NCBI RefSeq assembly: GCF_916619195.1
Contig: NZ_CAKAKL010000010.1
Coordinates: 1-64,000 of the forward strand
DNA from: Inquilinus sp. Marseille-Q2685
GTDB taxonomy: Bacteria; Pseudomonadota; Alphaproteobacteria; DSM-16000; Inquilinaceae
Length of the DNA stretch: 64,000 nucleotides
Direction: 5' to 3'
Below, in pieces: positions 1 through 64,000 of the stretch. Below the pieces are notes generated by a model that saw only the letters and a list, made by a program, of their open reading frames with translations, made no database searches and was not told the origin of the DNA. Position 1 is the stretch's first letter, and each line of letters starts with the position of its first letter. The position numbers were made by a program, and so were the translations under genes.

Positions 1-306
1 CGGCCCCGTCGCGGGCGCAGAGGTCGGCGGCGGCGCGGGAGCGGAGGTCGAGCGAGCGCTGCACCGAGCGGGAGAAGCGGCCGAAGGCCATCCCGGCCTC
101 CTGCGCCTCGGCCCGGGCCGCCTGCACCGAAGCTTCGTCGGCCTCGGGCTGGGCGGCCCGGCCTGCGCTTCAATGGCGCGGGTGCCTTCGGCCTCGGCCA
201 GCTGCATGGCGATCTCGGCCAGGCGGGTGAGCATCCGGACCTGCTGCAGCGCGAGGCTGCGGCAGGTGGCCTGGATGTCGAGATCGGAGTCCGCGCCTGT
301 GTCCAT
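1..306 (-). pseudogene. Partial gene at window edge with apparent frameshift
   Basis: Read on the minus strand from an ATG at 306 (an in-frame ATG at 318 is possible), the first ~45 codons give a plausible helical protein start (MDTGADSDLDIQATCRSLAL...). After about base 150-175 that frame turns into Arg/Pro-rich noise. The -1 frame continues as a sensible Ala/Glu-rich helix ending RSVQRSLDLRSRAAADLC. The protein therefore looks interrupted by a one-base indel, either a real lesion or a sequencing or assembly error. It runs off the left edge. I do not recognise the family; no catalytic motif is visible. No good ribosome-binding site precedes either ATG. Confidence 0.45.
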
Positions 307-498
307 AGAACATATCATGAACGAGGTGCAGGCGGTTAAGCAATGAACATTGCGTGAACCATATGCGTCCGGATCAGCACACCATTGCTACCGATTTCGG
401 GAATCGGCGCGTCCTCGCAGACCAAGGTCTCGGGACCGCCATAGCATGGATGCGCCACGCTTTCATTTTTTCCCGCGGACGGTGATTGTTCCCCCCGT

Positions 499-1419
499 TC
501 AAAGATTGCGCGCCCGCTCGGCCAGAAAGTCGGCGAACGAGGTTGGCACGATGTCGGGATAGCGACTATTGCCGAGGTCGGTCAGCTTCGCCTTCCCCGA
601 CACCATCGCCCATTGGTACTGGGCGGCAATCGGCGCCCAGAAATCGGCGTTGGCCGACCTTGTATTCGCGATCCAGCGCTCCAGCTCCGCGACCGTGCCG
701 AGTTGCCGCACCTCAAATCGGCGGCCGAAAGCCTTTTCAGCCGCTGCAATAGCCTGGTTCATCGTGATCTGGTCACCAGCGACAGACAGCTTGCCCCTCG
801 GCAGATCGGGGTCGAGGGCCGCCGCCGCTGTGTAGAGCGCCGTGTCGGCTACGGTGGTGACGTCAAAAACAGCGTCGCCATCGCCCCAATAGCTGACCTT
901 ACCGGCTTCCAGATCGAAAACCTGGAAAAAGGGGGCGATTACGACTTCGTGGAAGGCGCCGTTGAGCACATGGACATGCTCGAGGCCGCTTTTGGCGATC
1001 GCTTCGTCGGCCTCGCGTCGCCAGTCCAGCATGGGATGGCTGCCGGCCTCCAGCTTGAACAGGTCAATGGCGAAGTCCGACGGAATGATGCGCCGCACGC
1101 CGTTGCGCTTGGCAGCGTCGAGCAGAGCAAGCTGGCCATCAACGATCGTCTCGCGCATGCCTTGCACCGTCGAGATGACGACATCGACGGCGCGGGTCGC
1201 GGCGACAAGGCTGGCGGGCTCGGCGAGATCGCCCTCCAGGATCGTCGCCCCGCGGCTGGTCAGGCGCTCGAGCTCCGCCTTTCTCGTACCAGCCTCAAGC
1301 GTCCGTTTGCGAACCAACACCCTGAGTTCGACCTCAGGGCGGTCGAGCAACCTGTCGGCCACCTTTGTGCCCAGCATGCCCGTCGCGCCGGCAAGAAGAA
1401 CGGTTGTTTTGCCTGTCAT
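499..1419 (-). CDS. NmrA-family NAD(P)-binding protein (atypical SDR)
   Basis: A 306-residue protein with an N-terminal Rossmann dinucleotide-binding motif GATGMLG (residues 11-17) and the NmrA/isoflavone-reductase layout. Early segments are 'VDVVISTVQGMRETIVDGQLALLDAAKRNGVRRIIPSDFAID', where an SDR-type Tyr/Lys pair is not obvious. Relatives are NAD(P)-dependent reductases of aromatic substrates or redox-sensing regulators such as NmrA; the substrate cannot be read from sequence. The start ATG at 1419 has AGGAG about 8 bases upstream. It is divergent from the LysR gene at 1506, the usual layout for a LysR target, so it is probably controlled by that regulator. Confidence 0.85.
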   Translation of the reverse strand: MTGKTTVLLAGATGMLGTKVADRLLDRPEVELRVLVRKRTLEAGTRKAELERLTSRGATILEGDLAEPASLVAATRAVDVVISTVQGMRETIVDGQLALLDAAKRNGVRRIIPSDFAIDLFKLEAGSHPMLDWRREADEAIAKSGLEHVHVLNGAFHEVVIAPFFQVFDLEAGKVSYWGDGDAVFDVTTVADTALYTAAAALDPDLPRGKLSVAGDQITMNQAIAAAEKAFGRRFEVRQLGTVAELERWIANTRSANADFWAPIAAQYQWAMVSGKAKLTDLGNSRYPDIVPTSFADFLAERARNL

Positions 1420-1436
1420 CTGAAGGTCTCCTGGAT

Positions 1437-1504
1437 GGAACGTCCCCAGATCTATTGGCGTTCCACGGAGTGGACAATTCCGCCGAACAGGAACATCATG
1501 TTCC
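1437..1504. promoter_or_regulatory. Two GGAAC/GTTCC dyads between divergent nmrA-like and lysR genes
   Basis: The 86-base divergent intergenic region carries GGAACG at 1437-1442 and CGTTCC at 1459-1464 (inverted, 16 bases between). A second perfect palindrome GGAACATCATGTTCC lies at 1490-1504, ending one base before the LysR ATG. The shared half-sites suggest one regulator binding twice, probably the LysR protein. The first dyad also fits GGAAC-N17-CGTT on both strands, so a sigma-EcfG promoter is an alternative reading. Confidence 0.5.
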
Positions 1505-1505
1505 C

Positions 1506-2405
1506 ATGGGCGAACACCTCATTTCCGATCTCAACCAGGTGCGACTGTTCGCGAAGATCGCGGAGTTGAAGAGCGTCACCGCCGCTGCCAGGTCGCTCGG
1601 CAAGCCAAAATCCACGGTCAGCCGCGACCTTGCGCGGCTGGAGGCAAGCCTTGGTGTGACGCTGATACTGCGCTCAAACCGCCGGCTGACGCTGACCGAC
1701 AGCGGACGGCTTCTCCTGCAGCATGCACAGCGCATTCTCGGCGATTTGGCGGATGCGGAAGCCGCCGTCGGTCGGCTCAATGCCGTACCGCGCGGGCTTC
1801 TGCGTGTCAGCGCGCCCTTTACATCGGGCCATGCGTTGGTGGCGCCGCTGCTCCCAGGCTTCCTCGAACGATATCCTGAGGTGCAGCTCTCGCTGGAGCT
1901 GGAAAATCGCCGCGTCGACGTCATCGGCGAGGAATTCGATGTTGCTATTCGCGTCGGCCGCCTGGAGGATTCGAGCCTCACCGCCCGCAAGCTCGGTCAT
2001 GTGGTGTTTGGATTGTTCGCCAGTCCGGCATATCTGGCGCGGAGGGGCCAACCCGAGAGCCTCGGCGATCTCGCGCACCACGACATTGTCGATAAAGGCG
2101 GCTTGCCCGGCCCGAAACGCTGGACAGTCGAAACGCCGGAAGGAAGCACTGAGCTCGAGGTAACGCCGCGTCTATCGATCAACGATCCTGCGGCGCTGCG
2201 GACCGTTTTGAGTGGCGGTGCCGGTATCGGCTGGCTGCCGACTTTCTTGGCATCGGCCGATGTAAAAGATGGCCGGCTTGAGCGGATGCTACCTGAGGTC
2301 CATCGCGATCGAGCTGACATTCACGCCTTGTTTCGGACGCGCAAAACCCTCGCGCTGAGCGTGAAAGCGTTCGTGGATTATCTCATTGAGAATTTTCGGA
2401 TTTGA
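1506..2405 (+). CDS. LysR-family transcriptional regulator
   Basis: A 299-residue regulator. The N-terminal winged helix-turn-helix is clear: 'FAKIAELKSVTAAARSLGKP' then 'STVSRDLARLEASLGVTLIL' (roughly residues 13-50). It is followed by the LysR effector-binding domain, with 'VDVIGEEFDVAIRVGRLEDSSL' typical of the subgroup that regulates oxidoreductases and NmrA-like neighbours. I chose the ATG at 1506 (MGEHLISDL); an in-frame GTG at 1470 would add 12 residues but has no better ribosome-binding site. The divergent NmrA-family gene is the likely target, and the effector is unknown. Confidence 0.88.
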   Translation: MGEHLISDLNQVRLFAKIAELKSVTAAARSLGKPKSTVSRDLARLEASLGVTLILRSNRRLTLTDSGRLLLQHAQRILGDLADAEAAVGRLNAVPRGLLRVSAPFTSGHALVAPLLPGFLERYPEVQLSLELENRRVDVIGEEFDVAIRVGRLEDSSLTARKLGHVVFGLFASPAYLARRGQPESLGDLAHHDIVDKGGLPGPKRWTVETPEGSTELEVTPRLSINDPAALRTVLSGGAGIGWLPTFLASADVKDGRLERMLPEVHRDRADIHALFRTRKTLALSVKAFVDYLIENFRI

Positions 2406-2424
2406 TACGGTGAGCCAAGTGATC

Positions 2425-2545
2425 GTCATCCCGTGCGCGCTGCGGCGCGCAGTGCCGCTGCGCGGACACGGGATCCCGCTGCCATCGTCGAAGAGATCCC
2501 GGTTCTGCGGTGCACCACTTCGCGCTGCACCGCCCCCGGGATGAC
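2425..2545. repeat. Interspersed palindromic repeat, compound copy
   Basis: The first 50 bases (2425-2474) match the repeat at 20193-20242: 24 identical bases, then a few changes. In this copy the unit is followed by a second hairpin (GGTGCA...TGCACC), and the whole is closed by GTCATCCCG at 2425 and CGGGATGAC at 2537-2545. It is intergenic and non-coding, and looks like a REP/BOX-type mobile palindromic unit. The rest of the 2406-2764 gap holds a GC-rich hairpin (CCCGGCCCG 2574-2582 with CGGGCCGGG 2603-2611) and nothing else I can support. Confidence 0.6.
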
Positions 2546-2764
2546 GATCGTGACGATGCCGGAAACAAAAGAGCCCGGCCCGAAGCATGGTGGGGGGAGC
2601 CCCGGGCCGGGCCGGGCGCCGTCATCGACGGAAGGCACCTGAGTCAGCTTGGACCGAAGCGGGCCGCCCATACAGGGTTGCCAGCCCCCCTATTTGCAGG
2701 CCCCGCCGACGGAACCCCGGTCTCGCCGCTGCCGTTGCGTTGACGACGCAGCGTGGAGGCCAGC

Positions 2765-2950
2765 ATGACGACGCCCCGCAAGCCCATCGAGGAGCGGCCG
2801 CCGCAGGACCGGAAGACCGCCAACCGGAAGGTCGACGAAGCCTCGGCCGAGAGCATGGACGCGAGCGATCCGCCCTCCTTCAACCCCGGCACCGCCGGCG
2901 CCGGGGAGGATCGCCGCTCGGCGCCGGAGAAGCCGAAACCGCGGCGCTGA
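2765..2950 (+). CDS. Small conserved 'ESxxASDPPS' protein
   Basis: A 61-residue, highly charged small protein with no membrane segment. GGAGG lies about 5 bases before the ATG at 2765, which decides the start. The central segment VDEASAESMDASDPPSF matches the short motif (E-S-x-x-A-S-D-P-P-S) found in many small alphaproteobacterial proteins of unknown function. Composition (Arg/Lys/Glu/Pro, almost no aromatics) suggests an intrinsically disordered protein. A terminator-like hairpin follows at 3049-3098. Function is not known. Confidence 0.7.
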   Translation: MTTPRKPIEERPPQDRKTANRKVDEASAESMDASDPPSFNPGTAGAGEDRRSAPEKPKPRR

Positions 2951-3048
2951 GCGGTCGTCCGCGCCGCCTTGCCGATCGGCAAGCGGACAGGCAGGGCCGG
3001 CCATGGCCGGATGAGCTCCGGCGCCGCCCCTCAGCAGCCGGCACCGAT

Positions 3049-3098
3049 GCCCGGCCCGGCCTCTCCCCCAGCACTGGTCCGGGCCGGGCGCTTCTTTG
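3049..3098 (+). terminator. Likely Rho-independent terminator after the small SDPP gene
   Basis: Perfect 11-base inverted repeat (3049-3059 with 3079-3089, GCCCGGCCCGG/CCGGGCCGGGC), 19-base loop, followed by a T-rich run GCTTCTTTG. A separate 16-base palindrome CTTGCCGATCGGCAAG lies upstream at 2968-2983. Confidence 0.55.
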
Positions 3099-3101
3099 TC
3101 G

Positions 3102-6100
3102 TCAGCGCCCCGGCCGCAGCCGCCAGCTGCGCAGCTCGAACGGCTCGAGGTCATGCGGCCGGCCGCGCGGCGCCGGCTCCTCCAGCAGCGACACCGCCTC
3201 GCCCAGGCGCCAGCCTTCCGGCACCGTGATCGACAGCGGACCGCGCGCGCCGGCCGGCTCGTAGAGGCGCAGCACCAGCCCCTCCCCTTCCTCCGCCGGC
3301 TTCAGCGCGGCGAGCCCGGCCTTGATGCCGGAGACCATCAGCGGCGTGTGCAGCCCGGCCGCGAGGCCGCGCGCCGGCAGCGCCAGCAGCGGCTGGTTCA
3401 GGTCCTCCGCCGCCTCGCGCACCCCGCCTTCGTGCCAGTTACCCTGATGCGGCAGGATCGCATAGGTGAACTCCTGCACGCCTTCATCGGCCAGCGGGTC
3501 GGGGTAGATCGGCGCGCGGACGAGGCTGAGACCCAGCACGTTGCCGAGCGCGCTGTGGCCGTATTTGCCGTCGTTCAGCAGGGCGACGCCGAAGCCCGGC
3601 TCCGACAGGTCGGCGAAGCGGTGGCCCGGCACCTCGAACCTGGCCTGGTCCCAGGAGGTGTTGCGGTGGGTCGGCCGCCGCACCACGCCGAAGGCGCATT
3701 CGAAGCTCGCCGTTTCCGCCCGCACCGCGACCGGCACCAAGGCGCGCAGCAGCACCCGGCGGTCGTGCCAGTCGAGCCGGGTGTGGATGTCGAGCCGCGG
3801 GGAATTGGCCCATAGCGTCAGGGTCTGGGTGACGGTCGAATCGCGGAAGCGGCGGACCAGCCGCAGCGCCGCCCGGTCCGGCCCGTCCTCGACCAGCTCC
3901 GACGTCTCCAGCCCGGTCAGCTCGAAGCCCTGGCGGTCGTAATCCGCCTCGATGTCCCAGGCGTCCCAGCTGCGCGGCTTGTCGGCCGGGTAGAGCCACA
4001 CCTGGTTGCCGCGCCCGGCCAGCGCGTCGCGGCCGGTCGGCTGGTGCAGCAGGCGGGCGATGGTGCCGTCGGCGCCGATCTCGGCCCGCAGGAAGCGGTT
4101 CTCGAGATGGCTGCCCGTGGTCGACCACCCGGCCGACAGCCCGGGCGCCGGTCGCAATGCCGCCCGGTCGAGCACGACGATGCCGAGCGGCGGCACGGTC
4201 AGGTCGGGCGCTGCGGCCCGGCCGTCGAGCTCCAGCCGCAGCGGGCGCGGCGACAGGTCGGGGTTCACCCCCACCAGCGCGTCGGCCGTGCCGCCCGCCG
4301 GCAGGGCGGCGGCGATCGCCGCCATCGCCTCGGCCTGGCGGTCGAGGCCGGCGTCGCGCGCCGCCGCCAGCTCGCGCTCCGCATCCTCATAGACCTCACG
4401 GATGCTGGAGCCGGGCAGGATGTCGTGGAACTGGTTCTTCAAGAGGCCGCCCCAGGCCGGCTCCAGGCTGTCGAAGGCAGGGCCGCCGAGCAGCGTCGCC
4501 AGGCTGCCGGCGACCTCCGCGGCCAGCAGCGCCCGCTCGGCCTGGCGGTTCAGACGCTTGGTGCGGCCCTGGCTGGTCAGGGTGCCGCGGTGCAGCTCGA
4601 GATAGATCTCGCCCAGCCAGACCGGCAGCTCCTCGACCGCCGCCCGGTCCCGGATCCGGCCGAAGAACTCCTCCACCCGCGCCGGGCGCAGCTCCGGCAG
4701 CGCCGGGAAGTCGGCGAGCTGGGCCTGGCGCTCCAGCATCTCCGGCGTCACCCCGCCGCCGCCGTCGCCGAAGCCGATGGCGAGCAGGCTTTCGTCATGC
4801 GCCGTCTTGCCCCGGAAGTTGCGCCAGGTCGGCAGCACGCAATCGGCCCGGATGGTGCCGTTGTAGCCCTGGATCGGGTTGTCGAAGGTGTGGGCCAGGA
4901 CCCGGCTGCCGTCGAGGCCTTCCCACTGGAACAGGTCATAGGGGAAGCGGTTGGTCTCCGACCAATTCACCTTGATGGTGAAGAAGCTGTCCATGCCGCC
5001 CTGGCGCAGGATCTGCGGCAGGGCGGGCGAGAAGCCGAAGCAGTCGGGCAGCCAGCACACGGTGTGGCGGCGGCCGAAGGCGCGCTCGAAATAGCGCTGG
5101 CCGTAGAGGGCCTGACGAACCAGGCTTTCGCCGGTCGGCATGTTGGTGTCGGGCTCGACCCACAGCCCGCCGATCGTCTCCCAGCGCCCCTCCGCCGCCC
5201 GCCTGCGGATCGCGGCGAACAGGTCCGGGTCGTCGGCCTCGACCTGGGCGTAATAGGCGGCGGTCGACTGGTTGAAGACGAAGCCGGGGAACTGCTCCAT
5301 CAGCCGCAGGGCGGTGTGGAAGGTGCGCCGGGCCTTGCGCCTTGTCTCGGCATAGGGCCACAGCCAAGCCAGGTCGATATGGGCGTGGCCGGTGATGGCG
5401 AGCCTGCCCTGCGGCGGGAAGCGCTCCTTGAGCCCGCGCAGCGCCGCCGCCAGCCCGTCATGCGCCGCGACGGCCGAGGCCCGCTCCGCCTCGCCCAGCG
5501 CCGGCGGCTGCGGGTCGAGCTCGGGCAGGCGCCAGATCGCCTGCTGCTGCGGCAGCGGCGCGGTGCGGGCGAGATAGGATCCTGTCGCCGACGGCCAGTC
5601 GAGCGACCGCAGCGCCGCCTCGGCCGCCGCCAGCAGATGCGGCACCGCCTCGTGCCCCTCCAGCGCCAGCGCCGCCTCCCACACCTGGCGCAGCAGCAGC
5701 GCCAGGCGGTGCACCGCCGGGTCGATCCAGACCAGCCGGGCCTCGGCCAGGCGCGGGTGGTGCACCGGCTGGCCGAAGGGCAGGCGCGGCACGCTCTCGG
5801 TCTCGATCCGGACCCGGCGGGCGCGCAGCGGGAATTCGCGGTGATTGATGTCGAGGCCGAAGCGGGTCGGCCCGGCGCCGTCCTCATGCAGCGTCAGCAG
5901 GCTTTCGCCGCCGACATCGAGATGCAGCCGGACGTCATCCAGCGGCCAGGCGGCCGGAACCTCGGCTTCGGCGGTGAAAGCCAGGACGCCTTCCTTGTGC
6001 GGCCAGGGATCGCCGAGCGACAGGGGCCGGCCGTCGCAGCGCCAGCCCCCGATCGGCTCGCTCGCCCGCTCCCGCCAGCACAGGATCTCGGCGATGCGGC

Positions 6101-6140
6101 TTTCCAGGCGGTGCAGACGCTGGGCGACGGACAGGCTCAT
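3102..6140 (-). CDS. Alpha-mannosidase, glycoside hydrolase family 38
   Basis: A 1012-residue GH38 enzyme, expected to hydrolyse alpha-linked mannose with retention using a zinc site. Visible hallmarks are HIDLAWLWPY (from about residue 254, zinc-binding His/Asp), GGLWVEPDTNMPTGESLVRQ with the presumed nucleophile Asp near residue 331, and CWLPDCFGFSPALPQILRQ. C-terminal beta-rich mannosidase domains follow. There is no signal peptide, so it is probably cytoplasmic, acting on imported or recycled oligomannosides. Length is normal for the bacterial members. It is divergent from a GT4 gene at the edge of a mannose-centred polysaccharide locus. Confidence 0.93.
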   Translation of the reverse strand: MSLSVAQRLHRLESRIAEILCWRERASEPIGGWRCDGRPLSLGDPWPHKEGVLAFTAEAEVPAAWPLDDVRLHLDVGGESLLTLHEDGAGPTRFGLDINHREFPLRARRVRIETESVPRLPFGQPVHHPRLAEARLVWIDPAVHRLALLLRQVWEAALALEGHEAVPHLLAAAEAALRSLDWPSATGSYLARTAPLPQQQAIWRLPELDPQPPALGEAERASAVAAHDGLAAALRGLKERFPPQGRLAITGHAHIDLAWLWPYAETRRKARRTFHTALRLMEQFPGFVFNQSTAAYYAQVEADDPDLFAAIRRRAAEGRWETIGGLWVEPDTNMPTGESLVRQALYGQRYFERAFGRRHTVCWLPDCFGFSPALPQILRQGGMDSFFTIKVNWSETNRFPYDLFQWEGLDGSRVLAHTFDNPIQGYNGTIRADCVLPTWRNFRGKTAHDESLLAIGFGDGGGGVTPEMLERQAQLADFPALPELRPARVEEFFGRIRDRAAVEELPVWLGEIYLELHRGTLTSQGRTKRLNRQAERALLAAEVAGSLATLLGGPAFDSLEPAWGGLLKNQFHDILPGSSIREVYEDAERELAAARDAGLDRQAEAMAAIAAALPAGGTADALVGVNPDLSPRPLRLELDGRAAAPDLTVPPLGIVVLDRAALRPAPGLSAGWSTTGSHLENRFLRAEIGADGTIARLLHQPTGRDALAGRGNQVWLYPADKPRSWDAWDIEADYDRQGFELTGLETSELVEDGPDRAALRLVRRFRDSTVTQTLTLWANSPRLDIHTRLDWHDRRVLLRALVPVAVRAETASFECAFGVVRRPTHRNTSWDQARFEVPGHRFADLSEPGFGVALLNDGKYGHSALGNVLGLSLVRAPIYPDPLADEGVQEFTYAILPHQGNWHEGGVREAAEDLNQPLLALPARGLAAGLHTPLMVSGIKAGLAALKPAEEGEGLVLRLYEPAGARGPLSITVPEGWRLGEAVSLLEEPAPRGRPHDLEPFELRSWRLRPGR

Positions 6141-6596
6141 TCCGATCTCTCCGATGGGCAGGGCGGGGCGGCCGAGCCGCCTGCGAAACCTTGGGAGACG
6201 CGATTCGCTTCGCCCTCCTAGTTACCGCATTCCGACGCCGCAGGCACGGGGCCGCGACAAAGGCGGCCGCTCGCGCGAAGCCTCGCCGCAGGGCTTCGTT
6301 TCGCTTGGATTTTACAGATTTTATCGCTCATCTTGTCAGATATTTTGCGACGCAAAAAAGATTTCCTATTGCTTCGAAACTGATGATAGCTTACCCGGGA
6401 CTTGGTTTCGGGTTCATGCACAGGCGGTCGTCGCAAAAGCCGTCATGCCGTCGGACAAGGATCGCACGATCCGGGCACCGGCAGACCAGGGGGAGCGTAA
6501 CGTCCCGACAGGTTTCGGTCCGGACGATGGTTTCCCTTTGACGACCGTGCCGCCGGTTCCGGCGGCCGGACGACAGCTTGCAGAGGAGCAGGACGT
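6141..6596. promoter_or_regulatory. Divergent intergenic region with an AT-rich tract
   Basis: 456 bases between the alpha-mannosidase (minus) and the GT4 gene (plus). Around 6298-6405 the sequence becomes clearly AT-rich for this genome (TTTTACAGATTTTATC, GCAAAAAAGATTTCC), as expected of a promoter and of MucR-type regulator binding. I see no gene, no tRNA and no convincing terminator. Individual -35/-10 elements are not claimed. Confidence 0.4.
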
Positions 6597-7928
6597 ATGG
6601 CTCAAGACCAGATCCTGTTCGACGTGACCCGGCTGGTGCGCCGATCCGGCAGTGCGACGCCGACGGGCGTCGATCGCGTCGAGCTCACCTATGGCCGGCA
6701 CATGCTGGAGCGCTATCCGGGCGACGTCCAGTTCATCGCCCGCTGGCGGTCGCGTTACTGGCAGCTCTCGACCCCCGCCTTCGCCCAGTTCGTCGCCAGC
6801 CGGTGGGAGCGCTGGAGCTACGGCGCCCACCGCATCCGCAGCAGCGATGCGGAGCGGATCGCCCGCTTCATCGGCGTGCCGGCGGAGCAGTTCGGCAACG
6901 GCCGGGCCGTGACGGCCCCGGCCTTCACGCCCAAGCCTTCCGCGCCGCTGCTGCAGCTCGGCATGGACGCCCTGCTCGGCGCCCGCGGGCTGCTGTCGCG
7001 CATGATCAGCATCAGCGCCCGGCGGCAGCAGGCGATCTACGTCAATGTCTCGCATGAAGGGCTGCACCAGCCGGCGACGCTGCAGCGCCTGGTGTCGCGC
7101 CGCAAGCTGGCGCCGATCTACCTGGTGCACGACCTGATCCCGATCGACCATCCGGAATATGTCCGGCCCGGCCATGCCGAACGGCACGTCGCCCGGATCG
7201 AGGCGATCTCGACCACCGCCGCCGCGACCATCGTCAACTCGCAGCAGACCAAGCGCGACCTGCTGAAGCATGTGCAGCGCCACCACGGCAGCATGGACGA
7301 CGTGTTCGTCGCGCCGCTCGGGGTCGACCGCCGCTTCGCGCCGCAGAAGGTCAACGACCTGGAGAGCGAGCCTTATTTCCTGATCATCGGCACCATCGAG
7401 CCGCGCAAGAACCACCTGTTCATGCTGCAGGTCTGGCGCGCCCTGGTGCAGAAGCTGGGCAAGGCGGCGCCGAAGCTGGTGATCGTCGGCCGCCGCGGCT
7501 GGGAGAACGAGAACGTCATCGACATGATCGAGCGCTGCGAGCAGATCTCGGACCATGTCATCGAATGCGGCCGGGTGCCCGACGCGGTGCTGCACCGGCT
7601 GATGATCGGCGCCCGCGCGGTGCTGTTCCCGTCCTTCGCCGAGGGCTACGGCCTGCCGCTGGTCGAGGGCCTGTCCTGCTCGGTGCCGGTGATCTGCTCC
7701 GACCTGCCGGTGTTCCATGAGCTCGGCAGCGGCATCCCGGAATATCTCGACCCGCTCGACGGTCCGGGCTGGATGGACATGATCACGGAATACGCCCAGC
7801 CGAACTCGCCGCGCCGCCAGGCGCAGATGGCGCGGCTGGCGCGCTTCAAGGCGCCGACCTGGGACCGGCACTTCGACATCTTCGACGACGTCGTCGAAGA
7901 TGTGCGCCGGAAGTACAGCATCTGCTGA
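6597..7928 (+). CDS. Glycosyltransferase family 4
   Basis: A 443-residue GT-B glycosyltransferase. The donor-binding half begins at 'YFLIIGTIEPRKNHLFMLQ' and contains the EX7E motif E349-G-Y-G-L-P-L-V-E357 in 'FPSFAEGYGLPLVEGLSC'. The N-terminal half (ILFDVTRLVRR... TPTGVDRVELTY) is the subgroup that includes mannosyl- and rhamnosyltransferases of exopolysaccharide clusters. The ATG at 6597 has GAGGAG upstream. Cytoplasmic or peripheral membrane; the transferred sugar is not readable, but GDP-mannose supply genes downstream make mannose plausible. It resembles the GT4 at 11962 in layout. Confidence 0.88.
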   Translation: MAQDQILFDVTRLVRRSGSATPTGVDRVELTYGRHMLERYPGDVQFIARWRSRYWQLSTPAFAQFVASRWERWSYGAHRIRSSDAERIARFIGVPAEQFGNGRAVTAPAFTPKPSAPLLQLGMDALLGARGLLSRMISISARRQQAIYVNVSHEGLHQPATLQRLVSRRKLAPIYLVHDLIPIDHPEYVRPGHAERHVARIEAISTTAAATIVNSQQTKRDLLKHVQRHHGSMDDVFVAPLGVDRRFAPQKVNDLESEPYFLIIGTIEPRKNHLFMLQVWRALVQKLGKAAPKLVIVGRRGWENENVIDMIERCEQISDHVIECGRVPDAVLHRLMIGARAVLFPSFAEGYGLPLVEGLSCSVPVICSDLPVFHELGSGIPEYLDPLDGPGWMDMITEYAQPNSPRRQAQMARLARFKAPTWDRHFDIFDDVVEDVRRKYSIC

Positions 7929-8071
7929 GAGACCGCCTGTAAATGCACCTGGCGCGGCCGTCTGGCGGCGGACTCGAAGCTTCCGGTGCTCACGCACCAA
8001 ACGTGCGCTGCGCTCCGGTTCTCGAAACCACCGCCAGCCGACTCACGCCAGCGCATTTTCCAAACGGTCTC
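7929..8071. repeat. 143-base imperfect palindromic element (MITE-like)
   Basis: The sequence begins right after the GT4 stop codon with GAGACCG and ends with CGGTCTC. Outer arms of about 26 bases pair imperfectly. Inner arms (GTCTGGCGGCGGACTCGAAG... with ...GAAACCACCGCCAGCCGAC) also pair, and the apex is GCAC-5-GTGC centred on base 8000. The centre of the terminal repeats is also 8000, so the whole element folds as one long hairpin. No protein is encoded. It may be a miniature transposable element or a structured 3' end. Confidence 0.5.
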
Positions 8072-8083
8072 TGATGCAGCCGG

Positions 8084-8893
8084 TCACATCCCCCGGAACA
8101 GGGCCGCGACGATCGCCTCGGGCGCGTCCTCCTGCATGAGATGGCCGGATTCGGGGACGCGGGTCAGCGCCCCGCCGGTCAGCTTCGCCGCCAGCCGCTC
8201 GCCCTGGGCGATCGGGATCCAGGCGTCCTCCTCGCCCCACAGGATCTCGACCGGCCAGTCCATCGGGCCGTAGGACGGCGCGATCTCCTCGAGATAGCGG
8301 TCGTGCATCTGCGCGATCTGCCGGTAGAAGGCGGGCCGCCCCACCTCCCCCTGCCAGGGCCGCATGTGGATCGCCATCGCCGCTTCGGTGAGCGGAGCGT
8401 GCGCCGCGCCCTGGATATAGGCGCACAGCAGGGCGTCATGGGCGTAGTCCGGCAGCCCGGCGAAGGCCTGCTCATGCGCGGCGACGTGGCGGAAGAAGGG
8501 AGAGCCGGAGGGCGGCAGCGCCACCGGATCGACCAGGGTCAGGCGACGGTAGCGGCAGCCTTCGAGGTAATGCGCCCGCAGCGCGGCCATGCCGCCGAAA
8601 TCATGGGCCAGGACCTCCGGGTCCTGCAGCCCCCATTCGTGCAGCAGCGCGGCGAACAGCGCGGTCTGCACGGCCGGGGACACGTCCTGGCCGTCGCGCT
8701 GCTCCGATTGCCCGTAGCCCAGCAGGTCGAAGACATGGACCCTCCGGCGCGTCGCGGCCAAGGGCGCGATCCGGCGCCAGACCTGAGACGAGAACGGGGT
8801 GCCGTGCAGCAGGACGAGCGGCGGCCCGTCGCCGATCGCACCCCAGGCCACGCTCTGGCCGCGGAAGGTGAAGCGCCGATCGAGGGTCAGCAT
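8084..8893 (-). CDS. Alpha/beta hydrolase with Asp nucleophile (haloalkane dehalogenase/epoxide hydrolase-like)
   Basis: A 269-residue alpha/beta-fold hydrolase. Oxyanion segment HGTPFSS is at 30-36, then GYGQSE at 59-64, then the nucleophile elbow AHDFGG with Asp98 where esterases have Ser. The acid lies in ILWGEEDAWIP and the catalytic His in ESGHLMQEDAPEAI. An Asp nucleophile is characteristic of haloalkane/haloacetate dehalogenases and epoxide hydrolases, so a carbon-halogen or epoxide substrate is more likely than an ester. Start: ATG 8893 with AGGGG 8 bases upstream; a TTG two codons earlier is too close to that site. No operon partner is evident. Confidence 0.85.
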   Translation of the reverse strand: MLTLDRRFTFRGQSVAWGAIGDGPPLVLLHGTPFSSQVWRRIAPLAATRRRVHVFDLLGYGQSEQRDGQDVSPAVQTALFAALLHEWGLQDPEVLAHDFGGMAALRAHYLEGCRYRRLTLVDPVALPPSGSPFFRHVAAHEQAFAGLPDYAHDALLCAYIQGAAHAPLTEAAMAIHMRPWQGEVGRPAFYRQIAQMHDRYLEEIAPSYGPMDWPVEILWGEEDAWIPIAQGERLAAKLTGGALTRVPESGHLMQEDAPEAIVAALFRGM

Positions 8894-8919
8894 GGACAAT
8901 TCCCCTGGAGTTGCTCCTC

Positions 8920-10434
8920 TTACGACGGATCGTGCGCGACCTCGGTTCCTTGTGCGGCGGCCTCGAGGGAGTCCCTGCCCAGCCAGGAGCGGATGAAGCG
9001 GTTGATCTGCTCAGGCCGCCATTGCACCGGGGCGACGCTCCCGCCGCTTTCCCGGGGCGCGGCGCGGCCGCAGTCCAGGATCATGAAATCGGTGCGCCGC
9101 TCGCGCTCCGGATCCACCTCCTGCAGCACCGGCGCGTGGTCGCCGTAGAAGGCCAGCAGCACCCGTTCCGCCGCCGAGTCGAAATGCGCCGCCAGCCGGG
9201 CCAGCATCGCATCGGCGTGGCCGATATGGTGCAGATACTGCTGCAGCGGCGAGTCCTTGCCCGGCACGCGGCCGGGGCGGTAGGGGTCGTGCGCCTCCAT
9301 GGTGACGCAGACCAGGAACAGCCGCATCCCGTCCGCCCGTGCCCGCCGCAGCTCGTCCTCGATCACCCCGGCCACCGCGGCGTCGGAGATGTAGTAGCCG
9401 CAGCGTTCGGCATCGGGCAGGTCGCGCCGGCCGATGAAGCGCTCGAAGCCGAGCGCCGGGATCGCCTCGCGCCGGCGGAAGAAGCGCTCGTCATAGGGGT
9501 GCAGGAACACCGTGCGCCAGCCCCGGCGCCGCAGCGCCGCCGCCAGCGAGGACGGGGCGAAGCGCCGCGGCCGCAGATACGGATGGAGGCCGTCGAAGGA
9601 CTGCTCCTCCGCGCCGAGGCCGGTGATCGCCGAGATCTCCGGCCGCAGCGTGTAGGCGCCGAAGCACGGCACCTCGAGCAGGCCGTGCGCCAGGGCGCGG
9701 GGCCTGAGCCGGTCGAACTCCGGCAGCTCCGTCGCGATGCCGATGCGGCGCAGGTCCATGAAGGATTCGGACTGCACCACGACCACGGCGTCGACATCCT
9801 CCCGGGGATCGTCCGACGGCGGCGCAGGCAAGGGCCGGCGGCCCTCGCCCCGCCAGCGCAGCCAGGCGGTCGGCAGCGACAGGGCCAGGCCGAAGCGCCG
9901 GATCGTGTCGCGCGGGTCGCAGGGATCGGCGAAGGTCAGCGCCTTCGGCCAGGGAACGAAGGCCGCGACGCCCAGCAGCGCCGCCTCGCCCGCCAGCAGC
10001 GCCAGCTGCGCCGGCACGGGAAGGCTGCGCGGCTCGATCCCGACCCAGGCGGCGATCACCGCGACCAGCAGCGCGGCGCCGCCGATCAGGGCCGAGCCCT
10101 CGCGCCGCTCGATATAGAACAGGCTTGGATGCCGCAGCATCGGCAGGATGAAGGCGAAGTCCGAGAACACCAGCGGCTCGTAGAGGCTGCGCCGCTTCGC
10201 GTTCGAGATCGCCACCAGGATGGCGAGGGTGACGAGGCTGGCGGCCAGCGCGAACCAGAAGCGGCCGAACAGGCCGAGCCAGGCGCCGAGCAGCAGCAGG
10301 GACACGATCGCCCGGCCGGGGATGGCGGCAGGGCTGCCGCCGAAGATCCCCCGCCGCGGCCGGGCCAGGGCGTCCACCGCCTCCCAGGCGACGGCGCCGC
10401 CGGCCAGGCCGATCAGCTCGGGCACGACCGGCAT
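8920..10434 (-). CDS. LtaS/OpgB-like sulfatase-family phosphotransferase, membrane anchored
   Basis: A 504-residue protein. The first ~170 residues hold several hydrophobic spans, then a periplasmic alkaline-phosphatase-superfamily domain begins at 'DAVVVVQSESFMDLRR', where Glu and Ser/Thr positions match the metal site and nucleophile region of LtaS and OpgB. Later motifs are FGAYTLRPEISAITG, VFLHPYDERFF and LAFYGDHAPVL, the last with the metal-binding Asp-His. Relatives transfer phosphoglycerol or phosphoethanolamine to glycans. Adjacent to the Wza-like exporter on the same strand (26 bases apart), it may modify the exported polysaccharide. The acceptor is inference. Confidence 0.8.
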   Translation of the reverse strand: MPVVPELIGLAGGAVAWEAVDALARPRRGIFGGSPAAIPGRAIVSLLLLGAWLGLFGRFWFALAASLVTLAILVAISNAKRRSLYEPLVFSDFAFILPMLRHPSLFYIERREGSALIGGAALLVAVIAAWVGIEPRSLPVPAQLALLAGEAALLGVAAFVPWPKALTFADPCDPRDTIRRFGLALSLPTAWLRWRGEGRRPLPAPPSDDPREDVDAVVVVQSESFMDLRRIGIATELPEFDRLRPRALAHGLLEVPCFGAYTLRPEISAITGLGAEEQSFDGLHPYLRPRRFAPSSLAAALRRRGWRTVFLHPYDERFFRRREAIPALGFERFIGRRDLPDAERCGYYISDAAVAGVIEDELRRARADGMRLFLVCVTMEAHDPYRPGRVPGKDSPLQQYLHHIGHADAMLARLAAHFDSAAERVLLAFYGDHAPVLQEVDPERERRTDFMILDCGRAAPRESGGSVAPVQWRPEQINRFIRSWLGRDSLEAAAQGTEVAHDPS

Positions 10435-10460
10435 GACGCCGCCTCCCCCCGCGGCCGGCC

Positions 10461-11654
10461 TCAGCCGCCGCCCGAGACCACCGTGGTCGCCGGGGTGCCG
10501 ACCGAGATCGCGCCGCGCACCACCGACAGGAACTTCAGGAATTCGACCGAGGACGCGGTGCCGACATAGATCAGGTCGCGGGGGCGCACCGGGAACTGCT
10601 GGGCGTAGAAGAAGCCGCGCGGGTCCTCGAAGCTGAGGCGGTAGACCACCGGCACCGGCTGCCGCGCGGCGAGCAGCGGCGAGGTCGGCCGCATCGACTG
10701 GAACACCGCCCGCGATTCGAAGCGGAAGACGAAGACGGCGCTGGCGTCGGCGGCGTTCGGCGCCAGCCCGCCGGACCGGCCCAATGCCTGAGCCAGGGTG
10801 AACGGCTCCTGGTCGATCGGCAGCTCGCCGGAGCTGCTGACCGCGCCCAGAGCCGTGTAGGTCTGCGGCCGGCGGGTGACGTAGATGGTGTCGTCGGGCT
10901 GGATATAGATGTTCTCGGCCGGGTTCTGCAGGAGGGTCGGAAGGCCGACCGTCTCCGACACTCCGGCCCGGGTCAGGGTGATAAAGGTCTCGGCCGGCTG
11001 CGACCGGATGCCGCCGCCCTGGGCGACGACGTCGAGCAGCCTTTCGCCCCGGATGTTGAGCGGCACCCGCGCGGCACCGGTCTGGTCGCCCAGCACCGAG
11101 GCCGAGGCCGAGGCCGATTCCGGCACCGTCACGATCACCTGCGGCTGGCTGGCTTGGCTGGTCAGCGCCTTCTCGATCGCATCGGCGACCTGGGTCGGGG
11201 TCCGGCCGACGGCGCGGATCGGCGTCGCCGCGTAGGGCACGGAGATGTTGCCGCGCTGGTCGACGACCTGGGGCGGCAAAGTGACGCTGTGCGCGCCGTT
11301 ATCGCCGGTCGGAGTGACGGCGCCGCCGCCACCGGCGGCGAACAGGCCGGTGCCCGCCTCCCAGATCGACACCGAGACGGTGTCGCCGACGCCGATCTGC
11401 TGCGACGGCGCCGGCGCCTTGTCGCCGAAGCGCTGCATCAGGCTGGGGCGCGGCGCCCGGCTGAACGCCGCGATCGTGGTCTCGTTGAGATCGACGATGG
11501 CGTAGCGGGTGTCGACCTCCTTGGCCGCCTCCGCCGCCGACGCCTTCTCGCCCGACGCCAGAATCTGGCCCGCCAGGGGACCGTTGCTCGGCAGCTCGCC
11601 ACAGGCGGGCAGCGCGAGAACGGCAGGAACGAGCCAAGCCAGTCGCCAGGTCAT
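10461..11654 (-). CDS. Outer-membrane polysaccharide export lipoprotein, Wza/KpsD family
   Basis: A 397-residue precursor with a lipoprotein signal: MTWRLAWLVPAVLALPAC puts the lipobox Cys at 18. A polysaccharide-export domain follows (VGDTVSVSIWEAGTG... RGNISVPYAATPIRAVGRTPTQVADAIEKAL), then two SLBB-type segments (LNIRGERLLDVVAQGGG; ALGAVSSSGELPIDQEPFTLAQALGRSGG) and a C-terminal 'PRDLIYVGTASSVEFLKFL' segment. Such proteins form the periplasm-spanning and outer-membrane channel for capsule or exopolysaccharide. It would partner the KpsEMT genes at 13480-16589, from which it is divergent across the GT4 promoter region. Confidence 0.92.
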   Translation of the reverse strand: MTWRLAWLVPAVLALPACGELPSNGPLAGQILASGEKASAAEAAKEVDTRYAIVDLNETTIAAFSRAPRPSLMQRFGDKAPAPSQQIGVGDTVSVSIWEAGTGLFAAGGGGAVTPTGDNGAHSVTLPPQVVDQRGNISVPYAATPIRAVGRTPTQVADAIEKALTSQASQPQVIVTVPESASASASVLGDQTGAARVPLNIRGERLLDVVAQGGGIRSQPAETFITLTRAGVSETVGLPTLLQNPAENIYIQPDDTIYVTRRPQTYTALGAVSSSGELPIDQEPFTLAQALGRSGGLAPNAADASAVFVFRFESRAVFQSMRPTSPLLAARQPVPVVYRLSFEDPRGFFYAQQFPVRPRDLIYVGTASSVEFLKFLSVVRGAISVGTPATTVVSGGG

Positions 11655-11961
11655 GGAGCCGTCGTCTCTCTGCTATGCGCCGGAGCGCGAATGCTTGGTT
11701 GCATACCAGATTTCGAACCCGCGAGCCAACGTTACGTTCCCTCTCGCTTTCACTTTTGTGTCCTGAATCTAAGGCACCGTGCGGCCTTCAGGATCGCGAA
11801 CCTGAAATTCCGGTTTTCGTGGACCTCTTTAGGTTTTATATCTATAGGGGCATGCCAAATCTCTGATGGCGGCACGGTCGCAGCTGTGTTCCGATACAGC
11901 GCACCGCCATCGGGGTGTGCCGGAGCCTTCGCTTCGAGTCGCAGGACAGCAGGACCACGCC
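11655..11961. promoter_or_regulatory. Divergent promoter region, wza-like / GT4-kps operon
   Basis: 307 bases between divergent genes. The sequence is AT-enriched (CTTTAGGTTTTATATCTATAGG near 11826-11849, holding TATATCTATA) and contains GATTTCGAACC and GAACCTGAAATTCC motifs. These resemble GCGAAACCTGATTTCGC at 22992-23008, in the other divergent promoter of the locus. No gene is evident in it. The upstream in-frame extension of the GT4 gene from 11866 lacks a ribosome-binding site and coding character. Confidence 0.4.
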
Positions 11962-13371
11962 GTGACGCCTCAGACGATCATGATCGACGGCTACAATCTC
12001 GGCCTCGAAACCGGGACGGGGGTGGCGACCTATGCCCGCAACCTCAGCTACGAGCTGCACAATCTCGGCTACCGGACCGAGGTGCTGTACGGCGGCAAGG
12101 CGGCCCCGAGCACCCAGCAGTTGCTGCGCGAGATCGCCTTCTTCGACCCCACCAATGTCGGCGAGCCGCCGCGCTGGCTGGAGTTCCTGCGCTACGTCAA
12201 CGAGCTGATCCATTCGCCGGCGGGGGTGCGGGCCAAGCCGGTGCCGATCACCGGCAAGGTGATCGCCCGGACCTACCGGTCGCGGATGCCCTATTACGAC
12301 AGCATCAGCTCGGTGCCGGACCTGTGGAACCGCGCCTACCGGCACTTCGCCATCTACCGCAACCGGATGACCGTGACGCTGCGCGACGCGCCGCAGCTGA
12401 TGCACTGGACCTATCCGCTGCCGCTGCGCATGGCCGGCGCCCGCAACATCTACACCATCCACGACCTGGTGCCGCTGCGGCTGCCCTACACCACGCTGGA
12501 CAACAAGCGCCGCTACCACCGGCTGACCCGGATGCTGCTGCGGAAGGCCGACCACATCGTCACGGTGTCGGAGACCTCGAAGCGCGACATCGTCGACCTG
12601 TTCGGCTACCCCGAGGAGCGCATCACCAACACCTACCAGGCGGTCGACATCCCGGCGAAATACGCCGAGAAGCCGGAGGAGGCGGTCAAGCGCGAGGTCG
12701 AGGGCACCTTCAACCTGACCTACAAGGGCTACCTGCTCTATTTCGGCGCAATCGAGCCGAAGAAGAACATCGGCCGGCTGATCGAGAGCTATCTCGGCAG
12801 CCAGATCAAGACGCCGCTGGTGATCATCGGCAAGCTGGCCTGGAAGACCGACCAGGAGCTGAAGCTGCTGAACGATTCGACCATCCGCTACCTGGAGCAG
12901 GTCGACACCCTGACCTTCACCCGCAACCGGGTGCTGCGCATCGACTACGCCCCCTTCCCGCTCCTGGTCAGCCTGATCCGCGGCGCCAAGGCGGTGACCT
13001 TCCCGTCGCTGTACGAAGGGTTCGGCCTGCCGGTGCTGGAGGCGATGCGCCTGGGCACGCCGGTGCTGGCCTCGACCGAAGGCGCCGTGCCGGAGGTCGC
13101 GGGCGACGCGGCGCTGCTGGTCGACCCCTACGACACCTACGCGCTGGCCGACGCGATCCGCGCCCTCGACGGCAATGCCGAGCTGCGCGGCGATCTGGCG
13201 CAGCGCGGCGCCCGCCAGGCGGCCCTGTATTCGCCGGAACGCTACCGCGCCCGGCTGGCCGAGATGTACCGGCGGCTGCTGCCGGCCGGGGCACGGGCGC
13301 CCGCCCTGGCGGAGCCGGAAGCGGCGACCGGGACGCCGGTTCTGGCGGATGCCGATCAAAGGTTTCGTTGA
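11962..13371 (+). CDS. Glycosyltransferase family 4
   Basis: A GT-B glycosyltransferase of about 469 residues. The N-terminal domain begins [28 protein letters not shown]. The C-terminal nucleotide-sugar domain has [21 protein letters not shown] and the EX7E motif in [22 protein letters not shown] chose the GTG at 11962 (AGGA about 8 bases upstream); an ATG at 11980 is possible. It precedes the export operon on the same strand (108 bases to the next start). Context implies an alpha-mannosyl- or related transferase building the exported chain; the sugar is not determinable from sequence. Confidence 0.88.
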
Positions 13372-13479
13372 AGAATCCAGGGCGGAGAAACAAGGTTTGG
13401 TGGTTTCGCAGGTTTCCTCAGGGCACCCTCTCTGCTATGCTGCGGTGCAGCGAACGGAACCGCAGCCGCCACGACTCTC

Positions 13480-15006
13480 GTGAGGTATGGCTTGGGCAAG
13501 ACACCGGACAACCCCTCGGAAGATCTCTCCGAAAAGCTGGACCAGCAGGCATCGGTCCCAGACTCCCAGGACGCTTCCCAGGATGCGCGGGTGTCGCGGC
13601 GGACCATTGCCGAGCTGCGCGCGGCCCGGGCGCGGATGGCGGCCCGGCGCGGCGGAGAGTCGCCCGATCAGGACACGGCGGCGCCGGCCGAGGCCGAGAC
13701 GGGCCCGGCCGATGCCAAGGTCACCTCGCTGCCCAGCCGGCGGCGGCCGTCCGATGAGCTGGTGACCGGCTTCCGCGACGTGCCGGCGGTGCGGTCGGCG
13801 CCGCCGCCGACGGCCCGGCGCACGCCCCTCGAACGCCGCTTCGACAGCCAGGCCGAGACGCTGCGGCTGCCCAGCCGCAAGGCCAGGCTGTCGGTCGGGT
13901 TCTGGCTGTCGCTGCTGCTGATGGTGGTGCTGCCGACCGCGCTGGGTGCCGCCTATTACCTCTACTTCGCCGCCGACCAGTACGTCTCCGAGTTCCGCTT
14001 CGCGGTGAAGTCCTCGAACGCCTCGGCGTCCTCGGCCACCACCGACCTGGTCGGCGCCGCGCTGGGCCAGTCGGCCCGGCTGTCGGCGTTCAGCGACAAC
14101 TTCATCGTCGCCGACTACATCACCAGCCGCGAGGCAGTGACGGACCTGCTGAAGACGGTCGACCTGCGGGCGATCTACAGCAACAAGAACGCCGACTATC
14201 TGGCCCGGCTAGACCCCAACGTGCCGATCGAGAAGCTGGTGGAGTACTGGCAGAACCGGGTCGACGCCAGCTTCGACGTGTCGACCGGCATCTCGATCGT
14301 CCAGGTCCGCGCCTTCACGCCCGAAGAGTCGCTGCGCGTCGCCAAGGCGCTGATCGCCTCCAGCGAGGACCTGGTCAACCGCATCGCCGAGCGCGCCCGC
14401 GAGGATTCGATCCGCTTCGCCGAGCGCGACGTCAAGAATGCCGAGGACCGGCTGCGCGAGGTCACCGCCAAGCTGCGCCAGTTCCGCAACGTGCAGCAGA
14501 CGCCCGACCTGTCGACCAGCGCGTCCTCCACCCTCGGCCTGTCGCTGCAGCTGCGCACCAACCTGGCGCAGATGGAGGCGCAGCTGACCTCGCTGTCGAC
14601 GCACATGTCGCCGGACGCGCCGACCATCAAGGTCTTGAAGAACAACATCGCCGCGACCCGGGACCAGCTGAACAAGATCGAGGGCGAGCTCGGCGCCGGC
14701 GCCGCCCCGGCCGACGACCCGTCCCGGGAAGGCTACGCCGCGACGCTGTCGGACTACGAGGACATCCGGCTCGAGCTGCAATTCGCGCAGCAGAGCTACC
14801 AGAACATGCTGACGGCGCTGGACCAGGTGCGCAGCAGCGCCATGTCCGACCGCACCTATCTGATGCCCTATGTCGAGCCGCAGCTAGCCGAGTACGCGCT
14901 GTATCCGGAACGGGTCGAGGACGTGCTGATCGTGTTCCTGATCGCCTTCGTCGCCTGGGCCATCACCATGCTCACGGTCCATTCCGTGCGCGACCACATG
15001 ATCTGA
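13480..15006 (+). CDS. kpsE: Capsule export inner-membrane protein, KpsE/BexC/Wzz-like
   Basis: A 508-residue protein with a polysaccharide co-polymerase/KpsE layout. There is a cytoplasmic, low-complexity N-terminus (~135 residues), TM1 at FWLSLLLMVVLPTALGAAYY, a large periplasmic region with long coiled-coil-like helices (roughly residues 290-390: REDSIRFAERDVKNAEDRLR, and onward), and TM2 near the C-terminus (VLIVFLIAFVAWAITML). It links the inner-membrane ABC exporter to the outer-membrane channel. The start is uncertain: GTG 13480 lacks a ribosome-binding site, while a TTG at 13492 has GAGG 6 bases upstream. First gene of kpsE-kpsM-kpsT. Confidence 0.9.
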   Translation: MRYGLGKTPDNPSEDLSEKLDQQASVPDSQDASQDARVSRRTIAELRAARARMAARRGGESPDQDTAAPAEAETGPADAKVTSLPSRRRPSDELVTGFRDVPAVRSAPPPTARRTPLERRFDSQAETLRLPSRKARLSVGFWLSLLLMVVLPTALGAAYYLYFAADQYVSEFRFAVKSSNASASSATTDLVGAALGQSARLSAFSDNFIVADYITSREAVTDLLKTVDLRAIYSNKNADYLARLDPNVPIEKLVEYWQNRVDASFDVSTGISIVQVRAFTPEESLRVAKALIASSEDLVNRIAERAREDSIRFAERDVKNAEDRLREVTAKLRQFRNVQQTPDLSTSASSTLGLSLQLRTNLAQMEAQLTSLSTHMSPDAPTIKVLKNNIAATRDQLNKIEGELGAGAAPADDPSREGYAATLSDYEDIRLELQFAQQSYQNMLTALDQVRSSAMSDRTYLMPYVEPQLAEYALYPERVEDVLIVFLIAFVAWAITMLTVHSVRDHMI

Positions 15007-15054
15007 GGCGGGCCGAATGACGCCGACGATCGCCCCCCCGTCCGGAGCCGCGCC

Positions 15055-15861
15055 ATGACCGCGCTGGCGCGGCCCAGCCTCGGCACGGCCCTGGCGGTCC
15101 AGGTCCGGGTCCTGGTGTCGCTGATGCTGCGCGAGATGCGGATGCACGCCAAGCATTCGCGCCTCAGCTACCTGCTCGAGATGCTCGAGCCGATGCTGCA
15201 GCTGTCGATGATGATGGCGGTGTTCTCCGCCATCGGCCGGCAGGCGGATTTCGGCACCAGCATGCTGCTGTTCCTCGGCACCGGCATGATCCCGTACTTC
15301 ACCTTCATGCACATCTCCTCCAAGGCGATGACGGCGCTGCGCGGCGGCGGGCTGACCAAGGGCGTGCCGCTGGTGAAGCCGCTGGACCTGCTGCTGGCCC
15401 GCGCCTTCCTGGAGACGCTGCAGCTCGCGGTCGTGGCGATCGTGCTGTTCAGCTTCATCCACATCATCATGGGGGTGCCGGAGGCGGCGCCGATCCAGCC
15501 GCTGAAGGTGGTCTCCGCCTTCCTGGTGATCGCGGCCACGGCGATCGGCGTCGGCATCGTCAACGGCGTGATCGGCACCTTCTTCCGGCTGTGGGCGGTG
15601 GTCTACGGCGTGTTCGGCCGGTCGCTGCTGTTCCTCAGCGCCGTGTTCTACGTGCCCGACTACATGCCGGCGCAGATCCGCGACTGGCTGGTCTGGAACC
15701 CGGTGCTGCACGGCGTGGAATGGTTCCGCACCGGCTTCTACCTGACCTATCCGACGATGTGCCTGGACAAGACCTACCTCCTGTCCTGGGCGCTGGGGTC
15801 GATCTTCCTGGGCCTGATCATGGAGCGGGCGCTGCGGCGCCGCCGGATGGCCGCGAGATGA
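15055..15861 (+). CDS. kpsM: Capsular polysaccharide ABC exporter permease, KpsM family
   Basis: A 268-residue ABC-2 type membrane protein with about six hydrophobic spans, starting with the amphipathic VSLMLREMRMHAKHSRLSYL segment typical of KpsM/BexB/Wzm. 'FLGTGMIPYFTFMHISSKAM' and 'FVLSAVFYVPDYMPA'-like segments (here LFLSAVFYVPDYMP) match the family. It forms the membrane channel with the ATPase encoded next, and the stop overlaps the ATPase start in ATGA, implying translational coupling. It would move the lipid-linked polysaccharide across the inner membrane. Confidence 0.93.
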   Translation: MTALARPSLGTALAVQVRVLVSLMLREMRMHAKHSRLSYLLEMLEPMLQLSMMMAVFSAIGRQADFGTSMLLFLGTGMIPYFTFMHISSKAMTALRGGGLTKGVPLVKPLDLLLARAFLETLQLAVVAIVLFSFIHIIMGVPEAAPIQPLKVVSAFLVIAATAIGVGIVNGVIGTFFRLWAVVYGVFGRSLLFLSAVFYVPDYMPAQIRDWLVWNPVLHGVEWFRTGFYLTYPTMCLDKTYLLSWALGSIFLGLIMERALRRRRMAAR

Positions 15862-16589
15862 TCGTGCTGGACCGCGTCAGCAAGCGCTACAAGTCGCATG
15901 GCAGCGGCCACAGCAAGCTGGTGCTCGACGAGCTGAGCGCCGTGTTCGAGCCGGGGCAGACCGTCGGCATCCTGGGCCGGCGCGGCGCCGGCAAGTCGAC
16001 GCTGATCCGCCTGATCGCCGGCTCCATCCCGCCGGATTCCGGCCGGGTGCTGCGCCAGGGGCGGGTGTCGTTCCTGGTCGGCACCGCCGGTCCCTTCGTC
16101 AGCACCATGACCGGGCGCGAGAATGTCTGGTTCACCGCCCGCATCTACGGCGCCGACGCGACCGAGGTGATCCGCTTCGTCGAGGCGCATAGCGGCATCG
16201 GCGCCGATTTCGACAAGCCGTTCTCGAGCCTCACCGGCGACAAGCGCAGCCGCCTGCTGTTCACCACCGCCTACGCCCTGCCCTTCGACATCTATCTCGC
16301 CGACGAATCGGTGATCGGCGGCCCGCCCGGCTTCCGCGACTGGTGCGAGCAGCTGGTCGATGCCCGGCGGCGGGAGGCGACACTGGTCTTCACCACCAAG
16401 CGGCCGCGGATGCTGCGCCGCTTCGCCGACACCGGGGCGATCCTGTCGGACGCCCGGCTGCTGACCTTCGAATCGGTGCGCGACACCATCCTGGCCTTCA
16501 AGGCCGATGATTTCGCCGCGGATGACGAGCCGCCGATCGAGTTCGACGAGGAGGACGAGGATGACGAGCTGCCCGCGCCGCTCCCCTGA
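15858..16589 (+). CDS. kpsT: Capsule ABC exporter ATPase, KpsT family, with degenerate motifs
   Basis: A 243-residue ATPase. Walker A GRRGAGKST is at 40-48 and Walker B/catalytic Glu FDIYLADE at 143-150. The signature region reads SSLTGDKR (123-130) instead of an LSGGM-like sequence. The position of the switch His after the beta strand reads VFTTK (177-181), so the usual His is absent. The C-terminus is a ~25-residue acidic tail (DDEPPIEFDEEDEDDE). It starts within the kpsM stop codon (ATGA). Family assignment is firm from context and Walker motifs; its catalytic competence is worth testing. Confidence 0.9.
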   Translation: MIVLDRVSKRYKSHGSGHSKLVLDELSAVFEPGQTVGILGRRGAGKSTLIRLIAGSIPPDSGRVLRQGRVSFLVGTAGPFVSTMTGRENVWFTARIYGADATEVIRFVEAHSGIGADFDKPFSSLTGDKRSRLLFTTAYALPFDIYLADESVIGGPPGFRDWCEQLVDARRREATLVFTTKRPRMLRRFADTGAILSDARLLTFESVRDTILAFKADDFAADDEPPIEFDEEDEDDELPAPLP

Positions 16590-16634
16590 CCTCCGCCCGT
16601 CCGTCCCGACATGCTCGCCTGAGCATGCGCCACG

Positions 16635-16656
16635 GGCATGGGGCCGTCCCCATGCC
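16635..16656. terminator. Hairpin between kpsT and the HU gene
   Basis: GGCATGGGG (16635-16643) pairs with CCCCATGCC (16648-16656) around a 4-base loop, 45 bases after the kpsT stop. There is no T-run, so termination is plausible but not certain. Confidence 0.35.
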
Positions 16657-16700
16657 TTCCACCGGGTGCGCGGCACCCATTTCCATCTAGAGGATCGTCG

Positions 16701-16976
16701 ATGAACACCTCGGAGCTGATCGAACAGCTGGCCCAGGACCACAAGCTGTCGCGCGTGAAGGCCAAGCGCATCCTCACCAGCATCTTCCAGGCGATCACCG
16801 AATCGGCCGCGCGGGGTGACCAGGTCTCGATCTCGGGTTTCGGCCGCTTCAAGGTCGCGGTCCGGCCGGAGCGCGAGAGCCGCAACCCGACCACCGGGGC
16901 GCCGATCACCATCGCCGCCTCGAAGAAGGTGGTGTTCAGCCCGTCCAAGCCGGTCCGCGAAGCGCTGAACGCCTGA
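16701..16976 (+). CDS. HU/IHF-family nucleoid DNA-binding protein
   Basis: A 91-residue protein with the complete HU fold: helical dimerisation part (MNTSELIEQLAQDHKLSRVKAKRILTSIFQAITESA), then GDQVSISGFGRFKVAVRPERESRNPTTGAPITIAA with the DNA-intercalating arm RNPTTGAPI, and a C-terminal KKVVFSPSKPVREALN. The start ATG at 16701 follows AGAGGA. HU bends DNA without strong sequence preference. Its place inside a capsule locus is unusual; it could be a locus-specific architectural factor or simply a standalone housekeeping copy. Confidence 0.93.
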   Translation: MNTSELIEQLAQDHKLSRVKAKRILTSIFQAITESAARGDQVSISGFGRFKVAVRPERESRNPTTGAPITIAASKKVVFSPSKPVREALNA

Positions 16977-16986
16977 ACCCTTTGAA

Positions 16987-17016
16987 CCGGGATCCGGCCG
17001 CGCCGCCGGATCCCGG
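16987..17016. terminator. Terminator-like hairpin after the HU gene
   Basis: Perfect 12-base stem CCGGGATCCGGC (16987-16998) / GCCGGATCCCGG (17005-17016) with a 6-base loop, 10 bases after the HU stop. It lacks a clear T-tract. Confidence 0.45.
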
Positions 17017-17144
17017 CTGATATCGACAATCGATCCGCTGCGAGGGCCCCGCCTTCGCCATTGACGCCGATCCGGAACCGCCGGGTCGGCGGTCGGATGT
17101 CCTTTGCCTGCCCCCGCCTCCCCTGCCGCCCCGAGGATCTCCCG

Positions 17145-18662
17145 ATGCTGCCCAAGCCTTCCGCGTCGCTGGTTCCGAACACCTACGCCTTCGAGACCAC
17201 GCCGCTGGTCAAGCCGACCGGCTTCCGCGAATACGACGCCCGCTGGTGGTTCGGGCATCCCGGATCGGACAAGCCGCCGGAGCTGAACCTGATGGGCGTG
17301 CAGGCGCTGGGCCTCGGCCTCGGCACCTATCTGCACGAGGCGGGCGTCAAGCCCGAGGTGGTGGTCGGCCATGATTTCCGCGGCTATTCCATGGCGATCA
17401 AGATCGCCCTGGCGCAGGGGCTGATGGCGGCCGGCTGCACCGTGCACGACATCGGCCTGGCGGTGTCGCCGATGGCCTATTTCGCCCAGTTCGCGCTCGA
17501 CGTCCCCGCCGTGGCGATGGTCACCGCCTCGCACAACGACAATGGCTGGACCGGGGTGAAGATGGGCTGCAGCCGCCCGGTCACCTTCGGGCCGGAGGAG
17601 ATGGGCCGGCTGCGCGACATCGTGCTGTCCGGCGCCTTCGTGCCGCGTTCGGGCGGCGGCTACCGCTTCGTCGAGGGCTTCGCCGAGCAGTATGTCCGGG
17701 AGCTGACCCAAGGCCGGAAGATCGAACGCAAGATGCGCGTCGTGGCCGCCTGCGGCAACGGCACGGCCGGCGCCTTCGCCCCGCGGGTGCTGGAGGCGAT
17801 CGGGATCGAAGTGATCCCGCTGAACGTCGAGCTGGACCACACCTTCCCGAACTACAATCCCAACCCCGAAGACATGGAGATGCTGCACGCCATTGCCGCC
17901 AAGGTGCGCGAGACCGGGGCCGATTTCGGCCTGGGCTTCGACGGCGATGGCGACCGCTGCGGCGTGGTCGACAACGAGGGCAACGAGATCTTCGCCGACA
18001 AGATCGGCGTGATGCTGGCGCGCGACCTGTCGGCGCTGCACCCGGGCGCCCAGTTCGTGGTCGACGTCAAGTCGACCGGCCTGTTCGCGGCCGACCCGGT
18101 GCTGCAGGCCCAGGGCGCGAAGACCGACTACTGGAAGACCGGCCATTCCTACATCAAGCGCCGGGTGCGCGACCTGAACGCCCTGGCCGGCTTCGAGAAA
18201 TCCGGCCATTTCTTCTTCAACCCGCCGATTGGCCGCGGCTATGACGACGGGCTGGTCACCGCCATCGCGGTCTGCGAGATGATGGACCGCAACCCCGGCA
18301 AGAGCATGGCCGACCTCTACCGCGCCCTGCCGCAGACCTGGGGGTCGCCGACCATGTCGCCGCACTGCGCCGACGAGGTGAAGTACGACGTCGTCGAGCG
18401 GGTGGAGAAGCGCTTCCGCGAGATCGCCGCCAATGGCGGGCTGGACGGCCACCGCATCGTCGACCTGGTCACGGTCAACGGCATCCGGGTAACGACCGAG
18501 GACGGCACCTGGGGCCTGGTCCGCGCCTCCTCCAACAAGCCGGAGCTGGTGGTGGTGGTCGAGAGCCCGGTGTCCAAGGACCGGCTGCACGAGATGTTCA
18601 GGGCCGTGGACGGCGTGCTGCGTGAGAATCCCGAAGTGGGCGCCTACAATCAGACGATTTGA
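17145..18662 (+). CDS. Phosphomannomutase/phosphoglucomutase
   Basis: A 505-residue alpha-D-phosphohexomutase. The active-site phosphoserine loop is MVTASHNDNGWTGVKMG (Ser129), the metal loop GLGFDGDGDRCGVVD, the sugar-binding region GFEKSGHFFF, and the C-terminal phosphate-binding loop VRASSNKPELVVVVE. It interconverts mannose-6-P and mannose-1-P (and possibly glucose phosphates), feeding GDP-mannose synthesis by the ManC at 23210. The start ATG at 17145 is set by GAGGA 7 bases upstream; the longer in-frame extension has no such site. It lies 30 bases ahead of an AGE-family gene. Confidence 0.92.
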   Translation: MLPKPSASLVPNTYAFETTPLVKPTGFREYDARWWFGHPGSDKPPELNLMGVQALGLGLGTYLHEAGVKPEVVVGHDFRGYSMAIKIALAQGLMAAGCTVHDIGLAVSPMAYFAQFALDVPAVAMVTASHNDNGWTGVKMGCSRPVTFGPEEMGRLRDIVLSGAFVPRSGGGYRFVEGFAEQYVRELTQGRKIERKMRVVAACGNGTAGAFAPRVLEAIGIEVIPLNVELDHTFPNYNPNPEDMEMLHAIAAKVRETGADFGLGFDGDGDRCGVVDNEGNEIFADKIGVMLARDLSALHPGAQFVVDVKSTGLFAADPVLQAQGAKTDYWKTGHSYIKRRVRDLNALAGFEKSGHFFFNPPIGRGYDDGLVTAIAVCEMMDRNPGKSMADLYRALPQTWGSPTMSPHCADEVKYDVVERVEKRFREIAANGGLDGHRIVDLVTVNGIRVTTEDGTWGLVRASSNKPELVVVVESPVSKDRLHEMFRAVDGVLRENPEVGAYNQTI

Positions 18663-18692
18663 CGACAGGGACCTGCCGCTGGAGCCGATGTG

Positions 18693-19916
18693 ATGAGCAC
18701 CCCGAACCCGACCGAGCAGATGGCCAACCTGCAGGGCCTGCGCGACCGGCTGACGACCTGGCTGACCACGCAGGCCCTGCCGATCTGGTGGGAGGCCGGC
18801 GCCGACTGCGAACGCGGCGGCTTCCACGAGCGTCTGGCGCTGGACGGCAGCCCCTGCCTCGAGCCGCGGCGCGCCCGGGTGCAGGCGCGGCAGGTCTTCA
18901 CCTTCGCCGTCGCCGGCCGGCTGGGCTGGACCGGCCCGTCGCGCCAGGCGGTGGAGCACGGCCTGGAGTTCTTCCGCCGCGCCTATGAGCGGCCGGACGG
19001 CACCTTCCGCACCCTGGTCGGGCCGGACGGGGCGACGCTGGACGACACCGTGGTGCTGTACGACCAGGCCTTCGCCCTGTTCGCGCTGGCCGTCGCCGGC
19101 ACCGTGGTCGCCGACCCGGCGCCGCTGGCCGCGGCGGCGACGCGCCTCAGGCAGCGGCTGGAGACAACGCTGAAGCACCCGCTGGGCGGCTTCGAGGAGG
19201 CGGCGCCGCGCAAGCTGCCGCTCCTGGCCAACCCGCACATGCACCTGTTCGAGGCGTCGCTGGCCTGGGTCGAGCTGGGCCGGGGCGCCGACCAGGCGGC
19301 CTGGAACGCCCTGGCCGACGAGATCGCCGGGCTGGCGCTGTCGCATTTCATCGACCCGAAGACGGGATATCTGCGCGAGTTCTTCGACGGCGAGTGGCGG
19401 CCGGCCCCGGGCCGCGACGGCCGCATCGTCGAGCCCGGCCATCTGTTCGAATGGGCCTGGCTGCTGGTCCGCTGGGGCAAGCTGCGCGGCCGGGCGGACG
19501 CCGTCGCCGCCGCCCGGCGCATGGCCGAGGCGGCCGAGGCCACCGGCGTCGACCCGGTCCGCAACGTCGCGGTCAACGCCATCCTCGACGACGGCGCGCC
19601 GGTCGATTCCGGCGCCCGGCTATGGCCGCAGACCGAGCGGATCAAGGCCGCGGTGGCGCTGGCCGGCGCCGCCGAGACCGAGGCGGAGAAGGCACTGTGG
19701 CGCGGCCGCATCGCCGCCGGCGTGACAGCGCTGTTCACCTATTTCGACGTGCCGGTGGCAGGCCTGTGGCGCGACAAGCTGCAGCCCGACGGCACCTTCG
19801 TCGAGGAGCCGGCGCCGGCCAGCAGCTTCTACCACATCATCTGCGCCATCGAGGAGCTGGACAAAGCCTTCGCCGCCGGCGCGCTGGGACCGGTGCCCCT
19901 GGCCGGGGCGGCGTAA
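18693..19916 (+). CDS. AGE-family epimerase/isomerase (mannose or mannose-6-P isomerase-like)
   Basis: A 407-residue member of the N-acylglucosamine 2-epimerase superfamily, an (alpha/alpha)6 barrel. Typical segments are IWWEAGADCERGGFHERLALDG, RRARVQARQVFTFAVAGRLG, DDTVVLYDQAFALFAL, NPHMHLFEASLAWVELG and GHLFEWAWLLVRWG, with conserved Arg and His residues of the active site. Such enzymes convert mannose (or mannose-6-P) to fructose forms or epimerise N-acylhexosamines. Next to phosphomannomutase, a role in mannose supply is likely. Start: ATG 18693 (GTG 18690 also possible) after GGAG. Confidence 0.87.
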   Translation: MSTPNPTEQMANLQGLRDRLTTWLTTQALPIWWEAGADCERGGFHERLALDGSPCLEPRRARVQARQVFTFAVAGRLGWTGPSRQAVEHGLEFFRRAYERPDGTFRTLVGPDGATLDDTVVLYDQAFALFALAVAGTVVADPAPLAAAATRLRQRLETTLKHPLGGFEEAAPRKLPLLANPHMHLFEASLAWVELGRGADQAAWNALADEIAGLALSHFIDPKTGYLREFFDGEWRPAPGRDGRIVEPGHLFEWAWLLVRWGKLRGRADAVAAARRMAEAAEATGVDPVRNVAVNAILDDGAPVDSGARLWPQTERIKAAVALAGAAETEAEKALWRGRIAAGVTALFTYFDVPVAGLWRDKLQPDGTFVEEPAPASSFYHIICAIEELDKAFAAGALGPVPLAGAA

Positions 19917-20014
19917 GGCAGCGGGCTGCTATTCAGGACGGACCGGCCCCCCGGTCGTCGTTCTCCCCTCCCCTCGCGGGAGGGGGCTTTCGGCCCTTCT
20001 TGTGGCCGTCATTC

Positions 20015-20053
20015 CCGGCACTGTGGTGCAGGCCACCTGCACCACAGTGCCGG
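20015..20053. repeat. Perfect 18-base inverted repeat between convergent genes
   Basis: CCGGCACTGTGGTGCAGG (20015-20032), loop CCA, then the exact reverse complement (20036-20053). It lies in the 19917-20263 gap between the convergent AGE and glycosyltransferase genes and is preceded by GTCATTCCCGG, like the repeat at 20193. It could act as a bidirectional terminator, but has no T-tract. No gene is supported in this gap. Confidence 0.55.
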
Positions 20054-20192
20054 CAGGCCGCAGAACGGTGCGGTCGAGCCGAACCCCCGCCAGCCCCAGG
20101 CCGGACCCCTGGAAGGTCGACAACGCGACACAGGCCGCGAGGATCAGGAACCGCATGGTCCTGGCGCCGCCTGGTTGATCCACCTCTTCGTT

Positions 20193-20245
20193 GTCATCCC
20201 GTGCGCGCTGCGGCGCGGAGTGCCGCGGCGCAGACACGGGATGAC
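20193..20245. repeat. Interspersed palindromic repeat, single unit
   Basis: GTCATCCCGTG (20193-20203) and CACGGGATGAC (20235-20245) are perfect inverted ends. Between them lies a second GC-rich imperfect dyad (CTGCGGCGC... GCCGCGGCGCAG). The unit matches 2425-2474, with the first 24 bases identical. It sits just past the 3' end of the glycosyltransferase gene. Confidence 0.6.
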
Positions 20246-20263
20246 ACTGGGTATGAACGCGCG

Positions 20264-22882
20264 TCAGCCCTGCTGCCGCGCCAGTTGGTCGCGGATCCGG
20301 ACGGACAGGCCGCTCTTCCAGTCGTCGAAGCTGTAGTCGGCGAGGATCCGCGCCTGGCCCTTGAGCGCCCGGGCCTTGGCTGCCTCGCGGTCGGTCAGGA
20401 TGGCGCGCATCGCCGCCGCCGCCTGGTCGATCCGCGGGCTGGCCCAGTGGCCGACATAGGACTTGCTGCGCATCTGCTCCGGCGGCGTCGGCACGATGTC
20501 GACCCCGACCAGGAAAGCGTTGCCGGGATCGCAGAAATCCTGGGTGCCGGAGTAGTTGGAGACGATCACCGGCTTGCCCAGCATCATCGCGTCGGCGATG
20601 CCGTAGCCGAAGCCTTCGGCCCGGTGCAGGGCGACGAAGACGTCGGAGGAATCGATCAGCGACCAGTACTCGGCGTCGGTCAGGTTGCCCTCGACGATCT
20701 CGATCCGGCTGTCACCGGTGATGCGCTCCTCCACCTCTTCCCAGTAGCCGTCGAAGTTGCTCCAGTGCCCGGGGTCGATCTCGCGCATCTTGAGCAGCAG
20801 CCGGACCTCCTCCTCGCCCTCGGGGAAGGCCTGCTGGAAGGCCTTGACCACCGCCAGCGGGTTCTTGCGGACGATCGAGGAGCCGAATTCGGCCAGAGTC
20901 AGGAAGATCAGCTCGCTGGGGCTGCGCCGGAAACGGTCGAGGAACGGGCTGAACACCCGGGCCGGCGGCTGTGCGAGGCCCTTGCGGATGTTGCTGATCG
21001 GGGTCGAGGTGATCTTGCGGTAGCCGTCGGCAACGAAGCCGGACGGGGCCCAGATCTCGTCCACCGCATTGGCGCCGAGCAGATGGGTCTCCGGCGGGGT
21101 GTCGGTCTCCCACAGGTAGAAGCCGATGATGTGCGCGTCCTCGCAGATCGGGGCGAAGCGGGCGATCATCTCCGGCGCCCGGTCGGCGTTGACGCAGAGC
21201 ACCACCACCCGGGCGCGCAGGTTCATGTCCTCGCGGTACCGCCCCTCGGGATTGACGCACTGGCCGTCATCGGCGTTGAAGATCAGCGGATCGAAATCCG
21301 ACAGCGCCTCGACGAACATGTTGAGGTTGCGGCCGAGGCCGGTGGCGTTGGCATGGCCGATGATCACCAGGTCGATGCGCTGGATCTCCGGCTCGTCCTC
21401 CGGCGCCGACGCCAGCTCGGGCGCCACGGCCGAGATCGCGGCCAGGCGCGGCGACCGGCTGTAGACCCGGTCGATCAACTGCCGGCGCAGCACCTCGGGC
21501 CCGCGCTCGGCGATCAGCTCCTCCGGCACCGCGCGGCCGTTCAGCAGCGAGATCAGGGCCAGGTCGAAGCGGGTGAAGTGGCCCGCCACCTCATGCGGCG
21601 TCGAGCCCCAGTAGGACATCCAGTTGCGCGGGTTGAAGGAGCAGCGGTTCTGCTCGATCAAATCGGCCAGCACCTCCTTGAACGACAGGGTCAGCGCGTA
21701 GCCAGCCTCCATCATCTTGTGGGTGGTGCCTTCGTCCTCGTGCCGGAACAGCCAGTACCAGCTCCACGGCAGGGCCCGGCTGCGGTAGGCGTCGACCACC
21801 GCGCTCAGCCGCTCCTTCAGCGCCTTGGAGATCAGCAGCTGGTTGTTCTTGTCGCTGATGAAGGGCGCGGTGGCGAACTTGTACTGGACCTTGCGCAGCC
21901 CCTCGTCGCTGAAGATGTCGATGTGCTGGTAGTGCCGGCGCCAGAAGGCGAACAGCGCCAGCGAGACGTCGTTCTTCAGGGCGCGCTTGTTGAACACGCC
22001 CTCGGACAGCGCCTCGTGGATCTCGTTGGTCATGCAGAAGATGCTGCGCCGGTCGGCATATTCCATGACGTCGGAGATGATCCACTGCGCCGTGCCCTGG
22101 TAGCCGACCAGGTTCTTGGTGTCGCAGTCGTACCGGTTCGCCATGTAGCGGACGAATTCCGGGATGCGGCCCTTGACCTTGTCGTCGCCCGAGGCGTCGA
22201 GCCGGGCCATGGTCTTCGGCAGATGGCACTTGGCGGCGTAGCGGGCGCCGAGATAGCCGGTGCGGTTGACCATGTCGGCCAAGTGGTCGGCCAGCTCGTT
22301 CAGCGCGTCGGGATCCTTCCAGAAGGACAGCGCGGTGAAGGCCGGGCCGGCGATCACCGTGCCGTCCAGCTCGAATCCGAGCGAACGGTGACGGCCGTGC
22401 AGCCGGGTGGCGGCGAAGGCGACGCGGCCAGTGGCCGGATCGGTCCGCGCATCGAAGATCCGGCGGCCGTCGATCACCAGGCCGAGGTCGACCGGCTGGG
22501 CCGGGTCGAGCTGGTTGATGCCCCAGAGATGGAGCATGCCGTCCTCGACGAAGATCCCGCCGATCGCCGGCCGGTCCAGCGGCGACAGCACGTGGTTGTG
22601 CTGGGAGAGGCAAAGCGCCGCGGCCGCCTTGGTCGCCGCCACGGGATCGAAATCCTCCTCCGAGTCCCGGGCCACGCTGTACAGCCGGTCGAGCAGGACG
22701 GTGCGCCGGGCCTGCGGCGTCCCCGCCGCCCCATCACGTGACGCGGCGGCGCGCGATTCCATCGAGCGGGCATTGACGCCGTCCCAATCCGCCGCATCGA
22801 TCAGATCCTGCAGCTCGTTGGGATCGATCGTCGAACCGGAGGCATCAGGAATCACAGCTGCGACCAAGGCTTGAATCTTCAT
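20264..22882 (-). CDS. Large glycosyltransferase: unknown N-terminal region fused to GT4
   Basis: An 872-residue protein. The C-terminal ~390 residues are a GT-B glycosyltransferase: IDLVIIGHANATGLGRNLNMFVEAL, VDEIWAPSGFVADGYRK, LIFLTLAEFGSSIVRKNPLAVVKAF and ALHRAEGFGYGIADAMMLGKPVIVSNYSG. In the last motif the second catalytic Glu of EX7E is Asp. The N-terminal ~480 residues include an early region (IGGIFVEDGMLHLWGINQLD) and a helical region (VNRTGYLGARYAAKCHL; YMANRYDCDTKNLVGYQG). I cannot assign these to a family. No membrane spans are visible. It is divergent from manC and belongs to the capsule locus; donor and acceptor are unknown. Confidence 0.85.
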   Translation of the reverse strand: MKIQALVAAVIPDASGSTIDPNELQDLIDAADWDGVNARSMESRAAASRDGAAGTPQARRTVLLDRLYSVARDSEEDFDPVAATKAAAALCLSQHNHVLSPLDRPAIGGIFVEDGMLHLWGINQLDPAQPVDLGLVIDGRRIFDARTDPATGRVAFAATRLHGRHRSLGFELDGTVIAGPAFTALSFWKDPDALNELADHLADMVNRTGYLGARYAAKCHLPKTMARLDASGDDKVKGRIPEFVRYMANRYDCDTKNLVGYQGTAQWIISDVMEYADRRSIFCMTNEIHEALSEGVFNKRALKNDVSLALFAFWRRHYQHIDIFSDEGLRKVQYKFATAPFISDKNNQLLISKALKERLSAVVDAYRSRALPWSWYWLFRHEDEGTTHKMMEAGYALTLSFKEVLADLIEQNRCSFNPRNWMSYWGSTPHEVAGHFTRFDLALISLLNGRAVPEELIAERGPEVLRRQLIDRVYSRSPRLAAISAVAPELASAPEDEPEIQRIDLVIIGHANATGLGRNLNMFVEALSDFDPLIFNADDGQCVNPEGRYREDMNLRARVVVLCVNADRAPEMIARFAPICEDAHIIGFYLWETDTPPETHLLGANAVDEIWAPSGFVADGYRKITSTPISNIRKGLAQPPARVFSPFLDRFRRSPSELIFLTLAEFGSSIVRKNPLAVVKAFQQAFPEGEEEVRLLLKMREIDPGHWSNFDGYWEEVEERITGDSRIEIVEGNLTDAEYWSLIDSSDVFVALHRAEGFGYGIADAMMLGKPVIVSNYSGTQDFCDPGNAFLVGVDIVPTPPEQMRSKSYVGHWASPRIDQAAAAMRAILTDREAAKARALKGQARILADYSFDDWKSGLSVRIRDQLARQQG

Positions 22883-23209
22883 TGCCGACGATCCTTCGAC
22901 CGAGGAAATCTGGGATTCGAACGGGCGACTGGACGTCCCGCTCGGAATCGAAGACTATGCTGCAGCGCACCTAAATTCAAATCATAACGACGCGAAACCT
23001 GATTTCGCATCAGCCCAGTGGCGGAAACCCCACAAGACCGGACGCCAGGAGAGTGTTCCGCGGCTTTCGGGCTTCATAACTCCGTATGAGATCATCGGAG
23101 GAAGTTCGGAATAGCGGAAGATTTTCCCGGATTTTGATGGTCTTCAAAGTGTTGAATTCGCAAACCTGATGGCTGATACAAGATCAGCGCCTGAAATCTG
23201 GAGCAGGTC
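22883..23209. promoter_or_regulatory. Divergent promoter region, large GT / manC, with a dyad
   Basis: 327 bases, AT-enriched. A palindrome GCGAAA-CCTGA-TTTCGC occupies 22992-23008, and a related AACCTGAT sequence recurs at about 23163-23170. Similar GAAACC/AACCTGA motifs occur upstream of the wza-like gene and at about 42174. This may be a binding site for a regulator of the locus, for example a MucR protein. No gene is visible here. Confidence 0.4.
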
Positions 23210-24649
23210 ATGAGCGTGATCGAGCGAGCTGTGGTGCCGGTGGTGTTGTCGGGCGGGTCGGGGACGCGGCTGTGGCCGCTGTCGCGGGCGGGCTATCCCA
23301 AGCAGTTCCTGCCGCTGGTGTCGGGCAGCACCATGATCCAGGAGACGGTGGCCCGGGTCGGCGAGGCCGACGGCTTCGCCGCGCCGGTGTTCATCTGCGC
23401 CGACGACCACCGCTTCATCGTCGCCGAGCAGATGCGCCAGATCGGCGTGGCGCCGGACGCCATCATCCTCGAGCCCTCGGCCCGCAACACCGCCCCGGCC
23501 GTCGCCGTCGCCGCCCGCTTCCTGGCCGACCGCGACCCCGACACGCTGATGCTGGTGCTGCCCGCCGACCATCACATCGCCGACCCCAAGGGCTTCCGGG
23601 CATCCATCGCCGCCGCGGCGCCGGCCGCCCGCCAGGGCTATCTGATGACCTTCGGCATGCAGCCGACCGCGCCCGAGACCGGCTACGGCTACATCCTGCC
23701 GGGCGACGCCATCGCACAGGCCCCCGGCGCCCGCACCGTCGCCCGCTTCGTCGAGAAGCCGCCGCGCGAGACCGCCGAGCGCTTCCTGGCCGAAGGCCGG
23801 CACCTGTGGAACGCCGGCATCTTCCTGTTCACCGCCGGCCAGTACCTGGCCGAATGCGCCCGCCACGCCCCCCAGGTCCTGGCCGCCGCCGACGCCGCGC
23901 TCAAGGCCGCCTCGCGCGCCCTCACCTTCCTGCGCCTCGACCCTGCTGCCTTCGTCCAGGCCCCCTCGATCTCGATCGACCACGCCGTCATGGAGAAGAC
24001 CGACCGCGCCGGCATCGTCCCCGCCTCGATCGGCTGGACCGATGTCGGCTCCTGGTCCTCGCTCTGGGAGATCGGCGACCGCGACGCCGCCGGCAACCTG
24101 ACCCAGGGCGACGCCCTGGCTCTGGCCTCCCGCAACTGCCTGGTCCGCTCCGACGGCATCCTCACCGCCGTCATCGGCCTCGACGACGCCATCGTCATCG
24201 CCACCGACGACGCCGTCCTGGTCGCCGCCAAGGACCAGGTCCAGGACGTCAAGGCCGTCACCGACGCGCTGAAGAAGGCCAGGCGCCCCGAGGCCGTGAT
24301 CCACCGCGAGATCTACCGCCCCTGGGGCACCGTCAAGTCGCTGCATGCCGGCGACCGCTTCCAGGTCAAGCGCGTCCTGATCCATCCCGGCCAGGCCATC
24401 GCCCTGCAGCGCCACTACCACCGCTCCGAGCACTGGGTCGTGCTCTCCGGCACCGCCCGCGTCACCATGGAAGGCCAGTCCCGCATCCTGCGCGAGAACG
24501 AGGCCGTCTACCTCCCCATCGGCACCGACCACAAGCTCGAGAACCCCGGCAAGATCGACCTCGAGCTCATCGAGGTCCGCACCGGCCCCTATCTCGGCGA
24601 GGACGACGTCGTCCGCCTCGAGGCGGCCGACGAGCTGCTGTTCGGATGA
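23210..24649 (+). CDS. manC: Mannose-1-phosphate guanylyltransferase/mannose-6-phosphate isomerase (bifunctional)
   Basis: A 479-residue type II phosphomannose isomerase/GDP-mannose pyrophosphorylase. The N-terminal nucleotidyltransferase carries the signature VLSGGSGTRLWPLSRAGYPKQF (residues 11-32), DAIILEPSARNTAPAVAVAA and FVEKP. The C-terminal cupin domain holds YRPWGTVKSL, VKRVLIHPGQAIALQRHYHRSEHWVVLSGTA and the metal-binding His residues of the isomerase. It makes GDP-mannose from mannose-1-P and can interconvert fructose-6-P and mannose-6-P. With the mutase at 17145 it completes GDP-mannose supply. It is transcribed toward the PKS gene. Confidence 0.95.
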   Translation: MSVIERAVVPVVLSGGSGTRLWPLSRAGYPKQFLPLVSGSTMIQETVARVGEADGFAAPVFICADDHRFIVAEQMRQIGVAPDAIILEPSARNTAPAVAVAARFLADRDPDTLMLVLPADHHIADPKGFRASIAAAAPAARQGYLMTFGMQPTAPETGYGYILPGDAIAQAPGARTVARFVEKPPRETAERFLAEGRHLWNAGIFLFTAGQYLAECARHAPQVLAAADAALKAASRALTFLRLDPAAFVQAPSISIDHAVMEKTDRAGIVPASIGWTDVGSWSSLWEIGDRDAAGNLTQGDALALASRNCLVRSDGILTAVIGLDDAIVIATDDAVLVAAKDQVQDVKAVTDALKKARRPEAVIHREIYRPWGTVKSLHAGDRFQVKRVLIHPGQAIALQRHYHRSEHWVVLSGTARVTMEGQSRILRENEAVYLPIGTDHKLENPGKIDLELIEVRTGPYLGEDDVVRLEAADELLFG

Positions 24650-24680
24650 CCGATCGAGCAGGGCTGTTCCGGACCGAGCG

Positions 24681-24695
24681 TAGATTTAAAATCTA
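24681..24695. promoter_or_regulatory. AT-rich palindrome upstream of the PKS gene
   Basis: TAGATTT-A-AAATCTA, a perfect 15-base dyad, lies in the 164-base gap between manC and the PKS start (24814). Such an AT-only island in very GC-rich DNA suggests a promoter or operator for the PKS-oxoamine synthase operon. It begins 31 bases after the manC stop. Confidence 0.45.
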
Positions 24696-24813
24696 TGGTG
24701 TCATGGAGGCCGCCATCGATTGCAGGTTTCGTAGCGCGCTTCCTACGGTAGAGTAGCTGCCGCTGCGGTCCGCTGCCCGCCCGCCCATGCCGAATCGTTG
24801 AAAGAAGACCGAC

Positions 24814-27800
24814 ATGCCAGCAGGCTCTCCGAGACTCCAGGACCAGCCCATCGCGGTGATCGGCATGGCCTGCCGGCTACCCGGCGCGGCCGGCCTCGAC
24901 GACTTCTGGTCGCTGCTGCTGCAGGAGCGCTGCAGCGTCTCCACGCTCGGCAGCGACCGCTGGGCGATCGAACGGTTCTACCACCCCCGGCGGGGCGAGC
25001 CGGGCCGCAGCTACACCCTGGCCGCCGGGCTGATCGAGGATCCGAACGGCTTCGACGCCGGCGCCTTCCGGATCGCGCCGCGCGAGGCCGAGCAGATGGA
25101 CCCGCAGCAGCGGCTGCTGCTGGAGCTGGTGTGGGAGGCGCTGGAGGATGCGGGCCTGCCGCCCTCCACCCTCGCCGGCCAGCCGGTCGGCGTCTTCGTC
25201 GGCGCCTCTTCGGTCGACGCCTATACCCGGATCGTGGGCGATGCCAGTGGTATCGACACCCATTTCATGACCGGCAACACCGCGTCGATCATCGCCAACC
25301 GCATCTCCTACATCTACGACCTGCGCGGGCCGAGCCTGACCATCGACACCGCCTGCTCCTCGTCCCTCGTCGCGCTGGACGCGGCGGTGCGGGCGCTGGC
25401 CCGGGGCGAGATCGACACCGCAGTGGTCGCCGGGGTGAACATCCTGGGCGCGCCGCAGGCCTTCTACGGCTTCTCCCGTGCCGGCATGCTGTCGCCGACC
25501 GGGCTGTGCCGGCCCTTCGCCGCGGCGGCCGACGGCTATGTCCGCGCCGAAGGCGGCGCCGTGCTGGTGCTGAGCCGCCTTGACGCCGCCCGTTCGAACG
25601 GGCGCGTGCCGCGCGCCATGATCGACGCGACCGGCGTCAATTCCGACGGCCGCACCGTCGGCCTGTCGCTGCCCTCCACCGACGCCCAGCGCCGCCTGCT
25701 GGAGCAGGTCTACGGCGAGGCCGGCATCGACCCGAACGGCCTCGCCTTCGTCGAGGCGCACGGCACCGGCACCCGGGTCGGCGACCCGGCCGAGGCCGAG
25801 GCGATCGGCCGCGCGCTGGGCCAGAAGCGGGACGCGCCGCTGCCGGTCGGCTCGGTCAAATCCAACATCGGCCATCTCGAGCCGGCCTCGGGCCTGGCCG
25901 GGACGATCAAGGCGATCCTGGCGATCGAGCACCGGCTGCTGCCGGCGACGCTGCATCTCGACAGCATCAACCCGGACATCCCGTTCGACGCGCTGAACCT
26001 GGTGCCCGCGCGCGGCCCCGTGGCGCTGCAGCCGGGGCGCGGCCCGCTGACGGCCGGCGTCTCCTCCTTCGGCTTCGGCGGCACCAACGCCCATGCGGTG
26101 CTGCGGGCGCCTCGGCCGGAGGAGATGCCGGAGCCGTCGCCCGACATCCCGGCCGGCATCCTGCTGCTGTCGGCCCATGGCGAGGAGGCGCTGCGCAGCC
26201 TGGCCGGGCGCTATGCCGAGGCGCTGGAGCGGCCGGACGCGGTGCCCGCCCGGATCGCCCGCCACGCTGCCTATGACCGGGAATGGCTGCCGCACCGCCT
26301 GGCCCTGCCCCTCGGCGACGACGCCGCAGCGCTGCTGCGACGCTTCGCCGAGGGCGACCTAGCCCCAGGCGACCAGTCGGGGCCGCTGCTGTCGGCCCGC
26401 GGCGAGGGGGCCGCCGGGCCGGTCTGCTTCGCCTTCTCCGGCAACGGCTCGCAATTCGCCGGCATGGGCCTGCGCGCCTACCGCGCCAGCCGGCCGTTCC
26501 GCGAGGCCTTCGACGAGATCGATGCGCGCTACGCCGCCCTGGCCGGCTGGTCGCCGGCCGAGGCGCTGCAGGACCCGGCGCTGGAAGAGCGGCTGCACGC
26601 CACCTCCACCGCCCAGCCGCTGCTGTTCGCGGTGCAGGCGGCTCTGACCGCGGCGCTGGCCGCGGAGGGGCTGCGGCCCGCCATGGTGATCGGCCACAGC
26701 GTCGGCGAGGTGGCGGCGGCGCTGGCCGCCGGCATGGTGACGCCGGACCAGGCGGTCCGGATCATCCACTGGCGCAGCCGCTGCCAGGAGCAACTGCGCG
26801 GCCTGGGCAGCATGGCGGTGCTGATGCTGTCGCGCGAGGAGGCCGAGGCGGTGCTGGCCGAGGCCGGCCTGGCCGGGGTCGTGGTGGCCGCGGTCAACAG
26901 CCCGGTCTGCGTCACCGTCTCCGGCCCCAGGGACGAGATCGAGGCGCTGCTGAAGCTGGCGCGGCAGCGCCGGGTCGCGGCGCAGCGCGTCGGGGTCGAC
27001 TACCCGTTCCATTCACCGCTGACCGCGCCGATCGAGGCGCCGCTGAAGGCGGCACTGGCCGGCACCGTCGCGGCCGACGGCCGGATCCCGTTCATCTCCG
27101 CCGTCACCGGCGGCCTGCTGGCCGGCGCCGCGCTGGATGCCGACTACTGGTGGCACAACATCCGCCAGCCGGTCGATTTCGCCGCGGCGGCGCGGACCGC
27201 GCTGGACCTCGGCGCCGCGATCTTCGTCGAGATCGGCCCCCGGCCGGTGCTGACCGGCCATCTGCGCGACATCGCCAAGGCGGCGGAGCGGGAGGCGGCG
27301 ATCCTGCCGACGCTCGACAACCGGCCCGGCAAGCAGGCGACCGAGGACGGGCGGGACCCGGTCCGGCCGGTCGCGCTGCAGGTGCTGCTGCGCGGCGGCG
27401 CCGTCGACCGGGGGCCGCTGTTCGGCGCCCGCCCCGCCGGCCGGCGCCAGGCCCTGCCGCACTATCCCTGGCAGCGCCGCGACCTGCGCCAAGCCCCGAC
27501 GCCGGAGCGCATCGACCTGTCGCTGGCCAAGCCGGCCCATCCGCTGCTGGGCGCCCGCCTGGGCGAGGGCACGCCGGAATGGCACGGGCTGCTGGACCCC
27601 GAGCTGCTGCCCTACCTCGCCGACCACAAGGTGGCGGGCGAGGTGGTGGTGCCCGGGGCCGCGCTGCTGGAGATGGCGGTCGCCGCCGGCCGGCAGTGGT
27701 TCGGCGCCGACGCCGTCGAGGTCGAGGATTTCGACATCCTGCAGGCGCTGATGATCCCCGAAGGGACGACGCGCGAGACCTGGCTGCGGCTGGCGCCGGC

Positions 27801-30800
27801 CACCGGCGCCGTCGAGATCCTGGCGCGGCAGCGCATGGCCGGGGAGGACTGGACGCTGCACGCCCGCGGCCGGGTCGGCCCGAGCCCGGTCGCCGCCGCG
27901 CCGGAGCGGGACGGCGCCCGGGACGACGACGCCCTACGCCCGGTCGATCCGGCGTCGATCTACGCCGCGGCCGCGTCGGCCGGGCTGGACTACGGTCCCG
28001 GCTTCCGCCGCGCCGCAGCCATCGCCAGCGACGACGAGCGGAGGATCACCGTCGACCTGGCGCCGGAGGCCGCGCAGAACGGCCTCTACACCACGCCGCA
28101 CGCGCTGCACCCGACCACGCTGGACGCCGCCTTCCACGGCTTGTTCGCGCTGTACGAGCGGCTCGGCGGCGGCGAAGGCGGCGCCTTCCTGCCGGTGCGC
28201 TTCGCCGCGCTGCGCGTCTACCGCTCCGCCCCGGCCTGCCGGGCGCGCCTGGACCTGCGCCGCGCCACGCCGCGGTCGATCCTGGTCGACATCGCGCTCG
28301 AGGACGAGGCGGGCTCGGGGGGGGCCGAGCTGCGCGGCGCCCGCTTCCAGCGCAGCGCCCTGCGCCTGGCGGGCGGGGACGAGCTGTTGTACCGCCCGGT
28401 GCGCCAGCCCTGGGACGACGGCACCGCCGCCGTCACCGCGGCGGATCTCGACCAGGCCGCCGCCGGGCTCCTGGACCGGCACCAGGCCGGCGACGACTGG
28501 CTGCTGCTGACCGCCTGGGCGCGGTCGATGGCACATCGCGCCGTGCGGGCGGTCGCCGGATCCTCCCGCTTCACCGTCGAGCGGCTGTGCCGCGGCGGGC
28601 GCCTGGCCACGGCCGCGGGGCCGCGCTTCGAGGGGCTGCTGCGGATCCTGGCGGAGTTCGGGCTGGCGACCGAGCAGAACGGCGCCTGGCACCTGGCCCC
28701 CGCCCGCCTGCCGTCGCCGCAGGCGATCCTGCGGTCGATCCTGGCCGCGCATCCGGAGCGCGGCGCCGAGACGGTGATGGCCGCCCGGCTGTCGCGCGAT
28801 CTGGTCGCGGCGCTGCGCAGCGGCGAGCCGCTGCGCTTCTCCAAGGGCGTCGAGGCGCATGCCCGCGCCGCCTCGCCGCTGCTGCCGCTGGCGGCGGAGC
28901 TGGTCGGGCGGCTGGCCGCCGGCCGTGCCGCGCCCCTGGCCCTGCTGCTGGTCGACCCCGAGGGCGAGCTGGTGCCGGCGCTGCTGCCGCTGGTCCGCGA
29001 GCGCGCCCTGACCGTGGCGGTGACCGGGCCGGAGCCCAAGGCGCTGGCCGGCCTGGCCGCGCGGACCCCGCGCCTGCCCGGGCTGCGGATCCTGGACGAC
29101 CAGGCCGCGGCGCCGGCGGGCCGCTTCGACCTCGCCTTGGCCGTCGACGCCGTGCCGGCGGGGGACCCGGCGCGGCTGGCCCAGCAGATCGCCGGGCTGC
29201 TGCGCCCCGGCGCTCCGGCCGTCGCCATCGACACCATCCCGGACACGGTGACCGCCCTACTGCTCGACGGCAGGACCGACGGCGCCGCGGCGCCGGACGG
29301 GCTGGCCGGGGCCCTGGTCCAGGCCGGCTTCCGGCCGGCCTCCAGGCACCGCGCCGGCACCAGCGGCGCGACGGCGCAGCTGGCGGTCTGGGACCGGCCG
29401 GCCGCCGCCGTCCCGGCCCGGTCGATCCTGATCCGGCCGCCGGCCGCCGAGGCCGAGCTGCTGACCGACCTGGCCGACCGGCTGCGCCGGCAGGGGCACC
29501 AGGTCCGCATCGACCCGGCCGCCGCCGCGGCCGAGGGCGACACCGTGCTGCTGCCGCTGATGCTGGACGCGGCGCGCGACCCCGTCACCTTCCTGAGCGG
29601 CGCGATCCTGGCGCTGCGGGCGGAGGCCGAGGCCCTGCCGGCCGGCAAGGCCACCCTGTGGCTCGTCGCCCGCTGCGGCAAGGTGAACGGCAAGGCCGAT
29701 GGCGGCCGCGGCCTGGCCGAGGCGCTGGCGGCCGCCGGCCGCACCCTGGCCAACGAGCATTCCGGCCTCGCCCTCCGCTTCGCCACCCTGGCCCCGGCGC
29801 TGGCCGACGACGCCGCGGCCGCGGCGCTGGCCGGGCTGATCGCATCGGACCCGGCCGAGACCGAGTTCGAGATCGACCGCGACGGCATCTTCGTCGGCCG
29901 GGTGGAAGCGGTGCGGCCGGCGCCGCAGGAGAGCGCGGCGGAGGACCGGGCCGCCCGCCTAGTCCTGGCCGCGCCGGGCAGCCTGGGCCGGATCGGCTGG
30001 ACCGCGGCCGAGCGCCGGGCCCCCGGGCCGGAGGAGATCGAGATCGAGGTCGAGGCCAGCGGGCTGAACTTCCGCGACGTGATGTTCTCGCTGGGCCTGC
30101 TGCCGGACGACTATCTGGAGGACGGCTTCGCCGGCCCGACGCTGGGCTTCGAATGCGCCGGCACCGTCCGCCGCGTCGGCGCGGCGGTGACCGGCCTGCA
30201 GGAGGGCGACCGGGTGATGGCCTTCGCCCCGGCCGCCTTCGCCACCCATGTGACGGTGCCGGCCCAGGTGGCGATGCGGGTGCCAGAGGGAATCGACCCG
30301 GCCGCTGCGGCGACCATGCCGGTCGCCTTCATCACCGCCTGGTACGCGCTGGTGCACCAAGCCCGGCTGGGCCGCGGCGAGAGCGTGCTGATCCACGGCG
30401 CCGCCGGCGGCGTCGGCCTCGCCGCGCTGCAGATCGCCAAGCTGCGCGGCGCCACCGTGGTGGCCACCGCCGGCAACGAGGACAAGCGGGCCCTGGCCCA
30501 GCTGCTGGGCGCCGACCTGGTGCTGGATTCCCGGTCGCTGGCCTTCGCCGACGAGATCCGCTGGAAGCTGGGCGGCGTCGACGTGGTGCTCAACTCGCTG
30601 TCCGGCGACGCGATGCGCCGCAGCCTGCGGGCGCTGAAGCCCTTCGGCCGCTTCGTCGAGCTGGGCAAGCGCGACTTCGTCGTCGATACCGCGGTGGGGC
30701 TGCGCGCCTTCGCCCGCAACGTCTCCTATTTCGGGGTCGACGCCGACCAGCTGCTGAACGCCCAGCCCGCCCTGACCAGGCGCCTGCTGCGCGACCTGGA

Positions 30801-32208
30801 CCGGCTGTTCGCGCAGCGCCGCCTGACCCCCCTGCCGCACCGGGTGTTCCCGGCCGACCAGGCGGAGGAGGCGTTCCGGCTGATGCAGGGCGCGGGCCAT
30901 ATCGGCAAAATCGTGATCACCCCGCCGCGCGAGATCCCAGCGGCGCCGGCGGCCGAGGCCCGGTTCGAGGCGCAGGGCACCGGCTTCCACCTGGTCACTG
31001 GCGGCACCGGGGGCTTCGGCTTCGCCGCCGCGCTGTGGCTGGCGGAGCACGGGGCGAAGACGATCGTCGTCGCGTCCCGCCGCGGTACGCTGGGCCCGGC
31101 GGAGAAGGCCGAGGCCGAGCGGCTGGCGAAGCAGGGCGCGACCCTGGCGGCCGAGCGGCTGGACGTCACCGACCGGGCGGCCTGCGAGAAGCTGCTGGCC
31201 GGGCTGGAGCGCCGGCACGGCCCGCTGCGCGGCATCATCCACGCCGCCATGGTGCTGGACGACGGCTTGCTGCGCGACCTGGACGCGGCGCGGATCGAGC
31301 GGGTGCTGGCGCCGAAGATCAAGGGCGCGATCCATCTCGACCTGGTCAGCCGCACCCGGGCGCCGGACTATTTCGTGCTGTTCTCCTCCGCCACCACGCT
31401 GATCGGCAATCCCGGCCAGGCCAATTACGTCGCCGCCAACGCCTATCTCGAGGCGCTGGCGCGGACCCGGCGGGCCCAGGGGCTGCCGGCGCTGGCCGTG
31501 GCCTGGGGCGCCATCGCCGATGCCGGGGTGCTGGCCCGCGACGCGGCCAAGGGCGACGCGCTGAAGCGGCGGATCGGCCGGTCGTCGCTGAAGGCGGCCG
31601 AGGCGCTGGCGCAGCTGGGCCGGCTGCTGGCCCGGCCGGCGGCGACGCCGGAGGAGGCGGTGGTGGCCTGCGCCCGGATCGACTGGCAGGCGGCGACCCG
31701 CGAGCTGCCGATCCTGGCCACGCCGCGGCTGGCGGCGATGGCCGATGGCCGCCGGGCCGAGGCGGCGGAGGCCGAGGTCGACCTCTCCGCCCTGATCGCG
31801 GGGCGGACCGACGCCGAGGCGCAGCGGATCGTGACCGAGACCATGCTGGCCGAGATCGGGCGGATCCTGCGCATGCCGCCGTCCGACATCGACGGCGACC
31901 GCCCCTTCGCGGAGCTGGGCATGGATTCGCTGATGGGGCTGGAGCTGGACGCGGCGATGCAGAGCCGCTACGGCATCGACCTGCCCTTCCTGTCGATCGG
32001 CGCCGGGCTGACGCTGAACGAGCTGAGCGGCCGCATCGTCGCCAAGCTGCGCGGCGCGCCGGCCGCCGGCCCCGAGGTGCCGCCGCCGAGCGAGGAGGCG
32101 CAGCTGATCGCCAAGCATGTCGAGGCCGAGCTGGAGGCCGACGCCGCCGTGCTGGTGCGCGAGGCGGTGCGGGACCGGGCCAAGACCACCCGCCGGGTGC
32201 TGGGATGA
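24814..32208 (+). CDS. Iterative-type highly reducing type I polyketide synthase, KS-AT-DH-pseudoMT-ER-KR-ACP
   Basis: 2464 residues, one complete reducing module. KS: DTACSSS with Cys181, then EAHGTGT and KSNIGHLEPASG. AT: GHSVGE with Ser629 and YPFHS at 730-734, where Phe-His favours malonyl. DH: HKVAGEVVVPG with His938 and Asp1104 in LDAAFHGL. About residues 1230-1700 is a region in the methyltransferase position that lacks a recognisable SAM-binding glycine motif. ER: HGAAGGVG 1861-1868. KR: TGGTGGFG 2062-2069, Ser2191/2192, Tyr2205. ACP: GMDS with Ser2372. There is no thioesterase, loading module or docking domain. It probably makes a saturated fatty-acyl-like chain iteratively. The oxoamine synthase gene starts 7 bases later and is the likely releasing enzyme. 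Confidence 0.95.
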   Translation: MPAGSPRLQDQPIAVIGMACRLPGAAGLDDFWSLLLQERCSVSTLGSDRWAIERFYHPRRGEPGRSYTLAAGLIEDPNGFDAGAFRIAPREAEQMDPQQRLLLELVWEALEDAGLPPSTLAGQPVGVFVGASSVDAYTRIVGDASGIDTHFMTGNTASIIANRISYIYDLRGPSLTIDTACSSSLVALDAAVRALARGEIDTAVVAGVNILGAPQAFYGFSRAGMLSPTGLCRPFAAAADGYVRAEGGAVLVLSRLDAARSNGRVPRAMIDATGVNSDGRTVGLSLPSTDAQRRLLEQVYGEAGIDPNGLAFVEAHGTGTRVGDPAEAEAIGRALGQKRDAPLPVGSVKSNIGHLEPASGLAGTIKAILAIEHRLLPATLHLDSINPDIPFDALNLVPARGPVALQPGRGPLTAGVSSFGFGGTNAHAVLRAPRPEEMPEPSPDIPAGILLLSAHGEEALRSLAGRYAEALERPDAVPARIARHAAYDREWLPHRLALPLGDDAAALLRRFAEGDLAPGDQSGPLLSARGEGAAGPVCFAFSGNGSQFAGMGLRAYRASRPFREAFDEIDARYAALAGWSPAEALQDPALEERLHATSTAQPLLFAVQAALTAALAAEGLRPAMVIGHSVGEVAAALAAGMVTPDQAVRIIHWRSRCQEQLRGLGSMAVLMLSREEAEAVLAEAGLAGVVVAAVNSPVCVTVSGPRDEIEALLKLARQRRVAAQRVGVDYPFHSPLTAPIEAPLKAALAGTVAADGRIPFISAVTGGLLAGAALDADYWWHNIRQPVDFAAAARTALDLGAAIFVEIGPRPVLTGHLRDIAKAAEREAAILPTLDNRPGKQATEDGRDPVRPVALQVLLRGGAVDRGPLFGARPAGRRQALPHYPWQRRDLRQAPTPERIDLSLAKPAHPLLGARLGEGTPEWHGLLDPELLPYLADHKVAGEVVVPGAALLEMAVAAGRQWFGADAVEVEDFDILQALMIPEGTTRETWLRLAPATGAVEILARQRMAGEDWTLHARGRVGPSPVAAAPERDGARDDDALRPVDPASIYAAAASAGLDYGPGFRRAAAIASDDERRITVDLAPEAAQNGLYTTPHALHPTTLDAAFHGLFALYERLGGGEGGAFLPVRFAALRVYRSAPACRARLDLRRATPRSILVDIALEDEAGSGGAELRGARFQRSALRLAGGDELLYRPVRQPWDDGTAAVTAADLDQAAAGLLDRHQAGDDWLLLTAWARSMAHRAVRAVAGSSRFTVERLCRGGRLATAAGPRFEGLLRILAEFGLATEQNGAWHLAPARLPSPQAILRSILAAHPERGAETVMAARLSRDLVAALRSGEPLRFSKGVEAHARAASPLLPLAAELVGRLAAGRAAPLALLLVDPEGELVPALLPLVRERALTVAVTGPEPKALAGLAARTPRLPGLRILDDQAAAPAGRFDLALAVDAVPAGDPARLAQQIAGLLRPGAPAVAIDTIPDTVTALLLDGRTDGAAAPDGLAGALVQAGFRPASRHRAGTSGATAQLAVWDRPAAAVPARSILIRPPAAEAELLTDLADRLRRQGHQVRIDPAAAAAEGDTVLLPLMLDAARDPVTFLSGAILALRAEAEALPAGKATLWLVARCGKVNGKADGGRGLAEALAAAGRTLANEHSGLALRFATLAPALADDAAAAALAGLIASDPAETEFEIDRDGIFVGRVEAVRPAPQESAAEDRAARLVLAAPGSLGRIGWTAAERRAPGPEEIEIEVEASGLNFRDVMFSLGLLPDDYLEDGFAGPTLGFECAGTVRRVGAAVTGLQEGDRVMAFAPAAFATHVTVPAQVAMRVPEGIDPAAAATMPVAFITAWYALVHQARLGRGESVLIHGAAGGVGLAALQIAKLRGATVVATAGNEDKRALAQLLGADLVLDSRSLAFADEIRWKLGGVDVVLNSLSGDAMRRSLRALKPFGRFVELGKRDFVVDTAVGLRAFARNVSYFGVDADQLLNAQPALTRRLLRDLDRLFAQRRLTPLPHRVFPADQAEEAFRLMQGAGHIGKIVITPPREIPAAPAAEARFEAQGTGFHLVTGGTGGFGFAAALWLAEHGAKTIVVASRRGTLGPAEKAEAERLAKQGATLAAERLDVTDRAACEKLLAGLERRHGPLRGIIHAAMVLDDGLLRDLDAARIERVLAPKIKGAIHLDLVSRTRAPDYFVLFSSATTLIGNPGQANYVAANAYLEALARTRRAQGLPALAVAWGAIADAGVLARDAAKGDALKRRIGRSSLKAAEALAQLGRLLARPAATPEEAVVACARIDWQAATRELPILATPRLAAMADGRRAEAAEAEVDLSALIAGRTDAEAQRIVTETMLAEIGRILRMPPSDIDGDRPFAELGMDSLMGLELDAAMQSRYGIDLPFLSIGAGLTLNELSGRIVAKLRGAPAAGPEVPPPSEEAQLIAKHVEAELEADAAVLVREAVRDRAKTTRRVLG

Positions 32209-32215
32209 GTTTGCG

Positions 32216-33571
32216 ATGACCAAGGGACGTTTGTCGGACGCCGCGCTGCGGTCGCTGATCTCCGAGGTGCGCGGCAAGGCCGCGGCGCCGGTCGAGGTGC
32301 CGGCGGCGCCGGAGGCGCGGTCCTACGACACCGCCTTCGAGACCCTGCCGGGCTACGAGACGCTGCGGATGCAGCGCGCCGCGGCCGACCTGCTGGGCGT
32401 CGCCAGCCCGTTCTTCCGCACCCACGAGCAGCGCGCCGGGGCGGTGTCGCGGATCGCCGGTCAGGAGGTGATCAACTTCGCCTCCTACGACTATCTCGGG
32501 CTGAACGGCCACCCGGCCGTGGCCGCGGCGGCGAAGGCGGCGGTCGACGAGTTCGGCACCTCGGTCTCGGCCAGCCGCCTCGTGGCGGGCGGGCGGCCGT
32601 TCCATGCGGCGCTGGAGCGGCGGCTGGCCGAGGTGCACGGGGTCGAGGACGCGGTCGCCTTCGTCAGCGGCCACGCCACAAACGTCTCCGCCATCGGCCA
32701 GATCACCGGGCCGGCCGACCTGATCCTGCACGATGCGCTGATCCACAGCAGCGTGATCACCGGCGCCCAGCTGTCCGGGGCGCAGCGGCGGGCCTTCCCG
32801 CACAACGACCTTGACACGCTGGAAGCCATCCTGGCGGCCGAGCGCGACCGCTGGCAGCGCGTGCTGATCGTGGTCGAGAGCCTGTATTCGATGGACGGCG
32901 ACACCGTCGACCTGCCCCGGCTGGTGGCGCTCAAGCAGCGCTTCGGCGCCTGGCTGATGGTCGACGAGGCGCATGGGCTGGGCGTGCTGGGCCCGACCGG
33001 GCGCGGCATCGCCGAGGCCGCCGGAGTCGACCCGCGGCAGGTCGACATCTGGATGGGCACGATGTCGAAGACGCTGGCCTCCTGCGGCGGCTACATCGCC
33101 GGGCCGGGCGCCCTGGTCGAATACCTGAAGCTGACGGCGTCGGGCTTCGTCTACAGCGTCGGCATGCCGGCGCCGGCGACGATGGCGGCGCTGACGGCGC
33201 TGGAGCTGCTGATGGCCGACACGGATGGCCGCGTGGCCCGGCTGCGGGCCAATTCCCGGCATTTCCTGGAGCGCGCGCAGGCCGCCGGGCTGGACACCGG
33301 CCTGGCCCAGGGCCATGCGATCGTCCCGATCATCCTGGGGGATTCGCTGCAGGCGGTGCTGCTGTCGAACCGGCTGCTGGAGCGCGGCGTCAACGTCTCG
33401 CCGATCGTGCATCCGGCGGTGCCGGAGAAATCGGCCCGGCTGCGCTGCTTCGTGACGTCGGAGCACACCCCGGACCAGATCGACCGAGCCGTCGCCATCA
33501 TCGCCGAGGAGCGGGAGACGCTGCGGCGCGAGGCGCCGACGGTGGCAAGGCTGAAGTCTCTCGCATCCTGA
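32216..33571 (+). CDS. Alpha-oxoamine synthase (PLP), AONS/KBL/SPT-like
   Basis: A 451-residue PLP fold-type I enzyme. Core motifs are NFASYDYLGLNGHPAVAAAA, GTSVSASRLVAGGRPFHAALE, VDEAHGLGVLGPTGRG and the PLP lysine in GTMSKTLASCGGYIAG (Lys285). Family members condense an acyl thioester with an amino acid, with decarboxylation (serine palmitoyltransferase, AONS, KBL, CqsA). It carries ~60 extra N-terminal residues relative to AONS. Placed 7 bases after a thioesterase-less PKS, it probably takes the chain straight from the PKS ACP and releases an alpha-aminoketone, as Fum8 is proposed to do for fumonisin. Which amino acid is used is not readable. Confidence 0.93.
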   Translation: MTKGRLSDAALRSLISEVRGKAAAPVEVPAAPEARSYDTAFETLPGYETLRMQRAAADLLGVASPFFRTHEQRAGAVSRIAGQEVINFASYDYLGLNGHPAVAAAAKAAVDEFGTSVSASRLVAGGRPFHAALERRLAEVHGVEDAVAFVSGHATNVSAIGQITGPADLILHDALIHSSVITGAQLSGAQRRAFPHNDLDTLEAILAAERDRWQRVLIVVESLYSMDGDTVDLPRLVALKQRFGAWLMVDEAHGLGVLGPTGRGIAEAAGVDPRQVDIWMGTMSKTLASCGGYIAGPGALVEYLKLTASGFVYSVGMPAPATMAALTALELLMADTDGRVARLRANSRHFLERAQAAGLDTGLAQGHAIVPIILGDSLQAVLLSNRLLERGVNVSPIVHPAVPEKSARLRCFVTSEHTPDQIDRAVAIIAEERETLRREAPTVARLKSLAS

Positions 33572-33730
33572 GCTGATACCGTCCGGACCGGCAAACGCCG
33601 CGGCAGGCTCCCGACATCATCCGTTCATATGACGCGGCAGGCTTCGCGGGCCGGTATCTTGCGTCCGACCGGAGCCGATGGCGTCGGATGCCATCGGCTC
33701 CGCCGCAACCTCGACGAACGGGATCTGACC

Positions 33731-34546
33731 ATGGCTGACGTCTATGGCGCGATCACGGATGCAGCGCTGAATAGGATTGTCGGGTTCGCGCATGTCCGCG
33801 CCCCGTTTCTGTTCAACTATGTCGCACCATCGCTCCAGGTGGTGCTGGATGCCGACCAGAATTTCGCGGGCCTGCAGGACCTTTGGCTGACATGCGCGCC
33901 GGTTCCGGACTCGCCCCTGCCCGGCGTGCCGAAATATCGCCGGATGCCGCCGTTCCAGCTTCCGGGCATTCCCATCGGGTTGCCATACTCGATCCAGATC
34001 GTCGATGCGAAGATCGATTTCCATCCGGGAAACGAGGTCGTGCTGCCGGAGGAGCTGCGGCCGCCGCTCGGAGGCCAGGGCATCGCGCTCAAGGCTCAGC
34101 TTCTATTCGGCCTCTCCTGCGTTCCCGACGGCATCGTCGAGACCTTGACCCGACAGCAGTTCGGGCTGACCGATACGATCCCGCGCTTCAGCGTGCTGCC
34201 GGTCACCCATCTGGAATGCTTCGTCCTCGACCTCTACGCGACCGGACAGCTGGCGGTGCGGACGACGCCGCAGCCCGGCCCCTACCCGCTGCAGCAGGTG
34301 CGGCTGGAGGTCGACGGCATCGAGATCGTCGACATCACGCCGAAGGGCCTGGAAGGCGCGATCGAATGCTACCTGCGCGCCATGCTCAAGGGTTATGTGC
34401 TGCCGAGGCTCGTGCTCGGTCTGGAGGACTTGGTGCTGCGCACGCTCGGCATCACCTTCACCCCGCATCTGACGCCAGCCCTGCCGAACAATCCGGCGGC
34501 CGAGCAGGACGAGTTGCGGGTCTGGTTGGACCTCGAGGTGAGCTAA
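33731..34546 (+). CDS. Unknown protein, first gene of a three-gene cassette
   Basis: 271 residues, no signal peptide or membrane span. The ATG at 33731 follows GGGATCTGACC. It is rich in alternating hydrophobic strands (SIQIVDAKIDFHPGNEVVLP; ALKAQLLFGLSCVPDGIV; LECFVLDLYATGQLAV) ending with an amphipathic helix (YLRAMLKGYVLPRLVLGLED). I recognise no family; the beta-rich pattern with long amphipathic stretches recalls lipid-binding TULIP-type folds, which is only an impression. Base composition is visibly less GC-rich than the PKS upstream. The next gene begins 11 bases after its stop. Confidence 0.8.
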   Translation: MADVYGAITDAALNRIVGFAHVRAPFLFNYVAPSLQVVLDADQNFAGLQDLWLTCAPVPDSPLPGVPKYRRMPPFQLPGIPIGLPYSIQIVDAKIDFHPGNEVVLPEELRPPLGGQGIALKAQLLFGLSCVPDGIVETLTRQQFGLTDTIPRFSVLPVTHLECFVLDLYATGQLAVRTTPQPGPYPLQQVRLEVDGIEIVDITPKGLEGAIECYLRAMLKGYVLPRLVLGLEDLVLRTLGITFTPHLTPALPNNPAAEQDELRVWLDLEVS

Positions 34547-34557
34547 GGGAGGCGGTG

Positions 34558-35526
34558 ATGAGCGAGGTAACCTTCTCCGTCAGCGAGCGTGCGTTCACCG
34601 CGGTCTTCAACAAGATCTATCCCTCGGTGCAACTGCCCTTCGACGGGTCGAACACCGTGGCCGGGATCATATGGTATGGCGTCGACGGCGCGATCCACAT
34701 CGAGGGCGCCGGCGAGATCCGGTTCGAGGACGGCAACACCTTCCTCCTCAAAGAACTCAAGATCGGCTGGGACAAGCTGATCCTACGCCTGGGAATCGAC
34801 ATCCCGGAGCTGACCATCGGCGGCTTCTGCCTGATCCGGGCGCCGCGGGGCACCCCGTTCATCGGCGGGCACTGCATCGTGCCGTTTCCCAAGATCTCGC
34901 TGTTCACGGCCAAACCCGACATCGGCCCGCTGACACTGAACCTGAACGCGATCGTCGCCTATCTCATTACCGAGATCAGCGGCCGCTTCTCCATCGGCAT
35001 CCGCAAGGACGGCGACTTCCAGAAGATCTACGCCGATCCGCAGGCCGTCGATGTCGACCCGATCTCGATCAGCGACACCTTCGGCAAGCTGCCGACCATC
35101 GTTCAGGCCGGCGTCGCCGCGGCCAGTGCACAAATGCTGGCCCTGGTGCCGGCCGCCTGGATGGCCGACGTCATCCTGTCTCTGCTGGGCGCGCCGACGG
35201 TGACAGCCTATCTGCTCGATTTGCTCGACATCCATGACGACATGGAGGAGTGGCTGATGGACGTCCTCCATGTCAGCATTGGCCTCGACAACCTGCTGTA
35301 TCAGGTGATCTTTGCATCGATGCTGGAGCGGACCGAGCTCTTCAAGATCGAGGATCCCTATCCTTTCGTGCCGGCGATGAAGCTCGACACAGCGGATTTC
35401 GGCGGCTTTCCTGTCGTCCCGGCGACACCCGACTTCATGATGCCGGAGGTTGCGGCCGCGATCCTGAATCCTTCGGTGCAGTTCGAGGCCGGCGTCATGA
35501 CCGTCCGGTTCGATTTCGGAGGCTGA
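34558..35526 (+). CDS. Unknown protein, second gene of the cassette
   Basis: 322 residues, start ATG 34558 with AAGGGAGG 6 bases upstream. The first half alternates short beta strands (GIIWYGVDGAIHIEGAGEIRF; KIGWDKLILRLGIDIPELTI). The second half has hydrophobic helices (AAASAQMLALVPAAWMADVI; VTAYLLDLLDIHDDMEEWLM; LLYQVIFASMLERTELF). There is no signal peptide. The pattern of amphipathic strands wrapping long hydrophobic helices would suit a lipid-binding protein (TULIP/P47-like is one possibility), but I cannot show this from sequence alone. Tight spacing on both sides indicates an operon with its neighbours. Confidence 0.8.
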   Translation: MSEVTFSVSERAFTAVFNKIYPSVQLPFDGSNTVAGIIWYGVDGAIHIEGAGEIRFEDGNTFLLKELKIGWDKLILRLGIDIPELTIGGFCLIRAPRGTPFIGGHCIVPFPKISLFTAKPDIGPLTLNLNAIVAYLITEISGRFSIGIRKDGDFQKIYADPQAVDVDPISISDTFGKLPTIVQAGVAAASAQMLALVPAAWMADVILSLLGAPTVTAYLLDLLDIHDDMEEWLMDVLHVSIGLDNLLYQVIFASMLERTELFKIEDPYPFVPAMKLDTADFGGFPVVPATPDFMMPEVAAAILNPSVQFEAGVMTVRFDFGG

Positions 35527-35531
35527 AGACC

Positions 35532-36251
35532 ATGCGCAACATCCTCTCTTCGGCCTTCACGGTGGTCGATCTGGATTCGGCCGCACTCGCCGGCACGGCG
35601 ACGGTCGCCCATCCTCTCCACGATGTCGGGGATCTCTGGCTTTCGGTGCATGAGGACGGGCGCGAGGCGTTGCCGGCGGCCATCATCAGCGTTCGCGACG
35701 ACGAGGGGCCGATGCAGGTCTCGCTGGACCTTGCGGCCGAGCCGGCCGACTGCTCCGGCCGGGTCCGGCCTGGGCAGGCGCTGCACGTGGTCCGCAAAGG
35801 TGGCTATCTCTGCCTCGGGTCGAGCACGGAAGGTAGAGGCCGCTTCGCCACGCTCCAGAACGGCCAGAAGCCGAACCTGCCATGGGATTCCCGCAGCCTC
35901 GGCCCCGGCGATCTCTTCGCCTTCGTGGCAATGCGGCCCGGAACCTATGCGTTGGCGAACCGGATCGACGACGCCGCCTGCACCGTGACCGTGATCTATC
36001 CCGATCCACGGCGCAACAAGATGCGCTCGCCGCAGCCTCCGAAACCCATCCGCATCCGGTCGTCGAAGCTGGCGGGCCACAAGACCATCGCGATGAAACC
36101 CGGCCAGGGTATGGTGGTGGAGGTCGAAACGGCGGCAAGATTCACCTTGGATCTGCAGGCCGCCGACGACGGCCCTCCCGATCTCGCCGCATGGCGCCGC
36201 GCCCAGTCCCGGACGATCTGGCCGCGCACGCAGAGCCAGCGCAACGCCTGA
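35532..36251 (+). CDS. Unknown protein, third gene of the cassette
   Basis: 239 residues, ATG 35532, 5 bases after the previous stop. It looks like two beta-sandwich-like parts: an N-terminal half (SAFTVVDLDSAALAGTATVA; HDVGDLWLSVHEDGREALPA) and a C-terminal half after residue ~120 (GDLFAFVAMRPGTYALANRI; ACTVTVIYPDPRRN), ending in a basic tail. No catalytic motif or signal peptide. Family not recognised. Same lower-GC composition as the two genes before it, consistent with co-inheritance. It ends 39 bases before the convergent SDR stop codon. Confidence 0.78.
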   Translation: MRNILSSAFTVVDLDSAALAGTATVAHPLHDVGDLWLSVHEDGREALPAAIISVRDDEGPMQVSLDLAAEPADCSGRVRPGQALHVVRKGGYLCLGSSTEGRGRFATLQNGQKPNLPWDSRSLGPGDLFAFVAMRPGTYALANRIDDAACTVTVIYPDPRRNKMRSPQPPKPIRIRSSKLAGHKTIAMKPGQGMVVEVETAARFTLDLQAADDGPPDLAAWRRAQSRTIWPRTQSQRNA

Positions 36252-36290
36252 CGTCGCGGGCCTCACCGCCAGCACGGATGCGATGCGTCG

Positions 36291-37088
36291 CTACAGCGCC
36301 GCCGGGGCGTCGATCTCGAAGCGCAGGAAGCGGTCGATGAAGGCCGCCCGGACCGGGCGCGGGGCCAGCCGGCCCAGGCGGATCAGCCAGACCAGCGGCC
36401 AGGGGAAGGCGACCATGGCGCGGCCGCGCGCGGCGCCGGCGGCAATGTGCCCGGCCGCGCGCTCGGCGCTCCACTGGAACGGCCGGGCGCCGCGGTAGCG
36501 GTCGCTCATCCCGGTGGCGATGAAGCCGGGGCAGGCGATGGTGACGCGGATGCCGTCCGGCCGCAGCCAGGCCAGCAGCGCCTCGCCCCAGGCCATCAGC
36601 CCGGCCTTGGAGGCGGAATAGGCCGGCTGGTCGGCCAGCGGCATCAGCGCCGCCAGCGACGAGACCAGGACGATGCGGCCGAAGCGGCGGGCGCGCATCG
36701 GCTCGATCAGCGGCGACACCGTGGCGATCGCGCCTTCCAGGTTGATGCGCAGCTGCGCCGTGACCAGATCCTCCGGTTCGCAGCCGCGGCCCGGGGCCAG
36801 ACCGGCCTCGACACCGGCATTGGCAATCACCACCGCCACCGGATGGCGGGCGTCGAAGCCGCGCAGGAAATCGCCCAGCCGGGCGCCGTCGCGCACATCG
36901 ATCTCCGCCGTCTCCACCACCGCGCCGCGGCGCCGGCAGGATTCGGCGACCCCGGCCAGGCGGGCGGGGTTGCGGCCGATCAGGGCCAGCGCCACGCCCG
37001 GCGCCGCGTAGTGCCGGGCCAGCGCCGCGCCGAGACCGTGCGACGCCCCGGTCACGACAACCGCCGTCGCCTGGGCCGTCACGCTCAT
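36291..37088 (-). CDS. Short-chain dehydrogenase/reductase coupled to kpsS
   Basis: 265 residues, classical SDR: cofactor motif TGASHGLG (13-20), NAG motif VIANAG, catalytic Ser143/144, Tyr157 and Lys161 (YSASK). There is a C-terminal hydrophobic stretch (FPWPLVWLIRLGRLAPRP) that may bind membrane or lipid. Its ATG overlaps the kpsS stop (ATGA), so the two are translationally coupled. It resembles SDRs acting on lipophilic ketones. Near the PKS-oxoamine synthase pair, a 3-keto-sphinganine-reductase-like role is an attractive inference; a nucleotide-sugar or other ketone substrate is the alternative. Confidence 0.88.
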   Translation of the reverse strand: MSVTAQATAVVVTGASHGLGAALARHYAAPGVALALIGRNPARLAGVAESCRRRGAVVETAEIDVRDGARLGDFLRGFDARHPVAVVIANAGVEAGLAPGRGCEPEDLVTAQLRINLEGAIATVSPLIEPMRARRFGRIVLVSSLAALMPLADQPAYSASKAGLMAWGEALLAWLRPDGIRVTIACPGFIATGMSDRYRGARPFQWSAERAAGHIAAGAARGRAMVAFPWPLVWLIRLGRLAPRPVRAAFIDRFLRFEIDAPAAL

Positions 37089-38470
37089 TCCCCGGCCTGC
37101 GCCCAGGCCGCAGCCTCGCGCAGCGGCCGCACCTCGCCGTCGAGGATGCGGCGGCGGGCGCCGTCGACCGCGAGGTCGATGCCCTGCAGCGAGAAGAAGC
37201 TGCCGCGGATCTGGGTCCGCGCCACCACGACGCGGCGGAACGCCTCCAGCAGGTCCGGCCGCGGCGGCTGCCCCTCGGCCCAGAAACGGTCGAGGCCGCC
37301 CTGGAAGCTGAGGCCCGGCAGGTCGAACACGGCGGTGCCCAACGTCTGCAGCGGCCGGCCGCGCTCGAGCGCGAACAGGCCGACGGTGGAGTTGACCACG
37401 ACCACGCCGATGGCGCCGTCGACCAGTTGCTGCAAGTCGCCGCCGTCGATGAAGTCGACCCGGCCGGCGACGCCGTGCCGCGCCGCCAGCGCCTCGATCC
37501 GCCGCTGCTTGGCGACCGGGCGGAAGTCCAGCGGGTGCAGCTTCACCACCAGCCGGGTGCCGGGGTCGGCGCTGCGGGCGAAGGAGGCGATCACCTCCTC
37601 CGCCGCCTCGACCGTGTCGCGGAAGGGCGAATGGGTGCGGATCTGGAAATCGGTGTCGAGCTGCAGCGGGTGCAGGTAGTAGCGCCCGGCCTGCCCGGCC
37701 AGGCCCTGCATCACCCGGCGCGCCCGCCGCCTGGCCCAGGGGGCGCGGAGGAAGCGGCCCACCCAGCCGGCATATTCCACCAGCGGGTGGTCGAGGGCGT
37801 GGTGGCGGTAATGCGGGAAGGCCGGCATCAGCGCCACCAGCCCGGCCGTCCACAGCACGTCCCACACCGCCCGGTGCAGGAAGTAGGACGGCACCGGTGC
37901 CGGCGGCGGCGGCGGTTCGACGCCCCGCGCCAGGGCCAGGAACGCGGCCGGGCTGCGCGGCAGGTCGGAATGACCGTTGACGCCCCAGGCCTCGCAGGTG
38001 ACCCAGCCGGGGCGCAGATAGCCCTCCTCGAACAGGTGCAGCCTGAGGCCGCGGCGGCGGGCGAGGTCAACCGCCACCCTGTGATGCGGCCGGCAGTCGC
38101 CGAACAGCACCAGGTCGGTGACGCGCTCGCGGTCGAGGATGTCCGCGACGAAGCCGCGCCAGTCCTCGAACCGGCCGCGGAAGGCGATGGCCGGCCGGCG
38201 CCAGAACACCACGTCGCCGCCGCAGATGTTGATCTTGACGATGCGGGCGCCCTCGGCCTCCAGCGCCGCCGCCAGGCGGCGCTGGAACGGCGTCGCCGCC
38301 CCCTGCAGGACCAGCACGACGCGCTGACGTCCGGTGCCGGACGGCGCCGGGATCGCCCGCGCCGCAGCCGGCTGTGGGGAGGCCGGCTGCGGCGGGACGG
38401 GCCGCGGCGGGGCCAGCGCACCGGCCAGCCGCGCCGCAGCGGCAAACGGGCGCTGGGGTCGCCCGTTCAC
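37085..38470 (-). CDS. kpsS: Capsule polysaccharide modification/export protein, KpsS-like
   Basis: 461 residues. A Pro/Ala-rich N-terminus is followed by the Capsule_synth (KpsS/LipB) domain: VVLVLQGAATPFQRRLAAALE, KINICGGDVVFW, VTDLVLFGDCRPHHRVAVDLA, LHLFEEGYLRPGWVTCEAWG and HPLQLDTDFQIRTHSPF, then LVVKLHPLD and 'VVVVNSTVGLFALERGRPLQTLGTAVFDLPGL'. In group 2 capsules KpsS adds the first beta-Kdo onto the lipid anchor. The start is GTG 38470 (GGGAG 6 bases upstream). No KpsC partner is present in this window. Confidence 0.88.
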   Translation of the reverse strand: MNGRPQRPFAAAARLAGALAPPRPVPPQPASPQPAAARAIPAPSGTGRQRVVLVLQGAATPFQRRLAAALEAEGARIVKINICGGDVVFWRRPAIAFRGRFEDWRGFVADILDRERVTDLVLFGDCRPHHRVAVDLARRRGLRLHLFEEGYLRPGWVTCEAWGVNGHSDLPRSPAAFLALARGVEPPPPPAPVPSYFLHRAVWDVLWTAGLVALMPAFPHYRHHALDHPLVEYAGWVGRFLRAPWARRRARRVMQGLAGQAGRYYLHPLQLDTDFQIRTHSPFRDTVEAAEEVIASFARSADPGTRLVVKLHPLDFRPVAKQRRIEALAARHGVAGRVDFIDGGDLQQLVDGAIGVVVVNSTVGLFALERGRPLQTLGTAVFDLPGLSFQGGLDRFWAEGQPPRPDLLEAFRRVVVARTQIRGSFFSLQGIDLAVDGARRRILDGEVRPLREAAAWAQAGE

Positions 38471-38481
38471 GCTCGTCTCCC

Positions 38482-40803
38482 TCAGAAGGGGATGCGGGCG
38501 TAGACGTCGCCCGACACCGGCCACAGCGCGTCGTCGAAGGACACCGACTGCGCCACCGGGAAGGCCTCGAACAGGTCGCGGCCGTCATAGCGCAGCGGCT
38601 GCCAGGTCTCGTCGATCCAGGTGATCACGTCCTCCCACGGCGTCTCCAGGCTGCGGTCGCGGCAGAAGGCGATCACGCCCGGCTTGCCGACGCCGGAGTA
38701 GAAGTCGCGGATGCGGTGGTCGATCCGGTTCTCCGGATCGTCGACGTCGAGCAGCAGCCGGCCGCCTTCATAGGTGCCGAACCAGCCGCAGGGCACGCCG
38801 TAGGTCTCGGCGATCACCATCCCGTGCAGGCTGGTCGAGATGATCCGCTTGCACGACACGATCTCCTCCACCTTCGCGGCGAAGGCGTCGACCTTCGGCG
38901 CGGTGTAGGTGTTGATCAGCCGGATCGAGCCCGCCAGGCTGGGCGGGATGTTGTAGCGCTTCAGCGCCTCCTTCACCCCCGACTGCGGGTCCATCGAAGC
39001 CAGCTCGGAGATGTGCAGGATCACGCCGAGCTCATGCGTCTTCTTGACGTGCTTCATCGGCATGATGCGCGGCAGGAACCAGACCGGGTCGCCGAACACG
39101 TCGGGCACCTTGATGCCCTGGCCGCGCAGCACCGCCTGGGTCTTGCGGCCGCGCACGCCGTGCACGACGAAATCGGTGTTCTGCGGCCGGATGTACTGCC
39201 GGATCGAGCGGTCGACCGGGTTCAGCGTCGCATCCATGCCGGTGCCCCAGAAGTGCAGCACGCCGTTCTTCTGGGCATGGCCGATGGTGCCGACCGCGAC
39301 CATCCGCTCCGACGCGTCGTCGAAGGCGGCGCGGCGCACCGGCAGGCCGGCGATGGCGGCGACCACCACGGCGCTGAGCGCGTCGCCGAGATTGGCGTGC
39401 GGATGCTCGCTGGTGGTGGCGACCCAGGACAGCGGAACCGACAGCCGCTTGGCGTTGAAGCGCAGCAGCGTCTCCAGCCGGTCGCGCGACACCGCATCGG
39501 TCTTGGCCACCGCCGGGGCGGCGACCGGGGTCGGGGCGGCCTCGACGACGGGTTCGGGCGCACGGGCGATGGCGGCGGAGCCGGCGGTCATCGGCGGGGC
39601 GGACGCGGAGGCAACGGCCGCGGCGGGCTTGGCCGGGGCGGGTGTCGAGGGTACGGTCATATCGGAAACAACCTTCAGGGCCGGGGCCGGCTTGGCGGGG
39701 GCGGCCGGAGCCGGAGCCGCGGCTTCGGCCTTGCCCCCGGCCGAGCGGGCCAGGGCGACGCGCTTGCGGTCCTCACGGCGCAGCTCGTCCACGGAATGCT
39801 GCAGCACCAGGCCGGTCAGCACCGGGTGGTCCCAGACGGTCTTGCCGGCCGGCGCCGTCAGCGGCTTGGCATCAAGAGGGAAGGCGTTGATCAGCGCATC
39901 CTCGTCGATCGATACCGGCTCCCAGACATCGTCGATGGTGTCGATCACGTCCTGCCAGTCGGTGGCGATGCCGCGCGGCTGGCTGTAGCTCCAGATCTTC
40001 TGCTTGCCGATGCCGGTGTAGAGGTCGACGATCCGCAGGTCGGTCGTGCCCTCGGGATTGAGCTCCGTCAGCGTCAGCCCGGGCTCGTCGCCCTGCGGCG
40101 AGAAGTACAGGCAGGGGATGCCGTAGCTTTCGGCGATCACCATGCCGTGCAGGCTGGTCGACACGATCCGCTTGCAGGCCAGGATCTCGTCGACCTTGTC
40201 CTTGAGCCCGCCGATGCCGATGGGCGTCACCGTGCTGATCAGGTGCACCTTGCCGGCGAACTCGGCCGGCACCTCGAAGCGCTTGTAGTCGGCGCGCGGA
40301 TTCGCCTGGGCGAAGGACCGGTCCGCCAGCTCGGACAGGTGCAGGATGACGCCGACATCCCACTTCTTCTCGACCTTCGGCTTGTAGAAGCGCGGCAGCA
40401 GCCAGACCGGGTCGCCATAGACGCCGCCCTTGGCCTTGCCGCCCAGCAGCTTGGCCGAGACCGGGCCGCGGCTGGCCGGCACGTGGAAGGTGGAATCGGG
40501 CGGCACGGTGAAGGGCAGCCGCTCCGGCATCGGCGCCGAGGGATTCTTCCAGCCCGAGCAGCCGGTGCCCCAGAACCAGACCTCGCCGCCCTCGAACCCA
40601 TGGCCGATCGTGCCGACGGCGGCCATGCGCACGGATTTCGACCTGGTCGGGACGCGGGCGATGTCCAGCCCGGACAGCAGGGCCACCATGACCGGACTGA
40701 GCGCATCGCCGAAGTTCAGATAGTCCATCTCCTTGGTCGAGCCGGCCCAGGAGAGCGGGATCTGTCCCGCGTCGCGCGTGGCCCGCAACAAGCTGTTCAT
40801 CAT
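38482..40803 (-). CDS. Double-domain polysaccharide pyruvyltransferase-like protein
   Basis: 773 residues carrying two full copies of a polysaccharide pyruvyltransferase-like domain. Each has a NFGDALSPVMVALLSG/NLGDALSAVVVAAIAG start, a GTIGH/FWGTG segment, a GDPVWLLPR/GDPVWFLPR segment and the diagnostic STSLHGMVIAE near its end. The copies are separated by about 90 residues of Ala/Pro-rich linker (PAPAAPAKPAPAL... PTPVAAPAVAKTD). Such enzymes attach pyruvate ketals to sugars, though some members are glycosyltransferase-like. It lies 11 bases upstream of kpsS on the same strand. Confidence 0.88.
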   Translation of the reverse strand: MMNSLLRATRDAGQIPLSWAGSTKEMDYLNFGDALSPVMVALLSGLDIARVPTRSKSVRMAAVGTIGHGFEGGEVWFWGTGCSGWKNPSAPMPERLPFTVPPDSTFHVPASRGPVSAKLLGGKAKGGVYGDPVWLLPRFYKPKVEKKWDVGVILHLSELADRSFAQANPRADYKRFEVPAEFAGKVHLISTVTPIGIGGLKDKVDEILACKRIVSTSLHGMVIAESYGIPCLYFSPQGDEPGLTLTELNPEGTTDLRIVDLYTGIGKQKIWSYSQPRGIATDWQDVIDTIDDVWEPVSIDEDALINAFPLDAKPLTAPAGKTVWDHPVLTGLVLQHSVDELRREDRKRVALARSAGGKAEAAAPAPAAPAKPAPALKVVSDMTVPSTPAPAKPAAAVASASAPPMTAGSAAIARAPEPVVEAAPTPVAAPAVAKTDAVSRDRLETLLRFNAKRLSVPLSWVATTSEHPHANLGDALSAVVVAAIAGLPVRRAAFDDASERMVAVGTIGHAQKNGVLHFWGTGMDATLNPVDRSIRQYIRPQNTDFVVHGVRGRKTQAVLRGQGIKVPDVFGDPVWFLPRIMPMKHVKKTHELGVILHISELASMDPQSGVKEALKRYNIPPSLAGSIRLINTYTAPKVDAFAAKVEEIVSCKRIISTSLHGMVIAETYGVPCGWFGTYEGGRLLLDVDDPENRIDHRIRDFYSGVGKPGVIAFCRDRSLETPWEDVITWIDETWQPLRYDGRDLFEAFPVAQSVSFDDALWPVSGDVYARIPF

Positions 40804-40858
40804 GCGTCTCGTCCACTTCGATAGGGTCGGTTTCGGGTCGCCGGACCGGGGTGCCGCA

Positions 40859-41995
40859 TCAGGCCCGGTCCGCCAGGGGCCGCCGCAGCAGCGCCGCCAT
40901 GCGCTGCAGCGGCCCGGCCGCCGGCCGGCGTTCGGCGGCGGCGGGCCGGATCACCGTCTGCGGCCGGTGCTGCAGCGGGATCTGCCGCAGCACCGGATGC
41001 TCGAACACGGTCTCGCCGCGCCCCGGCCGCAGCGGGTTCAGGTCGAGCGGGAAGGCTTCCTGGAGCGGCGCCGTGTCGAAATCGGGCCGCTGCCAGGCCG
41101 TGTCGATCGCCGCCATCAGCGCCGCCCAGTCGGTGCGCTCGCGGCGCGGCTGGCCGTAGATCGGCAGGCTGGTGCGGCCGAGGCCGCGATAGAGGTCGAC
41201 GATGCGGAGGTCGAGCGTGCCGTCAGGGTCGAGCTCGGCCGTGTGCAGCCCGCGCGGCGCCCGCGGCGAGAAGTACAGGCAGGGGATGCCGTAGCTTTCG
41301 GCGAAGACCATGCCGTGCAGGCTGGTCGACACGATCCGCTCGCATTCCAGGATCTCGTCCAGCCGGGCCCGCATCCCGTCCAGGCCGATCGGCGTCACCG
41401 TGTGGATCAGCCTGACGTCGCCGGCCAGCTCCGCCGGCACCTGGTAGCGGATGTGCTCCGCCTTCGGCCGGACCTCGAAGGAGCGGTCCTGCAGATCGGC
41501 CAGATGGATGATGACGCCGAGCTTCCACTTCTTGCGGCGCGGCCCGGGGTAGAATTGCGGCAGCAGCCAGACCGGGTCGCCGTAGACCGCCGGCCCCACC
41601 GCGTTCTCCTCGCCCAGGATCCGGCGCGACACCGGCCCGCGGGTCGCGGCGATGTGCAGGCGGGTGCCGGGCAGCGGCGCCACCGGGACGCGCTGATCGG
41701 CCGGGGCCGAGGGGTTGCGCCAGCGCGAGCTGCCGGTGCCCCAGACCACGACCTCGCCCTCCTTCAGGCTGTGGCCGATGGTGCCGACCGCGGCCATGCG
41801 CAGGCGCCGCGATTCATGCGCGACATGTTCGACCGGCAGGCCCGACAGCAGCGACACCATCACCGCGCTGAGCGCGTCGCCGAGATTGACATAGTCCTGC
41901 TCGCGCGTCGCCGCCACCCAGGTCAGCGGCACGATCTGCCGCTGCCTGACCGAGGCGGCCAAAGCGCGAATGGTCTCGTTGCCCGGCACGGCCAT
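40859..41995 (-). CDS. Polysaccharide pyruvyltransferase-family protein
   Basis: 378 residues, single domain, clearly paralogous to the N-terminal domain of the next gene (VNLGDALSAVMVSLLSGLP; GTIGHSLKEGEVVVWGTGSSRWRNPSAP; YGDPVWLLPQFY; RIVSTSLHGMVFAESYGIPCLYFSP). The ATG at 41995 has GGAAA five bases upstream, and the longer in-frame start is not supported. It probably modifies sugars of the exported polysaccharide with pyruvate. First gene of the minus-strand run PPT, double PPT, kpsS, SDR. Confidence 0.88.
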   Translation of the reverse strand: MAVPGNETIRALAASVRQRQIVPLTWVAATREQDYVNLGDALSAVMVSLLSGLPVEHVAHESRRLRMAAVGTIGHSLKEGEVVVWGTGSSRWRNPSAPADQRVPVAPLPGTRLHIAATRGPVSRRILGEENAVGPAVYGDPVWLLPQFYPGPRRKKWKLGVIIHLADLQDRSFEVRPKAEHIRYQVPAELAGDVRLIHTVTPIGLDGMRARLDEILECERIVSTSLHGMVFAESYGIPCLYFSPRAPRGLHTAELDPDGTLDLRIVDLYRGLGRTSLPIYGQPRRERTDWAALMAAIDTAWQRPDFDTAPLQEAFPLDLNPLRPGRGETVFEHPVLRQIPLQHRPQTVIRPAAAERRPAAGPLQRMAALLRRPLADRA

Positions 41996-42341
41996 CGGGT
42001 TTCCATGATTCCAGTTTCGACCCAAAGGTTTTAAGCCGGAATCGTCGCCGCTGTCATGCGTTTTGCGGTGCGAAATCGCAGTGCGAAGCAAAAATCTGCA
42101 TCTGTCTGCCTCGGAAGCACCTTTTGGTTTGGGTATAGAATCCGTTTTCAGATCAATATGATGTGCCGAGCAAACCTGAAACCGGCTTTTTCCGGGGCCC
42201 CCGGCGGATCCCGCGAATCACTCCCGCCAAGCAAAATCTATGAAAACTTCTCGTGCGACATCCGGCCGCTTCGCCGCAGCGACGGTTTCGACCATTCTGG
42301 CCGCGGGGGAGCCACGTCCGACAAGCAATCAGAGGCACTGC
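41996..42341. promoter_or_regulatory. Divergent promoter region, pyruvyltransferase / secreted protein
   Basis: 346 bases, AT-enriched between 42010 and 42180. Features seen: direct GTGCGAA repeats at 42068-42074 and 42081-42087 (13-base period), AT-rich GCAAAAATCTGC, and a GCAAACCTGAAACC motif near 42171 like those in the other divergent promoters of the locus. No gene is supported; the upstream extension of the secreted-protein frame to 42240 precedes its signal peptide and is rejected. Confidence 0.35.
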
Positions 42342-43496
42342 ATGCAGCTCCGTTTCCTGGCCCTCCCCGCCGCCCTGGCGCTGGCCGCCGGCCTGGCCGC
42401 GGCGCCGCCGGCCCGGGCCCAGGCCCAGTCCGACAAGCTGGAAGACTTCATGATCATGGATGTCTGCGTCGACCAGCACGACCGGATCGAGCCGGCGCTG
42501 GTGCCGGGCGACCGCGACTGCACCCGGCGCCGCAACATCCGCGCCGGCGAGGCCGTGCCCTACCACCTGCACAACTACCCGGGGCCGGGCGCGCCCTGCC
42601 CGCAGCGCCTGGGCACGGTGTCGAAGGACAACATCCCGATCGAGAAGCGCGGCGTCACCCGCATCGTCAGCTTCTACGACCGCGGCGTCGACCACAGCTG
42701 CCCGGACGCCGACCCGGGGGCGCCCAGCTTCGGCAAGCTCGACACCGGCCGCGAGGGCGGGTCGGTGCAATGGGTCGACGAGCGCTGGGGCTACATCATG
42801 GGCAGCTGGAGCCCGGTCGCGCTGTCCTACTGGCTGACCCCGTCCTGCGCAGGCGCGCCCGACACCTCCGGCCGGTTCCGCTATGGCTGGGTGATCGGCC
42901 CGGCGACGCTGCCGCCCGAGGGCCAGGGCGGCTTCGAGACGTTCCAGAGCAAGCTGGTCACCGCCAAGGACGGCGGCGAGCCGGAGGCCGGCTGCCCGAA
43001 GCGCTTCGCCCGCCCCTTCACCCTGTGGATGCGCGACCGCTTCACCTACAAGGACGGCAAGTCGCTGGACACCCTGATCTCGCTGCGCTTCTCCAGCTCC
43101 AGCAAGGACGGCCAGGGGCCGGGCCCGGCGACCCAGGTCGAGATCACCTACTGGACCAAGGAGTTCGGCCTGACCCGCTGGGAGAAATGGGCCCGCGGCG
43201 ACTGGGTCCATCCGCGCAACCGGCAGGCCGCGGCCACGCTGGGCAAGACGCTGTTCGAGCGCGACACCTGCAGCCCGCCCTACAGCTTCCGCAGCAGCCC
43301 GGTGCCGGAGCTGACGATCAGCGACAGCGGCAGCCGGGACGATTACAGCCGGACCCTGACCGACACGCGGACGGGCGAATCCCACAACTGGCACATGTCG
43401 CTGTGCAGTGACTACACCAACATCGTCAAGGATGCCGACGGCGGCCTCGTCCCGCCCTGGGGACAGGCGCTGAGCAACATCTTCTGGGCGGAGTAG
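42342..43496 (+). CDS. Secreted protein of unknown function
   Basis: 384 residues. The ATG at 42342 (AGAGG 7-8 bases upstream) opens a classical signal peptide, MQLRFLALPAALALAAGLAA, with likely cleavage after ARAQA. The mature protein has many Trp/Tyr and several Cys (CVDQHD, CTRR, CPQRLG, CPDAD, CSDYTN), suggesting disulfides in the periplasm or outside. Segments such as VQWVDERWGYIMGSWSPVAL and FTYKDGKSLDTLISLRFSSS look beta-rich. Family not recognised. Its position among capsule genes suggests a role in polysaccharide handling at the surface, which is inference. Confidence 0.82.
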   Translation: MQLRFLALPAALALAAGLAAAPPARAQAQSDKLEDFMIMDVCVDQHDRIEPALVPGDRDCTRRRNIRAGEAVPYHLHNYPGPGAPCPQRLGTVSKDNIPIEKRGVTRIVSFYDRGVDHSCPDADPGAPSFGKLDTGREGGSVQWVDERWGYIMGSWSPVALSYWLTPSCAGAPDTSGRFRYGWVIGPATLPPEGQGGFETFQSKLVTAKDGGEPEAGCPKRFARPFTLWMRDRFTYKDGKSLDTLISLRFSSSSKDGQGPGPATQVEITYWTKEFGLTRWEKWARGDWVHPRNRQAAATLGKTLFERDTCSPPYSFRSSPVPELTISDSGSRDDYSRTLTDTRTGESHNWHMSLCSDYTNIVKDADGGLVPPWGQALSNIFWAE

Positions 43497-43530
43497 CTGG
43501 ACGGAACAGCCCGCCGCGGGCGTCCGGCGC

Positions 43531-43552
43531 TCGAAGCGCGATCGCGCTTCGA
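43531..43552. repeat. Perfect 22-base palindrome
   Basis: TCGAAGCGCGA/TCGCGCTTCGA centred between 43541 and 43542, in the gap between the convergent secreted-protein and MucR genes. A perfect self-complementary site; it may be part of the termination region or a protein-binding site. Confidence 0.45.
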
Positions 43553-43563
43553 CTCATAAGCCA

Positions 43564-43599
43564 ATTTGAACGGGAGCGCCTCGCGCTTCCCGTTCAAAT
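43564..43599. terminator. Bidirectional terminator-like hairpin
   Basis: ATTTGAACGGGAGCGC (43564-43579) pairs with GCGCTTCCCGTTCAAAT (43583-43599) with one bulged base and a 3-base loop. It lies 67 bases after the secreted-protein stop and 9 bases past the MucR stop on the opposite strand. The outer A/T bases would serve in both directions. Confidence 0.55.
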
Positions 43600-43608
43600 C
43601 ATCCGGCT

Positions 43609-44262
43609 CTAGCGCCGGAAGCCGTCGGGCCGCGGCCCTTCCGAGCGGCGGCCGGACACCACCCCGGGCTTGACCCAGTCGAGCCGCAGCCCGGCGGGAG
43701 CGCCCCGGCGGTGCTGGCGGCGGGCCCGGCCCGCGCCGATCCGCCGGCTCTCCTCCTGCAGCCGCAGGGGAACCGGGTCGCGGCCGGCCCCGTCGGGCGG
43801 CGACGCCAGCCGCCGCCGCCAGGCCTGGCGCTCCTCATGCGACGGCGGCGGCACCATCGGATAGGCCGCGGGCAATCCCCAGCGCTGGCGATACTGGTCC
43901 GGGCTGAGCCCGTGCGCCGTGTCGAGGTGGCGGCCGAGGTCGCGGCAGACCCGGCCGTCCTCGAGGCAGATCAGGAAGCCGAGCCCGATGGTCTCCGGCA
44001 GCGGCACCGGCGGCATCCGCTGCGGCTCGGCGGCGTGGGGGATCTTCCGCGCCCGGGCGCGCGGCGGTTCGGACAGATCGTCGAACGCCGCCAGGATTTT
44101 CCGGATCAGCGTGGGATCCTCGGGCGCGGCTGCGGGCTGGCGTGACCGGAAGGCCCGCGCGATCTGGGCTGCGAAGTCCCGGTGATGCGACAGCGACCGC
44201 CGCAGATCCATGTCCATCCCGATCTGCTTCCGGCTCGCCTCATCAAGCTGGTCAACTCGCAT
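43609..44262 (-). CDS. MucR/Ros-family regulator with intact zinc site
   Basis: 217 residues. The central MucR domain reads ICLEDGRVCRDLGRHLDTAHGLSPDQYRQRWGLPAAYPMVPP, with candidate zinc ligands Cys99, Asp102, His112 and His117 (CxxD-HxxxxH, as in some family members). A variable N-terminus and a basic, Arg-rich C-terminal tail flank it. MucR proteins bind AT-rich DNA and repress or activate exopolysaccharide genes in alphaproteobacteria. The start ATG at 44262 is fixed by GAGGG 8 bases upstream. Position beside the capsule locus supports control of that locus. Confidence 0.9.
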   Translation of the reverse strand: MRVDQLDEASRKQIGMDMDLRRSLSHHRDFAAQIARAFRSRQPAAAPEDPTLIRKILAAFDDLSEPPRARARKIPHAAEPQRMPPVPLPETIGLGFLICLEDGRVCRDLGRHLDTAHGLSPDQYRQRWGLPAAYPMVPPPSHEERQAWRRRLASPPDGAGRDPVPLRLQEESRRIGAGRARRQHRRGAPAGLRLDWVKPGVVSGRRSEGPRPDGFRR

Positions 44263-45033
44263 TCGTTCGTCCCTCTGACGCACAGCTCCGAGGCCGGCCG
44301 GGCACACCGGAATCGCTGTCGGCAAAGGCTCGCGAAGGCGCTGTCCCCACCAACCCCACGATTCCATGGCCGGCCAGCCGACCGACATGGTTTCCCCCTC
44401 CCTGAATACCCTGTCTTGATTGCGACGCGGCCGCGCATACCTGGATATTCTACGATCCGAATCGCGAAATCAGCGTATCAGCAAGCGCGCGACAGGTTAA
44501 TCCTTAAAAACTATTGCGGAAGTCCATTTTAAGTGAAATCGGCCGCCTTGAGCCCTGCCGTCGGTCTGACGCGAAGAGGCGGCCGGATGTTCCGCGCCCC
44601 TGGAATCCTCCCGGATTCCCGATATCCGAGCCTCTCCGAAGATTCGTCATCGCGGGTATCGTGAAAATATGCGGAGATTTCGATGCAAACGCTCGCGAGA
44701 TCTGGCCACGATCCGCCGAATAGGCCGCGGCAGGCGCCGCCCGGACGGGCCGCAGCCCGGTCCTACAACCCACGGATTGCAGTGTCGCCGGCGATCGACA
44801 GGGAATCGAGACGATCTCCCCGGCCGTCCCGCCCCCGAAAACCGGCATTTATGCCGCAGGCACTATATCGCGGCAGCCTTGCGTTATCATCTTGCGGAAA
44901 TCGCACGAAACATCCTAAAATTGAAACTAGATTCTTTGCCATCCAGTGGAGGGAGGCGATTCGAATCCTTCGGCGGCCGCATTTTAACCGCGCCACGCCG
45001 ACCCGGACGGATCGCTAACTAAGAAAGAGCGCC
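44263..45033. other. 771-base intergenic region, no gene seen
   Basis: This lies between the divergent MucR-family genes. Parts are AT-enriched (about 44430-44540 and 44855-44945), consistent with promoters and with autoregulatory MucR binding to T-rich DNA. Frames open here are short, lack ribosome-binding sites and have no coding character. I see no tRNA or clear terminator. Confidence 0.4.
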
Positions 45034-45588
45034 ATGCCCCGCCCAAGCGAAACCGAGATCCTGAGGTTCACCAAAGAAATCGTCGTCGCCCACGTGTCCC
45101 GCAACACGCTCGACAGCGAAAGCCTGCTCGACCTGATCCGGAACGTCTACACCACCCTCAGCTCGACCCAGGGCCCGGCGGCCGAGGGCGAGATCGAGGG
45201 CGAGGCTGACCGTGCCGAGGCAAGCGGCGACGGTGCGGCCGAGGCCGGCCAGGACGTGACCGAGACGCATGCGGCGCCTCCGGTCCCGGCCGTGCCGATC
45301 GAGGAATCGGTCACCCCGGACTACATCGTCTGCCTGGAGGACGGCCGCCGCTTCAAGACCATGAAGCGCTGGCTGCGGGCGACCTACGGGCTGAGCCCGG
45401 AGCAGCACAAGGAGCGCTGGGGCCTGCCGGCGGACTATCCGCTGACCGCGCCGAACTACACCAAGGCGAAATCGGCCGACGCCAAGCGCCAGGGCCTTGG
45501 CTCCGGCCGCCCCGCCCGCGTGGCCCGCGCCAGCCGGCCCGGCCGCCAGCGGATCGCGCGCCCGAGCGAGCAGAAGACCAAGCGCTGA
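45034..45588 (+). CDS. MucR/Ros-family regulator lacking zinc-ligand histidines
   Basis: 184 residues. Typical MucR N-terminus (EILRFTKEIVVAHVSRNTL... LLDLIRNVYTTLSS), an acidic linker, then YIVCLEDGRRFKTMKRWLRATYGLSPEQHKERWGLPADYPLTAPNY. At the positions of the two zinc-binding histidines it has Trp113 and Tyr118; Cys100 and Asp103 remain. The C-terminus is strongly basic. Zinc-independent Ros/MucR variants are known in Mesorhizobium (the Ml proteins), so it may still bind DNA. Probably a regulator of polysaccharide genes acting with or against the paralogue at 43609. Confidence 0.92.
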   Translation: MPRPSETEILRFTKEIVVAHVSRNTLDSESLLDLIRNVYTTLSSTQGPAAEGEIEGEADRAEASGDGAAEAGQDVTETHAAPPVPAVPIEESVTPDYIVCLEDGRRFKTMKRWLRATYGLSPEQHKERWGLPADYPLTAPNYTKAKSADAKRQGLGSGRPARVARASRPGRQRIARPSEQKTKR

Positions 45589-45757
45589 GCCTGCGCACCG
45601 GCCGCTGCGGGACGCGGCCGGACCGGGATCGAGCGCTTCGGACGGCATGCGCCTGAGCGCCGGCCGGCGTGACCGTGCCCGGCACGGAGTTCGGACTCGA
45701 CAGAACCGCGCTTTGTTCTATATTCGTTCCAAGTCGTTCACCACGACCTGGACCGTC

Positions 45758-46321
45758 ATGGGGCATATCCAGCAACTGGCTTTCGCGCTCGGGCCGATCG
45801 AGACCAAGCCGGCCGCGCCGGCGCGGCCCCGCGCTGCCGGACGACCGGCGAGGGCGGCGGCGCCATCGGCGCAGCCGCTGCTGCCGGACGTCCCTGCCGC
45901 CCTCGCCGCAGCAACCGCTCCGGCGGTCGCTGCCGCCCCTGCCGCCCCGGCCCGGGCATCGCCCCCCTTACCCGTCGCGGACGGGCCGGCTTCCGGCTCG
46001 ATGCCCGGCGCTCCGGCGCCCCTGGTCGTCGAAAGGCCGCTGTCCGACGACGCGGCGCCGTCGCCGGTCAAGGCGGCCCTTTATCTGGTGATCGGCTTCG
46101 CGCGGGGGCGCGAGCGGCGGCGCGGGTGGCAGCGCCTGACGGAACAGGGCTTCGCCAGCCGGCGCCTGGCCGAGGAGCACGCGGCGCGGCTGCTGGCGCG
46201 CGGCCGCGCCGATGGCGCCCTCCTGGCCCGGCAGGAGCTCACGGCCGACATGGATGCAGCGGAGGAGCCGGTGCTTCTGGCGCGCTTCGGTGACCTGCCG
46301 GCCGAGTTGCTGGAGGGCTGA
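45758..46321 (+). CDS. Unknown protein with Ala/Pro-rich N-terminus
   Basis: 187 residues from ATG 45758 (MGHIQQLAFALGP), with only a weak ribosome-binding site. Residues ~15-105 are Ala/Pro-rich and probably disordered. The C-terminal ~75 residues look folded: KAALYLVIGFARGRERRRGWQRLTEQGFASRRLAEEHAARLLARGR, with conserved-looking 'GFASRRLAEEHAARLL'. No signal or membrane segment is clear. Family not recognised. A terminator hairpin follows immediately. Confidence 0.65.
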   Translation: MGHIQQLAFALGPIETKPAAPARPRAAGRPARAAAPSAQPLLPDVPAALAAATAPAVAAAPAAPARASPPLPVADGPASGSMPGAPAPLVVERPLSDDAAPSPVKAALYLVIGFARGRERRRGWQRLTEQGFASRRLAEEHAARLLARGRADGALLARQELTADMDAAEEPVLLARFGDLPAELLEG

Positions 46322-46327
46322 CGCAGG

Positions 46328-46350
46328 AAGGGCGCCGCAAGGGCGCCCTT
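46328..46350. terminator. Terminator hairpin between convergent genes
   Basis: AAGGGCGCC (46328-46336) / GGCGCCCTT (46342-46350), 5-base loop, then GTCTGT. It lies between the stop of the unknown gene at 46321 and the ECF sigma stop at 46380. Confidence 0.6.
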
Positions 46351-46379
46351 GTCTGTCGCAAGATTGGCGCTCGTGCCGG

Positions 46380-46880
46380 TCAGTGCACGCCGCTCAGTTG
46401 CCGCAGGCTCTGCCGCGCCCGCCCCAGGCGGGACCGGATGGTGCCGACCGGCACGCCGAGCGCGTCCGCCGCCTCGTCATAGGAGGCGCCGCCCACCGCC
46501 ACGACCTCGAGCACCTCGCGGTGGTCATGGCTGAGCCGCGACCAGGAGTCCTGAATGCGGGCGATCTCCACCCTCTGCTCCTGGTTGACCGGGACCGCGA
46601 TCTCGCACTCCTCCACCGGGAACTGGCCGGCGGCGCGATTGGCGGGCCCGACGAATTTCGACAGGAAGATCCGGCGCATCATCACCACCAGCCAGGCCAT
46701 CAGATTGGTGCCGGGCTGCCAGAGATGGAACTTGCAGTAGGCCCGCATCAGCGTTTCCTGCAGCAGGTCCTCCGCATCCACCGGATCGCGGGTCAACGAG
46801 GCCGCATAGCGCCGGAGGTCCGGCATCCGCGGCGACACCAGGGACGTGAAGTTGGCGGACGGGTCGATCCTGTTCGTCAT
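46380..46880 (-). CDS. ECF sigma factor, EcfG-like (general stress response)
   Basis: 166 residues. Sigma region 2: LRRYAASLTRDPVDAEDLLQETLMRAY and WQPGTNLMAWLVVMMRRIFLSKF. Region 4: LSHDHREVLEVVAVGGASYDEAADALGVPVGTIRSRLGRARQSL. The 'PGTNL-AWL' and 'GASYDEAA...VGTIRSR' wording matches ECF15/EcfG, the alphaproteobacterial general stress sigma factor. The ATG at 46880 has AAGGG 7 bases upstream; a longer in-frame start at 47027 would lie inside the promoter described next. No NepR/PhyR gene is adjacent, so it may be an accessory EcfG paralogue. Confidence 0.88.
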   Translation of the reverse strand: MTNRIDPSANFTSLVSPRMPDLRRYAASLTRDPVDAEDLLQETLMRAYCKFHLWQPGTNLMAWLVVMMRRIFLSKFVGPANRAAGQFPVEECEIAVPVNQEQRVEIARIQDSWSRLSHDHREVLEVVAVGGASYDEAADALGVPVGTIRSRLGRARQSLRQLSGVH

Positions 46881-47551
46881 TCTCCCACCCTTTCCTGCCC
46901 GGCCGCCGCCGGCGGCGGGCAAAGTCTCTCCGTCTCCGGAATCGAGGCCCAACCCCTCCTCCGGATGATGCGCAATGATCAGACGATCGATTGCCTCTTC
47001 GGCGTGAACTGGTGATGAAACGCCCAACTACTTTCCATGTTCCGACAAATTTCTGCCGAAAAATCGCCTTGCCCTCCGGTATCCATCGGCGCCGCATCCT
47101 CCGGCACGCTGCATATCGCCGTTTCGCTTCGCCGTCTCTAACATTTGATAAGAGAAAAAATAGTTCATCAAGTCAGACGATTACATCATTTGATATACAG
47201 CATACTGCGGTCGACACGAAAGGAAGGCCGCCGTACTTGACCCGAAGGAGACGCGGGATCGGTCCCGGCGATGGTTGAAAGCAGACGTCGCGGCACGGCT
47301 GCATAACCGCGTCCTGCGCCGGCGGAAGCACTCGCAGCCGATTGAGCTTCGGGCCGTAAACAATCGTCAGACAAAGGGATTCCGGCTTCCGCAGCCCCGG
47401 CCGCTTGGCGTATGGAGTCGATACGCCGCCGGGCCGCTTGGCTCGGCTGGACCGTCGAGGTTCGGGCCTGGCCCCACCAAGATCCGCCGCGTTCGACGGC
47501 GGAGAATGCCTGCGCGTTCGCGCGGGCGTCGAACAGGAGAAGGCATAGGGA
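46881..47551. other. Divergent intergenic region, sigma gene / sugar ABC operon
   Basis: 671 bases. It contains the EcfG-type promoter at 47019-47043 on the minus strand and an AT-rich tract at about 47140-47205 (GATAAGAGAAAAAATAG, CATTTGATATACAGC), a good candidate for the plus-strand promoter. No gene or RNA is supported. The frames opening here lack ribosome-binding sites. Confidence 0.35.
47019..47043 (-). promoter_or_regulatory. Sigma-EcfG type promoter GGAAC-N16-CGTT
   Basis: On the minus strand GGAAC (47043-47039) is followed after exactly 16 bases by CGTT (47022-47019). This is the established EcfG (general stress response) consensus. It points at the ECF sigma gene starting at 46880, leaving a leader of about 130 bases. 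Confidence 0.65.
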
Positions 47552-48823
47552 ATGCTCAAGACGTATCTGACGGCGACGGCGGCGAGCCTTCTGGCGCTCA
47601 CGGCCGCGGCCTATGCCCCCTCCGCGGCCGCGCAGGCCAAGGAGGAGGTCGAGGTGATGCACTGGTGGACCTCCGGCGGCGAGGCGGCCGCCCTCAACGT
47701 CCTGAAGGAGCAGTTGCAGAAGGAAGGCGTGTCCTGGAAGGATGCGCCGGTGGCCGGCGGCGGCGGCGATGCGGCGATGACCGCGCTGCGGGCGCGGGTG
47801 ACGGCCGGCGACAAGCCGACTTCGGTGCAGCTTCTCGGCCTGTCGGTTCACGACTGGGCGGCGGAAGGCGTGCTGGCCGACCTGACCCCGCTGGCGGAGA
47901 AGGAGCATTGGGCCGACCATATCCCGCCGGCCATCCAGGCCTTCTCGACCTATGAGGGCAAGTGGGTCGCGGCTCCGGTCAACATTCACCGCACCAACTG
48001 GCTGTGGATCAACAAGAAGCTGCTCGACAAGGTCGGCGGCAAGGCGCCGACCAACTGGGACGAGTTCCAGGCCCTGGCCAAGCAGTTCAAGGACGCCGGC
48101 GTTACGCCGCTGGCCCATGGCGGCCAGCCCTGGCAGGAATCGACCACCTTCGACGCCATCGTGGTCGCCGTCGGCGGCAACGACTTCTACAGACAAGCCT
48201 TCGTCGACCTCGACCCCGAGGCACTGGGCAGCGACACCATGCAGAAGGCGTTCGACCAGCTGCGTGTGCTGCGCGGCTGGGTCGACCCGAACTTCTCCGG
48301 CCGCGACTGGAACCTGGCCTCGGCCATGGTGATCAACGGCGAGGCCGGCATGCAGGTGATGGGCGACTGGGCCAAGGGCGAATTCATCAAGGCCGGGCTG
48401 AAGCCGGGCGTGGACATCGTCTGCGTGCCCTATCCGGGCAGCGAGAAGGCGTTCCTGTTCAACGCCGACCAGTTCGCCATGTTCAGCCTGGACGACAAGG
48501 CCCGGCAGGACGCGCAGCTGAAGCTGGCCAGCGCCATCGAGAGCCCGAGCTTCCAGGAGAGCTTCAACCTGGTGAAGGGGTCGATCCCGGCCAACACCCA
48601 GGTGAAGCCGGACAAGTTCGACAGCTGCGGCCAGAAGTCGATGGCCGACCGCGATGCCTTCAAGGACACCGGCGGCATGCTGCCGAGCCTGGCGCACGGC
48701 CACGCCGCCTCGGCCGCGGTCAAGGGCGCGATCTACGACGTCGTCACCAACTTCTTCAACTCGAACCAGTCTTCCGCCGACGCGGCGAAGGCCCTGGTCG
48801 ACGCGGTGGCGCTCGCCAAGTAA
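47552..48823 (+). CDS. Sugar ABC importer, periplasmic binding protein (family 1)
   Basis: 423 residues with a signal peptide ([20 protein letters not shown], cleavage near SAAAQA). It is a family 1 carbohydrate-binding protein: [69 protein letters not shown] and [17 protein letters not shown]. Most similar in wording to glucose/mannose binding proteins of the Gts type. It is preceded by GGAGAAGG and leads the operon of two permeases, an ATPase and a Gfo/Idh oxidoreductase. Confidence 0.92.
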
Positions 48824-48890
48824 CCCGCGCGCGGGGGCCGGCCGCCAGCCCCCGCCGCTTTTTCGCCCCTGCACATCCGAGGGCCTGCCG

Positions 48891-49811
48891 ATGGCCGTGA
48901 TCTCCGAGCCCGCAGCCGCGGGCCGCCGATCCCCATTCGATTGGCTCCAGACGATCCTGCCCAAGCTCGTTCTGGCGCCGTCCTTCGCCGTGACCATCGT
49001 CTGCGTCTACGGCTTCATCCTGTTCACGCTGTATCTGTCGATGACCAACTCGACGATGATGCCGCGTCTCGACAGCTGGGCCGGCCTCGTCCAGTACGAG
49101 AAGCTGTGGTCCGACCCGAAATGGACCATCTCGCTGGTCAACCTGGCGATCTACGGCGTGCTCTACATCGGCATCAGCACCGCGATCGGCCTGCTGCTGG
49201 CGATCCTGCTGGACCAGCGGATCCGGATCGAGGGGGCGCTGCGCACCATCTACCTGTACCCGATGGCGATCTCCTTCATCGTCACCGGCACCGCCTGGAA
49301 GTGGATCCTCAACCCCGGACTCGGCCTCGACAAGCTGATGCACGACCTGGGCTGGACCGGCTTCACCTTCGACTGGCTGATCAACGGCGACATGGCGATC
49401 TACACCGTCGTCATCGCCGGCGTCTGGCAGTCCTCCGGCTTCGTCATGGCGATGTTCCTGGCGGGGCTGCGCGGGGTGGACAGCGACATCCTGAAGGCGG
49501 CCGCGATCGATGGCGCCACCCTGCCGCAGACCTACCGGCGGATCATCATCCCGCTGATGCGGCCGGTGTTCCTGTCGGCCTTCGTGGTCTCGGCCCATCT
49601 GGCGATCAAGAGCTTCGACCTGGTGATGGCGCTGACGGCGGGCGGCCCCGGCACCTCGACCTGGATGCCGGCCTTGTACATGTACAACCTGACCTTCACC
49701 CGCAACCAGATGGGGCTGGGCGCCGCCAGCGCCGTGATCATGCTGGCCACGATCAGCGCGATCATCGTGCCCTATCTCTATTCCGAGCTGCGGGGTGCCC
49801 GCCGTGACTGA
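48891..49811 (+). CDS. Sugar ABC importer permease 1 (MalF-type)
   Basis: 306 residues, six or so membrane spans (KLVLAPSFAVTIVCVYGFIL; SLVNLAIYGVLYIGISTAIGLLLAILL; ISFIVTGTAWKWILNP; and others). The EAA-type cytoplasmic loop is AAAIDGATLPQTYRRIIIPLM, which contacts the ATPase. ATG 48891 lies 67 bases after the binding-protein stop. It forms the inner-membrane channel with the second permease, whose start overlaps its stop. Confidence 0.92.
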   Translation: MAVISEPAAAGRRSPFDWLQTILPKLVLAPSFAVTIVCVYGFILFTLYLSMTNSTMMPRLDSWAGLVQYEKLWSDPKWTISLVNLAIYGVLYIGISTAIGLLLAILLDQRIRIEGALRTIYLYPMAISFIVTGTAWKWILNPGLGLDKLMHDLGWTGFTFDWLINGDMAIYTVVIAGVWQSSGFVMAMFLAGLRGVDSDILKAAAIDGATLPQTYRRIIIPLMRPVFLSAFVVSAHLAIKSFDLVMALTAGGPGTSTWMPALYMYNLTFTRNQMGLGAASAVIMLATISAIIVPYLYSELRGARRD

Positions 49812-50697
49812 TGCCGCATTGATGGTGCCCGGCCCGCGCTCGGGCCTGTCGGTGGCGCTGCGCTGGGGGCTCTTCGCCACCCTCGGCGTGTTCGCGCTGA
49901 TCTACCTGTTCCCGCTCTTCGTCATGATCGTCACCTCGCTGAAGACGCTGGACGAGGTGCGCGCCGGCAACCTGCTGTCGCTGCCGCAGCAGCCGACCGT
50001 GGAGCCCTGGGTCAGCGCCTGGAGCACCACCTGCGTCGGCCTGACCTGCGAGGGGCTGAAGGGCTATTTCCTGAACTCGATCCTGATGACGGTGCCGGCG
50101 GTCGCGATCTCGGCCGTGCTCGGCGCGCTGAACGGCTACGTCCTGACCAAGTGGCGGTTCCGCGGCGACGGCATCGTCTTCGCCCTGATCCTGTTCGGCT
50201 GCTTCATCCCGTTCCAGATCGTGCTGCTGCCGATGGCCCGGACGCTGGGCTTCCTGGGCCTCGCCTCCTCCACACCCGGGCTGATCTTCGTCCATGTGGT
50301 GTACGGGCTGTGCTTCACCACGCTGTTCTTCCGCAACTACTACGCCGCCTTCCCGAACGACCTGGTGAAGTCGGCGATGATCGACGGCGCCGGCTTCTTC
50401 CGCATCTTCTGGCGGATCCTGCTGCCGAACTCGATCCCGATCATCGTGGTGACGGTGATCTGGCAGTTCACCAATATCTGGAACGACTTCCTGTTCGGCG
50501 TGTCCTTCGCCGGCGGCGGCACCGCCATGCCGGTGACCGTGGCGCTGAACAACATCGTCAACAGCTCGACCGGGGTGAAGGAATACAACGTCCACATGGC
50601 CGCGGCGATCATCGCCGCGCTGCCGACGCTCGTCGTCTATGTGCTCGCCGGCCGCTATTTCGTGCGCGGCCTGATGGCGGGCGCGGTGAAGGGATAA
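49804..50697 (+). CDS. Sugar ABC importer permease 2 (MalG-type)
   Basis: 297 residues from GTG 49804 (GTG 49795 is also possible), overlapping the end of permease 1. Membrane spans include [60 protein letters not shown] and the C-terminal [21 protein letters not shown]. The EAA loop is [21 protein letters not shown]. It pairs with permease 1 as the translocation pore. The ATPase gene follows 7 bases later. Confidence 0.92.
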
Positions 50698-50704
50698 CCG
50701 CACC

Positions 50705-51813
<1,109 letters not shown>

Positions 51814-51817
<4 letters not shown>

Positions 51818-52833
51818 CCCTGCGCATCGGACTGATCGGCTACGGCCCCGCCGCGCGGGTGTTCCACGGCCCGCTGATTTCCGCCTGCCGCGGCGCCGAG
51901 CTGGCCGCGGTGGCGGTGCGCAGCCCGGAGAGCGTGACGGATGCGCCGCCCGGCCTGCCGGTCGTCAGCGTCGACGCGCTGCTGGCCGATCCGTCGGTCG
52001 AGGCGGTGGTGGTGGCGACGCCGAGCGGCAGCCACCACACCGTCGCCCGCCGGGCGCTCCTGGCCGGCAAGCATGTCGTGGTCGACAAGCCGGTCACGGT
52101 GACCGCGGCCGAGGCCGACGACCTGATCGCGCTGGCGGCGGAGCGGAAGCGGGTGCTGACCGTGTTCCACAACCGGCGCTGGGACGGCGACTTCCTGGCG
52201 TTGCGGGGCCTGATCGACGAGGGCCGGCTGGGCCGGGTTCTGTCCTTCGAATCCAACTACGACCGCTTCCGGCCGACCGTGCGGGCGCGCTGGCGCGAAC
52301 AGGCGGTGCCGGGATCGGGGCTGCATTACGACCTGGGATCGCACCTGATCGACCAGGCGCTGGTGCTGTTCGGCCGGCCGGATGTCGTGCGGGCCGAGCT
52401 GCGCGCCATCCGTCCGGGCGCCGAGGCGGTGGACGACGCCGTCTTCACCCTCGGCTTCGGCCCGGCCCGCGCCTTGCTGCGCTGCCGCATCCTGGTGGCG
52501 GAACCCGGGGCGCGGCTGGTGGTGCAGGGGGACCGCGCCACCTTCCGCAAGATGGAGATCGACCCGCAGGAGGACCATCTGCGCGCCGGCACGGCCCAGA
52601 CCGAGCCGGAGACCGGCTGGCTGACCATGGGGCAGGAGACGGGGAAGCCGGAGCCGCAGCGCCTGGCGATCCCTCCCGGCCGCTACGGCGCCTTCTATGA
52701 CGGCTTCGCCGCGGCGGTGCGCGACGGCGCCCCGCCGCCGGTCGACCCGCGCGACGGCCGCGACGTGATTCGGGTGATCGAGGCCGCGATCGAAAGCTCC
52801 GCCACCGGGCGCGACGTCCGGCTGGACTGGTAG
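51814..52833 (+). CDS. Gfo/Idh/MocA-family oxidoreductase
   Basis: 339 residues. N-terminal Rossmann domain [20 protein letters not shown] with the family's [31 protein letters not shown] (EKP-type motif here DKP). The C-terminal alpha/beta domain includes [15 protein letters not shown], where the catalytic His sits. It oxidises or reduces a sugar or cyclitol with NAD(P). Translational coupling to the importer ATPase (ATGA overlap) implies that its substrate is the imported sugar or a derivative. Confidence 0.93.
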
Positions 52834-52837
52834 GCTC

Positions 52838-53857
52838 TCAGCTCGACTGGCGCCGGACCAGGGAGAAGCCGAGGTCGATGATCCGGCTCTCGGCCGGCTC
52901 CGTGCTCTTGCCCAGCCGGGCCAGGATCAGCTCGCCGGCGCGGCGGCCCATCTCGTAGGCGGGGATCCGGATCGTGGTCAGGGCCGGCCGCAGTTGCCGG
53001 CCGATCTCGAGGTCGCCGAGGCCGACGATGGCGATGCGGCCGGGGACGTCGATCCCGCGCCGCTGGCATTCCAGCAGGCCGCCGACCGCCATCACGTCGG
53101 TGGCGAAGAACACGCCGTCGAGGTCCGGGGCGTGGGCCAGCAGCCGGTCGAGCGAGACCCGGCCGGCCTCGATCGACAGGTCGGCCGGGATCTCGGTCTC
53201 GGGCGGGGCGGCGCCGGCCTCGGCCAGGGCCTGCGAGAAGCCGGACAGCCGCGCCGCGGCCCGGCTTTCGGCCGCGCCGACGAAGGCGCAGCGCCGCCGG
53301 CCGCGTTCGACCAGATGCCGCGCCACCTCCACGCCCGCCGCGACATTCGAGAAGCCGACGGCCATGTCGATCGGGTCGTCCGACAGCTCCCAGGTCTCGA
53401 CCACCGGGATGCCGTGCCGGCGCAGCAGGACCCGCACCGCCTCGTCCGGCACGGCGCCCACCAGCACCAGCGCGTCCGGCCGGCGGCCGACCAGGGCGCG
53501 CACCAGCTGGCGGCGCTTGTCGTCGGAATAGGCGTAGTCGCCGATCACCAGGTGCAGCCCGGCGCCCTCCGCCGCGTCGGCGACGCCGCGCACGGTCTCG
53601 GAGAAGACCGAGTTGCCGATGGTCGGCACCAGCACCGCCAGGATGCCGCTGCGGCGCGAGGCCAAGCTGCTGGCCGACAGATTGGGGACGTAGCCCAGCG
53701 ATTCGACTGCGGCCTGGATCCGCGCCAGCGTCTCCGGCGTCACCTTTCCCTCGCCGCGCAGGGCGCGCGACACCGTCATCGGCGAGGTGCCCGCCAGCGC
53801 GGCCACATCCTCGATGCGGGGCTTCCGGCCCGGTTTCGATGCTGTCTCGTCTCGCAT
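52838..53857 (-). CDS. LacI-family transcriptional repressor
   Basis: 339 residues. N-terminal LacI HTH and hinge: IEDVAALAGTSPMTVSRALRGEGKVTPETLARIQAAVESLGYVPNLSASSLASRRSG. A periplasmic-binding-protein-like effector domain follows (VLVPTIGNSVFSETVRGV; GVFFATDVMAVGGLLECQRRG). It is of the GntR-like LacI subgroup. Convergent with the Gfo/Idh gene and divergent from the PhyH gene, with two palindromic operators in the divergent region, so it controls itself and the PhyH-MHS genes and perhaps the sugar operon. Effector unknown. Confidence 0.94.
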   Translation of the reverse strand: MRDETASKPGRKPRIEDVAALAGTSPMTVSRALRGEGKVTPETLARIQAAVESLGYVPNLSASSLASRRSGILAVLVPTIGNSVFSETVRGVADAAEGAGLHLVIGDYAYSDDKRRQLVRALVGRRPDALVLVGAVPDEAVRVLLRRHGIPVVETWELSDDPIDMAVGFSNVAAGVEVARHLVERGRRRCAFVGAAESRAAARLSGFSQALAEAGAAPPETEIPADLSIEAGRVSLDRLLAHAPDLDGVFFATDVMAVGGLLECQRRGIDVPGRIAIVGLGDLEIGRQLRPALTTIRIPAYEMGRRAGELILARLGKSTEPAESRIIDLGFSLVRRQSS

Positions 53858-53908
53858 GGCGCAGACCTTGAAGCGAAGCCGCTGCGATTGGCAAGCCGGC
53901 CGAAGGCG

Positions 53909-53937
53909 TTGACGACCTTATGCGGTAGCGCTACCAT
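53909..53937 (+). promoter_or_regulatory. Candidate sigma-70 promoter overlapping the LacI operator
   Basis: TTGACG (53909-53914), 17-base spacer, TACCAT (53932-53937), reading toward the PhyH gene. The -10 overlaps the first LacI-type operator, which would explain repression by occlusion. Confidence 0.45.
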
Positions 53938-53958
53938 CCTATCACGGTAGCGCTACCG
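53923..53958. promoter_or_regulatory. Tandem LacI-type operators (GGTAGCGCTACC x2)
   Basis: Two identical 12-base palindromes GGTAGCGCTACC lie at 53924-53935 and 53946-53957 (the second extends to CGGTAGCGCTACCG, 53945-53958). Their centres are 22 bases apart, about two helical turns. They have the CG-centred form typical of LacI-family sites and lie between the divergent lacI and PhyH genes, 22 bases before the PhyH ATG. Confidence 0.8.
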
Positions 53959-53979
53959 AACCCCAAGGGAGAAAACGCC

Positions 53980-54855
53980 ATGATCAAGGACGAAGAGGTT
54001 GCTGCGTATCGCAGGGACGGGGTGGTGGTGATCGAGGACGTGCTGGATTCGGCCCAGCTGGCCGAGGCCCGGCGGGTGGTGGCCGAGTTCATCGAAGGGT
54101 CGCGCGCGATCACCGCGCACACCGATGTCTACGACCTGGAGCCGGGGCATACGCCCGAGGCGCCGCGGGTCCGGCGGATCAAGACGCCGCACAGACACCA
54201 CCCTCTGTTCCGGGACATCGCCCGGTCGCCCCGGCTGGTGGCGATCCTGCAGCGGCTGCTGGGGCCGGGCGTGCGGCTGCACGGGTCGAAGATCAACCTG
54301 AAATCGCCGCAGTTCGGGTCGCCGGTCGAATGGCACCAGGACTGGGCCTTCTACCCGCACACCAATGACGACATCCTGGCCGTCGGGGTGATGCTGGACG
54401 ACTGCACGGTCGAGAACGGGGCGATGCTGGTGCTGCCCGGAACCCATCAGGGCCCGGTCTACGACCATCATTCCGACGGCTATTTCTGCGGCGCCATGGA
54501 CCCGGAGGCTTGCGGCCTGGATTTCAGCCGCGCGGTGCCGGCGGTCGGCCGCGCCGGGTCGATGAGCTTCCACCATGTCCGCGCCGTGCACGGCTCGGCC
54601 CAGAACACCTCGGACAAACCGCGCGCGCTGCTGCTGTACGAGTTCGCCGCGGCCGACGCCTGGCCGCTGATGGGCGTGCCGGACCTGGCGGAATTCGACA
54701 GCCGCATCGTGGCGGGCGAGCCGACCATCGCGCCGCGGTTGGCCGATGTGCCGGTGCGCATGCCGCTGCCGCCGGCGCCGCGCCAGGGCTCGATCTACGA
54801 GAACCAGAGCACGGCTAGGTCGCGCTACTTCGCGAACAGCAAGTCCGCGGCTTGA
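53980..54855 (+). CDS. Phytanoyl-CoA dioxygenase (PhyH)-family Fe(II)/2-oxoglutarate oxygenase
   Basis: 291 residues. Double-stranded beta-helix oxygenase with metal motif H119-Q-D121 in VEWHQDWAFYPHTND, distal His204 in RAVHGSAQNTSD, and Arg216 positioned to bind 2-oxoglutarate. ATG 53980 has AAGGGAGAAA upstream. PhyH relatives hydroxylate fatty acyl, small-molecule or natural-product substrates, so the substrate is open. LacI-type operators directly upstream and an MHS transporter downstream suggest a catabolic module for an imported compound. Confidence 0.9.
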   Translation: MIKDEEVAAYRRDGVVVIEDVLDSAQLAEARRVVAEFIEGSRAITAHTDVYDLEPGHTPEAPRVRRIKTPHRHHPLFRDIARSPRLVAILQRLLGPGVRLHGSKINLKSPQFGSPVEWHQDWAFYPHTNDDILAVGVMLDDCTVENGAMLVLPGTHQGPVYDHHSDGYFCGAMDPEACGLDFSRAVPAVGRAGSMSFHHVRAVHGSAQNTSDKPRALLLYEFAAADAWPLMGVPDLAEFDSRIVAGEPTIAPRLADVPVRMPLPPAPRQGSIYENQSTARSRYFANSKSAA

Positions 54856-54935
54856 GCAAAGCCCGGTCCCGCACGGGGCCGGGCCGCCGAACCATCAATA
54901 ACCGGCCCAAGCCGGATCGAGGGAGAGGACGCCTT

Positions 54936-56306
54936 ATGGGAAATGCACCCCCGCAGGGGGCGGGCGCGAAGCGCCCGCTGACCCGGGTCATGTTCGCCGC
55001 GGCCGTGGGCTCGGCGTTGGAATGGTACGACTTCTTCATCTACGGCACCGCCGCCGCCCTGGTGTTCGGCGAGCTGTTCTTCCCGAAATTCGACCCCAGT
55101 ACCGGCATGCTGGTGTCGCTGGCGACCTTCGGCGTGGGCTTCCTGGCCCGGCCCTTCGGCGGCCTGCTGTTCGGCCATATCGGCGACCGCTGGGGGCGAA
55201 AGCCGGTGCTGGTCATCACCATCCTGATGGTGGGCGGCAGCACCTTTCTGATCGGCCTGTTGCCGACCTACGACCAGATCGGGCTGTGGGCGCCGATGCT
55301 GCTGGTGCTGATGCGCCTGCTGCAGGGGCTGGGGGCCGGTGCCGAATATGGCGGCGCGGTGCTGCTGGCGGTGGAATACGCGCCGGACGGGCGGCGCGGC
55401 TTCTTCGGCAGCTTCGCGCCGATGGGCGTGACCATCGGCAACCTGCTGGCGGCCGGCGTGTTCGGGCTGGTCACCCTGCTGCCGCAGGAGGACCTGCTGG
55501 CCTGGGGCTGGCGCATCCCGTTCCTGGTCAGCCTGCTGCTGCTGGCGTTCGGCGTGTTCATCCGCATGCGGATCGACGAGACGCCAGTCTTCGCTGAGAC
55601 GCAGGAGCGGCAGCCGCCGATCCGGGCGCCGGCCCTGGCCGCGCTGCGCCGCCACCCGCGCAACTTCGCCGTCGTGGTCGGGGCGCGGATGGCCGAGAAT
55701 GGCCTGGGCTACCTGTTCCCGGTGTTCGGCCTGAGCTACATCATCAACACCCTGCACCTGCCGCGCGACGTGGCGCTGCTGGGCGTGTTCGGCGGCAACT
55801 TCGCCGAGATCTTCGGCATCCTGTTCTTCGGCTGGCTGTCGGACAAGGTCGGGCGGCGGCCGGTCTATATGGGCGGGGCGCTGTTCTCGGCGGTGATCGC
55901 CGTGCCCTTCTTCATGATGCTGAACACCGGCGACACCACCGCCATCCTGCTGGCCTTCGTGCTGATCATGGGCATCGGCGGCGGCGCCATGTTCGGGCCG
56001 CAGGCGGCCTATTTCGCCGAGCTGTTCGGGCCGCGGCTGCGCTTCAGCGGCTTCGCCTTCGCGCGGGAGCTGGGGTCGATCCTGGCCGGCGGCCCCGCCC
56101 CCGCCCTTTCGGCGATGCTGGTGATCTGGTTCGACGGCGCGCCCTGGGGCGTCGCGCTCTACGTCATCGCGCTGTCGCTGATCACCGTCGCCGCCGTCTG
56201 GTGGGGGCCGGAGACCAGCGAGAGCGACCTCAGGGTCGACTATTCGACGGCGGAGGAGCCGCGGCCGGAGCGGGCGCAGGCGGTCCCGGTCCGGCCGATC
56301 GCCTAG
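54936..56306 (+). CDS. MFS transporter, metabolite:H+ symporter (MHS) family
   Basis: 456 residues, 12 predicted spans. N-terminal hallmark GSALEWYDFFIYGTAAALVFGELFFPKFDP and loop motif GHIGDRWGRKPVL (MFS motif A), with the second-half equivalent GWLSDKVGRRPVYMGG. MHS proteins (ProP, KgtP, ShiA relatives) import zwitterions, carboxylates or similar solutes. The start ATG at 54936 is chosen because GGGAGAGGA lies just upstream; the in-frame extension from 54852 overlaps the PhyH end without a site. Probably in one operon with the PhyH gene. Confidence 0.92.
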   Translation: MGNAPPQGAGAKRPLTRVMFAAAVGSALEWYDFFIYGTAAALVFGELFFPKFDPSTGMLVSLATFGVGFLARPFGGLLFGHIGDRWGRKPVLVITILMVGGSTFLIGLLPTYDQIGLWAPMLLVLMRLLQGLGAGAEYGGAVLLAVEYAPDGRRGFFGSFAPMGVTIGNLLAAGVFGLVTLLPQEDLLAWGWRIPFLVSLLLLAFGVFIRMRIDETPVFAETQERQPPIRAPALAALRRHPRNFAVVVGARMAENGLGYLFPVFGLSYIINTLHLPRDVALLGVFGGNFAEIFGILFFGWLSDKVGRRPVYMGGALFSAVIAVPFFMMLNTGDTTAILLAFVLIMGIGGGAMFGPQAAYFAELFGPRLRFSGFAFARELGSILAGGPAPALSAMLVIWFDGAPWGVALYVIALSLITVAAVWWGPETSESDLRVDYSTAEEPRPERAQAVPVRPIA

Positions 56307-56308
56307 GC

Positions 56309-56695
56309 TCAGGCCGCGGCGATCACCTCGATCTCGACCAGCCAGTCCGGCGACAGGGTCTGCGCCACCAGGGCCGTGGTCGGCACCACATGGCCGTCGA
56401 GCGCGGCGATGCGGGCCGCCTGGTTGGCCTCAGCATAGGCCGGGTCGCGCAGATAGCTGGTGATCCGCACGATGTTGCGCACCGTCATATCGGCGCCGGC
56501 CAGGATGGTGCGGATATTCGACCAGATCAGCTCCAGCTGCTGCTCCAGCGTCGCGCCGGGCATGCCTTGCGCGTCGAGCCCCATCGTGCCGGCGACATAG
56601 AGGATCCGGTCCGGCTGCCGCACCTCCAGCGCATGGATGTAGTCGGGCGTCGCCGGGTAGATGCCGTCGGTCGGGTTGTGCGGAACGGTCTGCAT
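56309..56695 (-). CDS. RidA/YjgF-family enamine/imine deaminase
   Basis: 128 residues. Rid-family fold: ILYVAGTMGLDAQGMPGATLEQQLELIWSNIRTILAGADMTVRNIVRITSYLRD, ending VPTTALVAQTLSPDWLVEIEVIAAA. RidA enzymes hydrolyse reactive enamines/imines to ketones. The expected substrate-binding Arg near residue 105 (RTAL/RSTV-like) reads PTTAL here, so it may not be a classical RidA. The ATG at 56695 follows GAGGGGAGGAG. Convergent with the MHS gene and divergent from mtnK. Confidence 0.88.
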   Translation of the reverse strand: MQTVPHNPTDGIYPATPDYIHALEVRQPDRILYVAGTMGLDAQGMPGATLEQQLELIWSNIRTILAGADMTVRNIVRITSYLRDPAYAEANQAARIAALDGHVVPTTALVAQTLSPDWLVEIEVIAAA

Positions 56696-56830
56696 GGGTC
56701 TCCTCCCCTCGCTTTCATCCTGCATCGCACCGATCGGCGCAGCCCCGCAACCCGCCGCGCTTGACAGCAGGGGAGCCGGCTTCCGACACTCCGCCCCGCC
56801 CAAGAGCAAGACCGCGGCGGAGGCTGAAGC

Positions 56831-58117
56831 ATGAGTGAGGAGAGCCGGCTGACCGGCGGGCCGGACTATCGGCCGCTGGACGAGGCATCGATCCGCCCCT
56901 ATCTGGCCGGCCTGCCCGCGATCCGCGACGTGCTGGGTGGCGACCCGGCCGGCTGGCAGGTGACCGAGGTCGGCGACGGCAACCTGAACCTGGTCTTCAT
57001 CGTAAAGGGTGCCGCCGGCGGCCTGGTCGTGAAGCAAGCCCTGCCCTATGTCCGGCTGGTCGGCGACAGCTGGCCGCTGCCGCTGGACCGCGCCTGGTAC
57101 GAATGGCATGCGCTGTCCGAACAGGCGCGGCACGTGCCGCACCTGGTGCCGAAGCTGCACCATTTCGACCCGGCCATGGCGCTGATCGTGATGGAGTGGC
57201 TGACGCCGCACATCATCCTGCGCAAGGGGCTGATCGCCGGCACCCGCTATCCGCTGCTGGCCGGCCATATGGCGGAGTTCCTGGCCCAGACGCTGTTCAA
57301 GACCTCCGACCTGCACGCCCCGGCCGCCGAGAAGAAGGCGAAGATGGCGCCGTTCTGCGGCAACACCTCTCTCTGCAAGATCACCGAGGACCTGGTCTTC
57401 ACCGATCCCTACCGGATTGCCGAGCTGAACCGCTGGACCTCACCGCAGCTGGACGGGATCGCCGCCGAGTTCCGCGCCGACGCCGCCGCCAAGGTGGCGG
57501 TGCAGGAGCTGAAATGGGCCTTCCTGACCCGGGCCGAGGCGCTGGTGCATGGCGACCTGCACACTGGGTCGATCATGGTGACGGAGACCGACAGCCGCGC
57601 CATCGACCCGGAATTCGCCTTCTACGGCCCGATGGGCTTCGATGTCGGTGCCCTGCTGGCCAATTTCTTCCTGGCCTATTTCGCCCAGGAAGGCCACGCC
57701 ACGGCGGCCGACGACCGTGACGCCTACCGCAGCTGGCTGCTGGTCCAGGCCGAGGCGATCTGGACCGGCTTCGAGAAGCGCTTCCTGGAGCTGTGGCGGG
57801 CGGAGAACACGGGCGACGCCTTCAGCCGCGACCTGTTCGCCGACGGCGACGGCGCCCTGGCGCTGGACGCCCACCGCAAGGCGACCATGGCCCGGCTGTT
57901 CCGCGACACGGTCGGCTTCGCCGGTGCCAAGATGGTCCGCCGCATCCTGGGGCTGGCGCATGTCGCCGACCTCGAGACCATCGCCGACCCGGACCGGCGC
58001 GCCGCCTGCGAGACCAAGGCGCTGCGCCTGGCCCGCGCCTTCCTGGTCGAGCGCGACCGCCTCACCGGCCCGGCCGATCTGCGCCACGCGGCCGAGACCG
58101 TCTTCCGCGAGGGTTGA
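56831..58117 (+). CDS. mtnK: S-methyl-5-thioribose kinase
   Basis: 428 residues. MtnK signature stretches: VGDGNLNLVFIVKGAAGGLVVKQALPYVRLVGDSWPLPLDRAWYE, the kinase catalytic loop ALVHGDLHTGSIMVTE and metal loop IDPEFAFYGPMGFDVGALLANF. It phosphorylates methylthioribose at C1 in the methionine salvage pathway. It is followed 3 bases later by mtnA, which uses its product. The divergent RidA-like gene shares the promoter region. Confidence 0.95.
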   Translation: MSEESRLTGGPDYRPLDEASIRPYLAGLPAIRDVLGGDPAGWQVTEVGDGNLNLVFIVKGAAGGLVVKQALPYVRLVGDSWPLPLDRAWYEWHALSEQARHVPHLVPKLHHFDPAMALIVMEWLTPHIILRKGLIAGTRYPLLAGHMAEFLAQTLFKTSDLHAPAAEKKAKMAPFCGNTSLCKITEDLVFTDPYRIAELNRWTSPQLDGIAAEFRADAAAKVAVQELKWAFLTRAEALVHGDLHTGSIMVTETDSRAIDPEFAFYGPMGFDVGALLANFFLAYFAQEGHATAADDRDAYRSWLLVQAEAIWTGFEKRFLELWRAENTGDAFSRDLFADGDGALALDAHRKATMARLFRDTVGFAGAKMVRRILGLAHVADLETIADPDRRAACETKALRLARAFLVERDRLTGPADLRHAAETVFREG

Positions 58118-58120
58118 GCC

Positions 58121-59218
58121 ATGAAGATCGACGGCAAGTCCTACCGCACCATCTGGCCGGCCGAGGACGGCTGGCGGGTGGTGATCATCGACCAGACGAA
58201 GCTGCCGCACGGCTTCGAGACGGTGGTGCTGGAGAGCGAGGACCAGGCGGCCCACGCCATCCGCAGCATGCAGGTGCGCGGCGCGCCGCTGATCGGCGCC
58301 ACCGGCGCCTACGGCCTGGCGCTGGCGCTGCGCGCCGACCCGTCCGACGCCGCCCTGGCCGGCGCCTATGACCGCCTGCTGGCCACCCGCCCGACCGCCG
58401 TGAACCTGCGCTGGGCGCTCGACGACGTGCGCGGCCGGGTGGCGCCGCTGAAGCCGGCGGAGCGCGCCGCCGCCGCCTATCGCCGCGCCGCCGAGATCTG
58501 CGACGACGACGTCGCCACCTGCCGCGCCATCGGCGAGCACGGCCTGGCCGTGTTCCGCGAGGTCTGGGAGAAGAAGGGCCGGCCGGAGCGGCTGAACGTG
58601 CTGACCCATTGCAATGCCGGCTGGCTGGCCACGGTCGACTGGGGCACCGCCCTGGCGCCGATCTACATGGCGCATGACAGCGGGGTGCCGGTGCATGTCT
58701 GGGTCGACGAGACCCGGCCGCGCAACCAGGGCGCCAGCATCACCGCCTTCGAGCTGGGCCGCCACGGCGTGCCGCACACTGTGATCGCCGACAATGTCGG
58801 CGGCCATCTGATGCAGCACGGCATGGTCGACCTGTGCATCGTCGGCACCGACCGCACCACCGCGACCGGCGACGTCTGCAACAAGATCGGCACCTATCTG
58901 AAGGCGCTGGCGGCGCATGACAACGGCGTGCCGTTCTATGTCGCCCTGCCCTACACCACGATCGACTGGACCCTGACCGACGGCATCCGCCAGATCGAGA
59001 TCGAGCAGCGCGATGCGCGCGAGCTGAGCCACATCACCGGCCGCACCGCGGACGGGCGGATCGAGACGGTCGGCATCCTGCCGGAGGGCAGCGCCGCGGC
59101 GAACTGGGCCTTCGACGTCACCCCGGCGCGCTATGTCACCGGGCTGATCACCGAGCGCGGCGTCTGCCCCGCCAGCCGGGAGGGTTTGGCCGGGCTGTAT
59201 CCCGACCGCGCGGCGTAA
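58121..59218 (+). CDS. mtnA: S-methyl-5-thioribose-1-phosphate isomerase
   Basis: 365 residues, eIF2B-like fold. Motifs are [54 protein letters not shown] with the catalytic Cys, [48 protein letters not shown] with the catalytic Asp, and [14 protein letters not shown]. It converts methylthioribose-1-P to methylthioribulose-1-P. Directly downstream of mtnK in one operon; later pathway enzymes (mtnB, mtnC, mtnD) are not in the window. Confidence 0.96.
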
Positions 59219-59594
59219 GGGCCCAACAGCCCGTCAGATCACCGTCCCGGGCAAGCGACCTGTGCTCGCCACGCCTGCCGCCCGGGCAGCCTGACCTGTG
59301 CCGAAGGCGAGGTTCGCTCGTCCTTTGATGTGCCGAACCACCGGTCGGCACAATGGCGGAGGCCGTCCGGAATCCGCGATTCTTCCCGCTTCCGGGCGCC
59401 GGCCGTGCGCCCGGAAGCGGGAGGTGAAGCCATGATATCGTCATCGGCGAGACCGGCCTTGTCGCGGCGGAGGCCGGCGTCCGACGCCGCGCAGCGCGTT
59501 CCGGCCGACCTCTTGACCCGCCTGAAATGTATACGGTACGGTATCGTACTAATTTGACGCAGCGCGGGCCGCGGACAGGAGACGGGAGCTGCCG
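59219..59594. other. Intergenic region with hairpins and a regulatory site
   Basis: 376 bases between mtnA and the efflux operon. Contents seen: a hairpin GTGCCGA...TCGGCAC near 59330-59351; a perfect 15-base stem (59385-59399 with 59407-59421, CCCGCTTCCGGGCGC/GCGCCCGGAAGCGGG) that may terminate mtnKA; a -35-like TTGACC at 59513; and the TetR-type site at 59533. No gene is supported. Confidence 0.45.
59533..59547. promoter_or_regulatory. TetR-type operator upstream of the efflux operon
   Basis: ACGGTACGGTATCGT at 59533-59547, 47 bases before the HlyD-like start. It matches the reverse complement of 63039-63053 (ACGGTACGGTACCGT) at 14 of 15 positions. Binding by the TetR protein encoded at 62265 is inferred from this sharing. 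Confidence 0.65.
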
Positions 59595-60704
59595 ATGAAG
59601 CGCATTGCCAAGCGTGTGGCCGCCGGGACCGCTCTTCTCTCCATCATCGCCGCGGGCGGCACCTGGGCCTGGTGGGACGAAGGCCGCTCCAGGGAATGGA
59701 CCGACAACGCCTATGTCCGCGCCGACATCACGGCGATCGGCCCCAAAGTGTCCGGTTACGTGGCCGAGGTGCTGGTCGACGACAACCAGATGGTCGAGGC
59801 CGGGGACGTTCTGCTGCGGATCGCCGACGAGGATCACCGGGCCCAGCGGGACCGCGCCGCGGCCGCTGTCGCCCAGGCCGAAGCCGCCGCCGAGAATCTG
59901 GACCGCCGGAAGGACCTGCAACTGGCGAAGATCCGCGAGGCGGAGGCGGCGATCGATGTCGGCCGGGCCGATATGGAGCTGTCGCGCCGGGAGCTGGCAC
60001 GGGCGACCCGCCTGGTGGGCCAGGGCTGGACGCCGCAGCGCAACCACGACATGGCCGCCACCGACGCCGAACGCGCCCGCGCCGCGCTGGCGCAGGCGGA
60101 GGCCGCCGCGGCAGCCGCGCGCGAGCAGCTGGCGGTGCTCGGCTCCGAGGCCCGGCAGATCGCCGCCCGGCTGGCGGAGGCGCGCGCCAACCTGCAGCTG
60201 GCCGAGATCGCGCTGGCGGACACGGTGATCCGCGCGCCCGTCGCCGGCGTCGTCGGGAACCGCCGCGTCCATCCGGGCGAGTATGTGCGGCCCGGCGCCG
60301 CCCTGCTCTCCGTGGTGCCGGTCGACGCCGTCTGGGTGGTAGCGAACTTCAAGGAGACCCAGGTCGCTCGCATGGCGGTGGGCCAGCCGGCGGAGATCCG
60401 CGTCGACGGCTATTCGGACGCGGTCATCACGGGGCGGGTGGACAGCTTGGCGCCGGCGAGCGGCGCCGCCTTCAGCCTGCTGCCGCCGGACAACGCCACC
60501 GGCAACTTCGTCAAGATCGTCCAGCGCGTGCCGGTCAAGATCACGCTGCCCGCCGGCCACGGCCTGCTCGGCCGGCTCGTGCCCGGCCTGTCGGTCGACG
60601 TCGCCGTCGAGGTGGGCTCCAGTCCAGGCGGGGCGGCGGCGTCCGAGAGCGGACCGGCCCGGGGCGGCGCCGCGATCTTCCGGACGGCGGACGACGCGTC
60701 GTGA
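59595..60704 (+). CDS. Membrane fusion protein, HlyD/EmrA family
   Basis: 369 residues. One N-terminal membrane anchor (RVAAGTALLSIIAAGGTWAWW), then the EmrA layout: TDNAYVRADITAIGPKVSGYVAEVLVDDNQMVEAGDVLLRIADEDH (lipoyl half), a ~100-residue coiled-coil hairpin rich in Ala/Glu/Arg, the second lipoyl half (DTVIRAPVAGVVGNRRVHPGEYVRPG) and beta-barrel segments (VWVVANFKETQVARMAVGQPAEIRVDGY). It bridges an inner-membrane MFS pump to the outer membrane. Its stop overlaps the pump start (GTGA at 60701). A TetR-type operator lies just upstream. Confidence 0.94.
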   Translation: MKRIAKRVAAGTALLSIIAAGGTWAWWDEGRSREWTDNAYVRADITAIGPKVSGYVAEVLVDDNQMVEAGDVLLRIADEDHRAQRDRAAAAVAQAEAAAENLDRRKDLQLAKIREAEAAIDVGRADMELSRRELARATRLVGQGWTPQRNHDMAATDAERARAALAQAEAAAAAAREQLAVLGSEARQIAARLAEARANLQLAEIALADTVIRAPVAGVVGNRRVHPGEYVRPGAALLSVVPVDAVWVVANFKETQVARMAVGQPAEIRVDGYSDAVITGRVDSLAPASGAAFSLLPPDNATGNFVKIVQRVPVKITLPAGHGLLGRLVPGLSVDVAVEVGSSPGGAAASESGPARGGAAIFRTADDAS

Positions 60705-62332
60705 CCGCGGCGGCCGATCCCGCCCCGTCGCCGGCCGGACCCGCAGCGCTGCCGGCGGCGCGGTCCTGGCTGCTTCTCGGCGTCCTGACCGTCGCCGCCG
60801 CGATGGATGCGGTGAACAGCACCGTCCTGGTGGTCACCCGCGGCCATGTCATGGGCGGCATCCATGCCACCCAGGACGAGGTCGCCTGGGTCAACATCGC
60901 CTATCTCGTGGCCAAGCTGACCGCTTTTCCGCTGGCGGCGTGGCTGACATTGCGCCTGGCGCCGCGCCGGCTGCTGGCGGGCGCGATCCTGGTGCTGCTC
61001 GCCAGCGCCCTCGGGGCCGCGGCGGCCGGCGGCCTCGGCGTCCTCGTGGCGTGGCGGATCGCGCAGGGCGTCGCCGGCGCCGTCCTGCTCGTCACCGGCC
61101 AGTCGCTGCTGTTCCGGGTCTTTCCCCGGTCCCGCCAGGGGCTGGTCCAGGCCGTCTTCGCCTTCGCCACGACCGTGGCACCCACGACCCTGTCGCCGGC
61201 CCTGCAGGGCTGGACCGTCGACACGCTCTCCTGGTCCTGGATGTTCCTCGCCAATGTGCCGCTCGGCCTGGCAGGGCTGGCGGCCGTGCTGCTCGCCCCC
61301 ACCCACCGCGACCGGCCGGCGGCGACGGGCCGGCCGGACTGGCCCGGCCTCGTGCTGCTGGGCGCGGCGATGACCGCCTTCGTCTACGTCACCCAGGAGG
61401 GCAGCCGCCACAACTGGTTCGACGAACCCGAGATCGTGCATGTCAGCCTCGCCGGGCTTGCCGCCGCCACCGCATTCCTGGCCTGGCAAGCCCTGAGGCC
61501 GAAGCGCGGGGCGCTGATCGACGCCGCCGTCTTCCGCGACGAGCATTTCAGCTTCGGCTTCATCGTCAGCTTCGTCGCCGGCGGCGCGCTGTTCGGCAGC
61601 GCCTTCGTCATCCCGGCCTTCGCCACCGGCGTGCTGGGCCTGTCGCCGACCTATGCCGGGCTGCTGCTGCTGCCGAGCGGCGCGCTGGTCTGCATCGGCC
61701 TCCTCGGCGCGGGCGCCGTGATCCAGTTCAGGCAGCTGGATCCGGCCAAGCTGGTGCCCTTCGGCATCGTCTGCTTCATGACGTCGATGTGGATGCTGTC
61801 GGGCTCCACCTCCGAAAGCGGCCTGCCCGACATGGTGCCGGCCCTGCTGCTGCGCGGCCTGGGCCTGGGCCTCCTTTTCGTCTCGCTGACCGTGGGCACG
61901 CTGCGCGACCTGCGCCCGGAGGTGCTGGCCCAGGGCGTGGCGCTGTTCAACATCGGCCGCCAGATGGGCGGCCAGATCGGCGTCGCCGGCCTCGCCACCT
62001 ATCTCGATCACCAGAACGCGCTCAACCGCACGGTGCTGGCCCAGCATCTCGCGCCGGGGAACCCGGTGCTGGCCGACCGGCAGGAGGCCATCGCGGCCGT
62101 GCTGACCGCGCGGGGCTATCCCGCCGAGGAAGCGGGCTCCGCGGCGAACGCCGTCATCCAGCAGGCCTTCGCACAACAGGTGGCGACGCTGTCGTTCAAC
62201 GAATGCTTCCTGGCGATCGCGCTGCTGTTCCTGGTCGCGGCACCGGTTCTGGTGGCCACCAAGCTCACCCTCGCCCGCCTGACGGGGCACGCGTCGCACG
62301 CGGCCCACGGACGCCATCCACAAATATCCTGA
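60701..62332 (+). CDS. MFS drug exporter, DHA2/EmrB family
   Basis: 543 residues, about 14 spans, starting at GTG 60701 overlapping the HlyD-like stop. DHA2 features: AMDAVNSTVLVVTRGHVMGGIHATQDEVAWVNIAYLVAKLTAFPLAAWL (TM1 region with ATQDEVAWV) and ALGAAAAGGLGVLVAWRIAQGVAGAVLLVTGQSLLFRVFP (motif C-like region). It works with the membrane fusion protein to export hydrophobic compounds. Its last 68 bases overlap the 3' end of the convergent tetR gene. Confidence 0.93.
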   Translation: MTAAADPAPSPAGPAALPAARSWLLLGVLTVAAAMDAVNSTVLVVTRGHVMGGIHATQDEVAWVNIAYLVAKLTAFPLAAWLTLRLAPRRLLAGAILVLLASALGAAAAGGLGVLVAWRIAQGVAGAVLLVTGQSLLFRVFPRSRQGLVQAVFAFATTVAPTTLSPALQGWTVDTLSWSWMFLANVPLGLAGLAAVLLAPTHRDRPAATGRPDWPGLVLLGAAMTAFVYVTQEGSRHNWFDEPEIVHVSLAGLAAATAFLAWQALRPKRGALIDAAVFRDEHFSFGFIVSFVAGGALFGSAFVIPAFATGVLGLSPTYAGLLLLPSGALVCIGLLGAGAVIQFRQLDPAKLVPFGIVCFMTSMWMLSGSTSESGLPDMVPALLLRGLGLGLLFVSLTVGTLRDLRPEVLAQGVALFNIGRQMGGQIGVAGLATYLDHQNALNRTVLAQHLAPGNPVLADRQEAIAAVLTARGYPAEEAGSAANAVIQQAFAQQVATLSFNECFLAIALLFLVAAPVLVATKLTLARLTGHASHAAHGRHPQIS

Positions 62333-62957
62333 CCGCGGAGTCGACGGCCGCCCGGGCTTCGGCGGGGGTCGGCGGCGGCCGCAGCCCGAGCACGACCTGG
62401 AGATGGAGGTCGTCGCGGATCAACCCCAGGAAATGCTCGGCCAGCCGCTTCGGATCGCCGGCTTCGATCCCCCACTCCCGCCCCCTGTCCTCCAGCACGC
62501 GCGCCAGATTCGCGCTCGTCCGGCCCGGTCCGGCGTCGAAGAACACCTTGGCGAGGTCGGGAAAGCGGCTGCCCTCGCCCACCACCGTGCGATAGAGTTG
62601 CAGCGCCTCGGGCGACATGATGACGCCGAGATAGCGCAGCCCGGCCTCCCGCAGCGTGGCCTCGAGATCCGCCCGGGCGAAGTCGGCTTCGGCCAGGGGG
62701 CCCATGGCGTTGCGGACGATCTCCCGCACCACCGTCGCGAACAGCTGCTCCTTGTTGCCGAAATAGCTGTAGATGGTGCGCTTGGAACCGCCGACCCTGG
62801 CGATGATCTCGTCGACGCTGGCTCCGGCGAAGCCGGAGGTGAAGAACACTTCGGTGGCCGCCCGCAGGAACTCCTCGTGGCGGGCCTCCTGCCGCGCGGC
62901 GCGAGGCGCCGTCCTTCCCTCATCCTTCCCGGCCGGCGGGCGACGTCTTCCGGTCAT
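62265..62957 (-). CDS. TetR-family transcriptional regulator
   Basis: 230 residues from ATG 62957. N-terminal TetR HTH: RHEEFLRAATEVFFTSGFAGASVDEIIARVGGSKRTIYSYFGNKEQLFATVV; the C-terminal ligand domain resembles AcrR/TetR_C relatives (LRYLGVIMSPEALQLYRTVVGEGSRFPDLAKVFFDAGP). It is convergent with the EmrB-like gene and overlaps its 3' end. Identical operator-like sites lie before the efflux operon and in its own upstream region, so it probably represses the pump and itself, and possibly the ABC binding protein gene at 63114. Confidence 0.92.
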   Translation of the reverse strand: MTGRRRPPAGKDEGRTAPRAARQEARHEEFLRAATEVFFTSGFAGASVDEIIARVGGSKRTIYSYFGNKEQLFATVVREIVRNAMGPLAEADFARADLEATLREAGLRYLGVIMSPEALQLYRTVVGEGSRFPDLAKVFFDAGPGRTSANLARVLEDRGREWGIEAGDPKRLAEHFLGLIRDDLHLQVVLGLRPPPTPAEARAAVDSAVRIFVDGVRGPRATRAPSGGRG

Positions 62958-63038
62958 GGCGGCGATCCTTCTGCCCCGGAGCCGCGACAGCAAGGCTCAC
63001 CAGGGCGTGCAAAAGAGCAGAGCTTCCACCCAGCCTAG

Positions 63039-63053
63039 ACGGTACCGTACCGT
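63039..63053. promoter_or_regulatory. TetR-type operator between tetR and the ABC binding-protein gene
   Basis: ACGGTACCGTACCGT (63039-63053) contains the palindrome ACGGTACCGT. Its reverse complement matches the site at 59533-59547 at 14 of 15 positions. It lies 81 bases upstream of tetR and 60 bases upstream of the divergent binding-protein gene. Confidence 0.65.
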
Positions 63054-63113
63054 TTGACGATCTGCCGTCGACCGGATCGCGACACCAATCACCAGCCCTG
63101 CAGGGAGAGCTTC

Positions 63114-64000
63114 ATGTCCCGTTTCCTCGGCGCCACGGCGCTGGCGCTCGTTCTGGCGGCCGGCGCGGCCTCGGCCGATGCCAAGACGCTGGTCTACTGC
63201 TCCGAAGGCAGTCCGGAGAACTTCAACCCCCAGATCAACACCACCGGCACCAGCCTGGACGCCTCGGTGCCGGTCTATGACGGGCTGGTGGCGTTCGAGC
63301 GCGGCGGCACCAGGGTGGTGCCGGCCCTGGCCGAATCCTGGGACGTGTCGGACGACGGCACCGTCTACACCTTCCACCTGCGGAAGGGCGTGAAGTGGCA
63401 TTCGAACGAGGCCTTCACCCCGACGCGCGACTTCAACGCCGACGACGTGCTGTTCTCGTTCAACCGGATGTGGAAGGAGGACAGCCCCTACCACAAGATC
63501 TCCGGCGGATCGTACGACTACTTCGGCGACATGGGCATGCCGACGCTGCTGAAGGCGATCGACAAGGTCGACGACCACACCGTCCGCTTCACCCTGACCC
63601 GGCCGGAGGCGCCGTTCCTGGCCGACATGGCGATGAACTTCGCCCAGATCCTGTCGGCGGAATATGCCGATGCGATGATGAAGGCCGGCACGCCGGAGGA
63701 TGTCGACCAGATCCCGATCGGCACCGGCCCGTTCCGCTTCGTGCAGTACCTGCCGGACGCGATCATCCGCTACAAGGCCTTCGACGAGGCCTGGAGCGGG
63801 CGAGAGAAGATCGACACGCTGGTCTTCGCCATCACGCCTGACTCATCGGTCCGCTACGCTAAATTGAAAGCCAACGAGTGCCAGGTGATCCCGTCGCCGA
63901 ACCCGGCCGATCTGCCGGCGATGGAGAAGGACCCGGCGGTGACGGTGATCGGCCAGCCGGGGCTGAACACCGGCTACCTGGCCTTCAACGTCACCAAGAA
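63114..64000 (+). CDS. ABC transporter periplasmic binding protein, family 5 (dipeptide type), partial
   Basis: The first 295 residues of a solute-binding protein that runs off the window. Signal peptide [21 protein letters not shown], then the SBP_bac_5 layout: [87 protein letters not shown] and [13 protein letters not shown]. The wording is closest to DppA-like dipeptide/heme-type proteins. ATG 63114 follows AGGGAGAG. Permease and ATPase genes are expected beyond the right edge. Confidence 0.93.

Follow-up and report, generated by a model that had tools for sequence, protein, structure and literature searches.

A polyketide synthase and an alpha-oxoamine synthase in an Inquilinus capsule locus: relatives of the rkp-1 lipid genes and a plausible route to an amino-alcohol lipid

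Introduction

What lipid might be made by the enzyme set that lies within this capsule export locus, and what would the capsule do with it? In the 64,000-nucleotide stretch of Inquilinus sp. Marseille-Q2685 DNA analysed here (the window), genes for a polyketide synthase (PKS), an alpha-oxoamine synthase (AOS) and an SDR are found among those for polysaccharide export. In fungal fumonisin biosynthesis and in saxitoxin SxtA, an AOS releases a PKS chain as an aminoketone, and the original prediction was that the Inquilinus genes may make a sphingoid-like lipid for the capsule, a form of anchoring for which no described example was known. In S. meliloti, the rkp-1 set is credited with producing a specific lipid carrier for K-antigen export (PMC4881576), and wcbR of B. 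pseudomallei has been assigned to the fatty acid synthesis that serves CPS-I (PMC7858667); the available text of these two sources gives no amine-lipid structure. Reading the genes as PKS, AOS and SDR acting in turn points to a specific chemical class that can be sought, and would matter for how capsules are exported in symbionts and other proteobacteria.

Results

Gene content of the locus

The features of the locus are listed in Table 1. Each of the six rkp-1 products of S. meliloti (RkpU, A, G, H, I and J) has a homologue in the window; these homologues include an OPX protein (RkpU), an LTA-synthase-family protein (RkpI) and a KpsS-like protein (RkpJ). Across 425 aa, the RkpI-like protein shares 32% identity with the product of the S. 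meliloti ORF that lies between the homologues of rkpH and rkpJ, and it has weak solved-structure matches to LTA primase and phosphoglycerol transferases (E 1e-7 to 4e-4). With these homologues and the export genes in the window, the claim that a lipid-making set belongs to a capsule export locus is supported, and we regard it as almost certain that the set is of the rkp-1/wcb kind and forms the lipid module of a capsule locus that depends on an ABC transporter. Its supposed novelty is not borne out, since rkp-1 and wcb have already been described (PMC4881576, PMC7858667).

Table 1. Features of the Inquilinus capsule locus (positions are those of the window)
Feature	Position	Strand	Basis and remarks
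LTA-synthase/sulfatase-family protein, RkpI-like	8920..10434	-	PF00884
Polysaccharide export (OPX) protein, RkpU/KpsD-like	10461..11654	-	PF02563/SLBB; 32% to S. meliloti homologue
Putative KpsE-like co-polymerase	13480..15006	+	Position before kpsM only; no Pfam family
KpsM-like ABC transporter permease	15055..15861	+	PF01061
KpsT-like ABC transporter ATPase	15855..16589	+	PF00005 within ORF 15591-16589; start uncertain
Glycosyltransferase of capsule locus	20264..22882	-	PF00534
ManC-type mannose-1-phosphate guanylyltransferase/isomerase	23210..24649	+	TIGR01479 above cut-off
RkpA/WcbR-type one-module reducing PKS	24814..32208	+	2464 aa; Pfam, motifs
RkpG-type alpha-oxoamine synthase (AOS), PLP enzyme	32216..33571	+	Pfam/NCBIfam, RkpG clade
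Three hypothetical ORFs	33731-34546, 34558-35526, 35532-36251	+	Between AOS and SDR; no Pfam
SDR, RkpH-like role	36291..37088	-	PF00106
KpsS-like (RkpJ-like) Capsule_synth protein	37085..38473	-	PF05159; start uncertain, mechanical ORF to 38524
Two polysaccharide pyruvyl transferase family proteins	38482-40803, 40859-42091	-	PF04230

The PKS-AOS pair

Pfam assigns KS, AT, DH, ER and KR domains and a single C-terminal ACP to the PKS, the motifs of all of these are present, and a thioesterase is absent among the Pfam matches of the protein. It is thus a mono-modular reducing PKS with an ACP and without a thioesterase, as had been predicted, and is of the RkpA type, with 40% identity to the S. 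meliloti RkpA homologue. The AOS start lies 7 bases past the PKS stop, again as predicted. The AOS is 53.5% identical to the RkpG homologue of S. meliloti pSymB, and falls in one clade with S. meliloti and Burkholderiales AOS in a tree with 28 RkpG-type rows, 18 of them from the 80 loci described below; one of these loci, L009 (43% identical), joins the RkpG-type rows on a long branch, and four AOS of the class sample, at 41-46% identity, were left out of the RkpG-type count. Residues H177, D250, H253, K285 and R410 are invariant across the RkpG, SPT, BioF, ALAS and KBL rows compared.

The arrangement of the two genes is conserved. Among 80 named loci, which are the best of at least 575 confirmed, lean to Alphaproteobacteria and include three from Inquilinus, the PKS lies directly upstream of the AOS and on the same strand in 77, and the two are adjacent at all 14 loci (13 genomes) of an even sample of the class. 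In 52 of the 77 adjacent loci a candidate start for the AOS overlaps the PKS stop, by 4 bases, and in a further 20 one lies no more than 30 nt away. As for the exceptions, the PKS is on the opposite strand at L061 and downstream of the AOS at L080, and at L077 the contig begins 814 bp upstream, with a partial KR match (51 bits) at its edge. In Planktothrix, PKS, ACP and AOS are fused in a single protein, as are KS, AT, ACP and AOS, without reducing domains, in Streptomyces. The adjacency and the fusions give good support to the transfer of an ACP-bound chain, and the proposal that the AOS works on the PKS product is, on this genomic evidence, likely to be correct.

The SDR, the KpsS-like gene and the DNA between AOS and SDR

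Both the position of the SDR, 2.7 kb from the end of the AOS to the SDR 3' end, and its coupling to kpsS are confirmed, in that the stop of the kpsS-like gene (37085-37087) overlaps the SDR ATG as ATGA; transcription of these two genes runs toward the PKS-AOS pair, with which they do not form one operon. In three Inquilinus relatives that span the place, AOS and SDR matches are only about 10 to 377 bp apart. The middle ORF of the three in this interval was found in one of 61 genomes, its own, and matched no plasmid record; a repeat search of the region gave no clear flanking repeats. The 2.7 kb looks like a strain-specific insert, and the three ORFs, rejected as pathway genes on this ground and on the absence of such a gap in the three relatives, probably lie outside the pathway.

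An SDR of the same type recurs nearby in 31 of the 80 named loci, each at 110 bits or more, and in 9 of the 14 class-sample loci, which supports its predicted membership of the set. An initial threshold of 75 bits was too lax: the 30 best-scoring of the own genome's 97 PF00106 matches served as background SDRs, and 10 of these passed it, the best at 99 bits. The window's SDR is 33% identical over 207 aa to S. meliloti RkpH and lies on another branch, grouping with SDRs near other PKS-AOS pairs; this clade, from 6 named rows and 25 loci (16 of the 31 SDR-bearing named loci and 9 of 9 from the sample), is weak evidence, and arises partly by selection, because the rows were picked by similarity. 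3-Ketosphinganine reductase is not named among the 60 of 77 solved-structure matches listed for the SDR.

The capsule synthesis gene is called KpsS-like, rather than KpsS proper, because its product scores 227 bits against an equivalog cut-off of 600; the S. meliloti RkpJ homologue, with which it shares 41% identity, is likewise below the cut-off (193 bits). It is the sole PF05159 match in the genome, which therefore has no KpsC, the partner for a lyso-PG poly-Kdo linker. Full-length KpsC, scored by eye as an open frame of 640 aa or more, is rarer in PF05159 genomes with an RkpG-type AOS (2/7 vs 12/16), a difference that is not significant (p 0.066), and the idea that the RkpG pathway replaces KpsC was set aside.

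Class of the AOS

The RkpG-type clade is separate from that of serine palmitoyltransferase (SPT), and the Inquilinus AOS lies outside the latter; its scores against three SPT models (297, 279 and 226 bits) are below the respective cut-offs (640, 500 and 670). The AOS was rejected as an SPT on both counts, and its place outside the SPT clade leaves the label 'sphingoid-like' not supported as stated in the original prediction.

Association with capsule export

Export or assembly genes lie within 10 kb in 37 of the 48 loci with at least 8 kb of downstream DNA, at lenient thresholds (45-55 bits) for kpsM, kpsE and OPX; the remaining 11 are without an export gene. Among 387 genomes of the class, an RkpG-type AOS was found in 14, a strong PF05159 match in 23 and both in 7, compared with an expectation of 0.83 (Fisher p 2.6e-6, or 2.2e-5 when the own genome is left out), and in all seven the two genes are no more than about 8 kb apart. 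In 7 of the 14 class genomes with an RkpG-type AOS there is no PF05159 match (KpsS/KpsC family), and these genomes, together with the 11 loci, indicate that the lipid does not depend on a capsule of the KpsS kind.

Discussion

The gene set suggests the following pathway. The one-module PKS, which has no thioesterase for release, would assemble and reduce an acyl chain on its ACP, presumably by iteration, and the RkpG-type AOS would condense the ACP-bound chain with a small amino acid to give CO2 and a long-chain aminoketone, a step for which adjacency and fusion argue strongly. The SDR may then reduce the ketone to an amino alcohol, on which the KpsS-like enzyme might place the first sugar, presumably Kdo, unless the lipid acts as a carrier during export; the RkpI-like protein could add a phospho-group, and the polymer would be grown and exported by the KpsMT, KpsE-like and OPX proteins. 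A sphingosine-like amino alcohol as the capsule lipid fits the enzymes encoded, and the reading from aminoketone through amino alcohol to capsule anchor is plausible, although the choice of amino acid, the ketone reduction and the role as anchor are inferences. Taken as a whole, an rkp-1/wcb-type lipid module with a PKS to AOS to SDR to KpsS-like route is on balance probable; formation of the amino alcohol is slightly favoured, and its use as a covalent reducing-end anchor is a possibility that we put somewhat below even. Against the amino-alcohol route stand the presence of the recurring SDR in only 31 of the 80 loci and the best model of the AOS, which is bioF and not SPT. A ceramide-like N-acylated product, suggested by the GNAT genes that a Pseudomonas plasmid and Paraburkholderia carry close to the set, was dropped, because a GNAT homologue was found in 1 of the 80 loci and a homologue of the Burkholderiales LpxC-like deacetylase in none. 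In a literature search that covered few subscription papers, no paper was found that connects these genes to the chemistry of sphingoids or oxoamines.

In a different reading of the anchor, the PKS-AOS-SDR product is a carrier, an export helper or an ordinary membrane lipid, and the capsule is built on lyso-phosphatidylglycerol via Kdo, as in E. coli group 2. A 'phospholipid anchor' has been reported, by the title of the paper, for the poly-Kdo of S. meliloti 1021, which counts against an amino-alcohol anchor; secretion of this polymer needs rkp-1 (PMC4881576), and E. coli groups 2 and 3 are described in part of a further source as assembled on a phosphatidylglycerol anchor (PMC13410964). In addition, five loci (L155-L157, L159 and L161) have a PKS-AOS pair and a close downstream SDR without KpsS in the available DNA, which ends 3.7 and 1.3 kb downstream in L155 and L156. 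The own genome is without KpsC, however, full-length KpsC tends, not significantly, to be rarer alongside an RkpG-type AOS, and rkp-1 is described in PMC4881576 as making the lipid carrier itself; we consider this reading rather unlikely. It is equally tentative to suppose that a whole class of rkp/wcb-type proteobacterial capsules (those of root-nodule symbionts, Burkholderiales, Halomonas and Inquilinus) might be assembled on a long-chain amino alcohol, PKS-derived and sphingoid-like, in place of lyso-phosphatidylglycerol, with a single KpsS-like enzyme starting the glycan without KpsC, and with a phosphate added by the RkpI-like protein having made the anchor look like a phospholipid.

The AOS could be the missing BioF of this genome (the KAPA synthase for biotin), given that bioF is its best NCBIfam model (350.6 bits), that bioB is present, and that searches for SPT, BioF, ALAS and KBL at strict E-value limits (1e-110 to 1e-130) found no SPT, BioF or KBL and, together with one further search that alone bears on weaker relatives, only ALAS as another full-length AOS-family protein. 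It nevertheless misses the bioF cut-off (426.45), on which ground we rejected it as BioF, it is placed outside the BioF rows of the tree, and almost every locus has it beside a PKS or fused to one; we regard this role as extremely improbable. AOS enzymes also make diffusible products, of the CqsA type, and the PKS-AOS product could be a free small molecule, a signal or toxin, merely sitting in a capsule locus, as the 11 well-flanked loci without an export gene might suggest, together with the Planktothrix and Streptomyces fusions, for which the features annotated within 14 kb include no gene of capsule export. Yet ABC-export polysaccharide genes are repeatedly associated with the pair in distant lineages (37/48), and rkpG is named in the title of a paper as involved in R. 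meliloti capsular polysaccharide production, so that a free product is very unlikely.

The proposed lipid route resembles several known systems in part. Release of a PKS chain by an AOS as an aminoketone is the feature it would share with fumonisin and SxtA, a likeness drawn from general knowledge and without sequence comparison, the Inquilinus set being in a capsule locus and a different lineage. SPT and 3-ketosphinganine reductase carry out the same reaction classes, AOS condensation followed by SDR reduction, whereas the Inquilinus AOS is in a separate clade, below the SPT cut-offs, and its acyl donor is probably a PKS-bound ACP. The Vi antigen of Salmonella Typhi offers an example of an ABC-dependent capsule with a dedicated anchor and no poly-Kdo linker; this lipid, an N-acetylhexosamine, bears two beta-hydroxy chains, and no PKS or AOS is mentioned in the part of the source available (PMC12220298). 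Closer are the wcb-type loci of the Burkholderiales (Paraburkholderia dioscoreae pII and Caballeronia insecticola p2), both with an SDR, an LTA-synthase-family protein, a PKS and an AOS; the Paraburkholderia stretch also has a kpsS-like gene, and its SDR is 44% identical to that of the window, although these loci, unlike that of Inquilinus, carry the LpxC-like deacetylase gene between PKS and AOS. S. meliloti rkp-1 shares the six homologues, the order of PKS and AOS, and the tie to capsule export. It differs in that the Inquilinus SDR, which belongs to another branch, is paired with kpsS on the opposite strand, that the genes for the RkpU- and RkpI-like proteins precede the PKS start by 13 to 16 kb, and that an apparent 2.7 kb insert splits AOS from SDR. 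With these differences, the Inquilinus set is a relative of the known root-nodule bacterial set that is thought to make a special lipid carrier for capsule sugars.

Gene organization

The genes for a one-module reducing polyketide synthase (PKS), an alpha-oxoamine synthase (AOS) and an SDR-type reductase lie in the 7.29 Mb Inquilinus genome as originally predicted, the 7-base PKS-AOS gap, the ATGA overlap at the kpsS-like gene and the surrounding capsule export genes all being confirmed. Their surroundings encode a polysaccharide export (OPX) protein, KpsM, KpsT, a putative KpsE, glycosyltransferases, ManC and two pyruvyl transferase family proteins. Two MucR/Ros-type regulator genes adjoin the capsule locus.

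Coordinates of features in the window and in compared sequences
Sequence	Feature	Position	Strand	Remarks
Window	PKS	24814-32208		KS, AT, DH, ER, KR, one ACP (Pfam); catalytic motifs found; no thioesterase match in Pfam domain search
Window	AOS	start 32216		7 bases past PKS stop
Window	Three ORFs in AOS-SDR gap	33731-36251		no Pfam match
Window	SDR	36291-37088	-	shares ATGA overlap with kpsS-like gene
Window	MucR/Ros-type regulator	43609-44388	-	
Window	MucR/Ros-type regulator	45034-45588	+	
Own genome, contig C2	bioB	842894-843811		
L037, Planktothrix plasmid p3	PKS-AOS fusion	7581-15179		single protein, KS-AT-DH-ER-KR-ACP-AOS
L038, Streptomyces	PKS-AOS fusion	10311-15134		single protein, KS-AT-ACP-AOS
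L036, Burkholderiales plasmid	LpxC-like deacetylase	12905-13819		between PKS and AOS
L120, Burkholderiales plasmid	LpxC-like deacetylase	14898-15824		between PKS and AOS

The 2.7 kb separating AOS from SDR looks like an insert rather than a part of the pathway. In the three Inquilinus relatives with sequence covering the site (L004, L005 and L006) about 10 to 377 bp separate the two matches; the L007 contig stops shortly after AOS, and the fragmented genome G002 has no close AOS. The middle ORF was present in only one of the 61 genomes searched, the one that holds the window, with no match in plasmid records, and two of the three ORFs have a third-position GC content below that of their neighbours.

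A known gene set in a new host

A tblastn search of plasmid records with the window AOS found a homologue on Sinorhizobium meliloti pSymB (53.5% identity, 88% of the query), in a neighbourhood ordered OPX, PKS, AOS, SDR, LTA-synthase/sulfatase family, KpsS-like; the fifth is absent from the gene table and was found as an open frame matching PF00884. Gene by gene, we take this order to be rkpU, rkpA, rkpG, rkpH, rkpI and rkpJ. All six have homologues in the window, the other five at 32% (OPX), 40% (PKS), 33% (SDR), 32% (LTA family) and 41% (KpsS-like) identity, and the suggestion that this was a new kind of locus is thus not upheld: the window set is a known gene set in a new host. The excerpt of PMC7902896 gives the rkp-1 gene names, places rkpU upstream of rkpA, and describes rkpA as one long gene in Rm41, 1021 and HH103. 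An Inquilinus-like locus with a 93% identical AOS (L040) is filed under Mycobacterium sp. KBS0706, a genome that is probably mislabelled.

The PKS, AOS and SDR as a proposed pathway

PKS lies directly upstream of AOS on the same strand in 77 of the 80 named loci, the best 80 of 575 confirmed, and, in an evenly drawn class sample of 387 genomes, in all 14 loci (13 genomes). Of the 77, 52 have the PKS stop in a 4-base overlap with a possible AOS start, 20 more have such a start within 30 nt, and five have neither. The Planktothrix and Streptomyces fusions, both with an AOS of RkpG type and with no capsule export gene among their annotated neighbours, are possibly natural-product assembly lines. 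The simplest reading of these arrangements is that the PKS ACP would carry the chain and AOS would receive it.

Judged by sequence, the RkpG-type AOS is a separate subfamily. A quick 48-row tree set the RkpG-type rows, 28 in all, apart by one branch (SH-aLRT 94) from SPT (100), ALAS (100), KBL (99) and the three BioF rows. H177, D250, H253, K285 and R410 are invariant across all AOS groups compared; all 28 RkpG rows share Y91, S118 and F412, none of which occurs in the 19 SPT, BioF, ALAS and KBL rows. Identification of the window AOS as SPT was rejected by scores under all three SPT cut-offs, and as BioF by a score under the bioF cut-off, its tree position being apart from both. At strict E-value limits (1e-110 to 1e-130) the genome has no SPT, BioF or KBL, and the full-length family members found were one ALAS and the capsule AOS; bioB is present.

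An SDR accompanies the pair in 31 of the 80 named loci (at least 110 bits) and 9 of the 14 class-sample loci, and the locus SDRs, rows picked by similarity, are split by one branch from 30 SDRs of the Inquilinus genome. In five class-sample loci (L155-L157, L159 and L161) it follows within about 0.7 kb downstream of AOS on the AOS strand, with no KpsS in the available DNA, L155 and L156 being cut by contig ends; the arrangement speaks for a PKS-AOS-SDR path independent of KpsS.

Association with capsule genes

Among 48 loci with at least 8 kb downstream, 37 have export or assembly genes within 10 kb and 20 a KpsS-like gene. KpsS-less loci include L097 (ABC permease, OPX protein), L103 (ManC, Wzz, ABC permease) and L108 (ManC, glycosyltransferase). 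None of the export genes sought was found in 11; in four of them the scanned part of the neighbourhood held mostly genes of other kinds. Among these, L053 has a glycosyltransferase gene upstream and L088 a GlcNAc 2-epimerase family gene.

Across the 387 class genomes, RkpG-type AOS (14 genomes) and strong PF05159 matches (Capsule_synth, over 100 bits; 23 genomes) occur together in 7, where 0.83 would be expected (Fisher p 2.6e-6; 2.2e-5 without the genome of the window), and the other 7 of the 14 AOS genomes have no PF05159 match. The Inquilinus genome has a single PF05159 match and thus no KpsC; full-length KpsC was rarer with RkpG-type AOS (2/7 versus 12/16 genomes), not significantly so (p 0.066).

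The lipid, and comparison with known systems

The original prediction, that the PKS chain passes to AOS and then to SDR, giving a putative sphingoid and candidate capsule anchor, is plausible, and we found no such amine-lipid reading of this gene set in the literature searched. There is a precedent for an ABC-dependent capsule with a special anchor in the Vi antigen (excerpt of PMC12220298). Poly-Kdo of S. meliloti 1021, the secretion of which is reported to depend on rkp-1, carries a phospholipid anchor according to a paper's title, and this counts against the rkp lipid as anchor. Given a phospholipid anchor, either the rkp lipid would serve as carrier instead of anchor, or the anchor would bear phosphate from the RkpI-like enzyme, the only solved-structure matches of which are weak ones to LTA primase and phosphoglycerol transferases. 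The PKS-AOS-SDR chemistry is a testable reading of the known rkp-type set. The wcb and rkp clusters are treated as orthologous across alpha- and beta-Proteobacteria in the excerpt of PMC3908369. In two Burkholderiales plasmids an LpxC-like deacetylase gene separates PKS from AOS.
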